Below are positions 1 through 64,000 of a DNA stretch of 64,000 nt, one piece after another. The position numbers were made by a program, and so were the translations under genes. Under the pieces are notes generated by a model. The model made no database searches. It saw only the letters and a list, made by a program, of their open reading frames with translations, and was not told the DNA's origin. The DNA is from Mya arenaria (Eukaryota; Mollusca; Bivalvia; Myida; Myidae): NCBI RefSeq assembly GCF_026914265.1, contig NC_069123.1:52212949-52276948 (forward strand), given 5' to 3'. Within the stretch, counting starts at the first letter, position 1. Each line of letters begins with the position of its first letter.

Positions 1-1782
1 TTGACCTTTAAAATATAAAAAATGTAAATAAACTTGAATCTGAACAGTAGTGAGTGTATGTATATATTTAAAAGTGATTTGGTTTTAATATTTACTTTCA
101 AAATATCTTATCAACCTATTATTTGATTATTTCTCATATTACAAATTTTGGCGGCCATTTTGAACGCCATCTTGAATTTAGCGAATTCGCAAGAGCCGCC
201 ATGTGGCCAAAGGCACTTTTCATAAACAATAGACATTCTCCTAACACGACATATAAAAATGATTTGTATAACATGCCGGACACTTTTTTCTCAAAAATGA
301 GGACTTGGAACCCACGTCCTCATCTTGAATGGTAAAACAGTAGTATGCAAAGTATAAATTCATCAGAAATGAAAAGTTACCAAAACCATAAGTTTTTCTG
401 AGTCTGTCTGTTCTTATTAAATCGAAATCAACGACAATAAAATGTGTACAAAGACATACATGTATATGTGTTTTAAAGTCAAAAAGGATGTGGATTTTTT
501 TTAACATTTATAATGACAGAACTGATGAGTGAAAATCATCAAGGAGACCCTTTTCTCTATATTGTCGATGATTTTTTCCTTACAACAATACTGGAGAATT
601 CAATCAAGACAAAAGCTTTCAAGACACAATTTAATTAACAAAATACCATGGCAATCTCAATGTTCCATTATTTCTCCCTCTTGTGTCTCGGAACGATAGA
701 AATCGAAATCAAGTTATAAAAGACTTCGGGACATTGACCTCCGGCTGACAATGACGTCAGAGAGAGCGGATATAAGGTCAGGTCCCAATATCACAGAAAT
801 ACTCATTGTCAAGTCAAATCTCAACTTATTTTCCTTCACAAAAGCATGGAATGATTTAAAATGCTGCATATTTTTACTCTTATTAAAAACGTATATGCAT
901 ACAGAATTGTTGATAAAAACCTTTTTGTCAATATTTCCAAGAAAGCTAACCAACCATTGTACTTGTCTAGTGAGTTTTTTAAAATAAAAAGCAATGGATA
1001 GTGCTCAATCACACTTTTGCTGCCGAATATTGTTTCTTTGGGGTCTTGGCCTATGATCTTTATCAACATATATTACGAGAGAAAGTGTAAAAAAAAACAT
1101 GTACGATTTTTTGATGATGTGGTTAAAAGTGCTGAGATTGAACTTGAGTTTTACGTAAGTAATTTGGTGATACTGGGGCCAGTTGTCCCTGCATAGGTAT
1201 CAATGAGAATGTTTTGGCCAACCACAAACGCGGCATTTCTTTGGCGAAATTGGCGAATCACTTCGTGTTAACCACTTAATTTTTGCGATAATTTTTTAGC
1301 TATCGAGTTAATATTGCCGTTATATATGTTATTATTATACTTTTTTGTAAGATAAATATCATAAGACTAAAACAGGCTTGAAAGTGCACAGAACTGCCAC
1401 CTGATACCTTTTTTAGCCGTATGACATTAACAGGTTATCTAGTTATGGTTTGCGAATTCCACTTAATAAGCTTGAACATACTAGCCCGATAAAGGGTTGT
1501 TTATATGTATCATTTCTTATTTCGCAACCTTCTACACATCATTGATTATACCAATTAGATGCATATCATGTTTTGTCAAGAAACTGTTATTAACATGCTT
1601 ACGGCAATAAGCAATTATGTCTGTCGGCCATAATCAGATACAAGACTACATAAAATCAAACGTAAAATTGTTCATCACCATTATCACATATTGTTGAAAG
1701 GAATTGGTCGCCATTTGTGTAGTTACGGTTGTTCTAAGCCGTCGAAACGGTTCCTGGAGAAATACCTATGTAGTTAATTTTA
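1..1782. other. Gene-free AT-rich flank
   Basis: No convincing exon, RNA gene or repeat was recognised here. The open frames are short, overlap on both strands and have the AT-rich composition of the background, so they look like chance frames. It lies upstream of the first four-pass membrane gene and may hold distal regulatory DNA, but nothing in the sequence shows this. Confidence 0.5.
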
Positions 1783-2026
1783 CTAGCGGATCCATCTAAA
1801 ACCGTCCAAGTTTACTTTTAATTTCAATATGGGAGAAAAAAAAACTAATAATATACGCCATTTCGGCCTAAAAATTGTTAACATTTTCTCCAGTATCTCC
1901 AACCCACACCCTCCACCCTACCAACACTTTAAACCAAATGAATTTAAGTTGCGAGAGAGGGGCATAATTCAAAAGCTTACACCAGAGGTGACAACCCCTT
2001 TAACGTCAACTCCTGGATCCGCCCCT
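1783..2026 (+). repeat. Diverged interspersed repeat, copy 1
   Basis: This stretch shares an ordered set of blocks with 11258-11467: a CTAAAA-CGTCCAAGTTTACTTTT block near the start, a CTAAAAATTGT block in the middle, and a CCCCTTTAACGTCAA...CTGGATCC block at the end. The two copies are diverged and differ by indels. No coding capacity or terminal repeat is visible, so the family is not identified. A small non-autonomous element is likely. Confidence 0.6.
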
Positions 2027-2828
2027 GAATTTACACAATCTACTTTGCAAATTAAATGCCTGATTTTCCATCAACGTCTCGTTCCGATCTCCGCTAATCA
2101 GTGATTCTGCTATCGATTTGCAGGTTACAAGTTTCACACTGGAATTATCTCCGACCGTTGTGGTAAGAATACTGTTGTCTATACAAAATAGTTTCATAGT
2201 ATATTTATACAATTTACAAATTCAAAATAGTATAGGAGGAATAACGAATTTTAAATAATAATCTAACATTATTAATGCTAAATAACCATATCGTCGCGAT
2301 ATTAACTTGTATCAGCATGAACATTATTCCGCGCACACCTCATACTTTGATTTAGCCCACCTTTAGGTTTCAAGCGTATATGCAGGTTGATAATAATATT
2401 ATACGATATCTAAAAAACGTAAACGTAAACAGCATGTTACAAGCACACTTATTGACTACCCTCATGCCCCTGCCAATAGCATGGATGTAAACATTTAGAA
2501 AGCATCTGAAAAAACAACCGCCAAATTTCAATGAAGTCATTACTCTGTTCTATTAAGTTGGTTTTTAAACATTTCGCGCATGATTGACGTATACAGTTTT
2601 TTTTATTGTTATCTATTTATTACTTAACAATTAATTAGGCATTTGGTGCAGCACGACTACATGATCAAATGTTTAGTAAGGCAGATTATAAATATCCGCG
2701 TTTTAGCTAGAAGTGTCAGTTTTGCCAGTAACCGTTGATGCTTCGGACAGGTGGCTTGATAATACCCCATTGGCATGTGATTTTTGGCTTGACTAGTTAT
2801 TATACACATGAGTCTATTCTGGTTTCAG
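2027..2828. other. Upstream region of four-pass gene A, with a possible 39-nt exon
   Basis: Mostly AT-rich and featureless. At 2124-2162 there is a 39-nt open stretch preceded by a good 3' splice site (GATTTGCAG) and followed by a good donor (GTAAGA). It could be a 5' exon of the gene beginning near 2829, because that exon is itself preceded by an acceptor-like CTGGTTTCAG. No promoter motif can be assigned with confidence. RNA reads joining 2162 to 2829 would settle it. Confidence 0.3.
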
Positions 2829-2843
2829 GATGGTAGCAATATC

Positions 2844-3394
2844 ATGACGATGACCACAGTGCTAAAAGTGGCGACAGGGGCGGGACTATGTGCCGCCTCC
2901 ATCCTGCAACTCGCCGCTCTCGCCGTCCGCGGCTGGCTCTCTTTCCGCTTTCGGTCCACCTGTGCGACTCTCGAACAGGACTACGGCCTCTGGTCCGTTT
3001 ACCAGTGCACAAACTTTACAGCCGCTCCCGGAAGTAATTTGACCATGGAATGTAACACGGCAACATACAGGGAACTAGTGACTGAAAATAAACCAGAAAA
3101 CACTACAAACGGTGATATTTTTCGTTGGAGTATTGAGATTGGAGATCGACTGCCAGACCACAATTTTCACTTTTCAAAGGTTGAGCTAGGTAAGCCTGTC
3201 TAGGGAATATCTTTCATGTCTATGTTATGCTTCTGTATGAGAGTTAATTTACATTAGAAATGACGACAGGATTCAATTAGTGAATTTTTTTGAACTGACA
3301 CACGCATACTTTGTCTCAAGACAACAATTGAGCTGAACGAAAAGGTTATGATGAAATATATTATCATCTGACAAATAAAACATTAAAATACTTC

Positions 3395-3440
<46 letters not shown>

Positions 3441-6361
3441 GTAATAATAATAATGATAACAATAATAATGATAATAATAATAATAATAATTATAACAAAA
3501 ATAAAGATATCCTTTAAAATAACATAGAACATTATTACTGTGTTCATAAGAAAACATGATACATTTTCAATGCGGCTTTCTGAAAAAGAACACTTAAAAA
3601 CACTGTTTAACAAATTATGTAAAATTTAAATGATCCACTAGTGTGATTTGAACATTTTTTTGTCTAAAGCATGATGAAGATTTGTTTAAATTTTAAACAG
3701 ATCTTCACAATGCTTTAGACAAAGAAAATGAACCCGGCAATCATGGCGTATCAAACCATATCTCAAGATAATGAATAGCGAAAATATTGAAAACTAATGG
3801 TAATAATCATATTTCATGCACTCATCGACAGACTCCCAATTATTTATGTGTAATTCTGTGCATTTGGTTTTAATACTTTCGCAGGTACGAATAGGAACTC
3901 ATTACGATCCAAATTCATTTTTTTGGGTAACATACCTTCATATTCAAGTCTGAAATCAATCTTTGAAATAGTTTATACGAGGCAATTTATTGTTTATTAT
4001 TAACAAGCTGAACTGCGTGTACGAAAGATAGCAATATAATTGACATCATGGACACTCAAAAGTAAATATTTCACTTGTGGCTACGCCAATATATTACGAT
4101 CTTACACTGAAACAAACAATTATCCACTATATATTTAATCTCATCTGTGTGCGATAACAACTTATTTGTTTGTTTGTTTCTTACAGAAAAAGTCAAGTTG
4201 AGAATGCCACTTGATATTACTATCGGTATAAATGCCAACAGTTTTTAAGCAATAACAATTTCTAAAGACGTTCCATTTATTATTAAGAGAAGGTTGGATG
4301 CTAGTTTTGTTTCATTTACTGTTCCGATAACCATTCTTTTTTATTTATAGATAGATTTAATCGTGTATATTTATGTCATAGTAACAAGCCAAATATCACA
4401 TGTAGTTATATCACAGACTGTTTAACAAAAAAATATGGATGATATCAATACTAAATCTCAACATCAAACAATAGTTTTGCCACATACGTTACTGAAAAAC
4501 TCAAAACTGTGAGACATATAATTATATAACACAGGAAAACCCATTAAAGGTTTTCAACTTATTACTGTTTTGCATTACACAAGTATTTTGATCCATTAAC
4601 CATGCAGTATGATGAAGTAGGCTGGATCGACATTATAAGTATATCAAGCAATGTCATTAATAAAAAAACAATAATAAACGTCCTGATATTGACCCTTGAC
4701 GTACACCCGTAGGAGTGTAAAATCCAGATTGCATAATACCTACTTTGACTGACTGTTGCACGTTTGCTATGTAAATCGACATCAAGTATCTAACATGTTG
4801 TATGAAAAAGAAACAATTTTAGTTTAGGCAAAAGTATTTCATTATCCACTTAATCGAATGCTATTCTGATGTCAAGGAAAGTAGTTCCAATACGCTTGCC
4901 GCCGTGTACATCTTAAATCCATGCATCTATCAAACTTGTCAGATCGGTGTAACAGGAATAACTTTCCTTGATATTGAAGGTAATATTCAAATATGTAGGA
5001 ATTTGTTTGGGTCCTCTTTGGAACCCGTTTAAAGTTATTTTTAACTCAACATTGTTTATTGCATTAAAAATATTGTATGCATGTTCATAGTAAATACAAC
5101 ATATGCCAAGACTTAAATTAAAGAACAAATTGTTTTAGCAGAAGAGCAAAACAATATTACGGATAAAAATAGATAAATAATGGTAATACTTGTCCATGTT
5201 GCATTTAGTTTATCAGGAAATATTTTCTTACAGACAATTATGTTTACGATACAGGGCGTTGTTTTGTTTCTTTAAATTGACCATGTTCACCATTTCTATG
5301 GCATCTGTCTCTTTCGTAAAAAGGTTACTTCTTTCTTCCGTAAACCATTTCGACTGGCAACCACGTTGTACTTTATCTAGGACATTGCTCATGATTCAGT
5401 AAAACACATCTAAAATATTGAGTTCAGGTTCTAAATGTACACGTCAAAACATATTTTTTACGTACGTATATGTCGTTGTTATCAGGTAAATAAAACTAAC
5501 GATGGTTTTCTTCCAGACATTTATAACCTTCTTGATTCAAGGCTTCATTCATTCATTAACAATGTACTGGTAAATCCATCCTCATTACCGAGTAGGATGA
5601 TGTAGAAGAAAATTGTCAAACGTTTACTGTATTCCCACGAATCTGGATGGTGGAAAACAACAGTAATGACAGACTCATATTTCGCCATCTTCAGAGTGCT
5701 ACAACCAACAATTTGTCGAATCACTATCTCTAAAATAAAAACAAATCCCAAAATTATTGTTTATATACGCCGATTTTATCTCACTCACTGCAGGTTTCTC
5801 GTATCTGGAAGTAATCGCGTTCCAACTGGAAGCGTTAGTGGCGGTACTGGCGTCCTTCGGTGCACTCTGTGTTGTCCTGTTTGTTGTACTCGACCGCGAC
5901 CGTCGGGTCAAACAGACACGCATTCACACAGTCTTCCTTCTTGTCGTCGCACAGGCATTCTGTGTCATTTCCGGTTGGTATATCTACCTCATTTTATAGT
6001 AAATACTACACAAAATTGAGTTTCTTAAAAATAATTTTATTTAACATGTCTACTTTATAAATGTTGTTATAATAATTACAAAATGTATGGTGTTGTAGGT
6101 GCCCTGATTTTGGTGCCGGTGTACAGGTTTGGACAACTATCAGCCCGCTTGTCGCCCTCCCCGTTAATTCACACGGACACACCAGTGGGCGTGGTTATCG
6201 CCAGCATATCGTGCGCCTTACTGATCCTCTGCGCCGCGCTTCTGTTCTGCATTGCATGTACACTCTACTCGTGTCGGTCAAAGCCCGACCTGCCGGAGGA
6301 CGACTACACAGACATGTGCGCGTCTTCTAGTACCGACCAACTCACCAACACGAACATATAG
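2844..6361 (+). CDS. PMP22/claudin-like four-pass membrane protein, gene A
   Basis: Three coding exons: 2844-3189, 5794-5973 and 6099-6361, joined by two phase-1 introns with GT/AG ends, give 262 residues. Membrane segments fall at about residues 9-28, 124-146, 157-183 and 205-230. The first extracellular loop carries the family signature: Trp31, Gly-Leu-Trp at 48-50, Cys55 and Cys70. It also has two N-glycosylation sequons (Asn57, Asn65). The cytosolic tail is acidic and rich in Ser and Thr; its last residues (Thr-Asn-Ile) fit a class I PDZ ligand, as seen in many claudins, although that is inference. Claudin-type proteins seal or organise cell contacts; the true role here is unknown because invertebrate members are very divergent. 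The start at 2844 is chosen because an acceptor-like CTGGTTTCAG ends at 2828, so an ATG at 2808 would lie in an intron. AATAAA at 6666 suits a 3' end. Two paralogues follow in the same orientation. Confidence 0.82.
3395..3495. repeat. (AAT)n microsatellite
   Basis: About 100 bp of AAT repeats, interrupted by single changes, lie in intron 1 of gene A. Open frames across it translate as runs of isoleucine and are not genes. Confidence 0.95.
3657..3724. repeat. Short fold-back hairpin
   Basis: TTGTCTAAAGCATGATGAAG and its near-perfect inverted copy (CTTCACAATGCTTTAGACAA) face each other across an AT-rich centre. The whole is a roughly 66-base hairpin inside intron 1 of gene A. It may be the remnant of a small inverted-repeat element; no target duplication was identified. 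Confidence 0.7.
4067..4120 (-). repeat. Partial copy of palindromic element (family of 22485-22632)
   Basis: Read on the minus strand this begins TTGTTTCAGTGTAAGATCGT and continues into GGCGTAGCCACAAGTGAAAT. The same order of blocks occurs at 22485-22632. Only one arm is present here. It lies in intron 1 of gene A. Confidence 0.6.
4670..5050 (-). mobile_element. Degenerate LINE reverse-transcriptase fragment
   Basis: On the minus strand, short runs read like non-LTR retrotransposon reverse transcriptase: a TFLDIRIAFD-like block followed by VDNEILLPKL (around 4800-4885), and a VRQGSIS block (around 4683-4705) in a neighbouring frame. The order and spacing match the catalytic palm region and the conserved GxxQGSxLSP-type motif. 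Stops and at least one frame change show that it is dead. It is a 5'- and 3'-truncated scrap in intron 1 of gene A. The clade cannot be assigned from so little sequence. Confidence 0.5.
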
Positions 6362-6901
6362 TGATTTGACCATTTAAAAGCCCTCAACAGCAAGGCCGGA
6401 AAAGAATCATGACCAACAGCATACCATGCGGCGTGTGGACCAACCCAAAACCACAATTATACCTGTGTAGAACTTCAAAAATTACGTGACGCGGCAAAAT
6501 AGTGCACATATACAAATACAAATGTAGATGGTCGGTCAGGTTGGAGAGATATAAGTGTATAATTTGCTCACTGTATGACCATCATATGTCTTATCAAATT
6601 GGCTGCAACCTGGTGTCATATTGGTAACACGTGTCTCGTACCTTTATACACTGTCTTTGTCCGTCAATAAATGTAAAATTCTAAAAGAACATCGCATAAA
6701 ACGTTGTCAGCCAATGAAAGTTAATATACAATAATATAGCGAAAATATAAAAACGTCATAATTAAAAAAAAACTCGTAAAATATATAGATAAGCTGTTGG
6801 CCACGTACATATACAATAGCCAGAAACGTCAACTCGTACAAAAACCCTTCCTACAATATGCTAGACATTAAACATACTTAAGCTGTCAACCACTCAGCGT
6901 A
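6362..6901 (+). other. 3' UTR of gene A and short spacer
   Basis: The stretch after the stop codon probably contains the 3' untranslated region, with an AATAAA at 6666-6671 about 305 bases after the stop. The remaining 200 bases up to the start of the 33 bp array show nothing recognisable. Confidence 0.5.
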
Positions 6902-9900
6902 ATACAAAAGGCTGCTCACCAATATAAGTTAATTATACAAAAGCCTGCCCATCAATATAAGTTAATTATACAAAAGGCTGCACACCAATATAAGTTAATT
7001 ATACAAAAGGCTGCACACCAATATAAGTCAATTATACAAAAGACTGCCCATCAATATAAGTTAATTATACAAAATATTGCCCACCAATATAAGTTAATTA
7101 TACAAAAGGCTGCCCATCAATATAAAGTAATTATACAAAAGGCTGCCCATCAATATAAGTTAATTATACAAAAGGCTGCTCACCAATATAAGTTAATTAT
7201 ACAAAAGGCTGCACACCAATATAAGTTAATCATACAAAAGGCTGCACACCAATATAAGTTAATTATACAAAAGATTGCCCACCAATATAAGTTAATTATA
7301 CTAAAGGCTGCACACCAATATAAGTTAATTATACAAAAGATTGCCCACCAATATAAGTTAATTATACTAAAGGCTGCACACCAATATAAGTTAATTATAC
7401 AAAAGGCTGCACACCAATATAAGTTAATTATACAAAAGGCTGCACACCAATATAAGTTAATTATACAAAAGCCTGCCCATCAATATAAGTCAATTATACA
7501 AAAGACTGCACACCAATAAAAGTTAATTATACAAAAGGCTGCACACCAAAATAAGTTAATTAAACAAAAGGCCGCCCATCAATATAAGTTAATTATACAA
7601 AAGGCTGCCCACCAATATAAGTTAATTATACAAAAGGCTGCACACCAATATAAGTTAATTATACAAAAGGCTGCACACCAATATAAGTTAATTATACAAA
7701 AGGCTGCCCATCAATATAAGTCAATTATACAAAAGCCTGCACACCAATATAAGTTGATTATACAAAAAGCTGCCCATCAATATAAGTCAATTATACAAAA
7801 GCCTGCACACCAATATAAGTAAATTATACAAAAGGCTGCACACCAATATAAGTTAATCAAACAAAAGGCTGCCCATCAATATAAGTTAATTATACAAAAG
7901 GCTGCCCACCAATATAAGTTAATTATACAAAAGGCTGCTCACCAATATAAGTTAATTGTACAAAAGGCTGCACACCAATATAAGTTAATTATACAAAAGC
8001 CTGCCCATCAATATAAGTTAATTATACAAAAGGCTGCACACCAATATAAGTTAATTATACAAAAGACTACCCATCAATATAATTTAATTATACAAAAGGC
8101 TACCCATCAAAATAAGTTAATTATACAAAAGATTGCACACCAATATAAGTTAATTATACAAAAGGCTGCACACCAATATAAGTTAATTATACAAAGGACT
8201 GCACACCAATATAAGTTAATTATACAAAAAGATTGCACACCGATATAAGTTAATTATACAAAAGATTGCCCACCAATATAAGTTAATTATACAAAAGACT
8301 GCACACCAATATAAGTTAATTATACAAAAGATTGCCCACCAATATAAGTTAATTATACAAAAGACTGCACACCAATATTAGTTAATTATACAAAAAACTG
8401 CACACCAATATAAGTTAATTTTACCAAAGATTGCACACCAATATAAGTTAATTATACAAAAGGCTGCCCACCAATATAAGTTAATTATACAAAAGGCTGC
8501 TCACCAATATAAGTTAATTGTACAAAAGCCTGCACACCAATATAAGTTAATTATACAAAAGCCTGCCCATCAATATAAGTTAATTATACAAAAGGCTGCA
8601 CACCAATATAAGTTAATTATACAAAAGGCTGCACACCAATATAAGTTAATTATACAAAAGACTACCCATCAATATAATTTAATTATACAAAAGGCTACCC
8701 ATCAAAATAAGTTAATTATACAAAAGATTGCACACCAATATAAGTTAATTATACAAAAGACTGCACACCAATATAAGTTAATTATACAAAAGACTGCACA
8801 CCAATATAAGTTAATTATACAAAAAGATTGCACACCGATATAAGTTAATTATACAAAAGATTGCCCACCAATATAAGTTAATTATACAAAAGACTGCACA
8901 CCAATATAAGTTAATTATACAAAAGACTGCACACCAATATAAGTTAATTATACAAAAAGATTGCACACCGATATAAGTTAATTATACAAAAGATTGTCCA
9001 CCAATATAAGTTAATTATACAAAAGACTGCACACCAATATAAGTTAATTATACAAAAGACTGCACACCAATATAATTTAATTATACAAAAGATTGCCCAC
9101 TAATATAAGTTAATTATACAAAAGATTGTCCACCAATAAAAAGTAATTATACAAAAGACTGCACACCAATATAAGTTAATTATACAAAAGACTGCACACC
9201 AATATAAGTTAAATATACAAAATACTGCACACCAATATAAGTTTATTATACAAAAGACTGCACACCAATATAAGTTAATTATACAAAAGACTGCACACCA
9301 ATATAATTTAATTATACAAAAGATTGCCCACTAATATAAGTCAATTATACAAAAGACTGCACACCAATATAAGTTAATTATACAAAAGACTGCACACCAA
9401 TATAAGTTAATTATACAAAAGACTGCACACCAATATAAGTTAATTTTACCAAAGATTGCACACCAATATAAGTTAATTATACAAAAGACTGCACACCAAT
9501 ATTAGTTAATTATACAAAAGACTGCACACCAATATAAGTTAATTTTACCAAAGATTGCACACCAATATAAGTTAATTATACAAAAGATTGCCCACCAATA
9601 TAAGTTAATTATACCAAAGATTGCACACCAATATAAGTTAATTATACCAAAGATTGCACACCAATATAAGTTAATTATACAAAAGATTGCCCACCAATAT
9701 AAGTTAATTATACAAAAGACTGCACACCAATATAAGTTAATTATACCAAAGATTGCCCACCAATATAAGTTAATTATACAAATGATTGCCCACCAATATA
9801 AGTTAATTATACAAAAGACTGCACACCAATATAAGTTAATTATACAAAAGACTGCACACCAATATAAGTTAATTATACAAAAGACTACCCAAAAGACTGC

Positions 9901-10405
9901 ACACCAATATAAGTTAATTATACAAAAGACTGCACACCAATATAAGTTAATTATACAAAAGACTGCACACCAATATAAGTTAATTATACAAAAGATTGTC
10001 CACCAATATAAAGTAATTATACAAAAGACTGCACACCAATATAAGTTAATTATACAAAAGACTGCACACCAATATAAGTTAATTATACAAAATACTGCAC
10101 ACCAATATAAGTTTATTATACAAAAGACTGCCCATCAATATAAGTTAATTATACAAAAGTCTGCTCACCAATATAAGTTAATTATACAAAAGACTGCACA
10201 CCAATATAAGTTAATTATACAAAAGACTGCACACCAATATAAGTTAATTATACAAAAGACTGCAAACCAATATTAGTTAATTATACAAAAGACCGCACAC
10301 CAATATAAGTTAATTATACAAAAGACTGCACACCAATATAAGTTAATTATACAAAAGACTGCACACCAATATAAGTTAATTATACAAAAGGCTGATCACC
10401 AATTA
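6902..10405. repeat. 33 bp tandem array, about 106 copies
   Basis: The unit is 33 bp and contains ATAAGTTAATTATACAAAAG followed by GCTGCACACCAAT with variants (GGCTGC, GACTGC, GATTGC; CACACC, CCCACC, CCCATC). Because 33 is divisible by three, an open frame persists for long stretches and translates to an 11-residue repeat, for example across 9782-10276, but it has no gene features. Variant units recur in blocks: a run containing AAAAGATTGCACACCGATAT occurs near 8227, 8823 and 8956, which indicates segmental duplication within the array. It lies between genes A and B. Confidence 0.97.
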
Positions 10406-11257
10406 AAGCTTAACGTTTAAGGCTTGGAACCAATACAATAACAAATAAATAACAGCGTTACATCTATATATATTAACCTGTTACGAAAATAGTACAAGTC
10501 CCGGACACAGACTTTATAAAACTACGACTACTCAATGTCAATTTCGATGACAATTACGGTAGAGTTATCCCAATGCTACCGTTATAGAGCCTAAATATTT
10601 GTTGCACTCGTTAGTTATTCGTTGGCATTCGTACTCTCGTCGTAGAATAACATGGGATTTTGTCGTGGCCTATGCCCAACTTACTCAATCAGAACACATA
10701 GGTCATTATACAACAAAAATGACATCGGAAATAATACGGATTATTAGCTAAGAGTCCATCATGGCCGACTTAGAAAATGTTCAAACAACAAAGCTATATG
10801 TAAGATCACCTACAGTATGATGGACTAACTAGTCCAACTTATTTGTTTGTAAGTGTTATTTTTTAAACTTGAAATGTTTTATTGAAATATATTAAAATTG
10901 TATAAAAATGGCCCTAATGAGTAACTAAATGGAAATGACATTTCATTTCAGTGGGTGGGGCTAGTCTGCCTGCCATTTGACAGATGGTAAACATACATTT
11001 CTAGAGTGTTCGGTGGCAGAAAATAAGAACACAAATGCTTTATTTAATTTCTTTTTAAATGCAAACAAGTCTGAATCTGACTGTACCTTGATTAATAATA
11101 TAATAGGCTTTCTTTTTAATTATTTTTTATCTCAGTTTATTTATAATGAATTTCATTATTTATTTCTGTTCATATTAGATGTCTTAAACAGAGACATTTG
11201 GTTTTTATGTCCGTGCTTAAACATGCTTCTACTCTGTGAGTAACATATTTAGTTCAA
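10406..11257. other. Spacer with no recognised feature
   Basis: AT-rich sequence after the 33 bp array. The frame at 10977-11243 has ordinary background composition, no splice context and no recognisable domain, so it is not called. Confidence 0.45.
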
Positions 11258-11467
11258 CCGCGCTGCCCCCTCTAAAATCGTCCAAGTTTACTTTTTATTT
11301 CAAAATGGTAATAGAATACGCTAAAAATTGTGAAAATTTCTTAAGATCGTTATCACAAGCCCATGCAAATATTGTATCCCTTATACTTTCGGTTCTGAGT
11401 TAGGGGTATGTCAAAAATGTTGCGCCGAAAAGTAACGCCCCCTCTTGCGTCAATTGCTGGATCCCTG
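11258..11467 (+). repeat. Diverged interspersed repeat, copy 2
   Basis: Same blocks and order as 1783-2026: TCTAAAATCGTCCAAGTTTA near the start, GCTAAAAATTGTGAAAAT in the middle, and CCCCCTCTTGCGTCAATTGC then TGGATCC at the end. No terminal repeats or coding capacity are visible. Confidence 0.6.
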
Positions 11468-12185
11468 ATCAATGTTGTAGTGCGCATCCGTTACATTCAG
11501 CTGTGATGTTGGCTCAATTGTTTGCTGGTTTACTGACATAGCCCTCTAACCATGCAATAGAGTCTCATGCTAGTGTCTCGGTGGTAATGAGTTTGAACAT
11601 GTCACCAAACACACATTTCTACTAAAGGTTAAATAATATTTTATCAGCTGGGGTAGTTCAGGGAAATAGAAAAATGCTGACAAGTTGATGTGCACATGAA
11701 TGGCAGACATTACGATTGGTTCTTATTGTAATTTTCCGAGAGCAGTATGGTACCAAAAGGTTTCAAGCTATGAATTCCTTGCCTTTTCTTACGATAAATC
11801 GGCAGAGGAGATATATGATTTCCAAAATGCGTATACTAATGCAACATGTTCTTGTTTAAGCCAAAACATTTCTTCATGAATATTCCGGCATGTTTTGTAC
11901 AATTATTCATCAACAAAATGAGTGTATAGCATCAATTTTGCAGTAAATTTCAACATAATAAGGTGCATCATCGGTTATAAAAGGTTTAAGACTCTTAATA
12001 TTGTAAAAGTCTTATTTGATGAATTATATCAAGTTTTTCCACAGGGACAAAAAATTGTTTGGTTAAGGTTACATCCTTTTCAAAAACAGTTAGGGGAGGT
12101 AGGCTTTTTATAAGGCTTAATTTAATATAATAACGTAATTGTCATATTTTTAGAATGGTGTTAAAGTAATATTCTGAATAAAGCT
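11468..12185. other. Spacer with no recognised feature
   Basis: No exon, RNA gene or repeat was recognised. The frame at 11922-12113 lacks any domain or splice context. Confidence 0.4.
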
Positions 12186-12513
12186 TTAAAGCTGCACTCT
12201 CAAAGATTTACAATTTCAACAACTTTTATATTTTTTGTCTGCAAACGAGCCAATTTTTGCGAAAATCCATGGAAACCATTTATATAAGACTGCTGCCAAA
12301 AAATAAGAATTTCAAAGCAGATTTTTGTATTTAAGTTCATAAATTTATGTTTAATGCATTTTTCTTAAACCGTTAGTAACGGAAATATGCAAATAAGTGA
12401 TCTGATATTTTGTCAACAGACTTATATCACTAGTTAGCAGATATTTACGCAAAAATTTGCTCTTTTCAAGACGAAAAATTGAAAAGTTGTAAAAAATGAG
12501 AGTGCAGCTTAAA
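12186..12513. mobile_element. Palindromic MITE with AGCTGCACTCTCA ends, copy 1
   Basis: The left end reads TTTAAAGCTGCACTCTCA and the right end GAGAGTGCAGCTTAAA, so the termini are inverted copies. The interior is itself a long imperfect palindrome. Copies occur at 12829-13107 and 60954-61285. The TTAA at the boundaries of the third copy suggests TTAA target sites as used by piggyBac-type elements. That superfamily assignment is inference, because no transposase is present. Confidence 0.75.
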
Positions 12514-12548
12514 GGTTTTAAACTACATATTAAAATACACACTTAATG

Positions 12549-12549
<1 letters not shown>

Positions 12550-12632
<83 letters not shown>
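12550..12632. repeat. (TA)n microsatellite
   Basis: About 82 bases of uninterrupted TA dinucleotides. The sequence immediately after it (GGTAGGGTCGGCACG...GATCGGGTAGGG) looks like the edge of an interspersed repeat, but no second copy occurs in this window. Confidence 0.97.
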
Positions 12633-12828
12633 TATAAAACGGTAGGGTCGGCACGTATTTCGTAAGTAGGATCGGGTAGGGTAACTCGAACCAATGTATT
12701 TTTAGGCCTCGTGCAAATTGAAAAAAAGGTCATTCAGAATTATTAAACCAAACATTAAAGCTTCACATCCACCGATGACATTTCTAAAACCACTTTCAAA
12801 TGAAACAAATGAATAAGGGAGGCAAGTC

Positions 12829-13107
12829 TTTAAAGCTGCATTCTCATGGATTGACAGTTTCGACATTATTTTAAAAGTCTCAAAATCGGCTGATTCAGTC
12901 ATATAGATAACTCATAATAAAACAGATTTCAAATGTTCGAAAACCTGTAATGGTAATTTTCTTAAAGCTCAAGTATCGCTTACAGAAATAAAACATTGAT
13001 TTCGAACTTTAATATGAAAAATGTGATCTTCTGTCAGCAGTCTTATATCACTGGTTTCCAGACATTTCTACAATAATTAGATCATTCAATCTATGAGAGT
13101 GCAGCTT
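12829..13107. mobile_element. Palindromic MITE with AGCTGCACTCTCA ends, copy 2
   Basis: Begins TTAAAGCTGCATTCTCATGG and ends CTATGAGAGTGCAGCTTGAA. The ends are inverted copies with a few changes, and the interior is related to 12186-12513 and 60954-61285. It lies only about 315 bases from copy 1 in this gene-free stretch. It is more worn than the other two copies. Confidence 0.7.
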
Positions 13108-14533
13108 GAAATAAGTAAATGACATAAAAGATTGTGTGAATACTTTTAAATGTTAAAATTGGTACAGACTTTTAAAATACTTGAAATGTCATTCCTTATT
13201 TCTGTTGCATATCATGATTTTATTTCAGTCAATAGAAGGTACCCAAAACATATCATTCACCTGAAGATTGAGTCATGGACCTAAACTATGTGTAAAATAA
13301 AAATATGTGTTTAAGCCTACAGAAAATGTCATATTGTGAATTGGGCTCTTAAGGTGTTCGCCTCCATTCCTAGGTTGTCGGTACAAGTACCACCAGGGGT
13401 ACTTTTTCATGGCATCAGAAAAAGGGACATCAGTACTCGTTTTAACCCAGAAAACAGAATTGAGAGTGATTGTAAAAAAAATCAACTTCCTCGCAACATA
13501 GATTAAATAAATTGGCATTAGCTAAATTGTTAACTACAAATTTACCATTTTTGTTTTGCTGTCAGTCAGAATTTTAACTAGAAATGATGAGCATTGCTTT
13601 TTGCAACCAATATTTTTTTCTTTATTTTTAACTACAATCAAAACACATAATATTAAATTCTATTGCATTGTGAGACTGCGCCTGTAAGTTTGTGTATAAT
13701 TGAATATTTCCGATTATGACAAATCCTCTTATTTGATCAAGTTGAATTTAACATAAATGACATGAGATTTTAAAGATATATTTTTTTTCATTGATTATAG
13801 GTTTATTTTCTAAATGTAGTCAGACAAGTTATTCTGAATTTGCTTGTTTTTGTTTGAAGATAATGTGTTGTGGTTTTTGAATAGCATTAGTGTCACAATG
13901 ATCATTGTTGTGTGAATATCAAACATTTCAAAGACCATAAGGCCAACCCAAGTATTCAGGCACAAGGTCATTGCAAATGAGACATTGAACTTAATACCAG
14001 TGAGCAAAAACAACACATAGAATGGTAGCAAAAATAATATTATAAAGTATTTTGTCTAATATATTAAGAAAAAATATGTACACAAGATCATGTTCATAGA
14101 AAGGCCCATAACTCTGAATATGGTAGTAATGATTTAGTTCTCTTATTATGGTATTACTGTTTAAAGTGGGTAGACACAAGATGGTCACAAAATCGGCATA
14201 CATTATTTCCACAAAATTAGCCTAAATTGTCAATACGAGCTAAAATGAGGCCGATAATACCGCACTTTACATGATTAAAATAATATATTTTAGCTGTCTC
14301 CCGTTTAAAAATGTGCGTAACGGTCTCCCAATTTATAGTGTGTATATTTAACATGTGAAAGTTTATTATGTGGTAAACAAATCCAGTTTATTTGGAATTG
14401 GAAACATACGCAAAAACTGCGAAAGATACATGTATCGTTTACAAACGCTCGGCTGTGATACTTCAGTTACGTTGAACACAACGATATCAAATGAATGTAA
14501 ATTTTTAACAATTTTCTGTTTTTCTTTTAAATG
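13108..14533. other. Gene-free spacer
   Basis: No exon or repeat family recognised. Open frames here are short and overlapping on both strands. Confidence 0.4.
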
Positions 14534-16256
14534 CTTCATATGATGCCTAGTCCCTATAAGCATGGCACATAAAACTTCATATGATGCCTGGTCCCTATAA
14601 GCATGGCACATAAAACTTCATATGATGCCTAGTCCCTATAAGCTTGGCACATAAAACTTCATATGATGCCTAGTCCCTATAAGCTTGGCACATAAAACTT
14701 CATATGATACCTGGTCCCTATAAGCTTGGCACATAAAACTTCATATGATGCCTAGTCCCTATAAGCTTGGCACATAAAACTTCATATGATGCCTTGTCCC
14801 TATAAGCATGGCACATAAAACTTCATATGATGCCTTGTCCCTATAAGCTTGGCACATAAAACTTCATATGATGCCTAGTCCCTATAAGCATGGCACATAA
14901 AACTTCATATGATGCCTGGTCCCTTTAAGCATGGCACATAAAACTTCATATGATGCCTGGTCCCTATAAGCATGGCACATAAAACTTCATATGATGCCTA
15001 GTCCATATAAGCATGGCACATAAAACTTCATATGATGCCTGGTCCCTATAAGCATGGCACATAAAACTTCATATGATGCCTAGTCCATATAAGCATGGCA
15101 CATAAAACTTCATATGATGCCTAGTCCCTATAAGCATGGCACATAAAACTTCATATGATGCCTGGTCCCTATAAGCATGGCACATAAAACTTCATATGAT
15201 GCCTAGTCCCTATAAGCATGGCACATAAAACTTCATATGATGCCTAGTCCCTATAAGCATGGCACATAAAACTTCATATGATGCCTAGTCCCTATAAGCA
15301 TGGCACATAAAACTTCATATGATGCCTGGTCCCTATAAGCATGGCACATAAAACTTCATATGATGCCTGGTCCCTATAAGCATGGCACATAAAACTTCAT
15401 ATGATACCTTGTCCCTATAAGCATGGCACATAAAACTTCATATGATGCCTGGTCCCTATAAGCATGGCACATAAAACTTCATATGATGCCTGGTCCCTAT
15501 AAGCATGGCACATAAAACTTCATATGATACCTTGTCCCTATAAGCATGGCACATAAAACTTCATATGATGCCTGGTCCCTATAAGCATGGCACATAAAAC
15601 TTCATATGATACCTGGTCCCTATAAGCTTGGCACATAAAACTTCATATGATGCCTGGTCCCTATAAGCTTGGCACATAAAACTTCATATGATGCCTAGTC
15701 CCTATAAGCATGGCACATAAAACTTCATATGATGCCTGGTCCCTATAAGCATGGCACATAAAACTTCATATGATACCTTGTCCCTATAAGCATGGCACAT
15801 AAAACTTCATATGATGCCTGGTCCCTATAAGCATGGCACATAAAACTTCATATGATGCCTGGTCCCTATAAGCATGGCACATAAAACTTCATATGATGCC
15901 TGGTCCCTATAAGCATGGCACATAAAACTTCATATGATGCCTGGTCCCTATAAGCATGGCACATAAAACTTCATATGATGCCTGGTCCCTATAAGCATGG
16001 CACATAAAACTTCATATGATGCCTGGTCCCTATAAGCATGGCACATAAAACTTCATATGATGCCTGGTCCCTATAAGCATGGCACATAAAACTTCATATG
16101 ATGCCTGGTCCCTATAAGCATGGCACATAAAACTTCATATGATGCCTAGTCCCTATAAGCATGGCACATAAAACTTCATATGATGCCTGGTCCCTTTAAG
16201 CATGGCACATAAAACTTCATATGATGCCTGGTCCCTATAAGCATGGCACATAAAAC
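14534..16256. repeat. 41 bp tandem array, 42 copies
   Basis: The unit is 41 bp and contains CTTCATATGATGCCTAGTCC then CTATAAGCATGGCACATAAAA. The array is 1,723 bp, which is 42.0 units. It is highly homogeneous: nearly all variation is at three sites (AGTCC, GGTCC or TTGTCC; GCATGG or GCTTGG; CTATAAG or CTTTAAG). The rare CTTTAAG variant occurs twice, near each end, in the same neighbour context. The low divergence points to recent homogenisation. It ends abruptly at ACATAAAAC in unique sequence. Confidence 0.97.
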
Positions 16257-16877
16257 AACTTTTATGGCATTTAATATTTAGTGACAAATCATCAAAGTCA
16301 TGCATTGGGGTTAAAACATCAGAAAGATTGTGAAGTCAACCAAGATACTCAATCCACCTAGAAGGGCTTTGTAAAGTAATAAAAATATAATCAAAACCTA
16401 ATTTATACTCATTCTTACGTTGGATTGCATATCGATGACTAATGTATTTCTTATCTTATCTTTAAAGCAAAAATGAGGGACACGTTTAATTTAATTAAAC
16501 TGAAGGTTACTGGAATGATACATATCAAAGCTGGAGGCCATCGTTTGTATGGTTTATGGCGCCAGACATTAAAATATCACTGTGGGTGAAAAGTGATCAA
16601 AATGCTTGAAACAATAAAAAATATTGTTAAAAAATAAGTATTTTGTTAAGTGTTATTGAAAATATGACAAGGTATGGCCTTCATTGCCAAAAATCTTTTT
16701 ACTCACGTTACCGTGAGTAAAAGAATTACATGTATTCACTGATCAAAATTGTTCCAGACACCAAATCAAAACAACAAGACAAAACTAGGAATTAGGTTTG
16801 TTATTGGTAGCAAATTTCACTTTGTAAGATAAATAGATTGAGTCTGTGTCGTTCGTTTGTCTTTGCCATGTAGGTAG
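16257..16877. other. Spacer between the 41 bp array and a possible exon
   Basis: Nothing recognisable. A short inverted pair (CTTTTTACTCACGTTACCGT then GAGTAAAAG) near 16695-16722 forms a small hairpin. Confidence 0.4.
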
Positions 16878-16995
16878 TATCCGAACCGTATAGGCACGTC
16901 AGAACGGAAGGATATGCGAACGTCTACTGTTATGACGCTGGAACGCCGCACTGACCTCGCTAGACCTAGTCCTCTCTCTGAATCGGATTCGATTG
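16878..16995 (+). other. Possible coding exon, perhaps the first exon of gene B
   Basis: This GC-richer patch is open in one frame from 16878, has an ATG at 16914, and ends at a good donor (ATT then GTAAGA) in phase 0. The 27 residues from the ATG are hydrophilic and rich in Arg, Thr and Ser, as expected of a cytosolic N-terminus. Gene B's first large exon is preceded by an acceptor-like TTGCTCCAG at 26177-26185 whose frame is also phase 0, so the two could join across a 9 kb intron. This is inference; it could belong to another transcript or be chance. Confidence 0.3.
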
Positions 16996-19900
16996 TAAGA
17001 GTACTGAAAAGAAACTAATTTCAAATTGAATAAAATTGAGAACCGCGAATAATTTCATGTAACCTGAATACATATTTCATGTTTAGGCCCTTTTCATAAA
17101 AAAATGTTCATTTGAGTATTTGCCATTTGCTGTTTTTTTGTTTATAAAGAAAGACCAATTATTCAAAGAAATTAGGACTAATTGTTAAGAAAAATGTATT
17201 GTGTACGAAAATTATCAATGTGTGGGTTTATCCAAAGCCTGGGAGGAAAAGTGTGCTCTATGTGAAGCATGATCTGCCGTGAACAAGTACTTTTGGAAGA
17301 CACGTTATAGGAACTAGACACCAGATAATTCAATTGCATTAAGAAAAGAAGTTTGTCAAAGACTTATATAAAATCGATATCGCTGTGTACAACGCATTGA
17401 ATCTTACTTACTGATGTATCACATCGCTAACCACACACGTATCTTTCGCAGTTTTGCGTATTTTTCAATGTCGAAATTTACGCGGTGTTCAACGATCTAA
17501 TTACATTAACATTTACATTCAAATAACCTAGTTACCAATCTGCTTCAATAGTTATGGAGTGCGTTCTGCATATTAAGTATCTTGCTATTAAAATTAGCTG
17601 TAAGGAATACTCATAATATGTTATGCGGCTAATATAGTGCGAATAAACTGCTTTTTTTGCGTAATTACGCAATTAAACTAATAGAAAACATAATTGTTCT
17701 AGTATCGACGAGTTAAAAAAGGCACTATTAAATTGAAATACGCAAATAGTTTTAATATGAACGCCTACTGAATCAAATTAAATACATGTACGTATAGATG
17801 TTTAGATTTTGGCCGCGGCCGGGGAACTAGATACATGTACTATCGGTTTAAAATAGAATCTGGGTCATCTGATTCGGACAGGATTATTCCCTGGAAATTA
17901 ACCCGTTTAACTCGTTAAAACCCGGAAAAAAACATGGATAGTATTGAATATGCAATTTAATGCTTATTTGGCGTAGGATATCAAACCAAAGTGTTTCAAG
18001 TGAAGTTATAATACTTCATTTTATCCTATAATCAGTTTTTTACCGATTGTAGTTTTGGTGAGAAGTATATGATGTTTAAAACAGACTAAATCGGCTCTTT
18101 CTTGATATTTTTTTATTGAGATTGTTAGTATGTAATTATACAAAATAAATGGTCATGCGACTAGGTCGCATCAAACCATTTACTTGTGGTATTAGTAAAC
18201 ACTTATAACCTTTAGCCATTACTAAATGCATGTTATACACTTTAGCAATTGAAATCAAAGCGCCGATCAAGTCTATACTCGATCAACGCATGCTATGCCA
18301 AATGAAACGGAAAGTGGGGGAAGGTTTCTCGGTTTGTCCCAGTTATTTCAGCACAGAGTCTTGAGCATGTTGCATAAGCATATTTAATCATTTTAATATA
18401 AACCACTGATATAAATCTGTTCCTTTTGAGCACGAGTGCCATCGGCTGAGGGCAATATTAAGATACAACAATACATACTGTACAGAGGGAATACATAGTA
18501 TGTGGCTGATTCGATCCAGAGGAATTTAGCTCGCGAATCCTGTCATTGTAGAAAGAAAACTTAATCATAACCTCAATTAACTTATCCAATGCATTTTCCT
18601 GGATGAATGAGGTTTAGCGTTCATACCTTGGTAGTATATAAAATACACATTGATACATGCTTTATCCGTGGCAGTGCATTGTTTATGAAACCAAAGTACC
18701 AGACAAGGTTTCATATGCAATTGAGTATTACTCCGTACCTTAGTAATAATTTGGGTATTCCACATTAAATGAGTATTTTAAGTTACGTAGACTACATGGT
18801 TTTGATTTAATTAAGTATCAGCATACAAAAATCCAAAACATTTTGCGAAGGAAGTCATGGGCAAGCATATACTATCTTTAGATCTTTATGTAAATTTGTT
18901 TTAAAAATACATGACTATACTCACGAAAAAGTAGCAATCCGAACGCATTTAAACTCTTTAAGCGCATTGTTTACAAATAAGAATGTTGTAGAAGCTGAAA
19001 AAAGAGTATGACTTCAAATTTACATTTAGTAGGGTAATCCTACCTGAATTGAGAAAACGTTGAGATTTAGTCCATACATGCATCGAACGCGATGTACGTT
19101 TTTATGTTTTTTACGGTATTTGACTAAACTTTGATCTTGACAACTATTGCATATGTGTTATTATAAATCGGGAAGGGCTGTTGACTCGTTCATATTAGTC
19201 GTGGATGTAACAATTGTTTTGTTCAATCTAATTATACAAGCAAGATTGTATTTTGTCATGGGATCGTATACACATCTGTTTATTTCAGTAGCAAAGTGTG
19301 CCTGATTCTTTGTCACAACACAGTATGAATATTTACCAATGATCTACGTTTTAGTACGTCTTCCTACATTTAGCACGGCTTCTTACGATGCTCAACCCTT
19401 TTTCCTCGGTTTAGTTGCGACTCCATTTTAATTTACCACGCCAATTCAGCAATACATGTTCAACCACGGCTATTTTCTACGATGTTTAACGCTACCTGCA
19501 CGGCTGTACAAATACGCTACGCTTTAATAACGCTATAATGTCAAAATCATCAAGCTGTCACAGATTCCAGAAATAATAACACCACTTCTGGCCGCACTTG
19601 CATTGGATTAGGTATACTGATAAGCCACGTTTTAGATGTGTAATGTTCAGCCCGTATAAGTAGCTTGGAATTTTATTTAGTTCAACCCACACTCCATAAA
19701 AATACGTAATGTTGGTATAAACTTATATTTATGTTTTACTCCTGATTAAGTAAGGCTAGCCATGGCAAGTTCTTACTAGAATGGGAGACGTGAATAATAA
19801 GCCACAGTGAGTGACATTTATTAATTTAATGTCAAAACTATCTACTGAATTCGAGTTTGACATCCTCATAAATATTATTCACGGCTAGCATACTGGGCGT

Positions 19901-20447
19901 CTAAACAGCTGCAACAAGTGTAAAAATACTAAGTAAGATAATAAATATAATTCCCTTTTAATCATAAGGATATTCAGTCGGGTTTGAAGTATTCAGTGCA
20001 ATGTTTTATTTAAAAGGTAAGATTATACTTCAATCAGTGTATACATATTAGATGTGAAATGTTCATTTCAAAACTTTGTTCTAATTTATTATTACTTTCG
20101 TTTACTTAATGAATTTAGTTATATTCAAGAGTATCTAAAACATCATACTATACAAGATGTTAAAGTCATGCAGTGCGTAAGTGTTACAGCACAAAACAGG
20201 ATGTAATTTCGGCCTGAGACGTTGATATAAGTCAGCAGATTGCCCCTTTCAGTCCGTCCAGCCTTTTTGTTTTAATATATTCATTGCCTGATCGATCCCA
20301 GGAATCTTGTCTTCCATATAATTGGAAGGGATCTGACAACAAATTACAAGCAGCACAATTCTTCTGACGTTCTCTGTTCAGTCGGATGTAGGAGCTTCCT
20401 CCAATTTGGTATGTAGACGTACCTTATGTTGTAAACCTTATGCGCTT
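16996..20447. other. Long gene-free stretch with one small hairpin
   Basis: No gene, RNA gene or repeated family was recognised in 3.4 kb. One short fold-back is present at 18147-18181, where AAATGGT and ATGCGAC pair with GTCGCAT and ACCATTT around a three-base loop. The frame at 18577-18765 has no support. Confidence 0.45.
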
Positions 20448-20590
20448 TGTTATGTTGTTACAGAAACTCTCAACTCATTGTTTGTTATATTGTTACAGAA
20501 ACTCTTATCTCAATGTTTGTTATATTCTTACAAGAACTATTAACTCACTTTTGTTATGTTGTTACAGAAACTCTAACTTATCTCACTGTA
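20448..20590. repeat. Short minisatellite, about four copies
   Basis: Units of roughly 36-40 bp built on GTTACAGAAACTCT...CTCA..TTTGTTATATT are repeated about four times with indels. The open frame across it has no other support. Confidence 0.75.
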
Positions 20591-20985
20591 TCTTATTTGT
20601 AATAGTCATAAATACTAGCACAATAACATTTTATCGGATTCGACAATGACTTTTTTAATGTTTTATTCAGGTTTTCAAAACAACGAATTTACAACCGTTA
20701 TTTTTGAAATCTAGATTAAATCATTAGACTTTATATAATGCACGGTTCAGATGAAGTTTAGATGAGATCTTCTTTTATAGCCTCTATAGATTTAACTCGT
20801 AAACTATTATATCGTATCTATATAGAACTGTTGAAGCTCTAGACTTCTATAGTCCATATTCATTGGTAGAAGTGAAAAGATTTTGGCATTAAAGGAAACG
20901 CCTCGTCATGTTATGCTTTCACAATTTGAAGATGAAGATGCTTTGGGATAAATCTATGCAGAACAAATGCATAACGGTATAAGAC

Positions 20986-21421
20986 ATAGTTTTTTTTGTA
21001 TTTTGATGTTTCTTTGTTCTTAAACTGTCTATACAATTGTTTGTTCATAAAGGTTGTTTTTTATCAAACATATTTTATAGTTTTATTTTACAATAATTAT
21101 GTTGGCTTGTCCGTTTTGATCACATGACCCACCATGGTACAACATTGAAACCTATTCCAAACTGACGTCGCGACGTCAGTAATCTTGATTGGATTCCAAC
21201 CATTGCTGATATTTTCACTCCTACCTAGTATCGATGAATTTGATAAAGAACAATTAGACAGCGTCGCAAAATGAACAACAAGCATTATGCTCGTGTCACA
21301 ATGGTATGCACGCGTTGGGGGTCGTTGTAAAAACTATGAAATATGTTTGATAAAAGACAACCTTTATGAACAAACAATTGTAAAGACAGATTAAAGAACA
21401 AACATCAAGATACAAAAAAAC
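20986..21421. mobile_element. Fold-back element with about 100 bp terminal inverted repeats
   Basis: The left arm (20986-21088) and the right arm (21320-21421) are inverted copies. The left arm reads ATAGTTTTTTTTGTATTTTG, then CAATTGTTTGTTCATAAAGG, then TCAAACATATTTTATAGTTTT. The reverse complement of the right arm gives the same blocks in the same order with a few changes. The centre (about 230 bp) has no coding capacity. It looks like a non-autonomous DNA transposon. A target duplication could not be fixed with certainty. Confidence 0.75.
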
Positions 21422-22484
21422 TATTTCTTTCATGCTTTACGATGAAATATGGGGGTTTAACAGTGAAATAACAACAGTGAAAGTATCAATTTGATATTTT
21501 CACTGCAAAATAGGGAGTGAAAATATTAACTTTCAGAACTACTTTTAAATTCCTTTGTTGTTACATGTACTTGCCTTGATCAAAACAGAACATTGGACTT
21601 CAGTAAATTATGTCAAAAAATGTTTAAAAAAAGAAAGAAATATTTTATAAATTTAAATAAATATATAATTGGAAATTAACAACTGACCGTTTATTACCGG
21701 TTATCCCGTTTATCAAACATTTTACTGATCTTTGAAGCTGAATGTTCGAACATTTGCTTTCATACCAAACACATTACAGACAAAAACAACTGTTCGAACA
21801 TGGATAAAATTTTATATCCTCGTTCAAATGTATTTTGAACTGTTAACCGTTGTAGCACGTAAAATGAGCTTCCTGGAGAATTCGCACAATTTACAGATAG
21901 ATCCGATATTTTTTTTACCCCACCCACACCTCAAAATGTGTCAACAAACTAGCGTGGCATTTACTCTTTATCTGGAAAACAAACATTTTAAATCGAAACA
22001 GACTGGTCTTTGACAGTAAGATGACTGAATATTAATTTACTATAAAACACGCGTACATGCAGTCTTAAACTAAGAAGAATGGTTAAAATCCAATGAGTAT
22101 CCATATTTGTTTTGCTAACACATTTGACCTTCCAAATTTTCATTCTTTAAATAGCGGCATAGTAATTTGGTTTTGTATTCATGCCCATCTTAAAATAAAA
22201 AGTGTTTTCATTATTTTTTGGAACATATGTGCACTAATAATACTTCATTGTTTACTGTTCATAAAGCTTTGCAATAAAAACGAGCGAATATTAAGCTATA
22301 AGAATGAATAGCAGAGAACTATTTCTTAGCAAACCGAAAGTAGAAAAGTTGACAGCTATAACTATGCATGAGGGGCGCCCCATGGGTAGCGGCCTAAATC
22401 CCACCCTTTTCAAAAAAGGGGGTAATTCAGAAATTAATAAAAAACAAATAAAACTCCGAAAATAAGCATAAAAGAAACAGAAAA
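21422..22484. other. Gene-free spacer
   Basis: No gene or known repeat was recognised. The two open frames (21732-22013 and 22093-22311) have no domain, no splice context and background composition. Confidence 0.4.
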
Positions 22485-22632
22485 TTTGTTTATTTCAGTG
22501 TAAGATGGTATTTTATTTCACTCGTGATCATAAAAAAACTACATTTTCACTCGTGGCTTCGCCACTCGTGAAAATATGTTTTTCTATGACACTTGTGAAA
22601 TAAAATACGATCTTACACTGAAATAAACAAAT
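22485..22632. mobile_element. Nearly perfect palindromic element, 148 bp
   Basis: The left arm starts TTTGTTTATTTCAGTGTAAG and the right arm ends CTTACACTGAAATAAACAAA. The whole element reads almost identically on both strands, with an inner CACTCGTGGC/GCCACTCGTG hairpin. A partial copy lies at 4067-4120, and fragments of the same blocks (TGTAAGATCGTAATATATTT, TTTCACGAGTGAC) occur near 62617-62671. It is a small MITE-like family without a transposase. Confidence 0.8.
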
Positions 22633-23939
22633 ATCCTCTATGTCTTATACCGTTATTTCAAACCATTGGACATATTAAAAGGGTATTTAATAACTTGTCC
22701 CCAAACTCGTAGGCTACGGTTTATTTATAGCTTGGATTACGAACCGTAGGACCCGATTCATCAAAGCTCAGAAAAAAGTTTCGGAGGATGTTTTGCATAT
22801 TTAAAATAATCTGATTTTTAATAAATGGGTAAACTTGGAATCCTGTGACGATTCATTGCTTTAAACAGTATGAATGATATAATGTAGAAATTGTTCGTAA
22901 CCCAACTATGCAAGAATAATGGCCGTATCATTGTCTTCTTACCTCCCTTTTCTTCAATTGATATGATTAAGCTTTCAATTGAAATAGTTTATGAAAATAA
23001 CAGTGTAAGTGTGATTATCTTGTTTAATGAATATTTAAACGAAGTACTTTTTAATTAAAATATGAAAATTATTAGAATAAAAAGCAATATGGTATTCTAA
23101 ACATAAAGAATGTCACGTGATATGCAGATTTCGTAGTGGCGTTGTGCGCGCTAAATTTAGACTATACTTTCGGTTTTATGGCATGTATACTTTTACGATA
23201 AATGCATTTTTTTTTATCAAATATTTAAAAAACAAATGTTAAAAAGGGTAAACGAAGTCATTTGGATATACATACATTTCGATTAGTTTACATTACTTAA
23301 ATAAAATACTGAACTGGGACTTAAAGGATATTTGTGGTTAAAATTATATAAATAGATGAATATTACCATAATGTCTATGCTAAAGCAGTTAAAACATCTT
23401 GAAGTTCTTGTATGGTTTTGGAAATATATCTTGTTTTTCTTATTAATTGGAAATATTTAAAATTTACTTAAGATGCTGTAATACGGGCCCTGTTGTACTT
23501 CTAACATTCCTCTAAATACAGTACAGTTTCTTTATTCAGACCATTTGTATTCTTGCTAATTGACGAGTAAACAATCATGTGAACTTTATTTTAAATATCA
23601 TAATTGCTCATTTTAATAATAAATACCAATTAACTTGTTGTAATTATTTTTAATTTATTTTCTTATATGTTCCTAGGCTGTTATTCATAAAACATCATAA
23701 GTCATTTCATAACTTAGGTCATTTTCTAAGTATTTCACAGGTCATATGATTTAAGAACTTAATAATATCTGAAATACTTTATTTTCATTAATTTTATGTA
23801 ATACACATAATTTTATGCTTGAAAAAATTGTGGTATAGTTTTTTTCTTAATTTGACCATGAATATGTTAGGAAATCGACTAAAGTTAAGAGATGACTTGT
23901 AATGTTTTTACAGTATTAGTATTACAGCACCTGGGATTT
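22633..23939. other. Gene-free spacer
   Basis: AT-rich and without recognisable features. Confidence 0.4.
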
Positions 23940-24046
23940 TTATGCCCCAACGGGTGGCATTTCGTTAACTGATCGTCTGTCCGTCCATCCGTCCGACCCC
24001 ACGGTTTCCGATTAATATCGAAGAACGCAAAGGCCCAGGGTTCTTA
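23940..24046. repeat. Edge of an interspersed repeat with a GTCC tract
   Basis: TTTTATGCCCCAACGGGTGG followed by GTCTGTCCGTCCATCCGTCC resembles a short interspersed motif often seen beside GTCC runs in mollusc genomes. That comparison is from general knowledge. No second copy lies in the window. It directly precedes the duplicated element at 24047. Confidence 0.4.
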
Positions 24047-24665
24047 AGCTTTAAAGGCATAATTTAAAGAATGTATGGCATGATAAACCCCTGCTGTGCA
24101 TCTCCTGTTAATTGCACTGGTTTCACAGAACGGGACAATTTCATGTGTAATCGTTTATTGGCTCAGGGCAATTTAGGGTCCATTTTTATAATAAAACATC
24201 GAAAACTGCACAGCAGGATACTCAGGTTGGAGATCTGATAAGACAATTAGGCAATAAGATTAAGATTAATTGACAGAGGTTGCGTACAAATACACGTATT
24301 TTTTTTGCTTTTTTTCGGGGGGGGGGGGGGGGGGGTTCACTTATAAATGGCTTAAACTAGGCCTTTAAAGAATATTTGGCATGATAATCCCCTGCTGTGC
24401 ATCTCCTGCTAATTGCACTGGTGTCATATTAGGTGCCAATTTCCTGTGTATTCGTTTAGTGGCTTAGGGCCATTTAGAGTCCATTTTAATAATAGAATAT
24501 CCAAAACAGCACAGCAGGATATTTAGATTGGAGATCTGATAAGACAATTAGGCAATTAGATTAAGATCAATTAACTGAGGTTGTGTACAAATACACGGGT
24601 TTTTTTTTTTTTTGGGGGGGGGGGGGGTGGGGGAGGTCAAATATAGAAGGCTTAAACTAGGCCTT
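24047..24665 (+). repeat. Interspersed element in tandem duplicate (two copies of about 300 bp)
   Basis: Copy 1 (about 24047-24345) and copy 2 (about 24350-24665) share, in order: GGCATGATAA.CCCCTGCTGT, AATTGCACTGG, a TTCGTTTA block, TTAGGG..CATTT, CAGCACAGCAGGATA, GGAGATCTGATAAGACAATT, GTACAAATACACG and a T-then-G homopolymer. They end in CTTAAACTAGGCCTTTAA. A minus-strand copy lies at 62039-62344. No coding capacity is present. The poly(G) runs are 19 bases (24317-24335) and 14 bases (24614-24627). Confidence 0.8.
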
Positions 24666-24970
24666 TAAGAGATTTTGGAGCGAGTTAATTACGTAGTTTT
24701 ATGCAAATAACCTACATGATTTGTGATCTTTTGCTCTTCTTCCTGTGTGTACGTTACCGTTTTTGTGTCACGTCACACAATTGTTTCCCCCCTCTGGAAA
24801 TTTCAACTTATTTTTTTCAGTTGAATTACTGAAACTAGCAACACACACACATAATGTTAATTATACTGAATAGAAGAACTAATGGTAAAAGTACATTGTA
24901 CTATGCTATTCAAAAATACTGTTTGGTATATACACAATATAAGACTGGCAATTGATACACTGCTTCACCA

Positions 24971-25985
24971 TCTTTGACTATCAGATTTAGCGTAGGTCTA
25001 TATAACAGAGCCTTAAAAACTTTTGACTCTCAGATTGAGCGTAGGTCTATATACCAGAGTCTTAAAAACCTTTGACTATCAGATTAAGCGTAGGTCTATA
25101 TAACAGAGACTTAAAAACCCTTGACTGTCAGATTAAGCGTAGGTCTATATACCAGAGTCTTAAAAACCTTTGACTATCAGATTAAGCGTAGGTCTATATA
25201 ACAGAGACTTAAAAACCCTTGACTGTCAGATTAAGCGTAGGTCTATATACCAGAGTCTTAAAAACCTTTGACTCTCAGATTAAGCGTAGGTCTATATAAC
25301 AGAGGCTTAAAAACCTTTGACAGTCAGATTAAGCGTAGGTCTATATACCAGAGGCTTAAAAACATTTGACTCTCAGATACAGCGTTCGTCTATACAACAG
25401 AGCTTTAAAAGACCTCTCTCAGAATTACCGTACATCTATATAACAGAGGCTTCAAAACCTTTGACTCTCAGTTTTAGTGTACATCTATATAACAGAGGCT
25501 TAAAAACCTTTGACTCTCAGATTTAGTGTACATCTATATAACAGAGGCTTAAAAACCTTTGACTCTCAGATAAAGCTTACATTTATATAACAGAGGCTTA
25601 AAAACCTTTGACTCTCAGATAAAGCTTACATCTATATAACAGAGGCTTAAAAACCTTTAAATCTCAGGTAAAGCGTACATTTATATAACAGAGGCTTTAA
25701 AACCTTTAACTCTCAGGTAAGGCTTACATCTATATAACAGAGGCTTAAAAACCTTTGACTCTCAGATAAGGCTTACATCTATATAACAGAGGCTTAAAAA
25801 CCTTTAACTCTCAGATAAGGCTTACATCTATATAACAGAGGCTTAAAAACCTTTGACTCTCAGATAAGGCTTACATCTATATAACAGAGGCTTAAAAACC
25901 TTTAACTCTCAGGTAAAGCGTACATTTATATAACAGAGGCTTAAAAGGACATTCAATTAAAGCTTACGTCTATTTGACAGAGGAG
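24971..25985. repeat. 49 bp tandem array, about 21 copies
   Basis: The 49 bp unit contains AGGCTTAAAAACCTTTGACT, then CTCAGAT, then a variable AAGC/AAGG/TTAG core, then TACATCTATATAACAG. The 5' half of the array uses GCGTAGGTCTATATA versions and the 3' half GCTTACATCTATATA versions, so there are at least two subfamilies arranged in order. In the 5' half, units with AACAGAGACTT and ACCAGAGTCTT alternate, giving a 98 bp dimer period. The array ends about 180 bases before the first possible ATG of gene B. Confidence 0.95.
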
Positions 25986-26164
25986 GTAATGCACTGCTTG
26001 TACATAATTATACATTGTATATTTAACAAAGGTGATTATCTAAAATAGTATCTGTAATTTGCATTATAGACTAAATGACCTATTCTATTTGTCAATATTA
26101 ACGTGTTTTTAGATCTTATTTAAATTGACTAATCATATTAGATCATACCAGTGTATTAGAACAT

Positions 26165-27337
26165 ATGAATAAAACTTTGCTCCAGGCAACCACCGTACTC
26201 ACGATGCACCGGGCGACCGAGAGACGATGGGTGAACTTCTTCCTCTTCATGTTGGTGTCGGCGGTGGTATTTCAGCTGCTAGGCTTTGTGTTACCCAACT
26301 GGCTGCGCGCACATTTCATGTGGAGTCGGAGGCGAGCGGCTCAGGACTACGCGCTATGGTACGTGACGCAGTGTGAGGGCGTCAACTGGACGTGCACCAT
26401 TCGTTCCTATCACCGCCTGTACGACTGGACCCGCGGAAAGTACATCTTTGACGGCATAGAGCTCTGTAAGTCATCTCGAAAATGTATATTAATTATTGAA
26501 TAAACTGAGCAATAGTGAAGGCAACGACAGCAGTAAAGTGTGATCAATGCTATGTTTGTAACCAAGCTGTATACATGTACTATTTTGTTATTCATTAAAT
26601 ATTGTAGTAAGCGACAAAATCGCCGCCTCATAATTACAAATACACATACAATACATATATGCCAAACTACAACGTGTATATATCTTTTTCCTCAGTGCTG
26701 GATGCAGATATAGTGGCATCAGCCCAGGTGCTTTACACGTTGGGTCTGTTGCTCCTCCTGGTGGCATTCCTGCCCCTTACGGTGCGCCGAAGGCTAATCG
26801 TCTCCAAGCGCACCAAAGCCGACCCCGCCAACTACGGTCTTCTTACAGTCGCTGGTTTCGCTTTCTTCTCCGGTATTTCCATTTATTTGACATAAAAATA
26901 AAAATAAAAGACAACTCGTACCTTCAAATATATTCTAACAGGGCCTCCAAATGCAAATCACATAACTTGGCAACTGTTTAAATGCTTTGAATATTTATTT
27001 TTTTCAAAGGTAGTAAACACATTGGGTATAAATTTATTTGTATATATTTTAAGGCCTATTTGTGATGATTGCCGCCGGAAAAATGGGTACAGCGAGTGTA
27101 GAGCACCGGAACGGACGTGGCGCACCTGTCGCCCTGGGGTTTGCTGCCGCAGGTGGAGCCATCGCTCTCATGACAGGCATATTCGTCCTAATGCGGGTGT
27201 TCCTGAAGGGCTACTGTCCTGACTGCACACCGGTGTCACGTGACATAGACATGCACGAAACAACCAATCAGGTGGATGTAATGGTGTCAACGGAAAAAAC
27301 GGATGTCCTCCGTCGCCAAAGCGACCCGATTCCGTAG
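26165..27337 (+). CDS. PMP22/claudin-like four-pass membrane protein, gene B
   Basis: Three coding exons: 26165-26465, 26696-26872 and 27054-27337, with both introns in phase 1, give 253 residues from the first ATG. Membrane segments lie at about residues 24-44, in the first half of exon 2 (VLYTLGLLLLLVAF region), across the exon 2/3 junction (LLTVAGFAFFSG-LFVMIAAG) and in exon 3 (FAAAGGAIALMTGIFVLM). The first loop has Trp46, Ala-Leu-Trp at 63-65, Cys70 and Cys77, matching the claudin/PMP22 signature, with a sequon at Asn74. The tail is polar. The start is uncertain: the frame stays open through a TTGCTCCAG acceptor-like site at 26177-26185, so the protein may start at the ATG at 26204 or receive a start from an upstream exon. 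Intron positions and phases match genes A and C, so these are old tandem paralogues. A 49 bp array lies just upstream and may contribute to its promoter region. Confidence 0.8.
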
Positions 27338-27427
27338 ACATCCAAGTTACTTAAGAACTTCAAGGCACGGTGCAAAGTAGGACACATTCTTTATGAAGAT
27401 ATTTGGGGAGGGAAACGACCAAAATTG

Positions 27428-27492
27428 CACGCACACACCCACACACGCACGCACACACACACGCACACTCACACATACGCTCTCGCGCGCAT
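27428..27492. repeat. AC-rich microsatellite
   Basis: ACACACAC with interspersed CGCAC and CACAT steps, ending in CGCGCGC. The long minus-strand open frames over it translate to Cys/Val/Arg low-complexity protein and are not genes. Confidence 0.9.
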
Positions 27493-27650
27493 AGTACATG
27501 CATATAGAAAGTGAACATACATAAAGTACATACATATAGTAAGTGTACCGATACATCCATAATGTAAGTGTACCGATACATATAGTAAGTGTAAACACAT
27601 ATAGTAAGTGTGCATACATATAGTAAGTATCCATACATATAGTTAGTGTG
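27493..27650. repeat. Irregular ATACATATAGTAAGTGT repeat
   Basis: Variable units of about 16-22 bp around ACATATAGTAAGTGT are repeated about eight times. It adjoins the AC microsatellite, downstream of gene B. Confidence 0.8.
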
Positions 27651-27694
27651 CAAACTGCTCTTAGTGCATCGTGTTTTTAAATTAAAAGAGAACA

Positions 27695-28030
27695 AAAACA
27701 ATATTATAAGTATCTTCCATGGCCCGAACGTAGGGTGTTTAGGGGAAACGAGGTTTACCGAGTTTCCGCAAAACACCTTCCGCGAGGGTTTGGATGAACC
27801 TATCTTACACAAGCGACTATGGTTGATGCTTTTTCTCCCACATCAGTTAAACAAACTGGAACTCTTTTATGCGTAGTGAAAATAAATGCGTATGGATATG
27901 TGATAATTCTTGTCACGGATATGCGGGCAGTGATTCAGATTATGTTAATAGTCAAATCGATCTTTAAGTAGATCTGAGGAGAGTGAGGCATTATTTCTTG
28001 AAAGGTGCGTGAAAACCTTTTTATGGTGAC
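27695..28030 (+). mobile_element. Interspersed element with GTTTTGCGGAAACGAGG palindrome, copy 1
   Basis: It shares a long ordered block with 63660-64000: AGTATCTTCCATGGCC at the start, then GGAAACGAGGTTTACCGAGT, then TTTCTCCCAC.TCAGTTAAAC, then GCGTATGGATATG and a stretch ending GCATTATTTCTTGAA.GGTGCG. A large part of the left arm of the inner palindrome is missing here compared with 63687. A minus-strand copy lies at 42885-43125. No coding capacity was seen and the superfamily is unknown. Confidence 0.75.
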
Positions 28031-29109
28031 ATTAGAAGTGAGAAATAATTAATTAGCATTCTAAATATTGCCACAAGACAAGGTTTCTATGATGCTACTG
28101 ACGACAGGCTTCAACAAGGGAGGTAATTACAATGTGATGACCATTAAAAAGGAGTTCCATACGGGTACTTGTTGTATCTTTGCCCGTGGGCAAGATAAGA
28201 ATTTCTAGCATGGTTAATTTTTTTGATCTACTTATCTGAGGTGGGAGAAATTGTCGGCACTGATATCGTTTTAATGTTGTAAGACTTTTGGAATGGATTT
28301 TCAGACTGTTTAAATACTGTTTTTCTTCCTTGGACTGAGTTTTCAAACACACATCTTTCTAAATACATGTAAACCATTAATTACGTGAGATGCTAATGTT
28401 TCAGCCATGGAAAAGGATAAACAAGATACACAAGATTACCACAGTTCAATAGCAAATACTTGGAAAACGAGACGTGTACTTAGCCAAGCCTACTCTGTTC
28501 ATATGAACTTTTATATTCCATATTTAACGGATACCTACATATAATACATACTTTGCCTTTACATGTATATAGGCTATGTCATGTAATCAGAAAAAACAAG
28601 AAGACCGTGCGTTTTTCTCTACGAAATTTCAATATCAGAAACCGCAGACATTTATATTCATCGATTTGTCGCAGGGAGGAGGACTGATGTTTAAGTAATG
28701 AGAAGGAAATCCTATCGTAAGACGGAGGATTAGACTTCTATCCCCGCCATCATCCTACATACCGGGAAAGTCAATAGTTCCAAAGAAAATGCGGTACTTC
28801 CATCTGTATTACATGTAAATGTGTTCTTAGATTATCCTTTAGATTTAGTGTAAATAAATGTTGTGTGAGGTTATTCATGAACCCAACATATTGTATTAAA
28901 TGTGTATACTAAAAAGGAATTCCATTTTATACCAGGTCCCTTTTGTACATCGTCGACACCATCAAAATCACACACAGTCTATGTTGGTATGCTATTGACC
29001 ACGTACGTGTTCAAAAGTTTGCGCCACTTTAAACGCCATTTTTTGAACTCCTTGATAGGACCGTCTTTAAGGCTTTTCAGAATGTGTACCGTTATATCGT
29101 GGGTGCATT
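28031..29109. other. Gene-free spacer
   Basis: Contains a GCCCGTGGGCAAGATAAGAA block near 28182 and TGAGGTGGGAGAAATTGTCG near 28239 that look repeat-like, but no second complete copy is in the window. No exon was recognised; the frame at 28902-29186 has no domain or splice support. Confidence 0.4.
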
Positions 29110-29257
29110 TATGTTTTGTAGAAGGTCAAAGTTACATATGTACAGGGAAGTCGAATGAAAAACGGGCATTAATTAAAATGCCATAAATGTTGAAAAGTTA
29201 CTAAGAAGGTATTTTTAGAAAAGTTTTCCGAAAAATCATGTATGGGTGAACGAAACC
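29110..29257 (+). repeat. Direct repeat, left copy
   Basis: Shares GGTCAAAGTT, GTACAGGGAAGTCGAA, ACGGGCATT, AAATGCCATAAATGTTGA and AGGTATTTTTAGAAAAGTTT in order with 30048-30243, in the same orientation. The right copy carries an extra roughly 38 bp insert. No open frame is shared. The pair brackets about 790 bases that include the SINE. Confidence 0.75.
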
Positions 29258-29675
29258 GCCTACCTACTCAATGGAGGCATATACTAACAAAGAGGTCAGA
29301 AAGAAAATCATACAATTAAGAAAAACAACATTAAATCCCAAAATTAACAAAATTGGGAGCACACGGTCGGTATAACAATAATAAAGCAAAAGAGAAATAC
29401 AAAACGGTGCACGAAAAAGTACGGAACCCTTAAGTGAAAGTTACGGAGGAAAGAAATAGGGTGGACCTTGGGAGTTACAAAAGCGTAAATAATGAAAAGT
29501 GGAGGAGGTGTGAAGGTGGTGGTAAAATAAATTCCAGAGACTGGCGAGCGCTTTGCATACGCCAGAAAGAACAAAGAAGAATGGCTGACGCCTTTTGATT
29601 GGCCTGTAGCGTCACATGACACGGAAAGGGGTGGGGGGATATGATTGGCTTCGGATAAAGTGAGCGTAGAGCTAT

Positions 29676-29993
29676 TCCCGAGTTATTGTCCGCCCGGTTA
29701 GCTCAATCGGTAGAGCGTTGGACTCTGAATCGGACAACCCGGGTTCTATCCCCGGGCGGGCCAGGTCACTTCTGTTGTGATTGGTTATGAAATCCTTTCT
29801 ACGACCATTCGCACTGTACCACTGCCCATGGCATGTACAGAAGTTGTCAGTTCCTTGCAGAGGTGAAGGCACCTAGTACTGGTTCTGCCCAGGATAGGTG
29901 TGCGGTGGTCGAACTGTCACTCTGGGACCCTTCAATGTGCTCACGCCGGGACCCGGAGTATAAACTACTAACACCACCTCCCGAGTTATTGTC
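29676..29993 (+). mobile_element. tRNA-derived SINE with perfect 15 bp target duplication
   Basis: The body (about 29691-29978) starts CGCCCGGTTAGCTCAATCGG, whose TAGCTCAATCGG matches an RNA polymerase III A box. A GGTTCTATCC B box lies at 29742-29751. The head reads as a tRNA with a CTG anticodon loop (CTCTGAA), but the anticodon stem is mispaired and it runs on into about 215 bp of non-tRNA body. TCCCGAGTTATTGTC flanks it at 29676-29690 and 29979-29993, a perfect target duplication indicating a recent insertion by LINE-type machinery. A mollusc V-SINE of the RUDI type is possible but unproven. Confidence 0.85.
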
Positions 29994-30047
29994 TGTATCC
30001 CGTGTCACGGACGTACAACGCTATATATAACTTTATGTTTGCATAAA

Positions 30048-30243
30048 ATGTCATCTATGTTTTGTCCAAGGTCAAAGTTGCATTAGTACAGGGAAGTCGA
30101 ACTAGTATTGATTGAGGAAAACAAACACCGGTTGAATGAATTACGGGCATTTATTAAAATGCCATAAATGTTGATAAGTTACTAAGTAGGTATTTTTAGA
30201 AAAGTTTTTCGAAGAAAACATATCTGGGTGGACAAAACCGCCA
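30048..30243 (+). repeat. Direct repeat, right copy
   Basis: Matches 29110-29257 over its length, with an extra block (ACTAGTATTGATTGAGG...) in the middle. The offset between the two copies is about 940-985 bp. Confidence 0.75.
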
Positions 30244-30524
30244 AAAGGAACCGCCGAGTAGCAAATCCTGATCTATATACAGGCTCCTACTGGGAGGTTA
30301 ATTATTTACACATTTGCAACATTTCCCACTTGTTAGATTTCTACTGTCTTGTCACAGTTGGTGATGAAAGAACAGGCCACACGATAAATTAAAAAGGAAA
30401 TTCTTGTTATCAAACTACTAGTATATTGCAGCATTCTTATCTTTCTAATGCGTATGAAAACACGGACTATATATTGCATGTTTTTAATATTCCTTATGCG
30501 TATAAAATATAGACTTTTCGTTTT

Positions 30525-31889
30525 CATTACACGCATGTGGTATGTCCTGAATCATTACACGTATGTGGTAGGTCATGTATCATTACAGGTATGTGGTATG
30601 TCCTGAATCATTACACGTATGTGGTAGGTCATGTATCATTACACGCATGTTGTATGTCCTGAATCATTACACGTATGTGGTAGGTCATGTAGCATTACAC
30701 GTATGTGGTAGGTCATGTAGCATTACACGTATGTGGTATGTCCTGAATCATTACACGTATGTGGTAGGTCATGTATCATTACACGCATGTGGTATGTCCT
30801 TAATCATTACACGTATGTGGTAGGTTATGTATCATTACACGCATGTGGTATGTCCTTAATCATTACACGTATGTGGTAGGTCATGTATCATTACACGCAT
30901 GTGGTATGTCCTTAATCATTACACGTATGTGGTAGGTCATGTATCATTACACGCATGTGGTATGTCCTTAATCATTACACGTATGTGGTAGGTTATGTAT
31001 CATTACAGGTATGTGGTATGTCATGTAGCATTACACGTATGTGGTAGATCATGTATGTGGTATGTCATTTATTATTACACGTATGTGGTAGGTCATGTAT
31101 CATTACACGTATGTTGTATGTCATGTATCATTACACGTATGTGGTAGGTCATTTATTATTACACGTATGTGGTAGGTCATGTATCATTACACGTATGTGG
31201 TAGGTCATGTATCATTACACGCAGGTGGTAGGTCATTTATTATTACACGTATGTGGTATGACATTTATCATTACACGTATGTGGTAGGTCATGTACCATT
31301 ACATGGTTGTGGTAGGTCGTGTACCATTACACGTTTGTGCTAGGTCGTTTACCATTACACTTATGTGGTAGGTCAATGATTCATTACACGTAAGTGGTAG
31401 GTCATGTAGCATTACACGTATGTGGTAGGTCATGTAGCATTACACGTATGTGGTAGGTCATGTATCATTACACGTATGTGGTAGGACATGTAGCATTACA
31501 CGTATGTGGTAGGTCATGTACCATTACACGGTTGTCGTAGGTAGTGTACCATTACAATTATGTGGTAGGTCAATGATTCATTACACGTAAGTGGTAGGTC
31601 ATGTATCATTACACGTATGTGGTAGGTCATTTATCATTACACGTTTGTGGTAGGTCATGTAGCATTACACGTATGTGGTAGGACATGTAGCATTACACGT
31701 ATGTTGTAGGTCATGTAGCATTACACGTAGGTTGTAGGTCATGTAGCATTACACGTATGTGGTAGGTCATGTAGCATTACACGTATGTTGTAGGTCATGT
31801 ATCATTACACGTTTGTGATAGGTCATGTATCATTACACGTTTGTGGTAGGTCATTTATCATTACACGTTTGTGATAGGTCATGTATCAT
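30525..31889. repeat. 28 bp tandem array, about 49 copies, with a 56 bp dimer phase
   Basis: The basic unit is 28 bp: CATTACACGTATGTGGTAGG then TCATGTAT. In the first 500 bp two forms alternate (GGTATGTCCTGAAT/GGTATGTCCTTAAT against GGTAGGTCATGTAT), giving a 56 bp higher-order repeat. Further on only the simple 28 bp form remains, with scattered substitutions (GTTTG, GTTGT). Open frames across it are artefacts. It lies between genes B and C. Confidence 0.96.
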
Positions 31890-33003
31890 ACGAGATTCGA
31901 TTGATAGTCTCTCCGATTGACTTCGAAACGTATATACTATACCTTTGCTCTTTTAACCAACTGGAACTGATATAAGGTTTTTAAACAGACTATTGTGGGC
32001 TTTTACATAATAATGATATGAACGATTATTAGTGTCTAGTTGTATCCCTTTGAAGACTCTTTCAATCCGTTTGAGCCTTATTCTGAATAGGGGGCTATTC
32101 TTAAGAAGTCTAACCGTCAATGTACTGCAATACTAAATGGTGATACGTTATATATCGTTCTTATTAAAAGGGACCCGCTCATGTTTTTGTAAAATGCACT
32201 GTTTTTTGTATGACGAAATAAAGTGTAACAAATCATAAGGAGTGTTAAATCTAAGATACCAAAAGCTCGAATCCTTCAGGAAATGTTGATTTTTGCTCAA
32301 ATATCATCTTTAAAGACCACAATTTTAATTGGCGTTAATAACGCGAATGGTCCCTTTATTACGACTTTGTTGTTGCGTGATTGGTTGATTAGCATATGTG
32401 ATGTTATCAATGTATTGTTTAAAAGTTAAAATAGCCATCTCCATTATAAATCCTGGTGTCTGAGGCGGCGGGTTTCTAAACAAAATTCTAAAGTTACCGG
32501 CGTGGATTCGTATCCCAATAAAACCAAAATACTTTTTTTTACTAAAATTGAACCTTTTCTGCAATTTCGATATCAAAGAGTAAAATAATGATTAAATAAG
32601 TGTTTTCAGACGCATTACCGAAAAAGCTATTTTTTGTCCAAAAACATGATCGTGTACCTTTAAAACAGAACGCGTTTATTGTTTTAATTTCTTAACTTGC
32701 TTTCAAAATTTATAACGTCTTGAGCAATGGTTGAGGATTAAACATAGTTGATACAACTTAATCTGCACATATCTTGCAGAAAGAAATATTTTAAACTCTA
32801 TACATTAAAATCTAATGTAAAACACAAGGGAGATCATACCTGGCGAAGGTTAGTTCTTAAGCTGTAGTTGACGGGTCGATGAATTGATTGTTCGGTGGAC
32901 CATATATGGTTTATAGGCAGTCGGGGAGAAGGAAGTTACTTTTGTACCGGGTATTGATCACCTGCTGGCACGTTCTTGGATAGATAATGAGGGCAGAAGA
33001 TAC
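31890..33003. other. Gene-free spacer
   Basis: AT-rich. No exon or repeat family was recognised apart from the candidate short exon that begins at 33004. Confidence 0.4.
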
Positions 33004-33033
33004 ATGGAACATTTGTCAACATGCTTGGTTCAG
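33004..33033 (+). other. Possible first coding exon of gene C
   Basis: A 10-codon frame starts at ATG 33004 and ends in CAG followed by a good donor (GTAGGG), in phase 0. Gene C has no in-frame ATG ahead of its first membrane segment, and its acceptor-like CCCATACAG at 34183-34191 is also phase 0, so joining the two would supply the missing start (10 residues, then the first membrane segment). A short exon like this can easily arise by chance. RNA reads joining 33033 to 34192 would confirm it. Confidence 0.3.
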
Positions 33034-34191
33034 GTAGGGCTTATGTTATTATGAATTATATATTGATATTCTATATTTATTTATTGTTTCAGTCAAATGT
33101 GTTCGTTACAAGTATTTTTCTAGTTTTCGACTTACTATTTTTTTCTATATGAATATAAGCATTGGTTTTATAATGCGTACACAAACAATAAATATGGGAT
33201 TATGTTTTCAAGAATATATCTATCTATAAGGTTTGCTTTCGTGTTATCGATCGTTCAGAGATACTATAATATAAAAACAATAGGTGTAGTTATTGAATTA
33301 ATAGAAACTCGGTTAAGCATAAAGTCTGTTATTTGGGCCATTTTCTGCATTAAACCGATCTATCAACTATCTATACTGCTTAAAAATATTGCTTAATTGT
33401 GCAGCAATCTGCACGCTTTGTCAGTTTTAAAACTACACGATGTCAGTTATTTTTGTAATACACATGTTATTTAATGTTTAATGCTATTAAAGCAAAGGTA
33501 AACGTAAACTTATATATGGGTGCATTCGGGACATCTTTGCCGCTATTGAGAGATCATCATTGGGTTATCATTAATAATACAAACGTTTTCTAAGCTATGC
33601 CAAATAAAATGAAAGCTACAGTGGCCAAAGACTTACGATGCCCTTGTTTAATGTAACATGTTCATTAAAAGCCGAAAGATTAACTGACAAAAAGAATGGT
33701 GTTATATGGAAAAATGAATTACTCATTTCATCTAGCATAGAACCAAGCTGTTTATCCAGATATTTTATCGAAACATTGCTGGTTAAATGCAAACAATGGG
33801 CGTGCGCGCGGACATGTTAGGTGTGTTAACAAGTTTGTGTAATAAACGATGCATGATATGAATACAAATGGGTAGTTCACATCAGACTTGGTCAGCATAT
33901 TCATATTTAAAATTAATACGTAAAAATGTATAACAAGCCAAATTTTTAGTGATTAATCTTTTACTTCTTACTAGATAATGCATTGATGTAATATATTTAT
34001 TACTGATACAAGATTGTAACTGTGTATTTAATAGCTTTAAACTCACAAATATTAACTATGAACATCGGTTCTACCGTATCAAACGCACAATTTGCAGTTT
34101 TTATTGATCATATTAAAAAAAACCCCACACATTTCTTTTTGTCTGAACAGCGCTAACCGTTAACGGATCAAAGCGTCACTTACCCATACAG
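33034..34191. other. Spacer or intron before gene C
   Basis: AT-rich with no recognised gene. If the exon at 33004 is real, this is the first intron. The frame at 33638-33820 has no support. Two acceptor-like sites lie at its 3' end: TTTTTGTCTGAACAG (ending 34150) and CTTACCCATACAG (ending 34191). Confidence 0.4.
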
Positions 34192-35332
34192 TATTGCTCA
34201 GTGTACTGGTACGTGACGTCATGCCTTCTGTTGATGACGTCAGCAATAATGCTGGTAACCAGCGCATCTATTCCTCGCTGGCTTCGGATGGATTGTAACA
34301 GGCCGGGGAACATTCGACGTGTCCACGACTACGCTCTGTGGTACCTGATCGTCTGTAAGGAGGACGTCTGTCAGACCTGGAGCTACACAAGTGTACGGAC
34401 GAACACACAGAGTACAGAACGACCACTGTATGACGATTCCGATGTGTCGTCATCTTCAGTGGTTGCTGATCTCAGTATGTATTGGTTCATATTATGGTAT
34501 TACCAAAATAGCCTCTTCAGTCTGAGTCTCTTTAATTTAATATCAATATTTATAAACAAGACACACTAACAGTGTGTGTTTTTTTCTAAAATGTTGCAGG
34601 ACTTAGTAAGGGTCAAATGGTCGGAACGGAAATAGAAATCACTGCAGCCTTTTTGCTAGAACTGCTGACCTTTTCCATTATGTTGCGGCTTTCAATAAAG
34701 TCCAGACGAACGTCAATAATAAGTCAGCGCTTCCATCTGTCCAGACGTGAGCGTGCACGTCATGCAGACGTTTGCCTTCACTGCTCCGCATTCCTAGCAG
34801 CCATTGTGGCAGGTGAAACATTCACTTAAATTCATTGACACTGTGTACCTTTGATTTCTTTAAATTAATTAAATACATTTTAATTGTTTGTAGTTTTTGT
34901 TTAAGCGCATGTCCTTTTGATATGCATGTATTGTTTTAAATCTCAATGTCGCAAAAGTTCATGTCCGAAATATATCCATTTTATTTTTCAGCGGTATGTA
35001 TTTTCATACCATTTGAAAGATTTGCAGAGATAAATCGTAAGTTATCGACCATAGATGTGCATACTGGATGCAGTATTTCGACGCCTTTTGGAATCATTGT
35101 GCTTGGCTTTAGTGGGCTTGCCCTGGTTTTATCTGCTATCTTTAACGTGAGGATAATTTACTCGAGGGTTTCTCAAGGGTGCACCGCCAACGGCGATGAC
35201 GTCATGGATGACGAGAACAGAAAGATGGTCGCCCTTGTTGCAATGGAATCAAAAGATAATAATTTAAAGGGATACGCGGACCCGATGCTGCCTGGCTACA
35301 GTAACATCGACACAGAGACTGAAGTGACCTGA
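34192..35332 (+). CDS. PMP22/claudin-like four-pass membrane protein, gene C (5' end unresolved)
   Basis: Coding exons at 34192(?)-34474, 34600-34812 and 34992-35332 are joined by phase-1 introns (donors GTATGT and GTGAAA; acceptors TTGCAG and TTTCAG). At least 278 residues are encoded. The signature is clear: RWL at the end of the first membrane segment, then Ala-Leu-Trp, Cys and Cys within the next 30 residues (34315-34371). Exon 2 holds membrane segment 2 and a basic loop. Exon 3 holds the fourth segment (GIIVLGFSGLALVLSAIF) and a long acidic, Tyr- and Pro-containing tail. No ATG precedes the first membrane segment in frame after the upstream stop, so the start must lie in an earlier exon, or an internal Met (34231 or 34246) is used and shortens segment 1. 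AATAAA at 35734 suits the 3' end. Confidence 0.75.
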
Positions 35333-36021
35333 GGGAGATTGCTACATCAACATAATCCTATTCAGTCGGAGCAAACAGTCCATTAAAAACACGAACATCA
35401 CACGTTCGGCTGTACTTAAATGACTTGTTCAGTTTGCATATAAATTTAACATTCTGAATGTCGTTGAACGTCTTCACAAGTTTCGATTCACTAAACCATA
35501 ATTCATTTTCAATATTTGTTTTAATTGTTGTTTTCAATCTATACTGATCATAGACAAGTTCATATATTAAGCTTTCTGTTTATCGATCTTTCATAAATGC
35601 TTTTTATAAATATCGTATATTGATCAACACCATTTGTTCGGTCCTGTAAGCATTGTGAGTGCTAAAATGTGTTTTGACATTATTAAACATAAACTATGTA
35701 TAAGTTGTATAATAAGTTGTGTTGACACAGTATAATAAAGCGATGGTTTATCAAAATATTGATGGAATTCAAAGAAGCGTCATGCAATATTTAACTTAAA
35801 AAAACACACCTGCTAGCTGATGTTTTCTGTGTATTTTATTTAAGAACGAAACAAACACGCTATTTACAATACATATATTGCTTTGCTATGTTCAGGGCGT
35901 AAACATGTTTGAAGTTTTGAAATAAAAATATTCGTTATTAAAACAGTTTATCAACTTTTATCGGAACTCGTTAAGTAGCCAAGTTATTAACGTCCGTGTT
36001 TATATTAGTCTAAGACAGACG
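35333..36021. other. 3' UTR of gene C and spacer
   Basis: About 400 bases to the AATAAA at 35734-35739 are probably untranslated mRNA. The remainder leads into the 47 bp array without any recognised feature. Confidence 0.5.
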
Positions 36022-39000
36022 TGACAAAATGTCACAATGTACGTTAAGGCCACGATTCCACTAAAGAATGACAAAATGCCACATCTAACGTCAAGGCCAC
36101 GATTCCAATACAGAATGACAAAATGTCACATCGAACGTCAAGGCCACGATTCCACTAAAGAATGACAAAATGTCACATCGAACGTCAAGGTCATGATTCC
36201 ATTACAAAATGACAAAATGTCACATCAAAAGTCAAGGCCACGATTCCACTAAAATATGACAACATGTCAAATCGAACGTCAAGGCCACAATCCCACTAAA
36301 GAATGACAAAATGTCACACCGAACGTCAAGGCCACGATTCCACTAAAGAATGACAAAATGTCACACCGAACGTCAAGACCACGATTCCACTAAAGAATGA
36401 CAAAATGTCACACCGAACGTCAAGGCCACGATTCCACTAAAGAATGACAAAATGTCACACCGAACGTCAAGGCCACGATTCCACTAAAGAATGACAAAAT
36501 GTCACACCGAACGTCAAGGCCAAGATTCCACTAAAGAATGACAAAATGTCACACCGAACGTCAAGGCCACGATTCCACTAAAGAATGACAACATGTCACA
36601 TCGAACGTCAAGGCCACGATTCCTCTAAAGAATGACAACATGTCACATCGTCAAGGCCAAGATTCCACTAAAGAATGACAAAATGTCACACCAAACGTCA
36701 AGGCCACGATTCCACTAAAGCACGACAAAATGTCACACCGAACGTCAAGGCCACGATTCTACTAAAGAATGACAAAATGTCACACCGAACGTCAAGGCCA
36801 CGATTCCACTAAAGAATGACAAAATGTCACAACAAAAGTCAAGGCCACGATTCCACCAAAGAATGAAAAAATGTCACACCGAACGTCAAGGCCACGACTC
36901 CACTAAAGAATAACAAAATGTCACACCGAACGTCAAGGCCACATTTCCACTAAAGAATGACAAAATGTCACACCGAACGTCAAGGCCACGATTCCACTAA
37001 AGAATGACAAAATGTCACACCGAACGTCAAGGCCACGACTCCATTACAAAATGACAAAATGTCACACCGAACGTCAAGGCCACGACTCCACTAAAGAATG
37101 ACAAAATGTCACACAGAACGTCAAGGCCATGACTCCACTACAAAATGTCACACCGAACGTCAAGGCCACGACTCCATTACAAAATGACAAAATGTCACAC
37201 CAAACGTCAAGGCCACGATTCCACTAAAGAATGAAAAAATGTCACTCCGAACGTCAAGGCCACGATTCCACTAAAGAATGACAAAATGTCACACCGAACG
37301 TCAAGGCCACGACTCCACTACAAAATGTCACAACGAACGTCAAGGCCACGACTCCACTACAAAATGACAAAATGTCACACCGAACGTCAAAGCCACGATT
37401 CCACTACAAAATGACAAAATGTCACACCGAACGTCAAGGCCACGATTCCACTAAAGAATGACAAAATGTCACACCGGACGTCAAGGCCACGATTCCACTT
37501 AAGAATGACAAAATGTCACATCGAACGTCAAGGCCACGATTCCACTAAAGAATGACAAAATGTCACACCGGACGTCAAGGCCACGATTCCACTTAAGAAT
37601 GACAAAATGTCACATCGAACGTCAAGGCCACGATTCCACTAAAGCATGACAAAATGTCACATCGAACGTCAAGGCCACGATTACACTAAAGCATGACAAA
37701 ATGTCACATCGAACGTCAAGGCCACGATTCCACTAAAGAATGACAAAATGTCACATCGAACGTCAAGGCCACGATTCCACTAAAGCATGACAAAATGTCA
37801 CACCGAACGTCAAGGCCACGATTCCACTAAAGAATGAAAAAATGTCACTCCGAACGTCAAGGCCACGATTCCACTAAAGAATGACAAAATGTCACATCGA
37901 ACGTCAAGGCCACGATTCCACTACAAAATGACACATCGAACGTCAAGGCCACGATTCCACAACAGAATGACAAAAAGTCACATCGAACGTCAAGGCCACG
38001 ATTCCACAACAGAATGTCAAAAAGTCACATCGAACGTCAAGGCCACGATTCCACAACAGAATGACAAAAAGTCACATCGAACGTCAAGGCCACGATTTCA
38101 CAACAGAATGACAAAATGTCACACCGAACGTCAAGGCCACAATTCCACCAAAGAATGAAAAAATGTCACACCGAACGTCAAGGCCACGATTCCACTAAAG
38201 AATGAAAAAATGTCACTCCGAACGTCAAGGCCACGATTCCACTAAAGAATGACAAAATGTCACACCGAACGTCAAGGCCACGATTCCACTAAAGAATGAC
38301 AAAATGTCACATCGAACGTCAAGGTCACGATTCCATTACAAAATGACAAAATGTCACATCCAATGTCAAGGCCACGATTCCACTAAAATATGACATCATG
38401 TCAAATCGAACGTCAAGGCCACAATCCCACTAAAGAATGACAAAATGTCACACCGAACGTCAAGGCCACGATTCCACTAAAGAATGACAAAATGTCACAC
38501 CGAACGTCAAGACCACGATTCCACTAAAGAATGACATAATGTCACACCGAACGTCAAGGCCACGATTCCACTAAAGAATGACAAAATGTCACACCGAACG
38601 TCAAGGCCACGATTCCACTAAAGAATGACAAAATGTCACACCGAACGTCAAGGCCAAGATTCCACTAAATAATGACAAAATGTCACACCGAACGTCAAAG
38701 CCACGATTCCACTAAAGAATGACAACATGTCACATCGAACGTCAAGGCCACGATTCCTCTAAAGAATGACAACATGTCACATCGTCAAGGCCAAGATTCC
38801 ACTAAAGAATGACAAAATGTCACACCAAACGTCAAGGCCACGATTCCACTAAAGCACGACAAAATGTCACACCGAACGTCAAGGCCACGATTCTACTAAA
38901 GAATGACAAAATGTCACACCGAACGTCAAGGCCACGATTCCACTAAAGAATGACAAAATGTCACAACAAAAGTCAAGGCCACGATTCCACTAAAGAATGA

Positions 39001-42000
39001 CAAAATGCCACATCGAACGTCAATGCCACGATTCCACTAAAGAATGACAACATGCCACATCGAACGTCAATGCCACGATTCCACTAAAGCATGACAAAAT
39101 GTCACACCGAACGTCAAGGCCACGATTCCACCAAAGAATGAAAAAATGTCACACCGAACGTCAAGGCCACGACTCCACTAAAGAATAACAAAATGTCACA
39201 CCGAACGTCAAGGCCACATTTCCACTAAAGAATGACAAAATGTCACACCGAACGTCAAGGCCACGATTCCACTAAAGAATGACAAAATGTCACACCGAAC
39301 GTCAAGGCCACGACTCCACTACAAAATGACAAAATGTCACACCGAACGTCAAGGCCACGACTCCACTAAAGAATGACAAAATGTCACACAGAACGTCAAG
39401 GCCATGACTCCACTACAAAATGTCACACCGAACGTCAAGGCCACGACTCCATTACAAAATGACAAAATGTCACACCAAACTTCAAGGCCACGATTCCACT
39501 AAAGAATGAAAAAATGTCACTCCGAACGTCAAGGCCACGATTCCACTAAAGAATGACAAAATGTCACACCGAACGTCAAGGCCACGACTTCACTACAAAA
39601 TGTCACAACGAACGTCAAGGCCACGACTCCACTACAAAATGACAATATGTCACACCGAACGTCAAAGCCACGATTCCACTACAAAATGACAAAATGTCAC
39701 ATCGAACGTCAAGGCCACGATTCCACTAAAGAATGACAAAATGTCACACCGGACGCCAAGGCCACGATTCCACTTAAGAATGACAAAATGTCACATCGAA
39801 CGTCAAGGCCACGATTCCACTAAAGAATGAAAAAATGTCACTCCGAACGTCAAGGCCACGATTCCACTAAAGAATGACAAAATGTCACATCGAACGTCAA
39901 GGCCACGATTCCACTACAAAATGACACATCGAACGTCAAGGCCACGATTCCACAACAGAATGACAAAAAGTCACATCGAACGTCAAGGCCACGATTCCAC
40001 AACAGAATGACAAAAAGTCACATCGAACGTCAAGGCCACGATTTCACAACAGAATGACAAAATGTCATACCGAACGTCAAGGCCACGATTCCACCAAAGA
40101 ATGAAAAAATGTCACACCGAACGTCAAGGCCACGATTCCACTAAAGAATGAAAAAATGTCACTCCGAACGTCAAGGCCACGATTCCACTAAAGAATGACA
40201 AAATGTCACACCGAACGTCAAGGCCACGACTCCACTACAAAATGTCACAACGAACGTCAAGGCCACGACTCCACTACAAAATGACAAAATGTCACACCGA
40301 ACGTCAAAGCCACGATTCCACTACAAAATGACAAAATGTCACACCGAACGTCAAGGCCACGATTCCACTTAAGAATGACAAAATGTCACATCGAACGTCA
40401 AGGCCACGATTCCACTAAAGAATGACAAAATGTCACACCGGACGTCAAGGCCACGATTCCATTACAAAATTATAAAATGTCACATCGAACGTCAATGCCA
40501 CGATTCCACTAAAGAATGACAAAATGTCACATCGAACGTCAAGGCCACGATTCCTCTAAAGAATGACAACATGTCACATCGTCAAGGCCAAGATTCCACT
40601 AAAGAATGACAAAATGTCACACCGAACGTCAAGGCCAAGATTCCACTAAAGAATGACAAAATGTCACACCGAACGTCAAGGCCACGATTCCACTAAAGAA
40701 TGACAAAATGTCACACCGAACGTCAAGGCCACGATTCCACTAAAGAATGACAAAATGTCGCATCGAACGTCAAGGCCACGATTCCACAAAAGAATGACAA
40801 AATGTCACACCGAACGTCAAACCACGATTCCACTTAAGAATGACAAAATGTCACATCGAACATCAAGGCCACGATTCCACTAAAGAATGACAAAATGTCA
40901 CTCTGAACGTCAAGGCCACGATTCCACTAAAGAATGACAAAATGTCACACCGAACGTCAAGGCCACGATTCCACTAAAGAATGACAAAATGTCACACCGA
41001 ACGTCAAGAGCACGATTCCACTTAAGAATGACAAAATGTCACACCGAACATCAAGGCCAAGATTCCACTAAAGAATGACAAAATGTCACACCGAACGTCA
41101 AGGCCACGATTCCACTAAAGAATGACAAAATGTCACACCGAACGTCAAGGCCACGATTCCACCAAAGAATGAAAAAATGTCACACCGAACGTCAAGGCCA
41201 CGATTCCACTAAAGAATGAAAAAATGTCACTCCGAACGTCAAGGCCACGATTCCACTAAAGAATGACAAAATGTCACACCGAACGTCAAGGCCACGACTC
41301 CACAACAAAATGTCACAACGAACGTCAAGGCCACGACTCCACTACAAAATGACAAAATGTCACACCGAACGTCAAAGCCACGATTCCATTACAAAATTAT
41401 AAAATGTCACATCGAACGTCAATGCCACGATTCCACTAAAGAATGACAAAATGTCACATCGAACGTCAAGGCCACGATTCCTCTAAAGAATGACAACATG
41501 TCACATCGTCAAGGCCAAGATTCCACTAAAGAATGACAAAATGTCACACCGAACGTCAAGGCCAAGATTCCACTAAAGAATGACAAAATGTCACACCGAA
41601 CGTCAAGGCCACGATTCCACTAAAGAATGACAATATGTCACATTGAACGTCAAGGCCACGATTCCTCTAAAGAATGACAAAATGTCACATCGTCAAGGCC
41701 AAGATTCCACTAAAGAATGACAAAATGTCACACCAAACGTCAAGGCCACGATTCCACTAAAGCATGACAAAATGTCACACCGAACGTCAAGGCCACGATT
41801 CCACTAAAGAATGACAAAATGTCACACCGAACGTCAAGGCCACGATTCCACTAAAGAATGACAAAATGTCACACCGAACGTCAAGGCCACGACTCCACTA
41901 CAAAATGACAAAATGTCACACCGAACGTCAAGGCCACGACTCCACTAAAGAATGACAAAATGTCACACAGAACGTCAAGGCCATGACTCCACTACAAAAT

Positions 42001-42884
42001 GTCACACCGAACGTCAAGGCCACGACTCCATTACAAAATGACAAAATGTCACACCAAACGTCAAGGCCACGATTCCACTAAAGAATGAAAAAATGTCACT
42101 CCGAACGTCAAGGCCACGATTCCACTAAAGAATGACAAAATGTCACACCGAACGTCAAGGCCACGATTACACTAAAGCATGACAAAATGTCACATCGAAC
42201 GTCAAGGCCACGATTCCACTAAAGAATGACAAAATGTCACATCGAACGTCAAGGCCACGATTCCACTAAAGCATGACAAAATGTCACACCGAACGTCAAG
42301 GCCACGATTCCACTAAAGAATGAAAAAATGTCACTCCGAACGTCAAGGCCACGATTCCACTTAAGAATGACAAAATGTCACATCGAACGTCAAGGCCACG
42401 ATTCCACTACAAAATGACACATCGAACGTCAAGGCCACGATTCCACAACAGAATGACAAAAAGTCACATCGAACGTCAAGGCCACGATTCCACAACAGAA
42501 TGACAAAAAGTCACATCGAACGTGAAGGCCACGATTTCACAACAGAATGACAAAATGTCACACCGAACGTCAAGGCCACGATTCCACCAAAGAATGAAAA
42601 AATGTCACACCGAACGTCAAGGCCACGATTCCACCTAAAGAATGAAAAAATGTCACTCCGAACGTCAAGGCCACGATTCCACTAAAGAATGACAAAATGT
42701 CACACGAACGTCAAGGCCACGACTCCACTACAAATGTCACAACGAACGTCAAGGCACGATTCCACTACAAAATGACACATCGAACGTCAGGCCACGATTC
42801 CACAACAGAATGACAAAAAGTCACATCGAAACGTCAAGGCCACGATTCCACAAACAGAATGACAAAAAGTCACACGAACGTCAA
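36022..42884. repeat. 47 bp tandem array, about 146 copies, with long internal duplications
   Basis: The unit is 47 bp: GACAAAATGTCACACCGAAC, then GTCAAGGCCACGATTCCACT, then AAAGAAT. A rare unit lacking four bases (CATCGTCAAGG instead of CATCGAACGTCAAGG), preceded by CGATTCCTCTAAAG, recurs near 36647, 38781, 40578, 41505 and 41688 with matching neighbours. This shows that blocks of up to about 2.1 kb were copied within the array. Short units missing part of the monomer recur in the same way. The last 250 bases (from about 42630) carry many one-base indels absent elsewhere. Open frames such as 37889-38158 are artefacts. Confidence 0.97.
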
Positions 42885-43125
42885 TTTATTTTCACTACGC
42901 ACAAAAGAGTTCCAGAATTTTTTTTACATTTTTACTAAATTTTGTTTAACTGAGGTGGGAGAAAAAGCATCTACCATAGCCGCTCGCAGTGTAAGATAGG
43001 TTCATCTCGACCCTCGCGCAGGGTGTTTTGCGGATCCTCGGTAAAACTCGTTTCCGCAAAACACCCTACGCTCTGGTCGTGATGAACCTATCATACACTC
43101 TTGGCCATGGAAGATACTTATAATC
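42885..43125 (-). mobile_element. Interspersed element with GTTTTGCGGAAACGAGG palindrome, copy 2
   Basis: In minus orientation this matches 27695-27905 and 63660-63880: GTATCTTCCATGGCC, the TAGGTTCATC...GATGAACCTATC palindrome around GTTTTGCGGA/TTCCGCAAAACACC, then GATGCTTTTTCTCCCACCTC and AGTTAAACAAA. It is cut off at TTTATTTTCACTACGC, exactly where the 47 bp array ends, so the array abuts or interrupts this element. Confidence 0.8.
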
Positions 43126-43578
43126 TATATTCACAGCAAAACTGCAGAAAGCAATGCACAATAATGTTACAAATGTGGACCCTTGTGGTACAATCGCTAA
43201 CTGTGCCTGTAACCTAAGTGAGATATGTATCACTGTTTCTTTACATAATAAAACATAATAAATATTATGAAACATACAACCAAAATGTAATAAAAAGGCG
43301 CTGTTCGTGTCTGAATTATCATCATCTTCAATAAGCATGAACATGTGAGTTTACTGCTTGTGCATACACTCAATGACACAACATCTGCACAATCGCACCT
43401 GAAACATTCTACATAAGCATTAATTAAGCGAGTTTCTGTACGCTGTGTTTATCACTTAGATCACGAAGCTCACATGAATATACTAAATTTACTTTATTGA
43501 ATCAAGGAATTAAAATTACCAGGACGAGTTTGAAATGTTGATTTACTTGATTGAATATTTATGTTATTTGTAGCCTAA
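43126..43578. other. Gene-free spacer
   Basis: No feature recognised. The minus-strand frame at 43066-43344 overlaps the mobile element and has no support. Confidence 0.4.
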
Positions 43579-43886
43579 TGCACCCGTCAATTGTAACCAT
43601 GCCCCCCTCCAGGTCCGGGGTTATACCGGGGATAGCCGGGGAAGTGGGCCGTGTTTTTACCTATCAGGTGGTCCCGCAGTGCCGGGTGAATGCGGTGGTT
43701 TTGTCTTCGCGTAAAATATAGCGGGGAATTTGCCTTACCGAGGCGTGCGGGGACATTTGGCGGGGATTTGACCATCAGTTCGTCCCCACAGGCGGAGATT
43801 TTACCCGGGTTTGGCTGGACCGAAAGTCAAAGTCCCCGCTATTCTGCGGACCTGATGGGTGGGCGTGGTTACAATTGACTGGTGCA
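43579..43886. mobile_element. GC-rich MITE with TAA target duplication (Harbinger-like)
   Basis: The left end TGCACCCGTCAATTGTAACC and the inverted right end GGTTACAATTGACTGGTGCA match with one difference over about 26 bases. TAA flanks both sides (43576-43578 and 43887-43889). A 3 bp TWA target and short inverted ends are typical of PIF/Harbinger non-autonomous elements. The interior is rich in GGGG/CCCC runs and contrasts strongly with the AT-rich flanks. Both strands have short open frames over it with no domain. Confidence 0.8.
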
Positions 43887-44558
43887 TAATATGATGAAAA
43901 TATCGTGCACTGCCTACAAAATTCGGGACTGGGTCAAGTGGAGTGTAACGGATGGTCAGTTCGTCAAATGGAAAACACAACATCTTGTTAATTTTCTCGA
44001 GAGAACATGTACACGGTGATGATGCACAGCGGTTTGTTGTGGGTCAAGTATGATACAGGGGTATGTGCGGTCAAAAACAATATTACACGGTCAAAATCTA
44101 GAGGACACATGTTCGGCCAAAATCATTCAAACATAGTCGGATTGTTTTTCTGCATAAATATTAGGTCAATGTTTATATGGATTATTTACAGTCAAAATCA
44201 AGGTCACAAGGTCAAACGAAAGAAAAACGTGAGCACTAGCAACCGCCAATGCGTTATTTTTGTGTCGATATTGAGTCATGTTAACCTATGTAACCTTATT
44301 CAAGTCTATGTACCATCAATAACTAGGACATTAGGCGACTATAAATTAATTGCTAGATTTTCATCCCCACTGCCCCCTCTTTTTCTGCTGCCCGTTAAAT
44401 TTTATTGACTCAACTAGGATCTGTATTTGCGTACATCGGACCAGTACCGAGCGGGAACGACCTTTAGTTTTTCTTACGGTGTCGATGTATAACATTCATA
44501 TGTAAAAAAAGAGAATGTTAACGATTATGTTCGTGGTACGTATATAACTCATGTATGT
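43887..44558. other. Spacer with GTCAAAA-type interspersed motif
   Basis: Between about 44037 and 44220 there are repeated GGTCAAGTATGA, GGTCAAAA, AGGTCACAAGGTCAAA-type motifs that look like a worn low-complexity interspersed repeat. The 133-codon open frame at 44007-44408 runs through it. It has no recognisable domain or splice context, so it is not called a gene. Confidence 0.45.
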
Positions 44559-44642
44559 GGTCCCTTATACAATAAGAAAGAACATGAACACATATTCAAC
44601 GGTCCCTTATACAATAAGAAAGAACATGAACACATATTCAAC
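44559..44642 (+). repeat. 42 bp perfect tandem duplication
   Basis: GGTCCCTTATACAATAAGAA and the following 22 bases occur twice back to back without a difference, so the duplication is recent. Confidence 0.95.
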
Positions 44643-44958
44643 GGTGAAACAGACATCTAAGAGAAGAAATTGCCGCCCCCGCCATATATAAAAAGAAATT
44701 GATGGAAATCACACAATTTAATTTTATTGGCCATATGTCAAACATTTGAAGATCATTAATTGATGATAATCGAGCATCCACCTTTTACACTTTATCAATA
44801 AGACATTGAGAAAAGAGCAGGCGATATACGGCCATGCTGGCCTACCTTAACATACATCGAATTGCGAAAGGGCTTTGCACAATAAGGACAAACATTCATA
44901 TCTAGTATTAACATTAAGATACAATATCAAAATGTGATATCTATTAATGTCTGTTATC
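44643..44958. other. Spacer before the DNA transposon
   Basis: Nothing recognised apart from the left target duplication GTTATC at 44953-44958. Confidence 0.5.
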
Positions 44959-44985
44959 TACGGTGGCACAGAGGTGACATCCGCA

Positions 44986-45174
44986 ACACTTAATTTGAGA
45001 CGAAGAGTGTACAGTGACGCTCGTTCTGTTGTTGACTTCGTTGTCAACTCGATCGAGAATTCTGGACGCAATCATGGCTACAGAATCATGCGACAACGAT
45101 GCGTAGCGAATGGATTGAGCGTACGGACACACGATATGGCAACCATCCTCCGTATATCAGGGGGTCCAACGTGA
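44986..45174 (+). pseudogene. N-terminal remnant of an IS3-like transposase
   Basis: The frame reads LRRRVYSDARSVVDFVVNSI and later HGYRIMRQRCVANGLSV, then ends at a stop. The HGYR.M.QRC pattern recalls the region upstream of the DDE integrase core in eukaryotic IS3-like transposons. The DDE core is missing, so it cannot be an active transposase. The stop falls shortly before unrelated element sequence. It lies wholly within the TIR-bounded element. Confidence 0.55.
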
Positions 45175-45396
45175 AATGTGTTCGCCGAATTTTAAGTGAG
45201 GGAAATTGTGTGAAGCCGAATAAAATGGCGGCGTTGAACTGAATTTCGGTGTTTCAAGGATGTATTTTCACCTGGTAAGTAAGTTATATCACCGTTCTCG
45301 CAATATAAATACGCCTACCCGGAGACCACACGTGTAAGCATCTCTCGTTTTTTTAACCTATGTTTCTAGAGGCATTAACAAAAAAGTTATTGAATG

Positions 45397-45867
45397 TATA
45401 CACTTAGTAACTTGAGACCTCAACTTAGTAAATTAAGGCCACAACTTACTAAATTGTGGCCACAACTTAGTAAATTGTGGCCACAATTTACTAAGTTGAG
45501 GCCTCATGTTACTAAGTTGTGGCCACAATTTAGTAAGTTGTGGCCTCAAGTTACTAAGTTGTGGCCACAATTTACTAAGTTGTGGCCACAATTTATTAAG
45601 TTGTGGCCTCAATTTACTAAGTTGAGGCCTCAAGTTACTAAGTTGTGGCCTCAAGTTACAAAGTTGTGGCCTCAATTTAGTAAGTTGTGGCCTCAAGTTA
45701 TTAAGTTGTGGCCACAATTAACTAAGTTGTGGCCACACTTTACTAAGTTGTGGCCTCAATTTACTAAGTTGTGGCCTCAAGTTAGTAAGTTGTGGCCACA
45801 ATTTAATAAGTTGTGGCCTCAATTTACTAAGTTGTGGCCTCAAGTTAGTAAGCTGTGGCCACAATAT
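45397..45867. repeat. 21 bp self-complementary minisatellite inside the transposon
   Basis: The unit is AAGTTGTGGCCTCAATTTACT (21 bp), with GGCCACAA and GGCCTCAA forms, about 22 copies. The GGCCACAA form contains the 12-base palindrome TTGTGGCCACAA, and the 21-mer is close to its own reverse complement. So both strands are open and both translate to KLWPQ-type 7-residue repeats. These open frames have no other gene features. Confidence 0.95.
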
Positions 45868-46003
45868 AAATAAAGTGTTGCGGATGTCACCTCTGTGCCA
45901 CCGTAGTTATCGGCATTCGATTGACTACTACGATAGAGTTGATTATGTAGATACAGTTGAAGGGTTAATGAAATAGACAGAAGATCGACGGAAGAAACTA
46001 GCC

Positions 46004-46543
46004 ATGTGGTGTCAGAAAGCGTGTGTGCTTATAATGATTCTCACCCGAATAATTCAACTGGAATGCGCTCCGACCGAGCCGCCGCCAATATGCTGCCTTC
46101 CCAAGCAGTATGAGGCGTTCCTGTTCCTGTCGAGTGGTGCAGTTGACGTTGGCACGAATTACGGATTTGGGTACAGCAACGGCACGGTGGCGATAGCGTT
46201 TGACGGCACACGTCAGTTGACGTACATTCACGCCAAGACCGACAATTTCCTTTCGCTGTACCCGATACCTATACCAGAGGATTATTTAAATATCATCGAC
46301 TATAAAAATGTAAGTATTCTGTGGCAAGCCTAACGAAATTAATCTTTATGGAAAAATAAATATATTGGATGACATTAATCTTATCACTTTTGTTAATGAT
46401 AGGTTTCATTAAATATACGGATATAAACGCATTTTAGCCGACATAAAGATACACAAGTCCAAGTTTTTGAAACGTTTTCTTTTTAAAAAAAACATCCTAC
46501 AAAACTACCATTCTTTAAAAGCCTGTGAGACCAGTTTAAATAC

Positions 46544-46595
<52 letters not shown>

Positions 46596-47655
46596 CAACC
46601 ACAAAAATAACAATTACAACCTTTTCGAGACTTGCATTGTCATATTGATTGCTCAAACATCTTCAACGTCCCGTCAGATAAATCATGACGAAGGCTGCGA
46701 TGGATAAATATATCAGTCACGACAGTCATACAACACTTTATAGACAGGTCGCCTTTAACTGGGCGCCTTGGATATATTTTCAAAAACGCAAAGGGTATTG
46801 ATAGCATGACAACAGTACATGTAGTTCCTTTCCAAATCTAAGAACGATGTAACAACAAACGCCTGAATGTTTACAGAATGTCCAGTGGCGCGTGTATAGT
46901 GACGGCTCCTGTGATACGCTCGACGTTGGCTTGCCGTTGTTTAAGGAATGCATACCCGGTACGTCATAACGAAATATGAGAGGAGAGTTCAGTGTATATA
47001 ACATCGCTGATGTCTTGACCTCATTGAAAATAATTTCTATACTCGATGGCATAACTAATAACGTTGACCATAACGACCATTGTAGGGAACGCGACCCTTC
47101 TGTCACGAGGCCGCATAGGGAATTCCGAACAGGAAGTCGCAACATACCTTTTCCGGCAAAGAATTTACCTGGATCCAGATGAGATCACAGTTACCGTGCG
47201 CATGTCGGGTAAAAAATGATGCATTTGTGCACTGATGTCTACTGTTAACTTCTTTTTTTCTCGGCTTTAGTCCATGTCAACACTTATTGGGCATATTACC
47301 ACCTCCACCGTCTGTTTATCTAGACTCCACGCCTGGCGAATGCATTCCGGTCCGCGGTACCGTTTCCAGCGCTTACGTATTTGACAGCAACAAGAACGTA
47401 GACATCGCCGTCTATGACGTGCTCGACTTTACCCCGGGCATAAGAAACCCAGACGTCTTCAACAAACCGAGCCAGTGCAACAACTCAACGGTGTTGCATG
47501 AAAAGAACAGGTAAATAAAACGTAAATATTTGTTTTCCTATCTATTTTTTTTTAATACGGTGGTGTTTATTTTTAGTTATTATTTCAAACGTTTTCAACT
47601 TTTATTTACGTTCATTGATAACATTTCTGCTCTTTTCAGACTAACTATGACTTAA
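46004..47655 (+). CDS. Ependymin-related secreted protein 1
   Basis: Exons 46004-46309, 46877-46958, 47086-47208, 47324-47510 and probably 47640-47655; intron phases 0, 1, 1, 2; 237 residues. An N-terminal hydrophobic segment (residues 5-21) looks like a signal peptide. The mature part has the ependymin-family order: Ile-Cys-Cys-Leu-Pro-Lys-Gln-Tyr-Glu-Ala, a Tyr-Ser-Asn-Gly-Thr sequon, a SCDTL...KEC block, NATL, a YLDPDEITVTV strand, a C-V-rich segment (GECIPVRG) and a final Cys. Six mature Cys are shared with the paralogue at 50011, and two sequons (NGT, NAT) match. Ependymin-related proteins are secreted, Ca-binding beta-sandwich proteins linked to the extracellular matrix; the role here is inferred. 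If exon 4 is read through, it stops at once after Arg at 47512, but a GTAAAT donor there and a strong TCTTTTCAG acceptor before 47640 favour the fifth exon. An AATAAA lies at 47712. Confidence 0.88.
46545..46592 (+). repeat. (CAG)16 microsatellite
   Basis: Sixteen uninterrupted CAG triplets lie in intron 1 of the first ependymin-related gene. They are not coding in this gene model. Confidence 0.97.
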
Positions 47656-47717
47656 AGTCAAAGACGATTGGAAATTGCCGATCAGTGACGAATAACTAAA
47701 AGCCAAGAAACAATAAA

Positions 47718-48265
47718 TTGTCGGATTACCGTTGAAGTTTGTGGACGTTGTAAAAATCATGAGAATAGGCATAGAATAGCCTGAACTGGCAATACATGTG
47801 TTAAACCACACCTTTCAGAAATAATACATGTGTTTCAAAGTACCTCTCTCTGATTTCTATGTTAGTGTTTTTGTTTGGTTTTCTTAACGATTGGGAGCAG
47901 CTCGGAGGCGGCCTATCATTTAGAAGCCCTTAAATAAAACTAACCTTCTTAGTGTAAAGCAAGAAATTTCCCGCGAATGCCTCTAAGCTGACGTGTGTGC
48001 ATTCGCGAGCTTCTTAAAAACCTTACTGATTAAATTCGAAACATGCCTTTATGAGCTGAAAGATAAAACGTTAATCTGTTGAGCGATCCCTTAAGAGAAG
48101 CCATACGCCTGAACAGGAAACTAGCTTTGAAGTTTGAGGAACAAAAAGGATTGTTTTTAACACCACGGCCGAATCATGATTTAATGAGTAATGGTGTCCA
48201 ATGATGATTTGATGATTTCAATTATTTGGATAAATAGGTAAAGACATTTGATTCATTAACGAGCT
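47718..48265. other. Spacer between ependymin-related genes
   Basis: Sequence after the polyadenylation signal. No exon or repeat was recognised. Confidence 0.4.
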
Positions 48266-49866
48266 ATCATTATCAGCCAATATCATCACTGTGTGGGAAG
48301 GGACACCGGATATAGTTCAAAAGGTGATAAGTAAACAGACAATTATGAAGTTGTTTTAATTTACCAGAGGTAAGATCTTGCTGTGTTAACGCATATCTAC
48401 CGTATCCACAAATGAAGCAAGTGTTTGAACTAATAGCTGAATGCTAAATTTGGCCAATGGTATGCTTTAAAGTGCTTACGATTTAGCAGACCTCGTAAAA
48501 GGTTTCTTCAAATCTGAGATGATCACCTCAAAACTTACTGAATTTCGACAAGTATTGTTATTTTTAGGAAATATATCGAATAAATAAAAAATCTGAATCG
48601 AAGGATTTCACAAGAATAAGCTCAACTATTTTTATTGTAAGAAATGGCAATGTAACTTTTAAACTGTTAAAGATATGCCCTTAGAAATGTTCACAGTACT
48701 GTACTGGGGATAGCCGTATTATGTACTGGGGATAGCTTCAAAGTTGAGAAATGAGTGTCCTGGTGATAACATGTAAAATGGGACAAACATTTATAGTAAC
48801 ACTGTTAATATACACTATACATGTATATGTCTATTTCGAACTTTCAAATAATCTGCAAAAAGTGAGAGTACATTTTGATAAGAAATTATTGAGCAAACTT
48901 TAGTTAACAATGAGTTGATCCGTGCTCTCCTAAATGAACGTATAAATGCAAGCTGCGTAAATATCAGGGATTCGTCACAATACATTCTTTCTCACTGAAG
49001 TGAACGAGCAGAGACCATTATTTTGTTCTAAGTAATACCAACATCGACCCAAGCTTAGAACAAAGCTTTACGTGTTCCAATTGTGATCACAATATCCCTA
49101 CTGGTGACTTTCTGTTTGCAAAAACGTACCTACTTGATTTACAAAGCAATATTATATATATGAATAGCAAACACCACAAAAATTCTACGGCCATATGTTT
49201 TGTGTTTCTCAATAAATCAGATTACCGGCGTATTTCAAATATTTAGATATTGATGCTTGTGAAAAAACACATCATGGTTGACTAATATGTATGAATGAAA
49301 CAGTTTTAAGTGTATACAGATACAAAGAACAACAAGATGTTTTTGCTCTCATCACTTGATATTGACAACATCGAACAATTTCCCTCGAGCTCGCGTATAG
49401 ATAAATAGCCGTAATCATTATCACAGTCTCGTTTTTCTAAATACATCGTTACTATCCTCAGTCCACTTAATAGCTATCCCCTATATATCATATTGATATT
49501 TTACACATTACTAGATTATGTAATTACAATGAAATCGCTCGATTCAGTTTTTATTCTTACTTTCAATTTGTTGATTTATGTTTGAAATCGTACCACATAA
49601 ATGAACATTTGTGAGCAATCATGCAACTTTCGGCGAGAATTGGGCTATTATACAAAAGAGGAGACACATTTCCATCATAGACGTATATTGCACAGGATCA
49701 AGTTATTCAAAACTCTTCGATTTTGTTAAATATATCACCATAAAATACAAAAAATGATAGAAAACTGTCCATGTGTCAAAACCAAACGCTTATCGAGTGA
49801 TCACTTTTTGAGCTATATCCGGTGTCCGTTCCCACACAGTGATCATTGAGGCATTGATAATCGAGG
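48266..49866. mobile_element. 1.6 kb element bounded by about 60 bp inverted repeats
   Basis: The left arm (48268-48330) includes ATCACTGTGTGGGAAGGGAC and ACCGGATATAGTTCAAAAGG. The right arm (49797-49863), read on the minus strand, gives ATCACTGTGTGGGAACGGAC and ACCGGATATAGCTCAAAAAG. The 1.45 kb interior has no recognised open frame. It sits exactly between the two ependymin-related genes. This may be a non-autonomous DNA element, or two inverted copies of a short repeat. No target duplication was identified. Confidence 0.6.
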
Positions 49867-50010
49867 CCACATAACCTTTAGCGAATAAAGCATTTGCCAT
49901 TCCCAGTTTTCGTTATACTAGTTTCACCACCATTGCATTTGCCGGCTACGATAACATACAAAAAAAAGACATAACTTACTTTGCGAATATTATTTCACCA
50001 CACTGTTCCG

Positions 50011-53000
50011 ATGACCACAATGGACGCGGCGATGTTTTTCTTCAATTTTGCTATGTTGACGCTGTTGGTCGGACTCCAGGCTACACCGGGCGAGTCACGC
50101 CCTGCGAGTGGTTTGGAGCCCATCTGCTGCTTCCCCATGCAATACGAGGCCTTTATGGTCGTTGCTACAGGCGCCGTCAACACTGGACAATACGGCTACG
50201 CTAACGGAACCGTAATTGTGGCGTTCGATGGTGTACGTCAGCTCACGTTTTTCCATGAAGACACACTATCAGTGACAACAAGCTGGCCTATTCCCATCCC
50301 GCAGATCTTCGCAGACATTTTGGACTATGAATCTGTGAGTTAGATACCGTTCATGTTACCCTTAAACGTTAACAATTTGTTTTTCTTATAATGCACAATA
50401 CCTTTATCTCTGTTGTATACCATATGGTGATATGCCGATACATTGAACAATCTGTTCTGTATGTTAACCAGAATGTTCAATGGCGGGTGTATGCGGACGA
50501 GTCATGTGACACACTGGAGGTGGGCCTGCCGCTCTACCAAGAGTGCATCCCAGGTCAGTAACACGTTCAATATAATTAAAAGAGATTGAAAACCATTGTT
50601 AAACAACCGTATCCAATGAAAGAATTAATTTTACTATTGCGTTGCAGACGATATAATTAATTATATTAAAACCGTCAATGTTTCGTAGGTAATGCAACGC
50701 TGATAGCACGAGGTTCCCTGGGGGATAGTAGTCTAACCGTTGCCACGTTCTTGTTCCGGGACAGGATCTACCTCGACCCGTATGAAATCACGATCACCGT
50801 CCATATTAACGGTAGGTCTTTAACCAGCATAAGATATCACTCCGTGTCCATACCATACCAAAGGTATGCCCCCCCCCTCCTCCCATCCCCGACCGTCCAT
50901 ATCAACGGTAGCCTCTCACTAGGATGAGATTACCAATATCAAAGGTAGCCCCCGCCTGTATGAGATCATACTCACCGTCATTATGTACGGTATGTCCTGG
51001 ACCCGCATAGGATCACACTCCCTGTTTATATCAATGTTAAGTCCTAGACCCGCATGGGATCTCATTCCCCGTTCATATCAATGTTAAGTCGTAGAGGCGC
51101 ATGAAATCACACTCACCGTTCATGTCAATGTTAAGTCCTAGACAAGCATGAGATCACACTCACCATTCATGTCAATGTTAAGTCTTAGACTCTCATGAAA
51201 TTACAATCACCGTTCATGTCAATGTTCAGTCCTAGACTCGCATGAAATCACAATCACCGTTCATGTCAATGTTAAGTCCTAGACTCGCATGAGATCAGAC
51301 TCACGGTTCATGTCAACGTTAAGTCCTAGACCCACATGAAATCACACTCACGGTTCATGTCAATGTTAAGTCCTAGACCCGCATGAGATCACAATCACCG
51401 TTCATGTCAACGTTAAGTCCTAGACCCGCATGAGATCACAATCACCGTTCATGTCAACGTTAAGTCCTAGACCCGCATGAAATCACACTCACCGTTCATG
51501 TCAATGTTAAGTCCTAGACTCGCATGAAATCACACTAGACCCGCATGAAATCACACTCGCCGTTCATGTCAACGTTAAGTCCTAGACGGTTCATGTCAAT
51601 GTTGAGTCCTAGACTCGCATGAGATCACAATCACGGTTCATGTTAATGTTAAGTCCTAGACCCGCATGAGATCACACTCACGGTTCATGTTAATGTTAAG
51701 TCCTAGACCCGCATGATATCACACTCACCGTTCATGTTAATGTTAAGTCCTAGACCCGCATGAGATCACACTCACCGTTCATGTCAATGTTAAGTCCTAG
51801 ACCCGCATGAGATCACACTCACCGTTCATGTCAATGTTAAGTCCTAGACCCGCATGAGATCACACTCACCGTTCATGTCAATGTTAGGACCTAGACCCGC
51901 ATGAGATCACACTCACCGTTCATGTCAACGTTAAGTCCTAGACCCGCATGAAATCACACTCACCGTTCATGTCAATGTTAAGTCCTAGACTCGCATGAGA
52001 TCACACTCACGGTTCATGTCAATGTTAAGTCCTAGACTCGTATGAAATCACACTCACCGTTCATGTCAACGTTAAGTCCTAGACCCGCATGAGATCAAAA
52101 TCACCGTTCATGTCAACGTTAAGTCCTAGACCCGCATGAGATCACAATCACAGTTCATGTCAATGTTAAGTCCTAGACCCGGATAAGATCACACTCACGG
52201 TTCATGTCAATGTTAAGTCCTACACTCACCGTTCATGTCAATGTTAAGTCCTAGACTCGCATGATCCCACACTCACGGTTCATGTCAACGTTAAGTCCTA
52301 GACCCGCATGAAATCACAATCACCGTTCATGTCAATGTTAAGTCCTAGACTCGCATGAGATCACACTCACCGTTCATGTCAACGTTAAGTCCTAGAATCG
52401 CATGAAATCACACTCACCGTTCATGTCAACGTTAAGTCCTAGAATCGCATGAGATCACAATCACCGTTAATTTCAACGTTAAGTCCTAGACTCGCATGAT
52501 CCCACACTCACCGTTCATGTCAATGTTAAGTCCTAGACTCGCATGAGATCACAATCACCGTTCATGTCAATGTTAAGTCCTAGACCCGCATGAAATCACA
52601 ATCGCCGTTCATGTCAATGTTAAGTCCTAGACTCGCATGAGATCACAATCACCGCTAATGTCAATGTTAAGTCCTTGACTCGCATGAAATCACACTCATC
52701 GTTTATGTCAACGTTAAGTCCTAGACTCGCATGAAATCACACTCACCGTTCATGTCAATGTTAAGTCCTAGACCCGCATGAAATCACACTCAACGTTCAT
52801 GTCAACGTTAAGTCCTAGACCCGCATGAAATCACACTCACCGTTCATGTCAATGTTAAGTCCTAGACCCGCATAAGATCACACCCACCGTTCATGTCAAC
52901 GTTAAGTCATAGACTCGCATGAAATCACACTCACCGTTCATGTCAACGTTAAGTCCTAGACCCGCATGAAATCACACTCACCGTTCATGTCAATGTTAAG

Positions 53001-56000
53001 TCCTAGAATCGCATGAAATCACACTCACCGTTCATGTCAATGTTATGTCCTAGACTCGCATGAGATCACATTCACCGTTCATGTCAATGTTAAGTCCTAG
53101 ACTCGCATGAAATCACACTCACCGTTCATTCAATGTTAAGTCCTAGACTCGCATGAAATCACACTCACCGTTCATGTCAACGTTAAATCCTAGACCCGCA
53201 TGAAATCACACTCACCGTTCATGTCAATGTTAAGTCCTAGACTCGCATGAAATCACACTCACCGTTCATGTCAATGTTAAGTCCTAGACTCGCATGAAAT
53301 CCCACTAGACCCGCATGAAATCACACTCACCGTTCATGTCAACGTTAAGTCCTAGACGGTTCATGTCAATGTTGAGTCCTAGACCCGCATGAGATCACAA
53401 TCACCGTTCGTTAAGTTCTAGACCCGCATGAGATCACACTCACGGTTCATGTAAATGTTAAGTCCTAGACCCGCATGAGATCACACTCACCGTTCATGTC
53501 AATGTTAAGTCCTAGACCCGCATGAGATCACACTCACCGTTCATGTCAATGTTAAGTCCTAGACCCGCATGAGATCACACTCACCGTTCATGTCAATGTT
53601 AGGACCTAGACCCGCATGAAATCACACTCACCGTTCATGTCAACGTTAAGTCCTAGACCCGCATGAAATCACACTCACCGTTCATGTCAATGTTAGGACC
53701 TAGACCCGCATGAAATCACACTCACCGTTCATGTCAACGTTAAGTCCTAGACCCGCATGAAATCACACTCACCGTTCATGTCAACGTTACGTCCTAGACC
53801 CGCATGAGATCACACTCACCATTCATGTCAACATTAAGTCCTAGACTCGCATGAGATCACAATCACCGTTCATGTCAACGTTAAGTCCTAGACCCGCATG
53901 AGATCATACTCGCCGTTCATGTCAATGTTAAGTCCTAGACTCGCATGAGATCACACTCACCGTTCATGTCAATGTTAAGTCCTAGACTCGCATGAAATCA
54001 CACTCACCGTTCATGTCAACGTTAAGTCCTAGACCCGCATGAGATCACAATCACCGTTCATGTCAATGTTAAGTCCTAGACCCGCATAAGATCACACTCA
54101 CGGTTCATGTCAATGTTAAGTCCTAGACCCGCATGAAATCGTCAATGTTAAGTCCTAGACCCGCATGAGATCACACTCACGGTTCATGTCAACGTTAAGT
54201 CCTAGACTCGCATGATCCCACACTCACCGTTCATGTCAATGTTAAGTCCTAGACCCGCATGAGATCACACTCACGGTTCATGTCAACGTTAAGTCCTAGA
54301 CTCGCATGATCCCACACTCACCGTTTATGTCAATGTTAAGTCCTAGACCCGCATGAAATCACACTCACCGTTCATGTCAATGTTAAGTCGTAGACCCGCA
54401 TGAGATCACACTCACCGTTCATGTAAACGTTAAGTCGTAGACCCGCATGAGATCACACTCACCGTTCATGTTAACGTTTAGTCGTAGACCCGCATGAGAT
54501 CACACTCACCGTTCATGTCAACGTTAAGTCCTAGACCCGCGTGAGATCACACTCACCGTTCATGTCAACGTTAAGTCCTGGACCCGCGTGAGATCACACT
54601 CACCGTTCATGTCAACGTTAAGTCCTGGACCCGCGTGAGATCACACTCACCGTTCATGTCAACGTTAAGTCCTGGACCCGCGTGAGAACACACTCACCGT
54701 TCATGTCAACGTTAAGTCCTGGACCCGCGTGAGAACACACTCACCGTTCATGTCAACGTTAAGTCCTGGACCCGCGTGAGATCACACTCACCGTTCATGT
54801 CAACGTTAAGTCCTGGACCCGCGTGAGATCACACTCACCGTTCATGTCAACGTTAAGTCCTGGACCCGCGTGAGATCACACTCACCGTTCATGTCAACGT
54901 TAAGTCCTGGACCCGCGTGAGATCACACTCACCGTTCATGTCAACGTTAAGTCCTGGACCCGCGTGAGATCACACTCACCGTTCATGTCAACGTTAAGTC
55001 CTAGACCCGCGTGAGATCACACTCACCGTTCATGTCAACGTTAAGTCCTGGACCCGCGTGAGATCACACTCACCGTTCATGTCAACGTTAAGTCCTGGAC
55101 CCGCGTGAGATCACACTCACCGTTCATGTCAACGTTAAGTCCTGGACCCGCGTGAGATCACACTCACCGTTCATGTCAACGTTAAGTCCTGGACCCGCGT
55201 GAGATCACACTCACCGTTCATGTCAACGTTAAGTCCTGGACCCGCGTGAGATCACACTCACCGTTCATGTCAACGTTAAGTCCTGGACCCGCGTGAGATC
55301 ACACTCACCGTTCATGTCAACGTTAAGTCCTGGACCCGCGTGAGATCACACTCACCGTTCATGTCAACGTTAAGTCCTGGACCCGCGTGAGATCACACTC
55401 ACCGTTCATGTCAACGTTAAGTCCTGGACCCGCGTGAGATCACACTCACCGTTCATGTCAACGTTAAGTCCTGGACCCGCGTGAGATCACACTCACCGTT
55501 CATGTCAACGTTAAGTCCTGGACCCGCGTGAGATCACACTCACCGTTCATGTCAACGTTAAGTCCTAGACCCGCGTGAGATCACACTCACCGTTCATGTC
55601 AACGTTAAGTCCTAGACCCGCGTGAGATCACACTCACCGTTCATGTCAACGTTAAGTCCTAGACCCGCGTGAGATCACACTCACCGTTCATGTCAACGTT
55701 AAGTCCTAGACCCGCGTGAGATCACACTCACCGTTCATGTCAACGTTAAGTCCTAGACCCGCGTGAGATCACACTCACCGTTCATGTCAACGTTAAGTCC
55801 TAGACCCGCGTGAGATCACACTCACCGTTCATGTCAACGTTAAGTCCTAGACCCGCGTGAGATCACACTCACCGTTCATGTCAACGTTAAGTCCTAGACC
55901 CGCGTGAGATCACACTCACCGTTCATGTCAACGTTAAGTCCTAGACCCGCGTGAGATCACACTCACCGTTCATGTCAACGTTAAGTCCTAGACCCGCGTG

Positions 56001-57269
56001 AGATCACACTCACCGTTCATGTCAACGTTAAGTCCTAGACCCGCGTGAGATCACACTCACCGTTCATGTCAACGTTAAGTCCTAGACCCGCGTGAGATCA
56101 CACTCACCGTTCATGTCAACGTTAAGTCCTAGACCCGCATGAGATCACACTCACCGTTCATGTCAACGTTAAGTCCTAGACCTGCATGAGATCACACTCA
56201 CCGTTCATGTCAACGTTAAGTCCTGGACCCGCATGAGATCACACTCACCGTTCATGTCAACGTTAAGTCCTAGACCCGCATAAGATCACACTTACCGTTC
56301 ATGTCAACGTTAAGTCCTAGACCCGCATAAGATCACACTCACCGTTCATGTCAACGTTAAGTCCTAGACCCGCATAAAATCACACTCACCGTTCATGTCA
56401 ATGTTAAGTCCTAGACTCGTATGAAATTACACTAAACAATCGAATGCTATTTGCCTTTTTGCCCAAAACAACCAAATGAATTTTAAATCAACTGCAAGAT
56501 CTTTGACCAGCCAATAGATTTCACACATAAAATAACCACCGACTGCCGCCGTCATCTGTTTGGCGTATTACTTCACGCATCACGTGGAGCTTACTACTGG
56601 AAAGACGGGCTCATTATCACGCAACGTACCCATACATGTACATTTACAGTGTGGATTTGTTTTGCTTCAACCGACCAATCAAATTCAACCTCTTTGAAAA
56701 GTCTCAAATAATAATAATAGTAGTTTTCAATAGAATTTTCGAAATGGCTATTGTGCAATAACGGATAATTATAAAATTGTGACGCACTTTAATGTCGAAG
56801 GACTGGCCCGTGTCTGAATGCAAACAGTTTCATTATTTTTAAATAGAATATACCACTGTAAAATTTGACCAACACCACACACAGTGAAAAGGATACAAGT
56901 TTTACATTTCCTTGCAAAAGATTGTACATTTCTATCTCAAAACGAGATGAAATAATGTTCAAAACGGTTTATATATTGGCTTTCCCCATCCACTTTGGTT
57001 CGTGGAAAGCCCTTAAGTTTCATGTACATGTATATTATAATACTGTAAAAGAGACTGGTTCCGCTAGCGAGTGTGTGCCTGTACGAGGAACGATCTCCAG
57101 TGTATACGTGTTTGACAGCAATCAGAACGTGGACATCGCTACATATGACGTGCCCGACTTTACACGAGGGATCCGTGACGCTGACGTCTTCAACAAGCCA
57201 GATCAGTGCGCCGCTACACCATCTCCCGGGCTAAAACAGGTTCATTTAAGAGCACGTATTATGTTATAG
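50011..57269 (+). CDS. Ependymin-related secreted protein 2, intron 3 expanded by a satellite
   Basis: Exons 50011-50334, 50472-50553, 50689-50811 and 57052-57269 (phases 0, 1, 1) give 248 residues. A signal peptide covers about residues 7-27. Family landmarks in order: ICCFPMQYEAF, YANGT sequon, SCDTL...QEC, NATL, YLDPYEITITV, SECVPVRG, VYVFDSNQNVDIATYDV and a final Cys. Exons 2 and 3 are exactly the same size (82 and 123 nt) as in the neighbour at 46004, so they are tandem paralogues; the six mature Cys agree. The exon 4 acceptor (TGTAAAAG at 57044-57051) is weak but keeps phase and the homology. Intron 3 is 6,240 bases, against 115 in the paralogue, nearly all of it satellite. The C-terminus is uncertain: the frame runs to TAG at 57267, but a CAG|GTTCAT site at 57239 could splice to TTGATGCAG at 57933, as the paralogue has an extra last exon. 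Confidence 0.85.
50812..56434 (+). repeat. 47 bp satellite derived from the exon 3/donor junction of the host gene
   Basis: About 115 copies of a 47 bp unit (CTAGACCCGCATGAGATCAC, then ACTCACCGTTCATGTCAACG, then TTAAGTC) fill intron 3. Exon 3 ends CTCGACCCGTATGAAATCAC, then GATCACCGTCCATATTAACG, and the intron begins GTAGGTC. Aligned without gaps, 37 of 47 positions agree. Array variants restore further matches (CATGAAATCAC, CACAATCACCGT). The first copies (50812-51000) are irregular and keep exon-like GGTAG, as in CCATATCAACGGTAG at 50896-50910. The block 54540-56150 is almost uniform and uses GCGTGAGATC. A composite junction (CACTAGACCCGCATG ... CCTAGACGGTTCATG) near 51530 recurs near 53286, showing a duplicated segment of about 1.76 kb. 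Confidence 0.95.
56435..57051. other. End of intron 3 of ependymin-related gene 2
   Basis: Unique intron sequence between the satellite and exon 4. No feature was recognised apart from a short (AATA) run near 56705. Confidence 0.5.
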
Positions 57270-58181
57270 GTTACATAGCCCAAAACCTTTGCATGAAATT
57301 ATGTTCAAATATACATTCCGGTAGTATTTCCACTGCCAACGTTTGTCTGATATGATTAATTGAATTTTATACCCTGTTATTCGGAGCCATATATCCTTGA
57401 AATTGTTCGCGAAACTCGACCAAATTTTGTTAGTCACACCAAATACCCGTTTCACTAAGCGATTTCCAAACCTCGTTCGATGTGTACAAAGTGACTGTAA
57501 TATGGAAGCTAGATATTGCTGACTTATAATAAGTGTCCCGCCTTATTACCAACCAAATATTCTCTCTAAAAGTATCAAGCCACACCCGGCATCAGTTTCG
57601 CAGTGTTGTCATTCTTACATTTTACTTCAATCTTTGGGTTAATGTGGTGCTTAACTACATTAAAAAATACTTTTGGTGACGAAACAAGTTATGAATGTGA
57701 CTACCCGGAATTCGGCCGCGTTTCAATGCTCCCCCCCCCCCCCATATGACGCTGTTGTACAAATACCTCACAGCATCATTATTATGTTGTTTAGGGCAGT
57801 ACCCGACCATCTGCGTTTCTTCGAGGAGGGCTCATTGACGGAATGGTGAACAGTTTTCGGAGAAGGAAAATATAGTTTAACGACTGGCTAAACGAACCGA
57901 CAGTGTGAAATGTTTTTGTTTAATTGATGCAGGAAATTGTCAACAACAAACTATTGTAGTCTATAGGCTTCCCTTTGTATAATGGTTATAATTTGATACA
58001 CACAAGTAAGGTACACACTATGAAAATAATCTTGAAATAGATTGTTATTCGTCTTGACACAAGTGCTTGTTTGTGCATGGAGTACGCGTGTGTGGAGGTA
58101 CGCAACTAGGAGGAATAAAGAAATAATACAATTAATAAAATGATATCATAAGAAAAAAAGTTTTAATCAATTTGATACAAA
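57270..58181. other. Convergent intergenic region
   Basis: Between the + strand ependymin-related gene and the - strand transporter. It holds a 13-base C run (57731-57743). A TTTAAT at about 58160 (ATTAAA on the minus strand) is a possible polyadenylation signal for the transporter. No gene was recognised. Confidence 0.45.
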
Positions 58182-59932
58182 TCACATCTTCGTTGACAGT
58201 TTGTCGTCTTCATATTCTTCATTTACTTGAATTGAAACATCGTTCTTATTTTTTTCATAGCGACTCCCGTGTTGTGAGCCAACTATGTTCATTGCTACAG
58301 CTAGAGTAAATTGCAAAACACCATAGCCAAGTGCCTGATATAAGAACGTCTTAGGACCAAAGTTCTTGTACAGGTATCCGATGAGGCGCATGTGACAAAT
58401 GCCGCCGACGGACGCTCCGAAAGTCTGGAGGGTGAGCCCAAGGCCGGTGAGGACGATATGGTAATCGATCCAGGCGATCCCCGTGGGCCAGCTGGCCGAC
58501 GCAAAGAAGGCGAACGCCAGCATGGCCACCCAGAGTGAAAGCGAGTCGTCGTCCGCCAGCAGAACCAGAATAACAGATGATACAGCCATCCCCGCTGTCT
58601 CAACCAGTATCAGTAAACGCACAGACAGTATTCTAGCGAAGAACGAGAACACCAGCCTTCCCACGGAGAAACTGATCCAGTAACCCGTATTGAGAAGGGT
58701 CGCGCTGTCTTTGGTGAACTTCAACTGGTCGATGGAATAACTTCTGATAAAACTACCAATCATTCTGTCACCACCTCCAATGTTTCCAAAGTAGAGGAAC
58801 ACCAGTGAGAATATCTGAACTCCGTACCAAAAGTGTCCACCAGCACATGAGGCCGGGTTAACCATCTCTAAAAGGGACTTGCCTTTTTCTTCTTCAGTAC
58901 TTATTGTATTAGTTGTTTCTATTTCATTTTCCACGGTGTGTTCCATCATTGGTGGAATCATTTTCCATTCCCTTACTTGATATGCATAGAAGACCAGAGA
59001 CAGACACGCGGCAAAAGCCGCTGATATCCCATATGGATACTCAATTCTAGAAACGGATAAACTGGTATTAGAAATTGTCCCATTGTTTTTTATTGCGCCA
59101 TTGCCTTCAACCGTACCATTGTTATACAGTGTATCATTGCCGTAATCTGCGTCACCAGCGGTGTCGGCAAGGAAAGGGTTGGCATAGAGAGGGACAATAA
59201 AGGAGCCGATCCCATAACCAAGATGAACCAACATCAGGGGCGACACCGACTTCTCCTTCCACATATTAAACAGTATCCGGGTCCCGGCTGTAATAAGAAA
59301 ATTAGTGGTTGCATACTTTTGATGGTTATTATGGTTAGATAAGGAATTTATTATTTATAGCTGTGTGAGGTATTGGAGCACCTAGTTTATAAAATCACTA
59401 TTTTACGAAATGAGACTTTGCAATTAATTTCTGCTTTCCTTGGTAGTACAACTGGTATACTGACATATGTTTAGGATGGATTCCACGAAACCGCCTATGA
59501 AACAGAAAACCCACAAGCACGTGACTGAAGGCGACATGGGAATGGCGGCGGTCACCCCCGCGGCCACATCCAACACTACGGCTAGCATAAGATGGCAATA
59601 TCCGGGAAACCGGTCAACCAGCACGCCGCCAACCACCGCGCCTGGGAACCAGCCAACACTGCGACCGGAAATTGCTACCGCCACTTTCTCATAGTCTGTG
59701 TGCAGTCTGTCCTTGAGGTCTATGAGCGTAGGTCCGTATATCTCCACATATAATGCCTGGAAAAATAACATATATTCCTTAGTAGTTGCACAAGCAATTT
59801 AGAATTTCAGTTAACCTCAACCTAATTCAGTTAACAAAAACAAAGGTCACCTACCAAGGCCATCCATGTGACGATCAGGCATGCCGTTTCTAATATTTTC
59901 CCCACGAAGCTCCTTCCATCCTTCCCCTCCAT
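58182..59932 (-). CDS. MFS transporter, MFSD4/NaGLT1-like
   Basis: Three exons on the minus strand: 59932-59855, 59756-59465 and 59287-58182, phases 0 and 1, total 491 residues. Twelve hydrophobic segments are expected for the major facilitator superfamily; the first crosses the exon 1/2 junction. ALYVEIYGPTLIDLKDRL resembles the start of MFSD4-type proteins. ISGRSVGWFPG and GGVLVDRF (motif A region between segments 2 and 3) follow. The later half has FLYFGNIGGGDRMIGSFI and a GYWISFSVGRL block. A long extracellular loop carries several Asn sequons (NDT, NGT, NGT, NTS). MFSD4B (NaGLT1) moves glucose with sodium in mammals; the substrate here is unknown. Motif A departs from the usual DRxGR (here DRFPG). 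The paralogue 62834 lies head to head. Confidence 0.87.
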
Positions 59933-60953
59933 TATTCACGCTACAGACGAGCTTCCGCTGTATGACGTCATAAAGCAAACAGTTGGCGCGCTTTTCCTTT
60001 AAATCCAACCAATTTCAGTAGATGAAGATTATAGTTTAAAAGCCTCCAATTTATATAAAATTGGTGCATAGATAAAAATAAAAACGAATTAAATCAAAAT
60101 AAAAAAAATCCAAGTATTAACATGACAGCATTTTATGACATTAATTAATGAAGTTTCACAACTCGTTAAACCTTAACTTAAGGCTAAAATGCTAAACTTT
60201 GGTTGCAATATCTCAGTAATTTACGCAGCGAAAAAACAATCAAACCAAAAACAAACAACGACTGAGATCGGATACTTGAAGCGAAGGATTGGATTTATTT
60301 ATTTCCAAGGCATTCAGGATCGTGGCACAACGGTGACCTACACTTGTTACAATTACCGTACACTATACAAGGTATGTATGTATAGGTTTTGTAAGACAAT
60401 AACACTCATGAAGCATACGGGCAAATTAAAACAGACATTTAAATCTTCAAAAAGGAAAAACATTTCATTTTCATTCAATCGAAACGAGGAAATGGCTTCC
60501 ATATGACCTCACTAAAAGCGTCATTCATATATTTAATATAATATGTAAATGCTTTATGCGATTCGTAATGTCACTCGAACCATTCGGTATGTGCGTGCAC
60601 ATGCATTTTGAACTCAACAACACCAGTATGTTGTGTATACAAGTCCTTCTCCATAGATTAAATAATGAGGTAATGTTCGCCCACAAGTCATTTCAGCCAA
60701 AATGTTCTGTTGCCAGAGTTGATAAATTATGAAAGCTTGCCAAATTTGAACGTCTTGGACTACAGCGAAATTGGTGCATTGGCTTAATGCTTTTCGGTTC
60801 ATGTTAAATAAAAAAATGCCTCAAACAAAACATCATATATTTTAGCATTATATCGATTGTCAACATTCCCAAAGCTGTCAAATGCATTTATGTACTGGAA
60901 TTTAAAAATCACTTGTAAGATCATCTTCATTTTTTGCATTATGCATTTGGTTC
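59933..60953. other. Intergenic region between divergent transporter genes, left part
   Basis: Probably includes the promoter of the minus-strand transporter. No TATA or other motif can be assigned. Short frames (60189-60506 and others) have no support. Confidence 0.4.
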
Positions 60954-61285
60954 TTTAAAGCTGCACTCTCACAGATTGACCATTTTATCAACATTTCTAT
61001 CTTTTGTCTTGGAAAGAGCAAATCTTTGCGTTAATTTCTGCAAGCCAATGATATAAGATTGCTGACAAAACATCAGACCGTAGATTTTCATATTTCCGTT
61101 CGAAAATTAATGTTTTATGCATAAAACATCAAATTTTTAACTTTTAAGTATAAAAATCTGCGATCTGATTTTTTCAGCTGTTTTATATAACTGGTTTCCA
61201 TGGATTTTTGCAAAAATTGGCTCTTTCCAAGACAAAAAATAAAAAAGTTGTCAAAACGTTTTATCTGTGAGAGTGCAGCTTTAAA
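60954..61285. mobile_element. Palindromic MITE with AGCTGCACTCTCA ends, copy 3
   Basis: The best-kept copy. TTTAAAGCTGCACTCTCACA at the left and TGTGAGAGTGCAGCTTTAAA at the right are perfect inverted repeats of 20 bases, and the interior continues as an imperfect palindrome. TTAA occurs at both boundaries. It lies between the divergent transporter genes. Confidence 0.82.
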
Positions 61286-62038
61286 AGAAGTCCTAAAATC
61301 ATTTGTTAATAATCTGGAGTCCGTTACCACTTGTCATGCTAGGTTATATTCTTACACGAACAGTCTGACGTCTACTTCAACAACAGCATCTCCAATGTTT
61401 GGACATATGAGAGATACGACACTTGTCAAATAACAAATCAGACTTCAAGCGATACTTCAATATTGTTGAACAGTACACAAAACAATTTATACCACAGATC
61501 ACAAAATTCATTTCGATTTGAGATATACCCAGATTAGTGTGGGCTTTGTACATAAAGCATTTAAGGTTCATGTTATATACGTAAAACATTACAATTTTAT
61601 CCCAAACTACGCCATGCCATTCGAAAATGCACTTTTTTATGACACATTTATCTCATCTTCATATTTTTTTGTATACATCATGGTATATAACGTTCAATAT
61701 TTATATATTACGCCGTTATGCAGTAAATAAAGTATGTCCTTTACGTTACAAACATGCAGACGACAACACTTTAAAAAATATACATTCAACCACACAACAA
61801 ATAAAGATATTCATTTATTATATGCTTTCCAGCGGTTTATAGAGATTTATCAGTGAAATCAAATTATGTTTCACTGTTTCACATGTTGTTATTTTCACTG
61901 TAAAATTTTGACCGCTAGAGTCTTCCGTGCAAATTATTATAGCGAAAATGACTTCGTTCGCATACAAATTTTGTGTTGTTTTTTTTTCTAAAAAAATACA
62001 ATAAAGGGTCATTTTCTAACCTTTTAAGGTACAAAATT
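61286..62038. other. Spacer
   Basis: No gene recognised. A short inverted motif (CAGTGAAAT...GTTTCACTG) lies near 61850-61878. Confidence 0.4.
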
Positions 62039-62344
62039 TCAAGGCCTAGTTTAAGAACAAAAAAAGTAAATAAAATAAATAAATAAAAAAATAAAATAAA
62101 AAAAGTTATGTACAGTACACAACCTCTGTTTATTGATCTTAATCTACCTGCCTTGAGCCCTTTTTTCAGATCTGCGATCTTAGTATCCTACTGTGCAGTT
62201 TTAGAGATAAATTATAAAAATGGACACTAAATGGCCCTGAGCCAATAAACGAATACACAGGAAATTGGCCTCTACTGTGACAACAGTGCAATTAGCACAA
62301 CAGGTGATTATCATGCCAAACATTCCTTAAACTAGGCCTTTAAG
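62039..62344 (-). repeat. Interspersed element, third copy (minus strand)
   Basis: On the minus strand this matches 24047-24345 and 24350-24665: GGCATGATAATCACCTGTTG, AATTGCACTG, TTCGTTTATTGGCTCAGGGC, CACAGTAGGATACTAAGATC and GATTAAGATCAATAAACAGA. It ends in AAACTAGGCCTT. On the plus strand it begins AAGGCCTAGTTTAAG, so this copy has short inverted ends. Confidence 0.75.
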
Positions 62345-62833
62345 AAAAAGAAAAAAATCGTTTCAGTGGAAGATCGCCGCATATTTCACAAAACAAACCA
62401 AACTCAATTGAAACAAAAAATTATTTTACATACAGTATATGATTTTAAAAATGAGATTGCTTTATTTCAAAGTTGAATATTTTTCACTGTTTCGAAATTT
62501 AAGCCAGTCTCACGTCCACATAAAACGTTAGGGCACAGGGCTTGGACACATTTTTCACGACGTCATTTCGGCAATGACGTTTTTACCCACGTCATAAAAG
62601 CAAACTAGTTTCCTTGTAAGATCGTAATATATTTCACTGGGTATGCACTTAAAGCTATATTTCACGAGTGACATATTTAATGAACATTGCAATTAAAAAT
62701 ATGTCTTACTCCATAGATGCCAAGTGAAGTAGCAATTTCTGGACAGTGATTATAAACATGCTAACGAGATAAACTCCCTGTCATTTACTTCACACACAAC
62801 ATTTAAAACGACGTATTCATATAAAATACAAAC
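62345..62833. other. Upstream region of the second transporter gene
   Basis: Contains fragments related to the 22485 palindromic element (TGTAAGATCGTAATATATTT near 62617). The promoter is presumably here, but no motif can be named. Confidence 0.4.
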
Positions 62834-64000
62834 ATGGAAACTAAAGAAGAACTAGGAGCTAAAAAGGACGATGCTGGGAAACCTATGAAAAGTACAGTGA
62901 CAAAGGTCATTGAAACTGGATTTCTCGTGGCGGCATGGTCGGTCATGGTAAGTTGGACACAATGAACTATTGAACTAAAATGGAATCTACCTCCATTCTA
63001 CAAGGTATAATTGTATATGATACTGCCACACTCCAATTCACCTTGTAATATATATATATCTTGTTTGGTAGTGTGCTGTAACAAATCAAATCGATTTTTT
63101 TTTTCAATTAGAAACGCCACAGCTCCAATTGTTTGTTTTTTGTTTTTGTTATTTTCGGTGCTATTTCAGGGTATATATTCGGAAATATACGGGCCCACTC
63201 AGAAAGACCTGGTTCTGAAACTAAACGCAGACTATGAGCAGATCGCGGTTGCTATTTCCGGGCGGACGGTGGGTTGGTTTCCGGGGTGCGTCCTGGGTGG
63301 GCTGTTGGTTGATCGGTTCGGACGCTGGTGTCACGTGATGTTGGCGGTCAGCCTGGAAGTTGCCGCCGCCGCTACTGTGGCCGTGCCTTACATTTCAAGC
63401 GTCAATCTACTTTGGGCAATCTGCTTTATTGGAGGCATCATGGAGTCCGTGATAAACATAGGTACTGCTCATATTTTCATTATTTCTTTACCTTTATCAC
63501 ATGTAAGGCCACAGTTGTTTTTATTATTTTATGCATGGTGCAAGAAAATATTTTCTCAAAGCCATTTATCAATGAACGACATGTTTAAGTATACAAGTAC
63601 ATACATTGTACTAAATAGTGTTTCTTGAACAACGGATATGCATATCTCCCATGGCCGAGAGTGTAAGATTATGAGTATCTTCCATGGCCGAGAGTGTAAG
63701 ATAGGTTCATTCCGACCCGAGCGTAGAGTGTTTTGCGGAAACGAGGTTTACCGAGTTTCCGCAAAACACCCTGCGCAAGGGTCGGAATGAACCTATCTTA
63801 CACGAGCGGCTATGGTAGATGCTTTTTCTCCCACCTCAGTTAAACAAAATAAAGTAAAAATGTATTACTATTGCGTATGGATATGCGATAGCACGTGATT
63901 GTCATGGATACGTGCGCAGTGATCCAGTTAATGTTAATAGTCAAATCGGTCTTTTTAAATAGTTCTAAGGAAAATGAAGCATTATTTCTTGAATGGTGCG
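62834..64000 (+). CDS. MFS transporter, MFSD4/NaGLT1-like (3' end outside window)
   Basis: Two exons are seen: 62834-62947 (38 codons, phase 0 donor GTAAGT) and 63170-63461 (292 nt, phase 1 donor GTACTG). The remaining exon or exons lie beyond 64000. Exon 2 has exactly the same length and intron phases as exon 2 of the minus-strand gene at 58182-59932. Shared blocks are IYGPTQKDL, ISGRTVGWFPG, GGLLVDRFGRWCHVML and LLWAICFIGGIMES. Unlike its neighbour it keeps a standard motif A (DRFGR). The N-terminus is longer and charged (METKEELGAKKDD...). Downstream, the intron holds a mobile-element copy from about 63655. Substrate is unknown; sodium-coupled sugar transport is inferred from family knowledge only. 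Confidence 0.85.
63655..64000 (+). mobile_element. Interspersed element with GTTTTGCGGAAACGAGG palindrome, copy 3 (cut by window end)
   Basis: Shares its whole order with 27695-28030 and its first 240 bases with the minus-strand copy 42885-43125. The inner palindrome is best kept here: GTGTAAGATAGGTTCATTCC at 63688-63707 is inverted at 63786-63805 (GGAATGAACCTATCTTACAC), with GTTTTGCGGAAAC facing GTTTCCGCAAAAC. The first 50 bases repeat the CCATGGCCGAGAGTGTAAGA motif. It lies in an intron of the transporter. Confidence 0.8.

Follow-up and report, generated by a model that had tools for sequence, protein, structure and literature searches.

The window analysed here is a stretch of 64,000 nucleotides (C2:52212949-52276948) from a genome of 1.216 Gb in 18 contigs, and contains, on the plus strand, a gene of the ependymin family together with its tandem paralogue. 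The gene models were read from the sequence as spliced reading frames, and their exons are predictions. The spliced protein of the focal gene matched the Pfam Ependymin family (PF00811) with 35.5 bits (E=1.3e-8) and the paralogue protein with 42.8 bits, both above the cut-off of 32.3, and the closest solved relative of the focal protein was mammalian ependymin-related protein 1 (E=4.5e-4). The two proteins share 57% identity, and each of exons 1-3 ends in the same phase in both genes. Intron 3 measures 6240 nt in the focal gene, where it consists mostly of a tandem array, vs 115 nt in the paralogue. No array of this kind was detected by TRF at the paralogue locus (L046), which showed only a 21-bp and a CAG array. 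The features are listed in Table 1.

Table 1. Features of the focal ependymin-family gene, its tandem paralogue and the intron 3 repeat (window coordinates)
Feature	Position	Strand	Remarks
Tandem paralogue	46004..47510	+	Exons 46004-46309, 46877-46958, 47086-47208, 47324-47510
Exon 1, focal ependymin-family gene	50011..50334	+	ATG at 50011; spliced reading frame
Exon 2	50472..50553	+	82 nt, equal in length in the paralogue
Exon 3	50689..50811	+	123 nt, equal in length in the paralogue; last 40 nt form the exon part of the founder unit
Founder unit	50772..50818	+	Last 40 nt of exon 3 plus first 7 nt of intron 3 (donor G|GTAGGT); 37/47 identical to the monomer
Four decayed junction copies	50819..50996	+	48, 46, 38 and 46 nt as parsed; one GGTA each
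Array proper	50997..56434 (end approximate)	+	117 parsed units, 107 of full length and ungapped, 10 irregular; about 5.4-5.5 kb
Most homogeneous block (CGCGTGAG variant)	54531..56128	+	From the wrap-around parse and within-bin pairwise identity
Remainder of intron 3	56435..57051	+	No significant monomer remnant
Exon 4 (predicted)	57052..57269	+	Ends with the first in-frame stop

TRF assigned a period of 47 to positions 50960-56433. A wrap-around parse of 50690-56480 yielded 125 rows, in which row 3 is the exon unit, rows 4-7 are the decayed copies and rows 8-124 are the array; rows 1, 2 and 125, where the local path starts and finishes, are spurious. The register is unbroken from the exon unit through the four decayed copies into the array, i.e. 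the tandem copies are contiguous with the exon. Counts over the 107 full-length units leave out the 10 irregular array rows, and 14 of the 47 sites are invariant among these units. Within-bin pairwise identity reached 46.6 and 46.5 of 47 in the bins covering 54597-55796 and 45.3 in the next bin, vs 40.8-44.0 in the six bins before 54597 (lowest at 50997-51596). On account of this maximum, we take the 3′ half to have expanded most recently. In the intron 3 tail beyond the array, no monomer remnant was found in any of the four pieces compared with shuffled sequence (39, 464, 420 and 228 of 500 shuffles as good). A separate observation concerns intron 1, where a fragment at 50346-50365 agrees with the monomer at 17/20 positions (2/500 shuffles as good); it was noticed post hoc among 12 stretches.

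The initial annotation had aligned the 47-bp monomer without gaps to the last 40 nt of exon 3 and the first 7 nt of intron 3, and its count of 37/47 identities was reproduced with the majority monomer against 50772-50818. In a scan of the 64-kb window with all 47 rotations on both strands, this was the best match outside the array. The second best was exon 3 of the paralogue on the same diagonal (30/47, or 29 in strict register), and the background outside the array topped out at 27/47; windows overlapping the exon unit also scored (35 at 50794 and 31 at 50758). The focal exon is therefore closer to the monomer than exon 3 of the paralogue at 46004, as had been anticipated, and the same holds for the individual array units, which share a mean of 35.8/47 positions (range 32-38) with the focal exon vs 27.8 (24-30) with the paralogue. 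The homology ends at the left edge of the unit within exon 3, and the upstream part of the exon (first 83 nt) showed no monomer homology (271/500 shuffles as good). Read in the exon frame, the exon gives LDPYEITITVHIN, the monomer LDPHEITLTVHVN and the paralogue LDPDEITVTVRMS, so that the reading phase of the exon is recognizable in the repeat, as the initial annotation had stated. For six further arrays, a set without the short TRF rows of two to four copies, no comparable single-copy source was found in the window; the best match among them, 31/49, was the edge of the very array in question. Kinship with the other 47-bp array in the window (36022-42884) was considered and rejected, the best rotation giving 22/47 forward and 18/47 reverse, which equals background.

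Unrelated tandem arrays abound in the window, and a dispersed satellite could in principle have inserted here and come to resemble the exon by chance. However, none of 5000 dinucleotide shuffles of the exon tail, with the 47 rotations free, reached 37 identities (mean 19.4, maximum 28), and a chance match to the focal exon is also at odds with the second rank of the paralogue exon. Genome-wide searches were run with two patterns that together cover the monomer, at up to three mismatches per pattern, a setting at which more diverged copies elsewhere could be missed. The 25-nt pattern from the 3′ part of the monomer gave 184 forward matches (113 in the window and 71 in a second array, hereafter copy B), and the 26-nt pattern from the exon part gave 176 (107 in the window, of which exon 3 is the first, and 69 in copy B). 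Neither pattern had any reverse match, and the reversed control of the first and the control of the second likewise gave zero. The assignment of matches rests on these sums, in which nothing is left over. A DNA search with three monomers returned the same two arrays only. As the match sums equal those of the window plus one near-identical duplicate, the repeat is not a dispersed satellite: the intron, exon 3 and the duplicate account for all matches, and the older, unrelated dispersed satellite that the initial annotation had weighed as a counter-explanation did not appear. We regard a chance insertion as having next to no probability. The description of the repeat as a satellite beside its founding exon holds for position, the founder adjoining the array in register, and fails for abundance, with 184 and 176 matches belonging to one gene and its duplicate. 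We class the array as a one-locus intronic minisatellite; by abundance it is no satellite.

Copy B lies 171 kb away, its array being matched at C2:52437462-52440921. It is 99.7% identical to the focal locus over 12.55 kb from window position 52949 onward, and its left flank aligns to window 48859-49845 without a mismatch, 8 bases being gapped. Copy B thus lacks window 49846-52948, which holds exons 1-3 and the beginning of the array. The shared 3′ part of the array is of near-equal length in the two copies (two 1-nt gaps) and shows 12 differences; copy B may be a haplotype that the assembly retained, or else a recent duplicate that has lost a segment. Several of the 12 differences sit at borders between monomer variants, which is where we would expect them if single units are gained or lost.

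That exon and array are alike and adjoining would also fit the opposite order of events, in which the array is the older element and exon 3 acquired its end from it as an exonised satellite. Against this, exon 3 of the paralogue is likewise 123 nt long, in the same phase and with the same LDPxEITxTV motif, without such an array. Because the paralogue has an equal exon end, length and frame and lacks the array, exon 3 is older than the array. Membership of the host protein in the ependymin family, together with the array-free exon end of the paralogue, points to the exon and not the array as the source. Among more distant relatives, 4 of 20 listed places were examined (L068, L069, L070 and L071). 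Among the matches listed, tblastn gave a clear exon 3 homologue in one of the four (L070, 1.2e-8), a weak one in L071 (E 0.11) and unconvincing ones in L068 and L069. No tandem repeat was found in the 1051 nt examined at L070, which also speaks against recruitment of the exon end from a repeat, as does the lack of an independent array in the genome searches. Overall, we consider an origin of the exon end from the array very improbable. The four distant relatives are too remote to polarise single sites. A search of the genome with the exon 3 protein sequence returned only the focal gene and the paralogue; it is not a sensitive search, since it missed L070. A remnant unit in intron 3 of the paralogue, promising by eye, was ruled out (31/500 shuffles as good), and there is therefore no evidence for an array predating the gene duplication.

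Exon and monomer differ at 10 sites; at three of them the paralogue has the monomer base, at two the exon base and at five neither. The exon has thus changed too; in its present form it is not the literal parent of the array but its sister lineage. Of the 10 differences, seven are transitions, a class of change that is frequent at the remaining sites as well (132/175). The initial annotation had pointed to variant monomers that recover exon-like bases, and this is correct for single bases: the 10 differing sites have 86 minor alleles in all, and 51 of these are exon-like. As evidence of descent these variants are weak, because 41 of the 51 fall at two sites (15 and 22), and at site 3 the exon base accounts for 0/23 minor alleles. 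Exon-likeness did not rise or fall significantly with position in the array (107 full units, Spearman -0.16, p 0.11). The annotation had further expected exon 3 to root a tree of the monomers. In a FastTree phylogeny of 47 sites, rooted with the paralogue and comprising 61 distinct array units (one decayed copy left out), exon 3 and three decayed copies fell outside the array units, and the order from the root was one decayed copy, exon 3, two decayed copies and then the array units. The tree agrees with exon rooting and is no proof of it, because support along the path spans 0.08 to 0.97.

The four decayed copies link the exon to the array. Their 178 nt scored 74 against the monomer, compared with a maximum of 40 among shuffles (0/500 as good). 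Located without any alignment, GGTA occurs at the exon end (50811) and then at 50863, 50907, 50944 and 50989, once per decayed copy, and has zero occurrences in the array at 50997-56434. In the parse, the GGTA of the first decayed copy lies five columns off the donor place and aligns only with a gap. In the array, the donor place reads TT in 107/107 full units. Splice sites were scored with a weight matrix. The true donor, ACG|GTAGGT, scored 3.78 bits with this matrix, and 0/490 GT sites in 51000-56433 exceeded 3 bits. These states suggest that the copy that became amplified was a donor-dead one, an association rather than a proven cause.

One possibility, which we put forward tentatively and hold to be rather less than probable, is that loss of the donor licensed the expansion. 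Repeats born from a splice junction would then stay few because intact copies would be decoy donors, each 47-nt inclusion shifting the frame, and long arrays would grow only from a donor-dead copy. The retention of GGTA in 4/4 decayed copies, its absence from the array and the TT in every full unit accord with this idea, as does a scoring exercise with the same matrix, in which placing a G at site 41 brought 98/107 units above the true donor's 3.78 bits. On the other hand, this is a single event, and 10 random differences would touch the donor GT with a chance of 0.38; given this chance, and with 14/47 sites invariant anyway, the donor loss alone is not significant. The decayed copies moreover keep donor-like sites, the one at 50863 scoring above the true donor (4.07 vs 3.78 bits), so that decoys are evidently tolerated in these copies.

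The same GGTA motifs could mean that the decayed copies are retained as alternative donors. Splicing at the 50907 site would lengthen the coding sequence by 32 codons (96 nt), with the frame kept and no stop encountered. However, this site scores below 3 bits, and the sites in the other three copies shift the frame. These points are predictions from the sequence, and we think a retained splicing role unlikely.

Taken together, the comparisons indicate that the array very probably descends from the exon 3/donor junction of this gene by tandem duplication, followed by amplification of a copy with a changed donor. A short tandem duplication would have placed into the intron a 47-bp segment with the end of exon 3, the donor and the first bases of intron 3. 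Beside the exon, a few of the early copies would have retained the donor letters while the rest of their sequence decayed, and one copy in which the donor had changed from GT to TT would have been amplified to about 117 units, with the 3′ part of the array homogenised most recently. We infer that amplification proceeded by repeated local unequal exchange or slippage, and the order in which donor loss is placed before amplification is likewise our reading of the present states. Being intronic, the array should be transcribed and then spliced out while the true donor at 50811 is used, and splicing of the host gene would presumably be unaffected.

Many tandem arrays have no traceable source. The present locus offers a concrete case of how a long array starts, with the source, early copies and the amplified form side by side. 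Because the founder is coding, the relative age and the direction of the change can be read from the paralogue. The locus also raises the testable idea that splice signals filter the growth of intronic repeats; if donor loss did license the expansion, it preserves both stages next to each other, i.e. a few decoy copies and a donor-dead array.

Several known systems share elements of this history. Intronic minisatellites have been described in earthworm metallothionein, with no exon derivation given in the account cited (PMC12783039). In the AGGT model, as outlined in its source, introns are gained by tandem genomic duplication of exon DNA with splice signals (PMC3443670); in that model an exon is split by a new intron, whereas here an old intron, present at the same place in the paralogue, grows. 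For the CapA satellite of New World monkeys, the described source is an intron of NOS1AP, with duplication and unequal crossing-over as the mechanism (PMC7210261, PMC8210747). CapA resembles the present array in being tandem DNA traceable to a single-copy gene segment, but according to these descriptions its unit is about 1.5 kb, its origin is purely intronic and it makes up about 5% of a genome, whereas the present array derives from an exon-intron edge and remains at its birthplace.

The closest precedent is the 31-bp VNTR of human CBS, the only case that a literature search for arrays born from an exon-intron edge returned. By its name, c.1444_1467+7(16_21), its unit comprises 24 exon and 7 intron bases, in tandem at the exon 13/intron 13 boundary (PMC2630376), and the units are described as differing by single bases (PMC2630376, PMC1395315). 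Since the CBS VNTR, by its name, has the same anatomy, this kind of repeat is already known: in both cases the unit spans the junction, with 24 + 7 bases there and 40 + 7 here. The two differ in copy number, 16-21 there vs about 117 plus four decayed copies here. In addition, the exon and the monomer differ here at 10/47 sites, and the donor letters are gone from the amplified units, a feature given for the present array only. What is new here is the combination, all in register, of a coding founder, early copies that have decayed and a long array amplified in donor-dead form, along with genome-wide counts that, at the sensitivity used, leave no copy elsewhere.

Beyond the donor of exon 3 in the ependymin-family gene, the read-through frame stays open for 32 codons (50812-50907), up to the second GGTA (50907), which is in frame with the true donor. 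In intron 1 of the same gene, a 20-nt stretch (50346-50365) is identical to the 47-bp monomer of the intron 3 array at 17 of 20 positions. It is the sole match of its pattern outside that array, with 0 expected from shuffles, for a stretch chosen after the fact.

The region 48859-64000 of the window has a near-identical counterpart approximately 171 kb downstream (C2:52436477-52450000). This copy does not contain the sequence corresponding to 49846-52948, and exons 1-3 are therefore absent from it. The counterpart may be a haplotype kept in the assembly, or it may have arisen by recent duplication.

The window contains a second period-47 array (36022-42884, 148.6 copies), for which kinship with the intron 3 array was rejected, the two being unrelated despite their equal period. 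A search within the window did not reveal a source sequence for it. Five further tandem arrays, with periods other than 47, lie inside the same 64-kb stretch.

Further tandem arrays in the window
Feature	Position	Remark
Tandem array	6902-10403	
Tandem array	14534-16256	
Tandem array	24972-25946	
Tandem array	30524-31889	
Tandem array, 21-bp	45404-45865	Doubles as a long inverted repeat of itself

Two stretches that are alike (42968-43110 and 63640-63840), both with GTGTAAGATAGGTTCAT and an inverted-repeat appearance as judged by eye, are perhaps a dispersed mobile element.

Another ependymin-like gene in the same genome (locus L068, near G000:C2:49.254 Mb) contains a 57-bp tandem repeat (239-762, 9.3 copies), located immediately 5' of the matched last exon. 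Local alignment of the 57-bp unit with the start of this adjoining exon gave 24/34 identities, with 1 of 200 shuffles equally good (3 of 200 in an ungapped comparison). These sequence matches weakly suggest that the repeat could be a second array born from an exon edge.
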